16,323 nt of DNA from an uncultured Clostridium sp. (GTDB lineage: Bacteria; Bacillota; Clostridia; Clostridiales; Clostridiaceae), in assembly GCA_946575275.1 (NCBI GenBank), contig CAMNZV010000014.1, forward strand, positions 1-16,323, given 5' to 3'. The number at the start of each line of letters is the position of its first letter. Position 1 is the first letter of the stretch. Positions 1 to 16,323 of this stretch are shown here, piece after piece. Made by a program: the position numbers and the translations under genes. The notes under the pieces are model-generated. The model saw only the letters and a list, made by a program, of their open reading frames with translations. It was not told the origin of the DNA and did no database searches.

Positions 1-7
1 AATTTGA

Positions 8-13
8 TATAAT
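8..13 (+). promoter_or_regulatory. Probable -10 box of the aromatic operon promoter
   Basis: A perfect TATAAT hexamer lies at the very start of the window, with purines about 7 to 10 nt downstream that could serve as the transcription start near position 20. The -35 element would fall outside the window, so the promoter cannot be fully judged. Its placement about 45 nt ahead of the leader ORF and 280 nt ahead of the first enzyme gene fits a long regulated 5' leader. Confidence 0.55.
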
Positions 14-58
14 TATCACAAGGAAAAATATTTAGAAAATATGTAATTGGAGGACACA

Positions 59-190
59 ATGAAAGATGTTGTTAATGTAATTCAAGCAAAATTTTATAGC
101 TTTTTATATTTTACATTCTGGGGCTATTATTTTAGCGCTAGCTATTTGTTTTGCAAGAAAAATAATAATAACTTTTTAATGAGTGTATAA
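59..190 (+). CDS. Aromatic-rich leader peptide (43 aa)
   Basis: A short ORF starts at ATG 59 with GGAGGA (49-54) four nt upstream and ends at TAA 188-190. Residues 12-31 include FYSFLYFTFWGYYF followed by SASYLF. That is six Phe, five Tyr and one Trp in 20 residues, while residues 1-11 and 32-43 hold only one further aromatic residue (Phe39). No enzyme domain is possible at this length. The ORF sits directly upstream of a terminator and a nine-gene aromatic biosynthesis operon, so the inferred role is that of a cis-acting leader peptide whose translation rate reports charged tRNA-Phe, tRNA-Tyr and tRNA-Trp, analogous in principle to E. coli PheL and TrpL. Alternatives are a nascent-chain arrest peptide, or a tiny membrane protein, since the same stretch is hydrophobic. 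Too short for routine gene calling and likely to be missed in annotations. Confidence 0.75.
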   Translation: MKDVVNVIQAKFYSFLYFTFWGYYFSASYLFCKKNNNNFLMSV

Positions 191-237
191 ACTTTAACAT
201 AATTCTATAGATATTTTATATATAAAAGAGATTATTT

Positions 238-272
238 AAGAGAGCTCGTTATATTAACGGCGCTCTTTTTTT
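238..272 (+). terminator. Intrinsic terminator (attenuator) before DAHP synthase 1
   Basis: The arms AGAGC-T-C-GTT (241-250) and AACGGCGCTCT (256-266) pair with one T/C mismatch and one bulged G around an ATATT loop, followed by an uninterrupted T run to 272. The hairpin lies between the leader ORF and the first enzyme gene on the same strand, with no gene ending nearby other than the leader, so it must act as a conditional terminator for this operon rather than as the end of an upstream gene. Confidence 0.8.
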
Positions 273-297
273 AAATCAAAATTTAGGGGGAATGAAA

Positions 298-1311
298 ATG
301 GTAGTAATTTTAAATCCACAAACAGAAAAATCAGAAATAACTAAATTATCTGAAGCACTTCAAAAGAAGGGTGTAGGGGTAAATGAAGTAATAGGAAAAG
401 ATTTAATAATATTAGGACTTGTAGGAGATACAAGTAAAATTGATCCAAGTGAAGTTGAAGCATATAGATGTGTAAGTAAAGTTATGAGAGTTGCAGAACC
501 TTTTAAAAAGGCAAATAAAATGTTTCACCCAGAACCAACAATAATAGATGTAAATGGACAAAAAATTGGTGGAAAAAAATTAGCGATGGTTGCAGGACCT
601 TGCTCAGTTGAAACAAAGGAACAAATAACTGGAATTGCAGAAGATGTTAAAAAAATCGGAGCAAATTTCTTAAGAGGTGGAGCATTTAAACCAAGAACTT
701 CACCATATGCATTCCAAGGATTAAAATATGAAGGTCTTGAATTATTAAAAGAAGCAAGAGAAAAAACAGGACTTCCAATAGTAACAGAATTAATGTCACC
801 ATATGACATAGAAGTATTTGAGAGAGATGTTGATGTTATACAAGTTGGAGCAAGAAATATGCAAAACTTTTCTCTTCTAAAAGAATTAGGTCAAACTAGT
901 AAACCTATATTATTAAAAAGAGGTCTATCTGCTACCATAGAAGAATGGTTAATGTCAGCAGAATACATTATGGCTGGAGGAAATCAAAATGTTATTCTTT
1001 GTGAAAGAGGAATAAGAACATTTGAGACATATACAAGAAACACATTAGATTTAAGTGCAGTGCCAGCTGTTAAGAAACTTAGCCACTTACCAATAGTAAT
1101 AGACCCAAGTCATTCAGCAGGTAAATGGTGGATGGTAGATCCATTAGCAAAGGCAGCAGTTGCAATTGGTTGTGATGGTCTTATAATTGAAGTTCATAAC
1201 GATCCAGATAATGCATTGTGTGATGGACAACAATCAATTAAGCCTAGCGTATATGGTAAATTATTTGAAGAATTAAAACTAATAGCAAATGCAGTTGGAA
1301 GAGAAATCTAA
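298..1311 (+). CDS. aroF: 3-deoxy-7-phosphoheptulonate (DAHP) synthase, type I-beta, copy 1
   Basis: Condenses phosphoenolpyruvate and erythrose-4-phosphate, the committed cytosolic step of the shikimate pathway. Residues 1-70 form the ferredoxin-like N-terminal domain that in Thermotoga maritima DAHP synthase mediates feedback inhibition. The TIM-barrel follows, with AGPCSVE (metal-ligand Cys102), KPRTSPYAFQG, LKRGLSAT, ERGIRTFE, DPSHSAG and EVHNDP. An in-frame ATG at 292 lies only 1 nt after AGGGGG (285-290). The ATG at 298 has normal 7-nt spacing and aligns residue for residue with the second copy at 6412 (both 337 aa), so 298 is preferred. It is the first enzyme gene behind the attenuator. 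B. subtilis-type enzymes carry a fused chorismate mutase; this one does not, and a free mutase is encoded downstream. The assignment is firm; which amino acid inhibits it is unknown. Confidence 0.95.
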   Translation: MVVILNPQTEKSEITKLSEALQKKGVGVNEVIGKDLIILGLVGDTSKIDPSEVEAYRCVSKVMRVAEPFKKANKMFHPEPTIIDVNGQKIGGKKLAMVAGPCSVETKEQITGIAEDVKKIGANFLRGGAFKPRTSPYAFQGLKYEGLELLKEAREKTGLPIVTELMSPYDIEVFERDVDVIQVGARNMQNFSLLKELGQTSKPILLKRGLSATIEEWLMSAEYIMAGGNQNVILCERGIRTFETYTRNTLDLSAVPAVKKLSHLPIVIDPSHSAGKWWMVDPLAKAAVAIGCDGLIIEVHNDPDNALCDGQQSIKPSVYGKLFEELKLIANAVGREI

Positions 1312-1332
1312 TAAATAACAGAGGTGAAAAAG

Positions 1333-2397
1333 GTGGAAAAGAATATTTTTGTAGACTTAAAAGAAAATAGTTACAATATACTAATAAAAAAAGGTATATT
1401 AAATAGTTTAGGAGAAAAAATATCTAAAATTTATAAAGGAAAAAAAATTTTCATAATAACTGATGAAAATGTTGACAAATATTATGGACAAAAAGTAGTA
1501 AATTCTTTAGAAGGTTCAGGATATTTAACAAAAAAAATAGTATTAAAGCCTGGTGAAGAAACAAAATCCTTTAACACCTTACAACCAATATATAAAGAAT
1601 TATTAGACTTTAAATTGACACGTAATGAACTTATAATAACATTAGGTGGAGGAGTAATAGGAGATTTAGGTGGATTTGCAGCATCTACTTTTCTAAGAGG
1701 GGTACCTTTTATACAGGTGCCAACCTCACTTCTTGCACAAGTAGATAGTTCTGTAGGTGGTAAAGTTGCAGTAGACCTTTTAGAAGGAAAAAATTTAGTA
1801 GGTAGCTTTTATCAACCTAAAGCAGTATTTATTGACCCAGAGGTTTTAAATACATTATCAGATAAATATTATAAAGATGGCATGGGTGAAGTTATAAAAT
1901 ATGGCTGTATTAAAGATAAGGACTTTTTCTATAAATTAATGGATTTTAAAAATAGAGATGAGGTCATGGATAACATAGAAGAAATAATATATAAATGTTG
2001 TCTAATAAAAAGTCAGATTGTAGAAATGGATGAAAAAGATTTAGGGGAAAGAATGTTACTAAATTTTGGACATACATTAGGTCATGCAATTGAAAAATAT
2101 TATGATTTTACAACTTATAGTCATGGAGAAGCTGTAGCAATTGGTATGTACAAAATATCAAAGATAGCAGAGAAACAAGGTATATCAAAAAAAGGTACAG
2201 CTGAAGAAATTAAAAAAATACTTATTAACTATGATTTACCCTACAAGGTTTTGTTAGATGATAATTCAGCGGTTATAGATACAATAGCATTAGATAAAAA
2301 GAACCTTGGAAGTATATTAAAGGTAATATTATTAGAGGAAATAGGTAAGAGTATAATATATGATACAAAACCAGAATTTTTTCAGGAGGGAAATTAA
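1333..2397 (+). CDS. aroB: 3-dehydroquinate synthase
   Basis: Converts DAHP to 3-dehydroquinate using bound NAD and a divalent metal, the second step of the shikimate pathway. The NAD-binding segment GGGVIGDLGG follows residue 104. Then come PTSLLAQVDSSVGGK and the metal-site residues Glu186 (GMGEVIKYG), His247 (FGHTLGHAIE) and His264 (SHGEAVAIGM). A GTG at 1324 is in frame, but it lies inside the Shine-Dalgarno sequence AGAGGTGA (1320-1327). The GTG at 1333 has a 6-nt spacer and gives a protein starting MEKNIFVDL (354 aa), so I prefer 1333. The stop TAA overlaps the aroA start by one base (TAATG), indicating translational coupling. Length is normal for the family and all key residues are present. 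Confidence 0.95.
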   Translation: MEKNIFVDLKENSYNILIKKGILNSLGEKISKIYKGKKIFIITDENVDKYYGQKVVNSLEGSGYLTKKIVLKPGEETKSFNTLQPIYKELLDFKLTRNELIITLGGGVIGDLGGFAASTFLRGVPFIQVPTSLLAQVDSSVGGKVAVDLLEGKNLVGSFYQPKAVFIDPEVLNTLSDKYYKDGMGEVIKYGCIKDKDFFYKLMDFKNRDEVMDNIEEIIYKCCLIKSQIVEMDEKDLGERMLLNFGHTLGHAIEKYYDFTTYSHGEAVAIGMYKISKIAEKQGISKKGTAEEIKKILINYDLPYKVLLDDNSAVIDTIALDKKNLGSILKVILLEEIGKSIIYDTKPEFFQEGN

Positions 2398-3695
2398 TGG
2401 CAAGTTATAAAGTTTTTCCAAATAAGTTAAGTGGCAAAGTCAATATTCCACCTTCAAAAAGTATGGCTCATAGGGCAGTAATATGTGCAGCTTTAGGAAA
2501 TGGCATAAGTAATATATACAACGTTGATATGTCAGATGATATTATTGCTACAATAAATGCAATGAGGGCACTTGGGGCAGTAATAAATCAGGTGGATGGG
2601 TTCCTTGAAGTTAAAGGAATAAATTACAATGGACTTAGTCTATCAAGGGATTATGAAAGAGTAATTGATTGTAACGAGTCAGGTTCAACCTTAAGATTCC
2701 TTGTGCCTATTGCTTTAGCCTTTGAAGGAATTTCAAGATTTGTAGGTAGAGGAAATCTTGGAAAAAGGCCTTTGAATACCTATTATGAAATATTTGAAAG
2801 ACAAGAAATCGAATATAGTAGTAAAGAAGGAGTATTAGATTTAGTAATTAAGGGAATACTAAAAAGCGGAGAGTTTAAAGTGCTTGGAAACATAAGCTCC
2901 CAATTTATAACAGGTCTTTTATTTGCATTACCATTACTTAAGGGAGATTCTAAAATTATTATAACTACAGAACTTGAATCAAAGGGTTATTTAGATTTAA
3001 CTCTTAAGGCACTAAAGGATTTTGGAATAACAATTATTAATAATGATTATAAAGAATTAATAATAAAGGGAAATCAAGAATACCAAAGCAGAGACTATAC
3101 TGTTGAGGGTGATTATTCACAAGGGGCATTCTTCTTATGTGGGGATGCTATAGGAAACGAAATAATAGTAGAAGGTCTTGATATGAATTCTCTTCAAGGG
3201 GACAAAGAAATAATAGATATTCTTAAAAGAATGGGTGGAGTAATTACAAATACTAATAATAGTATAACAATTAAATGTAACAAACTTAAAGGAACAGAAA
3301 TAGATGCATCCCAATGTCCCGATATTATTCCAGTTGTTTCACTTGTAGCTGCATTAGCTAAAGGTACAACAAAGATAATTAATGCAGGAAGACTTAGAAT
3401 AAAAGAATGTGATAGACTTCATGCAATTTGTTTAGAATTAAATAAACTAGGAGCAAAGATTACAGAAGGAGAAGATTATTTAATTATTGAAGGAGTACAT
3501 GAGCTTAAAGGTAACGTTACTGTTTGGAGTCATAAAGATCATAGAATAGCTATGACCCTTGCAATAGCAGCTTCAAAGTGCAAGGAACCAATAATTATAA
3601 AGGACTATGAATGTGTTTCTAAATCATATCCTTTGTTCTTTGAAGATTATAAAAATATAGGAGGAACTTTTAATGAGTGGAGTTTGGGGGAATAA
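2397..3695 (+). CDS. aroA: 3-phosphoshikimate 1-carboxyvinyltransferase (EPSP synthase)
   Basis: Transfers the enolpyruvyl group of PEP to shikimate-3-phosphate. The 432-aa protein shows the expected landmarks: PPSKSMAHRA (Lys21, Ser22, Arg26), DCNESGSTLRF (91-101, in place of the LGNAGTAMRP loop of class I enzymes), GRGNLGKRPL, SSQFITGLL, GDYSQGAFF, PDIIP (Asp309), RIKECDR (Glu337) and HKDHRIAM (Arg383). The PEP-site Gly96 is kept, but the residues around it differ from the E. coli type: Thr97 is Ser and Pro101 is Phe. AGGAGGG at 2384-2390 lies inside the end of aroB and sets the ATG at 2397. The 3' end overlaps aroC by 23 nt. Function is confident. The effect of the altered loop on glyphosate sensitivity cannot be read from sequence alone. 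Confidence 0.95.
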   Translation: MASYKVFPNKLSGKVNIPPSKSMAHRAVICAALGNGISNIYNVDMSDDIIATINAMRALGAVINQVDGFLEVKGINYNGLSLSRDYERVIDCNESGSTLRFLVPIALAFEGISRFVGRGNLGKRPLNTYYEIFERQEIEYSSKEGVLDLVIKGILKSGEFKVLGNISSQFITGLLFALPLLKGDSKIIITTELESKGYLDLTLKALKDFGITIINNDYKELIIKGNQEYQSRDYTVEGDYSQGAFFLCGDAIGNEIIVEGLDMNSLQGDKEIIDILKRMGGVITNTNNSITIKCNKLKGTEIDASQCPDIIPVVSLVAALAKGTTKIINAGRLRIKECDRLHAICLELNKLGAKITEGEDYLIIEGVHELKGNVTVWSHKDHRIAMTLAIAASKCKEPIIIKDYECVSKSYPLFFEDYKNIGGTFNEWSLGE

Positions 3696-4755
3696 CATAA
3701 AGGTTTCTATTTTTGGAGAGTCTCATGGAAGCGCCGTTGGAATTACAATAGATGGACTTCCATCAGGAATAAAATTAGACTTAAATGAAATAGATAAAGA
3801 AATGAAAAGAAGAGCACCAGGTAGAAGTAGTATTTCAACTGAAAGAAACGAAAGTGATATACCAGAAATATTAAGTGGCTTTTTTAATGAAAGAACTACA
3901 GGAACACCTCTTTGTGGAATTATAAGAAACAAAGATACACATTCTAAGGATTATAGCAATCTTAAGGATTTAATGAGACCAGGTCATGCAGACTATACCG
4001 GTAATGTTAGATATTCTGGATTTAATGATTATAGAGGTGGAGGACACTTTTCAGGAAGAGTTACAGCACCTATAGTATTTGCAGGAGCTATTTGCATTCA
4101 AATATTAGAACAAATGGGAATAACAATTGGTGCTCACATAAAAAGTGTAAAAGACATAGAAGATGATTCCTTTGATTTTACAAATATATCAGAAACTACG
4201 TTAAAAGCATTAAAAGAAGAGGAAATCCCATTACTTAATAAGTCCAATGAAGATAACATTAGAAAGGCCATATTAGAGGCTAAAAAGAATACAGATTCCC
4301 TTGGCGGAATTGTAGAGTGTGCTGTTATAGGTATAGATGCAGGTATAGGAAACCCATTTTTTGATTCAGTTGAATCAAATTTAGCACATCTTTTATTTTC
4401 AGTTCCTGCTGTAAAGGGTGTTGAATTTGGGTTAGGTTTCAAAATAACAGAATTATTAGGGTCAAAGGCTAATGATAGCTTTTATTATGATGGTGATATA
4501 GTAAAAACAAAAACAAACAATAATGGTGGAATACTTGGAGGTATTACAAACGGAATGCCAATAGTATTTAGAACAGCTATAAAGCCAACATCATCTATTA
4601 GTATAGAACAAGATACTATAAATATTAATACAAAAACAAATGAAAAATTAATAGTAAAAGGAAGACATGACCCTTGTATAGTTCAAAGAGCTGTTCCTGT
4701 AATAGAGGCTATTACAGCAATAGGAATTCTTGATTTAATAAGGGGGAAAAATTAA
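3673..4755 (+). CDS. aroC: Chorismate synthase
   Basis: Removes phosphate from EPSP to give chorismate, using reduced FMN. The 360-aa product has the family signatures GESHG (15-19, His18), RRAPGRSSISTERNE (47-60), MRPGHADYTG (101-110, His105), GGHFSGRVTAP, NGGILGGITNG and RHDPCIVQRAVPVIEA. AGGAGG at 3659-3664 sits within the last codons of aroA, 8 nt before the ATG, and the genes overlap by 23 nt. The TAA stop overlaps the next start by one base. No flavin reductase domain is fused, so FMN must be reduced by another cellular system, as in other bacterial monofunctional enzymes. Confidence 0.96.
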   Translation: MSGVWGNNIKVSIFGESHGSAVGITIDGLPSGIKLDLNEIDKEMKRRAPGRSSISTERNESDIPEILSGFFNERTTGTPLCGIIRNKDTHSKDYSNLKDLMRPGHADYTGNVRYSGFNDYRGGGHFSGRVTAPIVFAGAICIQILEQMGITIGAHIKSVKDIEDDSFDFTNISETTLKALKEEEIPLLNKSNEDNIRKAILEAKKNTDSLGGIVECAVIGIDAGIGNPFFDSVESNLAHLLFSVPAVKGVEFGLGFKITELLGSKANDSFYYDGDIVKTKTNNNGGILGGITNGMPIVFRTAIKPTSSISIEQDTININTKTNEKLIVKGRHDPCIVQRAVPVIEAITAIGILDLIRGKN

Positions 4756-5033
4756 TGTCAGATTTAGAAGGCTTTAGAGAAGAAATTGACTTAATAGACA
4801 AACAGATAACAAATCTATTTGAAGAAAGAATGAACATAGTACTAAAAATTGCACAATACAAAAAAGAAAACAACATTAGTGTATTACATTCAAGTAGAGA
4901 AGAAGAGGTAATTAGCAAGGCTGTTTCAAATTTAAAAAATAAGGATTATGAAACAGAATTAACAACTTTGCTAAATTGTATAATGGATATTAGTAAAAAT
5001 ATTCAAAACAAAAAAGTTGCTAAAAATGACTAA
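4755..5033 (+). CDS. Chorismate mutase, AroQ type, monofunctional
   Basis: Rearranges chorismate to prephenate, the branch point toward Phe and Tyr. The 92-aa, all-helical product matches the AroQ fold of the E. coli P-protein N-terminus. Arg8 (FREEID), Arg25 (EERMNIV), Lys36 (AQYKKEN) and Arg48-Glu49 (SSREEEV) align with the active-site Arg11, Arg28, Lys39 and Arg51-Glu52 of that enzyme. There is no fused dehydratase, dehydrogenase or DAHP synthase domain. It starts at an ATG sharing one base with the aroC stop, after a GGGGG site at 4742-4746. In some Firmicutes a free or fused AroQ domain also regulates DAHP synthase allosterically, so an interaction with the two DAHP synthases encoded nearby is possible but not shown. 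Confidence 0.9.
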   Translation: MSDLEGFREEIDLIDKQITNLFEERMNIVLKIAQYKKENNISVLHSSREEEVISKAVSNLKNKDYETELTTLLNCIMDISKNIQNKKVAKND

Positions 5034-5049
5034 TTTTAAGGAGAATAAT

Positions 5050-5865
5050 ATGGAGTTTTATGGATTGGTTGGCGAAAAATTATCTCATAGTCTTTCTCCT
5101 AAAATACATGAAAAGGTATTTGAATTTTTAAAGATAAAAGGTGGATATAAACTTTTTGAAATAGAAAAAGATAAGATTTCAACCTTAGGTGAAGGATTAA
5201 AACTATTAAAAATAAAGGGCGTAAATGTAACAATACCATATAAAGAAACTGTTATTCCAATGCTTGATTACATTTCTGATGAAGCAAAAGCGATAGGTGC
5301 AGTAAATACTATAAAATTAAAAGATAATAAATTATATGGCTATAATACTGATTATTTTGGCTTTGGATATTTATTAAAAACAAATAAAATAGATGTTAAT
5401 AATAAAATTGCAGCAGTTTTAGGTAATGGAGGTGCCTCAAAGGCAGTTTGCACCTACTTATTAGATAATAATATTAAAGACTTATATTTAGTTACTAGAA
5501 ACAAAGAAAAATCAGTAAACATAGATAATAGAATAAAATTAATAGATTATAAGGAGCTTAATTTAATTAAAGGTGATATATTAATAAATACTACACCACT
5601 TGGAATGTACCCAAAGGTGGGAATATCACCTGTAGATAGAAAAATAATAAATAACTTTAAAGCTTTAGTAGATCTTATTTATAACCCAGAGGAAACTGAA
5701 TTTTTAAAAATAGGTAAAAATCTTAATAAGATAACCTGTGGAGGTTTAATGATGCTAGTTGGACAAGGCATAAAATCTCAAGAAATTTGGCAAGATATAT
5801 CAATTAATGATAAAATTATTAATAGTATTTATGATTATCTAAAAGGAGATTTTTTAAATGGCTAG
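5050..5865 (+). CDS. aroE: Shikimate dehydrogenase (NADP+)
   Basis: Reduces 3-dehydroshikimate to shikimate. The 271-aa product shows LSHSLSP (shikimate-binding Ser14 and Ser16), NVTIPYKE (catalytic Lys65), GAVNTIK (Asn86), YNTDYFG (Asp101), the nucleotide-binding loop LGNGGASKAV (124-133), NTTPLGMYP and GGLMMLVGQG. The open frame extends upstream to a TTG at 5017 inside the chorismate mutase gene, with an ATG at 5026. The Shine-Dalgarno AAGGAG (5038-5043) lies 6 nt ahead of ATG 5050, and MEFYGLVGEKLSHS is a normal AroE N-terminus, so 5050 is chosen. Only 16 nt separate it from the mutase stop, and its 3' end overlaps aroK by 8 nt. Confidence 0.93.
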   Translation: MEFYGLVGEKLSHSLSPKIHEKVFEFLKIKGGYKLFEIEKDKISTLGEGLKLLKIKGVNVTIPYKETVIPMLDYISDEAKAIGAVNTIKLKDNKLYGYNTDYFGFGYLLKTNKIDVNNKIAAVLGNGGASKAVCTYLLDNNIKDLYLVTRNKEKSVNIDNRIKLIDYKELNLIKGDILINTTPLGMYPKVGISPVDRKIINNFKALVDLIYNPEETEFLKIGKNLNKITCGGLMMLVGQGIKSQEIWQDISINDKIINSIYDYLKGDFLNG

Positions 5866-6373
5866 TAATTTAAAAGATAAAATAGTACTAATTGGAATGC
5901 CAGGTTGTGGGAAAACTACAATTGGCAAGATATTGGCAAATGAATTAGGTTACTTTTTTTGCGATATGGATCAACATATTGAGAAGGTATCAGGGAAAAA
6001 TATACCTGAAATCTTTAGTGAAGGTGAAGATGTATTTAGAGAATTTGAAACAAAAGCATGCATAGATTTATCTTTGAAAAAAAGAATAATTATTTCCACC
6101 GGTGGTGGGGTTGTTAAAAATTCTGATAATATTAGGATATTAAAGGAAAATTCTATAATAGTATTTATTAATAGACCAATTACTGAAATAATAAAAGATG
6201 TAGATGTTTCAAGTAGACCATTACTAAAAGATGGACCTGAAAAGATTTATGAATTATATAATGAAAGAATTGAAAAATATGTAGAGGCTTCTGATATTGA
6301 AATAATAAATGATGGATATGTGAAAGAAGCAGTAGAGAAGATTTTAATATTAGTAAAAACTAAAATTAAATAA
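5858..6373 (+). CDS. aroK: Shikimate kinase
   Basis: Phosphorylates shikimate at the 3-hydroxyl with ATP. The 171-aa protein has a Walker A loop GMPGCGKTT (13-21), DMD (36-38) for shikimate and magnesium binding, FREFE with Arg61, STGGGVV (80-86), and the lid Arg120 in SSRPLL. The ATG at 5858 is preceded by AAAGGAG (5842-5848), and the gene overlaps the aroE 3' end by 8 nt, so translation is probably coupled. A 38-nt gap with its own strong Shine-Dalgarno site follows before the second DAHP synthase gene. I see no promoter or terminator in that gap. Confidence 0.94.
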   Translation: MASNLKDKIVLIGMPGCGKTTIGKILANELGYFFCDMDQHIEKVSGKNIPEIFSEGEDVFREFETKACIDLSLKKRIIISTGGGVVKNSDNIRILKENSIIVFINRPITEIIKDVDVSSRPLLKDGPEKIYELYNERIEKYVEASDIEIINDGYVKEAVEKILILVKTKIK

Positions 6374-6411
6374 ATTAAAAAATGTAGGATTGTAGTATAG
6401 GAGGAAGAAAT

Positions 6412-7425
6412 ATGATAATTATCATGGAATCAAAATGTACAGAAAAGGAAATTCAAAATGTTGTAGAGGTTGTAGAAAAGAAGGGACTTGAAGTTAATTT
6501 ATCAAAGGGATCAACATATTGTATAATAGGTTGTATTGGAGATACGTCTGTATTGGATCAAGGAGCACTTTTAAGAATTGATGGAGTATCAAAAGTTTTA
6601 AAGGTGCAGGAAGCATATAAAAAGGCAAACAAGCTGTTCCATCCAGAACCTTCAATAATTGATATTAATGGGGTTAAGGTTGGTGGAAGCCATCTTGGAA
6701 TAATGGCAGGACCTTGTTCTGTTGAAAGTGAAGAACAAATAATTGAAATTGCAAATAAAGTTAAAAAAGCAGGGGCAAACTTTATAAGAGGTGGGGCATT
6801 TAAACCAAGAACATCTCCCTATAGCTTTCAAGGTTTAGAACTTGAAGGGTTAAAACTATTAGAAATTGCAAAACAAGAAACTGGACTTCAAATTGTAACA
6901 GAATTAATGTCAACTGATTATATTGATGAGTTTGTTGATAGAGTTGATGTAATTCAAATTGGTGCAAGAAATATGCAAAACTTTGATTTGTTAAAACAAA
7001 TTGGTAGAACAAATAAACCAATATTACTTAAAAGAGGATTATCAGCTACAATAGAAGAATGGTTAATGTCAGCAGAATACATTATGGCTGGAGGAAATGA
7101 AAAGGTAATTCTTTGTGAAAGAGGAATAAGAACCTTTGAAACAGCAACAAGAAATACATTAGATTTAAGTGCCATTCCAGTTGTAAAGAAATTATCCCAT
7201 TTACCTATTATAATAGACCCAAGCCATGCAGGAGGATATAGATACTTAGTTGAACCACTTGCAAAAGCAGCAATAGTTGCAGGGGCAGATGGGTTAATGA
7301 TTGAGGTACACAATGATCCAGCAAATGCTTTAAGTGATGGACAACAATCAATTAAACCTGATGATTTTGATAAATTAATGGAAAAGATTAAGATTCTTGC
7401 TAAAATGGAAGACAAGGATATTTAA
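6412..7425 (+). CDS. aroF: 3-deoxy-7-phosphoheptulonate (DAHP) synthase, type I-beta, copy 2
   Basis: A second full-length 337-aa DAHP synthase in the same operon. It has the same architecture as the copy at 298-1311: an N-terminal ferredoxin-like domain (about 1-70), then the barrel with AGPCSVE (Cys102), KPRTSPYSFQG, LKRGLSAT, ERGIRTFE, DPSHAGG and EVHNDP. The catalytic barrel is very close to copy 1, including a 48-nt stretch identical at every base, while the N-terminal regulatory domain is much more divergent. Established work on T. maritima places Tyr/Phe feedback in this domain, so I infer isoenzymes with different inhibitors. AGGAGG (6399-6404) lies 7 nt before the ATG. tyrA follows 16 nt after the stop, which suggests, without proving, that this copy is tuned to tyrosine. 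Confidence 0.95.
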   Translation: MIIIMESKCTEKEIQNVVEVVEKKGLEVNLSKGSTYCIIGCIGDTSVLDQGALLRIDGVSKVLKVQEAYKKANKLFHPEPSIIDINGVKVGGSHLGIMAGPCSVESEEQIIEIANKVKKAGANFIRGGAFKPRTSPYSFQGLELEGLKLLEIAKQETGLQIVTELMSTDYIDEFVDRVDVIQIGARNMQNFDLLKQIGRTNKPILLKRGLSATIEEWLMSAEYIMAGGNEKVILCERGIRTFETATRNTLDLSAIPVVKKLSHLPIIIDPSHAGGYRYLVEPLAKAAIVAGADGLMIEVHNDPANALSDGQQSIKPDDFDKLMEKIKILAKMEDKDI

Positions 7426-7441
7426 TACAAGGGGGATAAAT

Positions 7442-8281
7442 ATGAATATAGTTATTGTAGGCCTAGGAGTTGTAGGAGGGTCCTTTGCAATGGCTTTAAA
7501 TAAGGCAGGTTTTACAGATGTATATGGAATAGATGTAAGTGAAGAAACCTTATTAAAGGCAAAGGAAAGAGGATTAATAAAGGATGGTAGTAAAACAGGA
7601 GAGGATTTATTAAAAAAGGCAGATCTAACAATTATATCAATATATCCAAAGCTATTAAAAGATTTTATTAAAACTAATGCAAGTTTCTTTAAAGATGGGT
7701 CTATAATAACTGATGCTACAGGAATAAAAGGAATGTTTATTAAGGATATAATAAGTATTTTACCTAAAAATGTAGATTTTGTTTTTGGACACCCTATGGC
7801 AGGACGGGAAAAAAAGGGAATAGATTATGCTAGTGATAGGGTTTTTAATGGAGCCAACTATATAATAACACCTATAGATTGCAATCAAGAAAAAAACCTA
7901 GATTTAGTAGAAAATTTGGCGAAAAAAATTGGATTTAAAAGTGTTATAAGAATAACACCAGAATTTCATGATGAAATGATAGGTTTTACCTCACAACTTC
8001 CTCATGCTTTAGCAGTAGCCCTAATAAATAGTGATGAAGAAAATAGAGAGACTGGCAAGTTTATAGGAGATAGTTATAGAGATTTAACAAGGATTGCAAA
8101 TATTAATGAGGATTTATGGAGTGAACTATTTTTAGGGAACAAGGAAAATCTAATTAAAGCTATTAATAAATTTGAAAAACAACTTGATTTATTAAAAGAA
8201 GCAATAGAAGATAATGATGTTGAGGCTCTTAAAAAACATTTTATTCAGTCAACTAAAAGAAGAGAAAAATTAGATAAATAA
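7442..8281 (+). CDS. tyrA: Prephenate dehydrogenase
   Basis: Oxidatively decarboxylates prephenate to 4-hydroxyphenylpyruvate with NAD(P), the tyrosine branch. The 279-aa protein opens with a Rossmann loop GLGVVGGS (7-14), followed by DATGIKG, FGHPMAGREKKG (His117), FTSQLPHALAVAL (His188) and SYRDLTRIA (Arg213). It ends soon after the helical dimerisation domain and has no C-terminal ACT domain, unlike B. subtilis TyrA. The open frame extends upstream to TTG 7397 within the previous gene, but AAGGGGG (7429-7435) lies 6 nt before ATG 7442 and MNIVIVGLG is the natural N-terminus. It is the last gene of the operon; a strong terminator begins immediately after the stop. Confidence 0.94.
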   Translation: MNIVIVGLGVVGGSFAMALNKAGFTDVYGIDVSEETLLKAKERGLIKDGSKTGEDLLKKADLTIISIYPKLLKDFIKTNASFFKDGSIITDATGIKGMFIKDIISILPKNVDFVFGHPMAGREKKGIDYASDRVFNGANYIITPIDCNQEKNLDLVENLAKKIGFKSVIRITPEFHDEMIGFTSQLPHALAVALINSDEENRETGKFIGDSYRDLTRIANINEDLWSELFLGNKENLIKAINKFEKQLDLLKEAIEDNDVEALKKHFIQSTKRREKLDK

Positions 8282-8282
8282 T

Positions 8283-8334
8283 AAAAAGGTTTGTAAATAA
8301 GTTATTAAAAAACAGCTTATTTACAGACCTTTTT
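8283..8334 (+). terminator. Bidirectional terminator between tyrA and the CYTH gene
   Basis: AAAAAGGTTTGTAAATAAG (8283-8301) pairs with CTTATTTACAGACCTTTTT (8316-8334) over 19 bp with one G/T wobble and a 14-nt loop. Each arm starts with A5 and ends in T5 on the opposite strand, so it can stop transcription from both sides: the aromatic operon on the plus strand and the convergent CYTH gene on the minus strand. The right arm overlaps the CYTH stop codon (8333-8335). Confidence 0.9.
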
Positions 8335-8866
8335 ACTTGTTTTCTTCTATAAGTTGATAAATAGTTTTAGAGGTAGTATCCTCCATTTTATAACCAAGGA
8401 ATTTAACTATTTTTTCAAGGTTTTCTTCACTATCAGTTTCGATTTCTAGGTATGGAAATGAACAAAAATTTGTGTCATTAATATCAATTTCCACTAAACC
8501 TTCAGGTAACCTATAGCTTTCTCTATATTTTGCAATGGATTGAAAAAGTTTTAAACCTAGAGAAGAAAAAATTCCCTCACCAGCTTTTTTATCTAGTATT
8601 ACAGTTTCATTTTCTTCCATTTCTTTAAACTTATCTTGAGATAAAATTTTCTTAGTTGTCATATATATAGTATCTTCACCATTTACTAAATTATGAACTG
8701 TTCTTATTCTTGCATATCCTTTGTTATGAAGAAGTCTTCTATCATCAAAGTCATGTAAATCATTGATTTGGTTTTCTTCTTTTACCTTTATAGCATTACT
8801 GTTAACTAATAGATTTCTTATAAAAGCAACATCTATTTTAATAATTCTAGTTTCAAGTTCAGTCAT
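8333..8866 (-). CDS. CYTH domain protein
   Basis: A 177-aa protein of the CYTH superfamily (class IV adenylate cyclase / thiamine triphosphatase / inorganic triphosphatase), whose members bind triphosphates in a tunnel lined by charged residues. The N-terminal signature is ELETR (Glu3, Glu5, Arg7; ExExK in most relatives). It is followed by YARIR (Arg53, Arg55), TTKK (Lys72), YRESYR (Arg115, Arg119), EIDIND (Glu126, Asp128) and LEIET (Glu141, Glu143), which is the expected alternation of basic and acidic pairs. GGGGG (8872-8876 on the minus strand) sets the ATG. The exact substrate cannot be decided; bacterial single-domain CYTH proteins are most often tripolyphosphatases or thiamine triphosphatases. 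It is divergent from deoD and unrelated to the aromatic operon. Confidence 0.82.
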   Translation of the reverse strand: MTELETRIIKIDVAFIRNLLVNSNAIKVKEENQINDLHDFDDRRLLHNKGYARIRTVHNLVNGEDTIYMTTKKILSQDKFKEMEENETVILDKKAGEGIFSSLGLKLFQSIAKYRESYRLPEGLVEIDINDTNFCSFPYLEIETDSEENLEKIVKFLGYKMEDTTSKTIYQLIEENK

Positions 8867-8959
8867 AAATAATCCCCCTATTGGATATATTAATAAATAT
8901 TCATATCTATTTTATCATGTTATTCATAAAAAATTAATATGAAAGTAAAAAAAATTTAG

Positions 8960-8965
8960 TATAAT
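8960..8965 (+). promoter_or_regulatory. Candidate -10 box for the deoD-sortase transcript
   Basis: TATAAT lies 34 nt before the deoD start in the 132-nt divergent spacer (8867-8998). No good -35 hexamer is visible at 16 to 18 nt upstream; TTAATA (8934-8939) has a 20-nt spacer. The spacer is otherwise very AT-rich, and a promoter for the CYTH gene must lie on its other strand (a weak TAAAAT-like -10 is possible), but I cannot assign it with confidence. Confidence 0.4.
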
Positions 8966-8998
8966 AATATTATATGACTTAATAAAGGAGGAATTTAT

Positions 8999-9703
8999 AT
9001 GGCAAAGCATTTACATATAATGACTGATAAAGATAATGTTTCTGATATAGTACTATTACCAGGCGATCCTTTAAGGGCAAAGTTTATTGCAGAAAATTAC
9101 TTAGATGATTATATATGTTATAATGAAGTAAGGGGGATGTATGGATTTACTGGAATGTACAAAGGTAAAAGAATTTCAGTTCAAGGTACAGGAATGGGAC
9201 TTCCATCACATTCTATTTATGTCAATGAATTAATTCAATTTTATGGAGCAAAAAAACTTGTTAGAGTTGGATCTGCAGGGTCAATAAATGAAAATGTTAA
9301 TGTTTATGATATAGTTATAGCACAGGGGGCTTGTACTAATTCAAATATTAATAAAAGACGATTTAATGGGCTTGACTATGCGCCAATAGGAAATTTCGAT
9401 TTAATCTGTAAGGCTTATAATAATACAATAAAAAAGGGGATACCAGTAAAGGTAGGAAATGTATTATCTTCTGATTTATTTTATGATGATACTGACTTTA
9501 AACTTAGTAGATGGGTTGATTATGGAGTTTTAGCTATTGAAATGGAAACAGCAGAGCTTTATACACTAGCTGCAAAATATAATGTTTTGGCATTATCAAT
9601 TTTAACTATATCAGACCATGTAATAAAGGGAATTGAAACTTCACCTAAAGAAAGAGAACAAAGCTTTACTGATATGATAGAGATTGCATTAGAATCAGTA
9701 TAG
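8999..9703 (+). CDS. deoD: Purine nucleoside phosphorylase, DeoD type
   Basis: Phosphorolyses purine (deoxy)ribonucleosides to base plus (deoxy)ribose-1-phosphate in nucleoside salvage. The 234-aa, hexameric-type enzyme has PGDPLRAK (Gly22, Arg26 for phosphate), YNEVRGMYGFTG (Arg45), GTGMGLPS, RVGSAGSI (Arg89), AIEMETAELY (Glu181-Met182-Glu183 for the ribose) and ISDH (Asp206, the purine N7 proton donor). GGAGG (8987-8991) lies 7 nt before the ATG. A sortase gene starts 14 nt after the stop, so they probably share a transcript although their roles do not obviously connect. Confidence 0.94.
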   Translation: MAKHLHIMTDKDNVSDIVLLPGDPLRAKFIAENYLDDYICYNEVRGMYGFTGMYKGKRISVQGTGMGLPSHSIYVNELIQFYGAKKLVRVGSAGSINENVNVYDIVIAQGACTNSNINKRRFNGLDYAPIGNFDLICKAYNNTIKKGIPVKVGNVLSSDLFYDDTDFKLSRWVDYGVLAIEMETAELYTLAAKYNVLALSILTISDHVIKGIETSPKEREQSFTDMIEIALESV

Positions 9704-9717
9704 AAAGTGAGAGTGTT

Positions 9718-10494
9718 ATGATGAAAAACAAAAATAAAACAAATAAAAGTGGTATATTAAGCAAAATTGTTTTAGCTATAGCTTTAATAGTTCTTGTAGT
9801 ATCAGGCTATCAGTTATTTAATATTTGGAGAGAATATCATAATAATTCAAAAACTTATGATGAAGTTAGAGAATATTCTCCAAATAATGATATTAAACCT
9901 GAAGAGGATCAAATTGAAAAATATAGGTTTAAGCAGGAGGATTATGATAATCTACTTGCAATGAATGGTGATTTCAAGGGATGGCTTACAGTGCCAGGAA
10001 CAGAAGTTAACTATCCATTAGTTCAAACTACAGACAACGAATATTATTTACATCATAATTTTAAGAAGGAATATAACGATGGTGGGGCAATATTTATTGC
10101 TTCAGAAAATAGTTCTCCTTTAAATGATGAAAATACAATAATTCATGGCCATCATATGAGAGATGGAAGTATGTTTGCATCACTTGGAAAATACAAGGAT
10201 GAAAATTTCTTAAAGGAAAATAATAAAATATATGTTTCTACAAGAGATAATGTATATGAGTATGAAATATTTTCAGTATATGTTATTACAGCAAATTTAA
10301 ATCCTTACAAAATAAACTTTGCAGAAAAAGATGAATATTTAAGTTACTTAAAAGAATTAAAAAGTAATTCATTATTTAATGTAGATCTTGAAGAATTTAC
10401 TCCAGAAGATAAAATAATAACATTATCTACTTGTACTTATGAAGTAGATGATGGAAGACTATTAGTTCATGCTAAGTTAAAGAGAATTGTATAG
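9718..10494 (+). CDS. Class B-like sortase (cysteine transpeptidase)
   Basis: A membrane-anchored transpeptidase that would attach surface proteins to peptidoglycan or pilin subunits. The 258-aa product has a short basic N-terminus, one transmembrane segment (about 13-34), an acidic linker, and a sortase domain from about residue 75. Catalytic residues are visible: His145 in HGHHMRDGSMF, Cys239 in TLSTCTY and Arg247 in DDGRLLVHA. TLSTC and GHHM resemble class B sortases such as S. aureus SrtB. There are two tandem ATGs (9718 and 9721) and only a weak Shine-Dalgarno (GTGAGAG), so the start is uncertain by one codon and expression may depend on coupling to deoD. No substrate with an LPXTG- or NPQTN-type C-terminal sorting signal is encoded in the window. 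Class D and E sortases are less likely because of the TLSTC motif and domain length. Confidence 0.85.
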   Translation: MMKNKNKTNKSGILSKIVLAIALIVLVVSGYQLFNIWREYHNNSKTYDEVREYSPNNDIKPEEDQIEKYRFKQEDYDNLLAMNGDFKGWLTVPGTEVNYPLVQTTDNEYYLHHNFKKEYNDGGAIFIASENSSPLNDENTIIHGHHMRDGSMFASLGKYKDENFLKENNKIYVSTRDNVYEYEIFSVYVITANLNPYKINFAEKDEYLSYLKELKSNSLFNVDLEEFTPEDKIITLSTCTYEVDDGRLLVHAKLKRIV

Positions 10495-10499
10495 GCTAT

Positions 10500-10545
10500 A
10501 AAAAAGTAGATAAATTTGTCAAAACGCAAATTTATCTACTTTTTT
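10500..10545 (+). terminator. Bidirectional terminator between the sortase and DUF2628-like genes
   Basis: A perfect 19-bp stem (10500-10518 with 10527-10545; the left arm contains AGTAGATAAATTTG) encloses an 8-nt loop, with A6 at one end and T6 at the other. It can terminate the sortase transcript on the plus strand and the convergent minus-strand gene, whose stop codon (10544-10546) overlaps its right edge. Confidence 0.9.
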
Positions 10546-11020
10546 ATTTTCTATTTAATAAAATTATTGTTAATATCATAATTAAACCCCAGACCATAAT
10601 AAAGGACAGTTGGTTTGAGGGAGCACCTCTTTCAGTTAATAGTTCTAATAATTTTTTGCCTCTGATATTATTATTCTTCTTTTTAATTTTGTCAATTTCT
10701 TTTTCTACTGATAATAAATAAATATTTGTGCCAAAGAATCCCATTAACAATAAAATTGTTACAAATAGGATAATTGATAATGGAAAAGGTATAGCAATTA
10801 ATATAGAAAGATAAGCCACAAGCACAATTAAAGATGGAATAAAAGCCTTCCTATAGGCAAGCCAAAAAGCATTAAGGAAAAATGCTACAGGTGACCAAAT
10901 AGGCTTATTAGGATTTATAAGGTATTTATCTAAGGTTTTTTTATAAAATGGGGTAGTTGCTTTTTTGCCAATATAGGCTTCCAGTTCTGCCCTTGTTGCT
11001 GTTAATTCTTTCATAGCCAT
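10544..11020 (-). CDS. DUF2628-like small membrane protein
   Basis: A 158-aa protein of unknown function. A soluble N-terminus (1-40) is followed by PIWSPVAFFLNAFWLAYRKAF (40-60), the W-x-P-x-FF...WL-YRK signature that I associate with DUF2628 proteins. After that come hydrophobic segments at about 60-78 and 79-103, a lysine-rich cytosolic-looking stretch (107-131), and a last hydrophobic segment at about 137-155. GGAG (11030-11033 on the minus strand) lies about 9 nt before the ATG; a second Met at residue 3 is possible. The fba terminator ends only 30 nt upstream, so the gene either uses fba read-through or a promoter overlapping that hairpin. No enzymatic motif is visible. Confidence 0.7.
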   Translation of the reverse strand: MAMKELTATRAELEAYIGKKATTPFYKKTLDKYLINPNKPIWSPVAFFLNAFWLAYRKAFIPSLIVLVAYLSILIAIPFPLSIILFVTILLLMGFFGTNIYLLSVEKEIDKIKKKNNNIRGKKLLELLTERGAPSNQLSFIMVWGLIMILTIILLNRK

Positions 11021-11049
11021 TACAATAACTCCTTTATAGATAGTATAAG

Positions 11050-11078
11050 AAAAAGATGACTCCTTGAGCCATCTTTTT
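11050..11078 (-). terminator. Terminator of fba
   Basis: AAAAAGATG and CATCTTTTT pair over 9 bp, continue after one A/C mismatch with CTC/GAG, and close on a 3-nt loop. On the minus strand this follows the fba stop codon by about 20 nt and ends in a T5 run. The stem is close to symmetrical, so it might also act weakly in the other direction. Confidence 0.75.
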
Positions 11079-11097
11079 AAATATGTCTTAACTTAAA

Positions 11098-11961
11098 TTA
11101 AGCTCTGTTTACAGAACCGAAAAGTTCCATTTTTTCTTTTACTGTAGCTTTTATAGCTTCAAATCCAGGTCCTAAAAGCTTTCTTGGGTCAAATCCCTTA
11201 CCTTGTAAGTCTTTTCCATCTTCAACATATTTTCTAGTTGCTGCTGCAAATGATAATTGACATTCAGTGTTAACGTTGATTTTAGAAACTCCAAGAGATA
11301 TTGCCTTTTTAATCATATCTTCAGGGATTCCAGTACCACCATGTAAAACTAATGGCATGTTTCCAACAGCATCAGCAATTTTAGCTAAAGCATCAAAATC
11401 TAAACCAGCCCAGTTTTCAGGGTATTTTCCGTGGATATTTCCAATTCCAGCTGCTAATATATCAACACCTAAATCAGCAATTTGTTTACATTCTGTAGGA
11501 TCTGCTATTTCACCAGCACCTACAACTCCATCTTCTTCACCACCAATTGAACCAACTTCACATTCAACTGAGATTCCTTTTGCTTTTGCATCTTTAATTA
11601 ATTGAGTACTTTTTGCTATGTTTTCATCAATTGCATAATGTGAACCATCAAACATAACTGATGAGAATCCAGCTTCTATACAAGCATAAGCTCCATCAAA
11701 TGAACCGTGATCTAAGTGAAGGGCAACAGGAACAGTTATTTTAAGATCCTTAATTAATCCATTAACCATACCAACAACAGTGTTGTATCCTCCCATGTAC
11801 TTACCTGCACCTTCAGAAACACCTAAAATAACTGGTGAATTGTTTTCTTGTGCAGTTAATAATATAGCCTTAGTCCATTCTAAATTGTTAATGTTAAATT
11901 GACCAACAGCATATTTTCCTGCCTTAGCCTTTTGCATCATTTCTTTTACTGAAACTAACAT
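11098..11961 (-). CDS. fba: Fructose-1,6-bisphosphate aldolase, class II
   Basis: Zinc-dependent aldolase that cleaves fructose-1,6-bisphosphate to dihydroxyacetone phosphate and glyceraldehyde-3-phosphate, or runs in reverse in gluconeogenesis. The 287-aa protein has LHLDHGS (Asp84 catalytic, His85 zinc ligand), ECEVGSIGGEEDGV (Glu135), GIGNIHGKYP (His177 zinc ligand), LVLHGGTGIPE (His207 zinc ligand) and SKINVNTE. GGAGG at 11968-11972 on the minus strand sets ATG 11961 with 6-nt spacing. It is monocistronic by layout: a terminator follows and a 107-nt regulatory spacer with a perfect palindrome precedes it. Its codons are cleaner and richer in GCA and GGT than its neighbours, as expected for a highly expressed glycolytic gene. 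Tagatose-bisphosphate aldolase is a related alternative, but the isolated context favours Fba. Confidence 0.94.
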   Translation of the reverse strand: MLVSVKEMMQKAKAGKYAVGQFNINNLEWTKAILLTAQENNSPVILGVSEGAGKYMGGYNTVVGMVNGLIKDLKITVPVALHLDHGSFDGAYACIEAGFSSVMFDGSHYAIDENIAKSTQLIKDAKAKGISVECEVGSIGGEEDGVVGAGEIADPTECKQIADLGVDILAAGIGNIHGKYPENWAGLDFDALAKIADAVGNMPLVLHGGTGIPEDMIKKAISLGVSKINVNTECQLSFAAATRKYVEDGKDLQGKGFDPRKLLGPGFEAIKATVKEKMELFGSVNRA

Positions 11962-11988
11962 AATAAACCTCCAATAATGTGTAAATTA

Positions 11989-12007
11989 TAAATACAATTT
12001 GTATTTA
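11989..12007. promoter_or_regulatory. Perfect 19-nt palindrome upstream of fba (candidate operator)
   Basis: TAAATACAATTTGTATTTA is a 9+1+9 perfect inverted repeat, 28 nt upstream of the fba start. It overlaps one possible minus-strand -10 box (TATAAT, 11990-11985) and lies about 14 nt downstream of another (TATAAT, 12026-12021). With a single central base it cannot fold as drawn in RNA without opening at least one more pair, so a dimeric DNA-binding protein site is the simpler reading. It does not match the Rex or CcpA consensus I know. Confidence 0.45.
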
Positions 12008-12020
12008 CTAACTAAATCTT

Positions 12021-12026
12021 ATTATA
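12021..12026 (-). promoter_or_regulatory. Candidate -10 box for fba
   Basis: TATAAT on the minus strand, 60 nt upstream of the fba start. The -35 position 17 nt further up reads TTTCTT, a poor match. A second TATAAT at 11990-11985, overlapping the palindrome, is an equally possible -10 with an equally poor -35. At least one promoter is expected here because fba is preceded by argF with a 107-nt spacer. Confidence 0.3.
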
Positions 12027-12029
12027 ACT

Positions 12030-12057
12030 TTAAATTGTTAAAAAAGAAACAATTTAA
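12030..12057 (-). terminator. AT-rich hairpin after argF (weak terminator candidate)
   Basis: TTAAATTGTT (12030-12039) pairs with AACAATTTAA (12048-12057) around an 8-nt loop, just after the argF stop on the minus strand. The T-rich run lies inside the loop and not after the stem, so it is not a canonical intrinsic terminator. It is the only structure available to end the arginine transcript before fba. Confidence 0.3.
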
Positions 12058-12068
12058 GAGAAATTTCT

Positions 12069-12995
12069 TTAATTTTTACTAAGCAATTTAACAAGAACAG
12101 CTTTTTGAGCATGTAATCTGTTTTCAGATTCGTCAAATATTTCAGCAGAATGATCTTCAAGGACCTTAGCTGTAATTTCCTCTTCTCTGTGAGCTGGCAA
12201 ACAATGAAGAACAATTGCATTAGGATTTGCATGGGATACAAGCTCATCATTTATTTGGAAGGAAGCAAATGCTTTAGCACGAATTGCAGCCTCTTCTTCT
12301 TGTCCCATACTTGCCCAAACATCTGTTATAAGAACATCTGCATCTTTGCAAGCTTCAATAGGTGAGGATACAAGTTCAAATTTAGTTCCTTCAAGGCTTG
12401 CTAATTCTTTTGCACGATTTATATATTCTTCCTTTGGCTTATATGCATCAGGACAAGCAATTGAAAAGTTCATTCCAACCTTTAATGTTCCAATCATTAA
12501 AGAATGAGCCATATTATTACCATCACCAATATAGGCAACCTTTAGACCTTCTAAAGTGTTTTTATATTCTCTAATTGTCATTAAGTCAGCTAAAACCTGA
12601 CATGGATGTTCATCATCAGTTAATCCATTAATAATTGGAATACTAGAATATTTAGCAAGGGTTTCTACGTCTTTATGAGAATAAGTTCTAATCATAATTC
12701 CTTGTAAAAATCTTGATAATACTCTTGCAGTGTCTTCTATAGGTTCACCACGTCCAATTTGAAGGTCCTTTCCACTTAGAAAAAGTGGGTTTCCTCCAAG
12801 TTGATACATACCAGCTTCAAAGGATACTCTTGTTCTAGTAGAACTTTTTTCAAATATCATTCCAAGACTTTTGCCTTTTAAATGTTCATGAGGTATACCA
12901 TGTTTAAACTCATATTTTAATTGATCAGCTAAATTTAATATTTCTAAAATTTCCTCTTTAGTTAAATCGTCCATTTTTAATAAATCTTTTATCAA
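12069..12995 (-). CDS. argF: Ornithine carbamoyltransferase
   Basis: Forms citrulline from ornithine and carbamoyl phosphate. Counting from ATG 13001 (310 aa), motifs are STRTR (54-58, carbamoyl phosphate), HPCQ (132-135), DVWASMG (227-233, the ornithine loop) and HCLPAHR (266-272). The ATG at 13001 immediately abuts GGAGGG (13007-13002), leaving no spacer. The in-frame TTG at 12995 has a 6-7-nt spacer from the same site and gives MIKDLLKMDDLT, so I place the start there, with 13001 as the conventional alternative. It is the last gene of the arginine cluster, 13-19 nt after argD. A catabolic role (arcB) is possible for this family, but linkage to argJBD argues for biosynthesis. Confidence 0.93.
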   Translation of the reverse strand: MIKDLLKMDDLTKEEILEILNLADQLKYEFKHGIPHEHLKGKSLGMIFEKSSTRTRVSFEAGMYQLGGNPLFLSGKDLQIGRGEPIEDTARVLSRFLQGIMIRTYSHKDVETLAKYSSIPIINGLTDDEHPCQVLADLMTIREYKNTLEGLKVAYIGDGNNMAHSLMIGTLKVGMNFSIACPDAYKPKEEYINRAKELASLEGTKFELVSSPIEACKDADVLITDVWASMGQEEEAAIRAKAFASFQINDELVSHANPNAIVLHCLPAHREEEITAKVLEDHSAEIFDESENRLHAQKAVLVKLLSKN

Positions 12996-13014
12996 AATCA
13001 TCCCTCCAATTTTT

Positions 13015-14169
13015 TTATTTTAATACATCTATAAGAATTTTAATTGCAGCTTCAATTTCTCTTTTATCAATTATAAGTGGTGGAAGAAGTCTTACAATAT
13101 TTGGTCCAGCAGTTAAAACTAAAAGTCCTTTTTCAAGAGCCTTCTTTTGAATTTCAGAAGAATCACCTTTAATTTCAATTCCAATCATTAATCCTATACC
13201 ACGAACATCAATAACATTATCTAAATTAGCATTATTTATTAAGTCCTTAACTAAATTACCGTTAAATGTTACATTAGCATATGTTTTATCATTACAGATT
13301 TCATCCATTACAACTAGGGCAGCAGCACAGCTTACAGGGTTTCCACCAAAGGTTGAACCATGATCACCTGGATTAAAGGTGTTAATTAGCTTTTCATTAC
13401 ATAATACAGCTCCAATTGGAAGACCAGATGCTAATCCCTTAGCACAGGTTATAATATCAGCTTTAACCTCAAAATTATTAAATCCAAATAATTTTCCAGT
13501 TCTACCTATACCACATTGAATTTCATCAAATATTACTAAAATATCATTTTCATTGCAATATGATACAACATCTTGTACAAAGGCTTTGTCAAGTGGATGA
13601 ACACCACCTTCACCTTGAATTGCTTCAAGTATTACAGCACAAACCTTATTTGTACATTTATCTTTAAAATCCTTAACATCGTTAGCCAGAAAATAATCAA
13701 AGCCATCAGGAAATGGGAAAAAGTATTTGTGAAATTTGTTAGGTTGACCAGTAGCCTTTAAGGTTAACATAGTTCTTCCATGAAAGGATTGCTTTAATGA
13801 TAAAATCACATTTCTATTTTCACCATATTTATCATAGCTGTATTTTCTTGCAAGTTTAATAGCACCTTCATTAGCTTCAGCACCAGAGTTTGCAAAAAAT
13901 ACCTTGCTCATATTAGATATTTGAGTAAACTTGTTGCTTAATTCTACTGTTGTAGGATTTAAGAAAATATTAGAGCAATGTTGCAATTTATGAATTTGCT
14001 TTTCTACAGCATCTGTCCATTTTTTATTATTGTAACCAAGACAATTTACTCCAATACCACTTGTTAAATCCAGATACTTATTTCCATTAGTATCATATAA
14101 ATATACACCTTCTCCTTTTTCAATAATTGAAGAAAGGAAGCCATAGGTGTTCATAAGTGAATTTTCCAT
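13015..14169 (-). CDS. argD: Acetylornithine aminotransferase
   Basis: PLP-dependent transaminase that converts N-acetylglutamate semialdehyde to N-acetylornithine with glutamate as amino donor. In the 384-aa product I see NSGAEANEGAIKLARKY (94-110), SFHGRT (128-133), EAIQGEGG (182-189), IFDEIQCG with Asp215, the Schiff-base lysine Lys244 in TCAKGLASGLPIG, and GSTFGGNP (271-278). The start ATG 14169 follows GGAGG (14183-14179) by 9 nt, and this site overlaps the argB stop codon. Length is standard for ArgD. Ornithine or GABA aminotransferases are close relatives, but the neighbours settle the assignment. Confidence 0.94.
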   Translation of the reverse strand: MENSLMNTYGFLSSIIEKGEGVYLYDTNGNKYLDLTSGIGVNCLGYNNKKWTDAVEKQIHKLQHCSNIFLNPTTVELSNKFTQISNMSKVFFANSGAEANEGAIKLARKYSYDKYGENRNVILSLKQSFHGRTMLTLKATGQPNKFHKYFFPFPDGFDYFLANDVKDFKDKCTNKVCAVILEAIQGEGGVHPLDKAFVQDVVSYCNENDILVIFDEIQCGIGRTGKLFGFNNFEVKADIITCAKGLASGLPIGAVLCNEKLINTFNPGDHGSTFGGNPVSCAAALVVMDEICNDKTYANVTFNGNLVKDLINNANLDNVIDVRGIGLMIGIEIKGDSSEIQKKALEKGLLVLTAGPNIVRLLPPLIIDKREIEAAIKILIDVLK

Positions 14170-14182
14170 AAAATAATACCTC

Positions 14183-15037
14183 CTAATAAATCATTGTACC
14201 AATACCCTCATTTGAAAATAATTCTAATAGTAAAGAGTGAGGCACTCTACCATCTATTATATGTGCACGTTCAACACCCATACGAACAGCCTCAACGCAG
14301 CAATCAATTTTTGGTATCATACCACCTTTAATTACCCCTTCAATTGCAAGCTTTGCAACTTGGTGTAATCTTACAACAGATAAAAGGGATGAAGGGTCTT
14401 TATAATCCTTTAAAACTCCAGCAACATCTGTTAAAAGAATTAGCTTTTCTGCCTTTAGTGCTGATGCAATTTTAGCTGCACATAAATCAGCATTAATATT
14501 ATACATACAATCATTATCTTCACCTAAGGCAATACTTCCAACTACAGGAATATATCCTGCATCCATAGCCATAGTTAATACATCTGTATTAACCTTTGTA
14601 ATTTCTCCAACATAACCTAAGTCAACTTCACTATCAAGCTTTTTAGCCTTAAGCAAAGATCCATCCATACCACATAAACCTATAGCCTTTCCACCAGCCT
14701 TTTCTATTAAAGAAACCAAGTCCTTATTAACTTGACCTCCCAAAACCATTTGAACAATGTCAATAGAAGTTTCATCTGTATATCTAAGTCCATTAATAAA
14801 CTTACTTTTTTCTCCTAGCCTTTCAAGAAAAGAGGAAATATTAGGACCTCCACCATGTACTACAACTGGTTTAAAACCAACACATTTCATAAGTACAATA
14901 TCATTAATAACAGTTTCTCTAAGTTCTTCACTAATCATTGCATTACCGCCATATTTAACAACTACAATTTTCCCATTGTATTTTTGTATATATGGTAAAG
15001 ATTGAACTAAAATACTAGCACGATCATTAAGATTCAT
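14183..15037 (-). CDS. argB: Acetylglutamate kinase
   Basis: Phosphorylates N-acetylglutamate, usually the controlled step in organisms with the cyclic acetyl pathway. The 284-aa protein has KYGGNAM (Lys28), VHGGGPNI (60-67), RYTDETSIDIVQMVLGGQVNKDLV (about 85-108), NINADLCAAKIASAL (180-194), LLTDVAGV and GGMIPKID (Lys243). The extra N-terminal helix before the first strand (residues 1-22, NDRASILVQSLPYIQKY) is the feature that marks arginine-sensitive hexameric kinases, so feedback inhibition by arginine is inferred. GGGGGG (15050-15045) precedes ATG 15037 by 7 nt. It starts 17 nt after argJ and abuts argD. Confidence 0.95.
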   Translation of the reverse strand: MNLNDRASILVQSLPYIQKYNGKIVVVKYGGNAMISEELRETVINDIVLMKCVGFKPVVVHGGGPNISSFLERLGEKSKFINGLRYTDETSIDIVQMVLGGQVNKDLVSLIEKAGGKAIGLCGMDGSLLKAKKLDSEVDLGYVGEITKVNTDVLTMAMDAGYIPVVGSIALGEDNDCMYNINADLCAAKIASALKAEKLILLTDVAGVLKDYKDPSSLLSVVRLHQVAKLAIEGVIKGGMIPKIDCCVEAVRMGVERAHIIDGRVPHSLLLELFSNEGIGTMIY

Positions 15038-15054
15038 TTTTTTGCCCCCCTAAA

Positions 15055-16275
15055 TTAGCTTCTGTAATCTCCATTAATTTTTACATAATCATAGGTTAAA
15101 TCACAACCCCAAGCAGTTACACAAGAGGTACCTAAAGCCATTTCAACATTTATAGTTATTTCATCTTCAAGTAATATTTTTTTTGCAATATCCTCATCAA
15201 AGGGAACAGATGCACCATTTGTACATACCACAATTGAGCCTTCCTTGCTTTTGAAGCTAACATTAACCTTTTCAGGTTCAAAATCAAGACCAGCATAGCC
15301 TAAGGCACAAAGAATTCTACCCCAATTAGCATCAGAACCAAACATTGCAGTTTTAACTAAGCTTGAAGTAATTACACTTTTAGCAAATATAACTCCTTCT
15401 TCTTCAGATTTTGCACCATTTACAGTGCATTCAATTAGCTTAGTTGCACCTTCACCATCTTTTGCAAGCATTTTTGAAATTGTAATTGTAATATATTTTA
15501 ATGCTTCAAGAAATATTTCATAATCTTGATTTCTTTCTGTGATTTCTGCATTATCAGCTAAACCATTAGCAAGAATTAGTACAGTATCATTAGTACTAGT
15601 ATCACCATCTATGCTAATTCTGTTATAGCTTACATTTACAGCATCCTTTAAAGCTTCTTTTAATAATTCTTCTGATATTGCAAGGTCAGTGGTTATAAAG
15701 GATAACATGGTTCCCATATTAGGCTCAACCATTCCAGAACCCTTGGCAATAGCACCAATTGTAACCTTAGTACCTTGTATTATAAATTCACAGGCACATT
15801 CTTTTTTTACTGTATCAGTTGTCATTATTGCAGTTGCAGCTGTTGAACCATCCTTTGAAAGATTTTCAGTTAAGGTTGGAATTCCAGATACAATAGCTTC
15901 TAGATTAAGAGGAACACCAATTACACCAGTAGATGCAATTAAAACATCCTTTGAGTTTATCTTAAGTGCTTTTGCAAGCTCTACAGTAGTAATCCTTGCT
16001 TTTTCAAGACCTTCAGTACCAGTGCAGCAGTTAGCATTACCACTATTACAAATTATTGCACGAGCCTTATTATTTTTTAAATGCTCTTTAGTAATGTAAA
16101 TTGGAGCACATTTTACTTTGTTATTTGTATACATACCAGCTGCAACACAGATTTTGTCAGAATAAATTAAAGCAAGATCCTTTTTAGTAGTACCTGCCTT
16201 AACACCACAATGAACACCAGATGCTAAAAAACCAATTGGAGAAGTTACACTTCCATTAATTATTTTGTATGACAA
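15055..16275 (-). CDS. argJ: Glutamate N-acetyltransferase / amino-acid N-acetyltransferase (ArgJ)
   Basis: Transfers the acetyl group from N-acetylornithine to glutamate, and in bifunctional members also from acetyl-CoA, thereby recycling acetyl groups in arginine synthesis. The 406-aa precursor should self-cleave at a Thr nucleophile: KGSGMVEPNMGTML places it at Thr189, preceded by Gly188 where the textbook motif has Ala. The oxyanion-hole pair Thr116-Gly117 (ASTGVIG) and the C-terminal VKINGDYRS are present. The start is TTG at 16275, with GGGGG (16288-16284) 8 nt upstream; the alternative would lose the conserved N-terminal strand. It begins 1 nt after the stop of the upstream partial gene. 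Whether it is mono- or bifunctional cannot be read from the sequence. Confidence 0.93.
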   Translation of the reverse strand: MSYKIINGSVTSPIGFLASGVHCGVKAGTTKKDLALIYSDKICVAAGMYTNNKVKCAPIYITKEHLKNNKARAIICNSGNANCCTGTEGLEKARITTVELAKALKINSKDVLIASTGVIGVPLNLEAIVSGIPTLTENLSKDGSTAATAIMTTDTVKKECACEFIIQGTKVTIGAIAKGSGMVEPNMGTMLSFITTDLAISEELLKEALKDAVNVSYNRISIDGDTSTNDTVLILANGLADNAEITERNQDYEIFLEALKYITITISKMLAKDGEGATKLIECTVNGAKSEEEGVIFAKSVITSSLVKTAMFGSDANWGRILCALGYAGLDFEPEKVNVSFKSKEGSIVVCTNGASVPFDEDIAKKILLEDEITINVEMALGTSCVTAWGCDLTYDYVKINGDYRS

Positions 16276-16276
16276 A

Positions 16277-16323
16277 TTATTTACCCCCTTTTAAATTTCT
16301 GTAATCACCAGTAACTCTAATAT
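16277..16323 (-). CDS. 3' end of an upstream gene, partial (ArgJ-like tail or argC)
   Basis: The last 14 codons plus TAA of a gene that enters from the right edge on the minus strand; the readable residues are IRVTGDYRNLKGGK. Context predicts argC here, as in many argCJBDF operons. However, the first eight residues match the last residues of ArgJ in this window (VKINGDYR) at four identities and four conservative changes, and GATTACAGAA is shared at DNA level. An adjacent ArgJ-like gene or duplicate 3' end is therefore possible. The argJ Shine-Dalgarno site lies inside this tail, so translation is likely coupled. The identity is unresolved on this little sequence. Confidence 0.5.
   Translation of the reverse strand, partial: IRVTGDYRNLKGGK

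Follow-up and report, generated by a model that had tools for sequence, protein, structure and literature searches.

Leader-peptide attenuation is a textbook mechanism of the enterobacteria, with trpL, pheL and pheST (pheM) of E. coli as leader-peptide attenuators, and the Firmicutes are the textbook users of the T-box and TRAP. A 2003 study is said to have dealt with aromatic regulation in the low-GC Gram-positives. The His leader peptides before hisS*/hisZ in Bacilli are regular Firmicutes attenuators that replace the T-box, and the accessible part of that 2010 paper stated that no earlier amino-acid leader peptide was known outside Proteobacteria and Actinobacteria (PMC2965389). According to the accessible parts of the respective papers, an aroF leader peptide with Phe-Tyr-Phe was detected by RNA-seq in Corynebacterium glutamicum (PMC4046766, PMC3890552), and the candidate uORFC-13-1 had 24 representatives, found only in Acholeplasma and environmental sequences (PMC8632094). 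No description of the leader family analysed below was found in the accessible text of the open-access papers that the search covered; the accessible text of a C. difficile start-site paper did not mention aroF, and that of a C. difficile riboswitch review did not mention leader peptides.

The element at positions 59-272 of the window (the whole 16,323-nt stretch of DNA that was analysed) is read here as a ribosome-mediated transcription attenuator, with a probability of about 0.87, in which a stalled ribosome very probably switches the aro genes on under amino-acid shortage. Its ORF of 43 codons ran from ATG to TAA and encoded the peptide MKDVVNVIQAKFYSFLYFTFWGYYFSASYLFCKKNNNNFLMSV, and the counts of the first-pass annotation (6 Phe, 5 Tyr and 1 Trp, together 12 aromatic codons in residues 12-31) agreed with ours. 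Phe39, on the 3' side of the cluster, was the 13th aromatic codon, and about 20 residues of the peptide formed a hydrophobic stretch with basic residues behind it. The Shine-Dalgarno site, earlier called good, was GGAGG with a gap of 5 nt to the ATG. The listed ORF started at a TTG (47) four codons before this ATG, but the TTG start would overlap the GGAGG site, unlike the ATG at 59. Similar sites preceded most relatives, whose start codons were chosen partly by the Shine-Dalgarno site itself. Upstream, an extended -10 element was read from the sequence, while the -35 element was not in the window since the contig begins at base 1. The pattern TGnTA[TC]AAT occurred within 130 nt upstream of 101 leaders, compared with 7 after shuffling; 180 of the 181 leaders had 100 nt or more of upstream sequence.

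The T-tailed stem-loop, with a folding energy of -13.0 kcal/mol, started 47 nt past the leader stop, close to the 50 nt given previously, and a T-tailed hairpin was present after 176 of the 181 distinct leaders. A consensus terminator scan of positions 1-1500 gave no match, probably because the stem of 238-269 is interrupted. The minimum free energy (MFE) of the whole leader was moderately better than that of shuffled sequences (z -2.3), which on its own tells little. Downstream, aroF was listed from 292, but an ATG at 298 fitted the GGGGG at 286-290 and the homologues better. All nine genes of the aromatic operon claimed earlier were confirmed by Pfam, in the order DAHP synthase, aroB, aroA, aroC, chorismate mutase, aroE, aroK, a second DAHP synthase and prephenate dehydrogenase. 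Between this operon and an arginine cluster, positions 8333-11961 encoded a CYTH-domain protein, a nucleoside phosphorylase, a sortase, a DUF2628 protein and a class-II aldolase. The arginine cluster (12069-16275, minus strand) lay in the opposite orientation, with its upstream region running off the contig; it contained ornithine carbamoyltransferase and a class-III aminotransferase by Pfam, and acetylglutamate kinase and argJ by appearance.

Table 1. Positions of the leader features and the downstream operon in the window
Feature	Position	Strand	Basis
Extended -10 element TGATATAAT	5..13	+	Read from window sequence
Shine-Dalgarno site GGAGG	49..53	+	Similar sites precede most relatives
Leader peptide ORF, 43 codons	59..190	+	181 distinct relatives aligned
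P1, long hairpin GCAAAA..ATAGC / GCTAT..TTTTGC enclosing the cluster	86..154	+	RNAalifold
Control-codon cluster, residues 12-31 (6 Phe, 5 Tyr, 1 Trp)	92..151	+	
P2, hairpin CTGGGGCT(loop)AGCGCTAG inside the leader ORF	118..141	+	Consensus folding
Region 2, TAATGAGT, putative antiterminator 5' strand, codons Leu-Met-Ser	177..184	+	Complement of terminator arm
Intrinsic terminator stem-loop (regions 3:4), then T run	238..269	+	Folding
Region 3, GCTCGTTA, putative antiterminator 3' strand and part of terminator 5' arm	244..251	+	
aroF (DAHP synthase), operon gene 1	298..1311	+	Pfam
Operon remainder, aroB to prephenate dehydrogenase	1324..8281	+	Pfam

A scheme can be built on the observed conservation, gene context, two competing pairings with matched changes, and geometry of the leader. 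A short RNA would probably start about 40 nt before the leader ORF. With Phe-, Tyr- and probably Trp-tRNA charged, the ribosome would run through the cluster and cover or pass region 2; region 3 would then pair with region 4 to form the terminator, and RNA polymerase would stop before aroF. With any of these tRNAs short, the ribosome would stall in codons 12-31 and leave region 2 free to capture the nascent region 3, the terminator would be pre-empted, and the nine-gene operon would be transcribed.

Conservation was analysed by using the first DAHP synthase as query against 59 related genomes. The leader was found upstream in all 22 further first-copy aroF loci from same-genus genomes (L002-L023, 71-83% identity to the window aroF) and at L024 and L026, two loci further removed that belong to another family, and was absent at five loci with an aroF about 62-63% identical (L025, L027-L030). 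A 24-nt core pattern, allowing at most two mismatches, occurred exactly once per genome in 54 of the 68 genus genomes, and the same core read backwards was absent from all 68. A profile built from 23 leaders had matches in 126 of the 206 genomes of the family, representing 23 of 46 genera. With a broader profile, matches came from 54 of the 391 genomes of the class (in 34 of 222 genera) and from 13 of the 398 of the phylum (in 10 of 267 genera), 11 of these 13 lying outside the class. The tallies are slightly high because they include genomes with leaders judged doubtful (L182, L192 and L193 in the 126, L299 in the 54, L314 in the 13). Rows that were cut, weak or without aro context (L060, L182, L192 and L193, later also L299 and L314) were removed before the counts; L213 had no profile match. 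Loci were read for 80 of 81 chosen places and for the best 30 of the 54 matched places in the class. Across the genomes of 84,980 species, the exact pattern was found in 69 stretches, from genera that included Clostridioides, Romboutsia, Terrisporobacter, Intestinibacter, Alkaliphilus, Epulopiscium, Eubacterium, Fusibacter, Tepidibacillus and Trichococcus. The earlier description of an attenuator “in a Clostridium” was too narrow, since the leader is confined neither to one family nor to one class of the phylum. Alignment upstream of aroF in the relatives showed that the aromatic codons and the hairpin were both conserved; instead of the terminator being kept with the aromatic ORF lost, the two travelled together.

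An aro gene lay within 2.5 kb downstream in 62 of the 69 exact-pattern stretches. By similarity to the window's genes, 172 of the 181 distinct leaders preceded an aro gene, the first one recognised being aroF (152), aroB (8), aroK (6), aroE (3), chorismate mutase (2) or prephenate dehydrogenase (1). Nine leaders had no downstream match to these genes; inspection revealed that among them L167 and L179 preceded another type of DAHP synthase and L212 a prephenate dehydratase. L059 and L161 had little downstream DNA in the fetched sequence, and L219 and L250 had no ORF in theirs. The leaders L237 and L239 (Intestinibacter bartlettii) preceded a LarA-type (lactate racemase) gene, identified by Pfam for L239 only, a context suggesting that the racemisation of aromatic lactates is under aromatic control. 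In L239, the LarA-type gene was followed by a transporter-like ORF. Some genomes carried up to four leader copies ahead of different aro genes. L146, L158, L163, L165, L166, L167, L171 and L179, from genomes G116-G118 and G122, were extra copies, and the extra copies in these genomes preceded aroK, aroE or another DAHP synthase type, apparently one attenuator family copied to several operons within one genome.

The 5' arm of the terminator had the consensus RRCTCATTA in most leaders, and its complement, TAATGAGT, was located in the 3' part of the ORF. In the window, the pairing of region 2 with region 3 included two G-U pairs. TAATGAGT was read as Leu-Met-Ser in one group and as Asn-Glu-Phe in another, and since it is conserved in two reading frames, the RNA rather than the peptide is selected there. 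It began between 12 and 48 nt (median 29) past the last aromatic codon of the cluster, and the stop codon followed it at a distance of a few to about 55 nt among relatives. The spacing between regions 2 and 3 (sd 14.0) was only slightly less variable than the distance between stop and region 2 (sd 16.9), so that spacing alone shows little. When the 48 nt after the core were compared with the terminator arm, an ungapped run of at least seven pairs was found in 160 of 176 leaders; the same duplex was better than base-shuffled sequence, by a margin above 1 sd, in 166 leaders and not in the other 10. In a swap test, distinct leaders departing from the consensus were scored with their own region 2 or arm partner and with the median of swapped partners. 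The own partner was better in 32 of 33 leaders with both sides departing (sign test 8e-9), in 45 of 57 with a departing region 2 (43 of 55 under stricter merging), in 36 of 46 with a departing arm, and in 49 of 70 with either side departing (p 0.001; the remaining 21 paired no better with their own partner), all of these being counts of sequences rather than of independent events, with no tree used and relatedness ignored. Matched changes included TCTAAGAA/TTCTTAGA (L200), CTGAGTTT/AGACTCAG (L250), AGTGAG/CTCACT (L310), CATGAG/CTCATG (L308) and TATGAGT/GCTCATA (L006). The earlier reading as a ribosome-mediated attenuator was supported by these data, and the newly found antiterminator, with its matched changes, completes the proposed mechanism. 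Ten leaders had an arm of CCATTAT or similar without CTCATT (L141, L145, L148, L150, L156, L161, L169, L176, L187 and L189). This group paired weakly with region 2, six of its members (L141, L156, L161, L169, L176 and L189) were among the 21 swap-test failures, two (L187 and L189) had lost the Trp codon, and the switch may be altered in it.

The leader was folded with the footprint of a ribosome masked, as the first-pass annotation had proposed, with the 3' edge of the ribosome assumed to lie 13 nt past the first base in the A site. Region 2 of the window stayed free when a ribosome was stalled with its A site at codons 12-31, or at codon 34 or 36; from codon 37 on, region 2 was covered, including by a ribosome at the leader stop. 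In the MFE fold of the RNA up to the end of the terminator loop, regions 2 and 3 paired for 11 of the 12 aromatic A-sites in codons 12-31, the exception being codon 18. Region 2 could be placed in 169 of the 181 leaders; a stall at the last aromatic codon of the cluster freed it in 168 of these 169, and a ribosome at the stop covered it in 82, the stop lying further downstream in the others. In those others, a ribosome located past region 2, in the interval before region 3, may still hinder pairing of the two regions. Once complete, the terminator had a lower energy (-13.0 kcal/mol) than the fold that runs from region 2 to the terminator loop (-8.5, with the linker counted in), so that the switch has to work kinetically, with the order of synthesis deciding. 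Pairing of region 2 with the upstream leader, a candidate protector (1:2) structure that would hide region 2 from pairing in untranslated RNA, had a mean probability of 0.62, compared with 0.46 for shuffled sequence, and was higher than shuffled in 113 of 152 leaders. The hairpin P1, which encloses the cluster, was predicted by RNAalifold on 52 distinct genus sequences, with an energy of -16.6 kcal/mol in the window, and was not predicted for the other group folded alongside. An outer helix over the whole ORF, also predicted for the genus, was A/T-rich and was set aside.

Phe and Tyr codons were present in all 181 leaders, and the core held a median of 12 aromatic residues, with a minimum of 8. 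A Trp codon was found at the conserved place in 152 leaders and anywhere in 157; in 29 the conserved position was Leu, Phe, Gln or another residue. In the loop of P2 (columns 42-44), 95 of 119 non-consensus residues were another aromatic residue, and over the 11 aromatic columns the figure was 203 of 550 (37%), compared with the 1/8 to 1/6 expected of neutral single-base substitutions in TTT or TAT; these are counts of sequences, not of events. These patterns leave the sensing of Phe and Tyr well supported and that of Trp plausible, since UGG is also part of P2 and its retention is ambiguous and need not mean Trp sensing. Joint sensing of three charged tRNAs by one peptide, as suggested earlier, remains an inference.

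The hairpin P2 lies inside the cluster, with the Trp-Gly codons on its 5' arm, Phe/Tyr codons in its loop, and Ser-Ala-Ser (Ser-Ala-Gly in most relatives) on its 3' arm. Its pairs were C-G, U-G/A, G-U, G-C, a G.G mismatch, G-C and C-G. The base before the Trp codon was C in 180 of 180 leaders, the preceding codon being AGC, TTC, AAC, TAC, GGC, ATC, GAC or GTC and its residue Ser, Phe, Asn, Tyr, Gly, Ile, Asp or Val. In a window with a G+C content of 30%, the Gly after Trp was encoded by GGC (150/180), the Ser by AGC (159/180) and the Ala by GCT (149/180). Across 60 distinct cores, 93.6% of the cells were paired, above all 500 shuffles, and 9 cells showed changes on both sides, compared with a mean of 2.2 and with none of 500 shuffles as high; the weakest of the six pairs was still formed in 161 of 180 leaders. 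Matched changes were seen from GGC/AGC to GGT/AAC (L119 and L126) and from TGG/GCT to TTG/GCA (L183, L188, L294 and L304). Sliding the arms by -1 gave 7 both-side cells against the 9 observed, and 30% against 94% paired, so this control is not fully clean. An extension of the hairpin into the first two bases of the codon before Trp was rejected, as these bases paired in only 97 and 103 of 180 leaders. The stretch of the alignment that begins with the Ser of P2 and ends with the two Lys behind Cys was almost gapless in the 181 leaders, which would suit a hairpin-type pause of RNA polymerase, and P2 most likely pauses the polymerase so that the ribosome keeps step. One relative (L004, in genome G013) provides a natural test of P2: its leader was 18 nt shorter in frame and lacked most of the hairpin, so P2 is not essential everywhere.

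It is conceivable, at clearly less than even odds, that the leader is a dual-code regulator, in which the same 20-odd codons serve as a sensor of three tRNAs and as the nearly invariant P2 that times RNA polymerase, and that this element is ancient and phylum-wide. The motif Trp-Gly...Ser-Ala-Gly would then be conserved because its codons must fold, and the element could be the original aromatic control of Firmicutes, later replaced elsewhere by T-boxes or TRAP. Conservation of the same motif might also reflect arrest by the nascent peptide, with W-G-x-x-x-S-A-G stalling the ribosome itself, with or without a free aromatic co-effector as in TnaC, and throwing the same terminator switch. W, G, S, A and G were each present in at least 90% of 36 diverse rows, as arrest would predict, but the wobble bases were conserved like the amino acids, the invariant C stood before Trp, the pairs of P2 were kept while the residue before Trp varied rather than the peptide being conserved independently of codons and RNA pairing, Trp was replaced in the 29 leaders noted above, and Phe and Tyr swapped freely in the loop. 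Arrest by the end product before region 2 would moreover turn a biosynthetic operon on, which is the wrong sign, and this explanation is very improbable. We consider it highly improbable that P2 is itself a sensor (of an amino acid, a protein or RNA polymerase), riboswitch-like within an ORF and only modulated by translation: its core, including the G.G mismatch and the G-U pair, is nearly invariant and shows matched changes, but the aromatic codons outside P2 are also kept, P2 overlaps neither region 2 nor region 3 and so has no direct path to the terminator, and L004 retained the ORF, region 2 and terminator without most of it. A functional small aromatic membrane peptide merely lying ahead of a constitutive terminator is extremely improbable, because, despite the hydrophobic stretch with its basic flank, the lack of a Pfam domain, and the names “hypothetical” or “uncharacterized” in the best 120 of 198 database relatives, TAATGAGT is conserved independently of frame and changes in step with the terminator arm, the C-terminus and stop are variable, and the leader is linked to aro genes.

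If the element is the ribosome-mediated attenuator favoured here, a conserved leader family in Clostridia and some other classes, nearly always before aromatic genes, changes the textbook picture. Many “hypothetical proteins” about 35-60 residues long would gain a function, and regulation of aro genes would be predicted for many anaerobes. Its overlapping codes (control codons, hairpin and antiterminator) make a clean case that is open to synonymous recoding.

The leader was compared with known systems through databases and published descriptions. Pfam and NCBIfam gave no match for the leader peptide, and no Rfam family reached its gathering score in the window; at E values up to 5, positions 1-320 gave two weak matches, both to unrelated sRNAs. 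The T-box (RF00230) likewise senses whether tRNA is charged and controls a terminator ahead of amino-acid genes in Firmicutes, but in the window leader the ribosome would read the tRNA. As had been noted before, no T-box is visible: RF00230 had no match in the window at the gathering score and none in positions 1-320 at E values up to 5, and a T-box was rejected for the aro operon. The source genome had 15 T-box matches outside the window, 10 of them above the cut-off; by eye, the genes downstream of ten T-boxes (L264-L273 in G000) mostly resembled aminoacyl-tRNA synthetases and none resembled an aro gene. Likened by description, the His leaders of Bacilli differ in their His codons and in the genes they precede, as far as the accessible part of PMC2965389 goes. 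The C. glutamicum leader, likened in the same way from the accessible parts of PMC4046766 and PMC3890552, also precedes a DAHP synthase gene, but belongs to Actinobacteria and has a Phe-Tyr-Phe run, with no mention of Trp there. The accessible description of uORFC-13-1 (PMC8632094) combines a uORF whose U run encodes Phe at least once, a terminator just downstream, an additional base-paired substructure and a position always before aroF; set beside the window family by this description alone, it could be a relative. Like trpL, pheL and pheST of E. coli, the window leader has control codons in a short ORF, a terminator that competes with an antiterminator, and an early hairpin that overlaps the control codons, and the position of the ribosome would act as the switch. 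Unlike those attenuators, its peptide has all three aromatic codons, its family has a core peptide and RNA conserved between classes within one phylum, the position of the stop with respect to region 2 is variable, and P2 excludes region 2. The mechanism is best explained as classical attenuation, by what appears to be a new family, set apart as a variant by its nested hairpin and the variable position of its stop.
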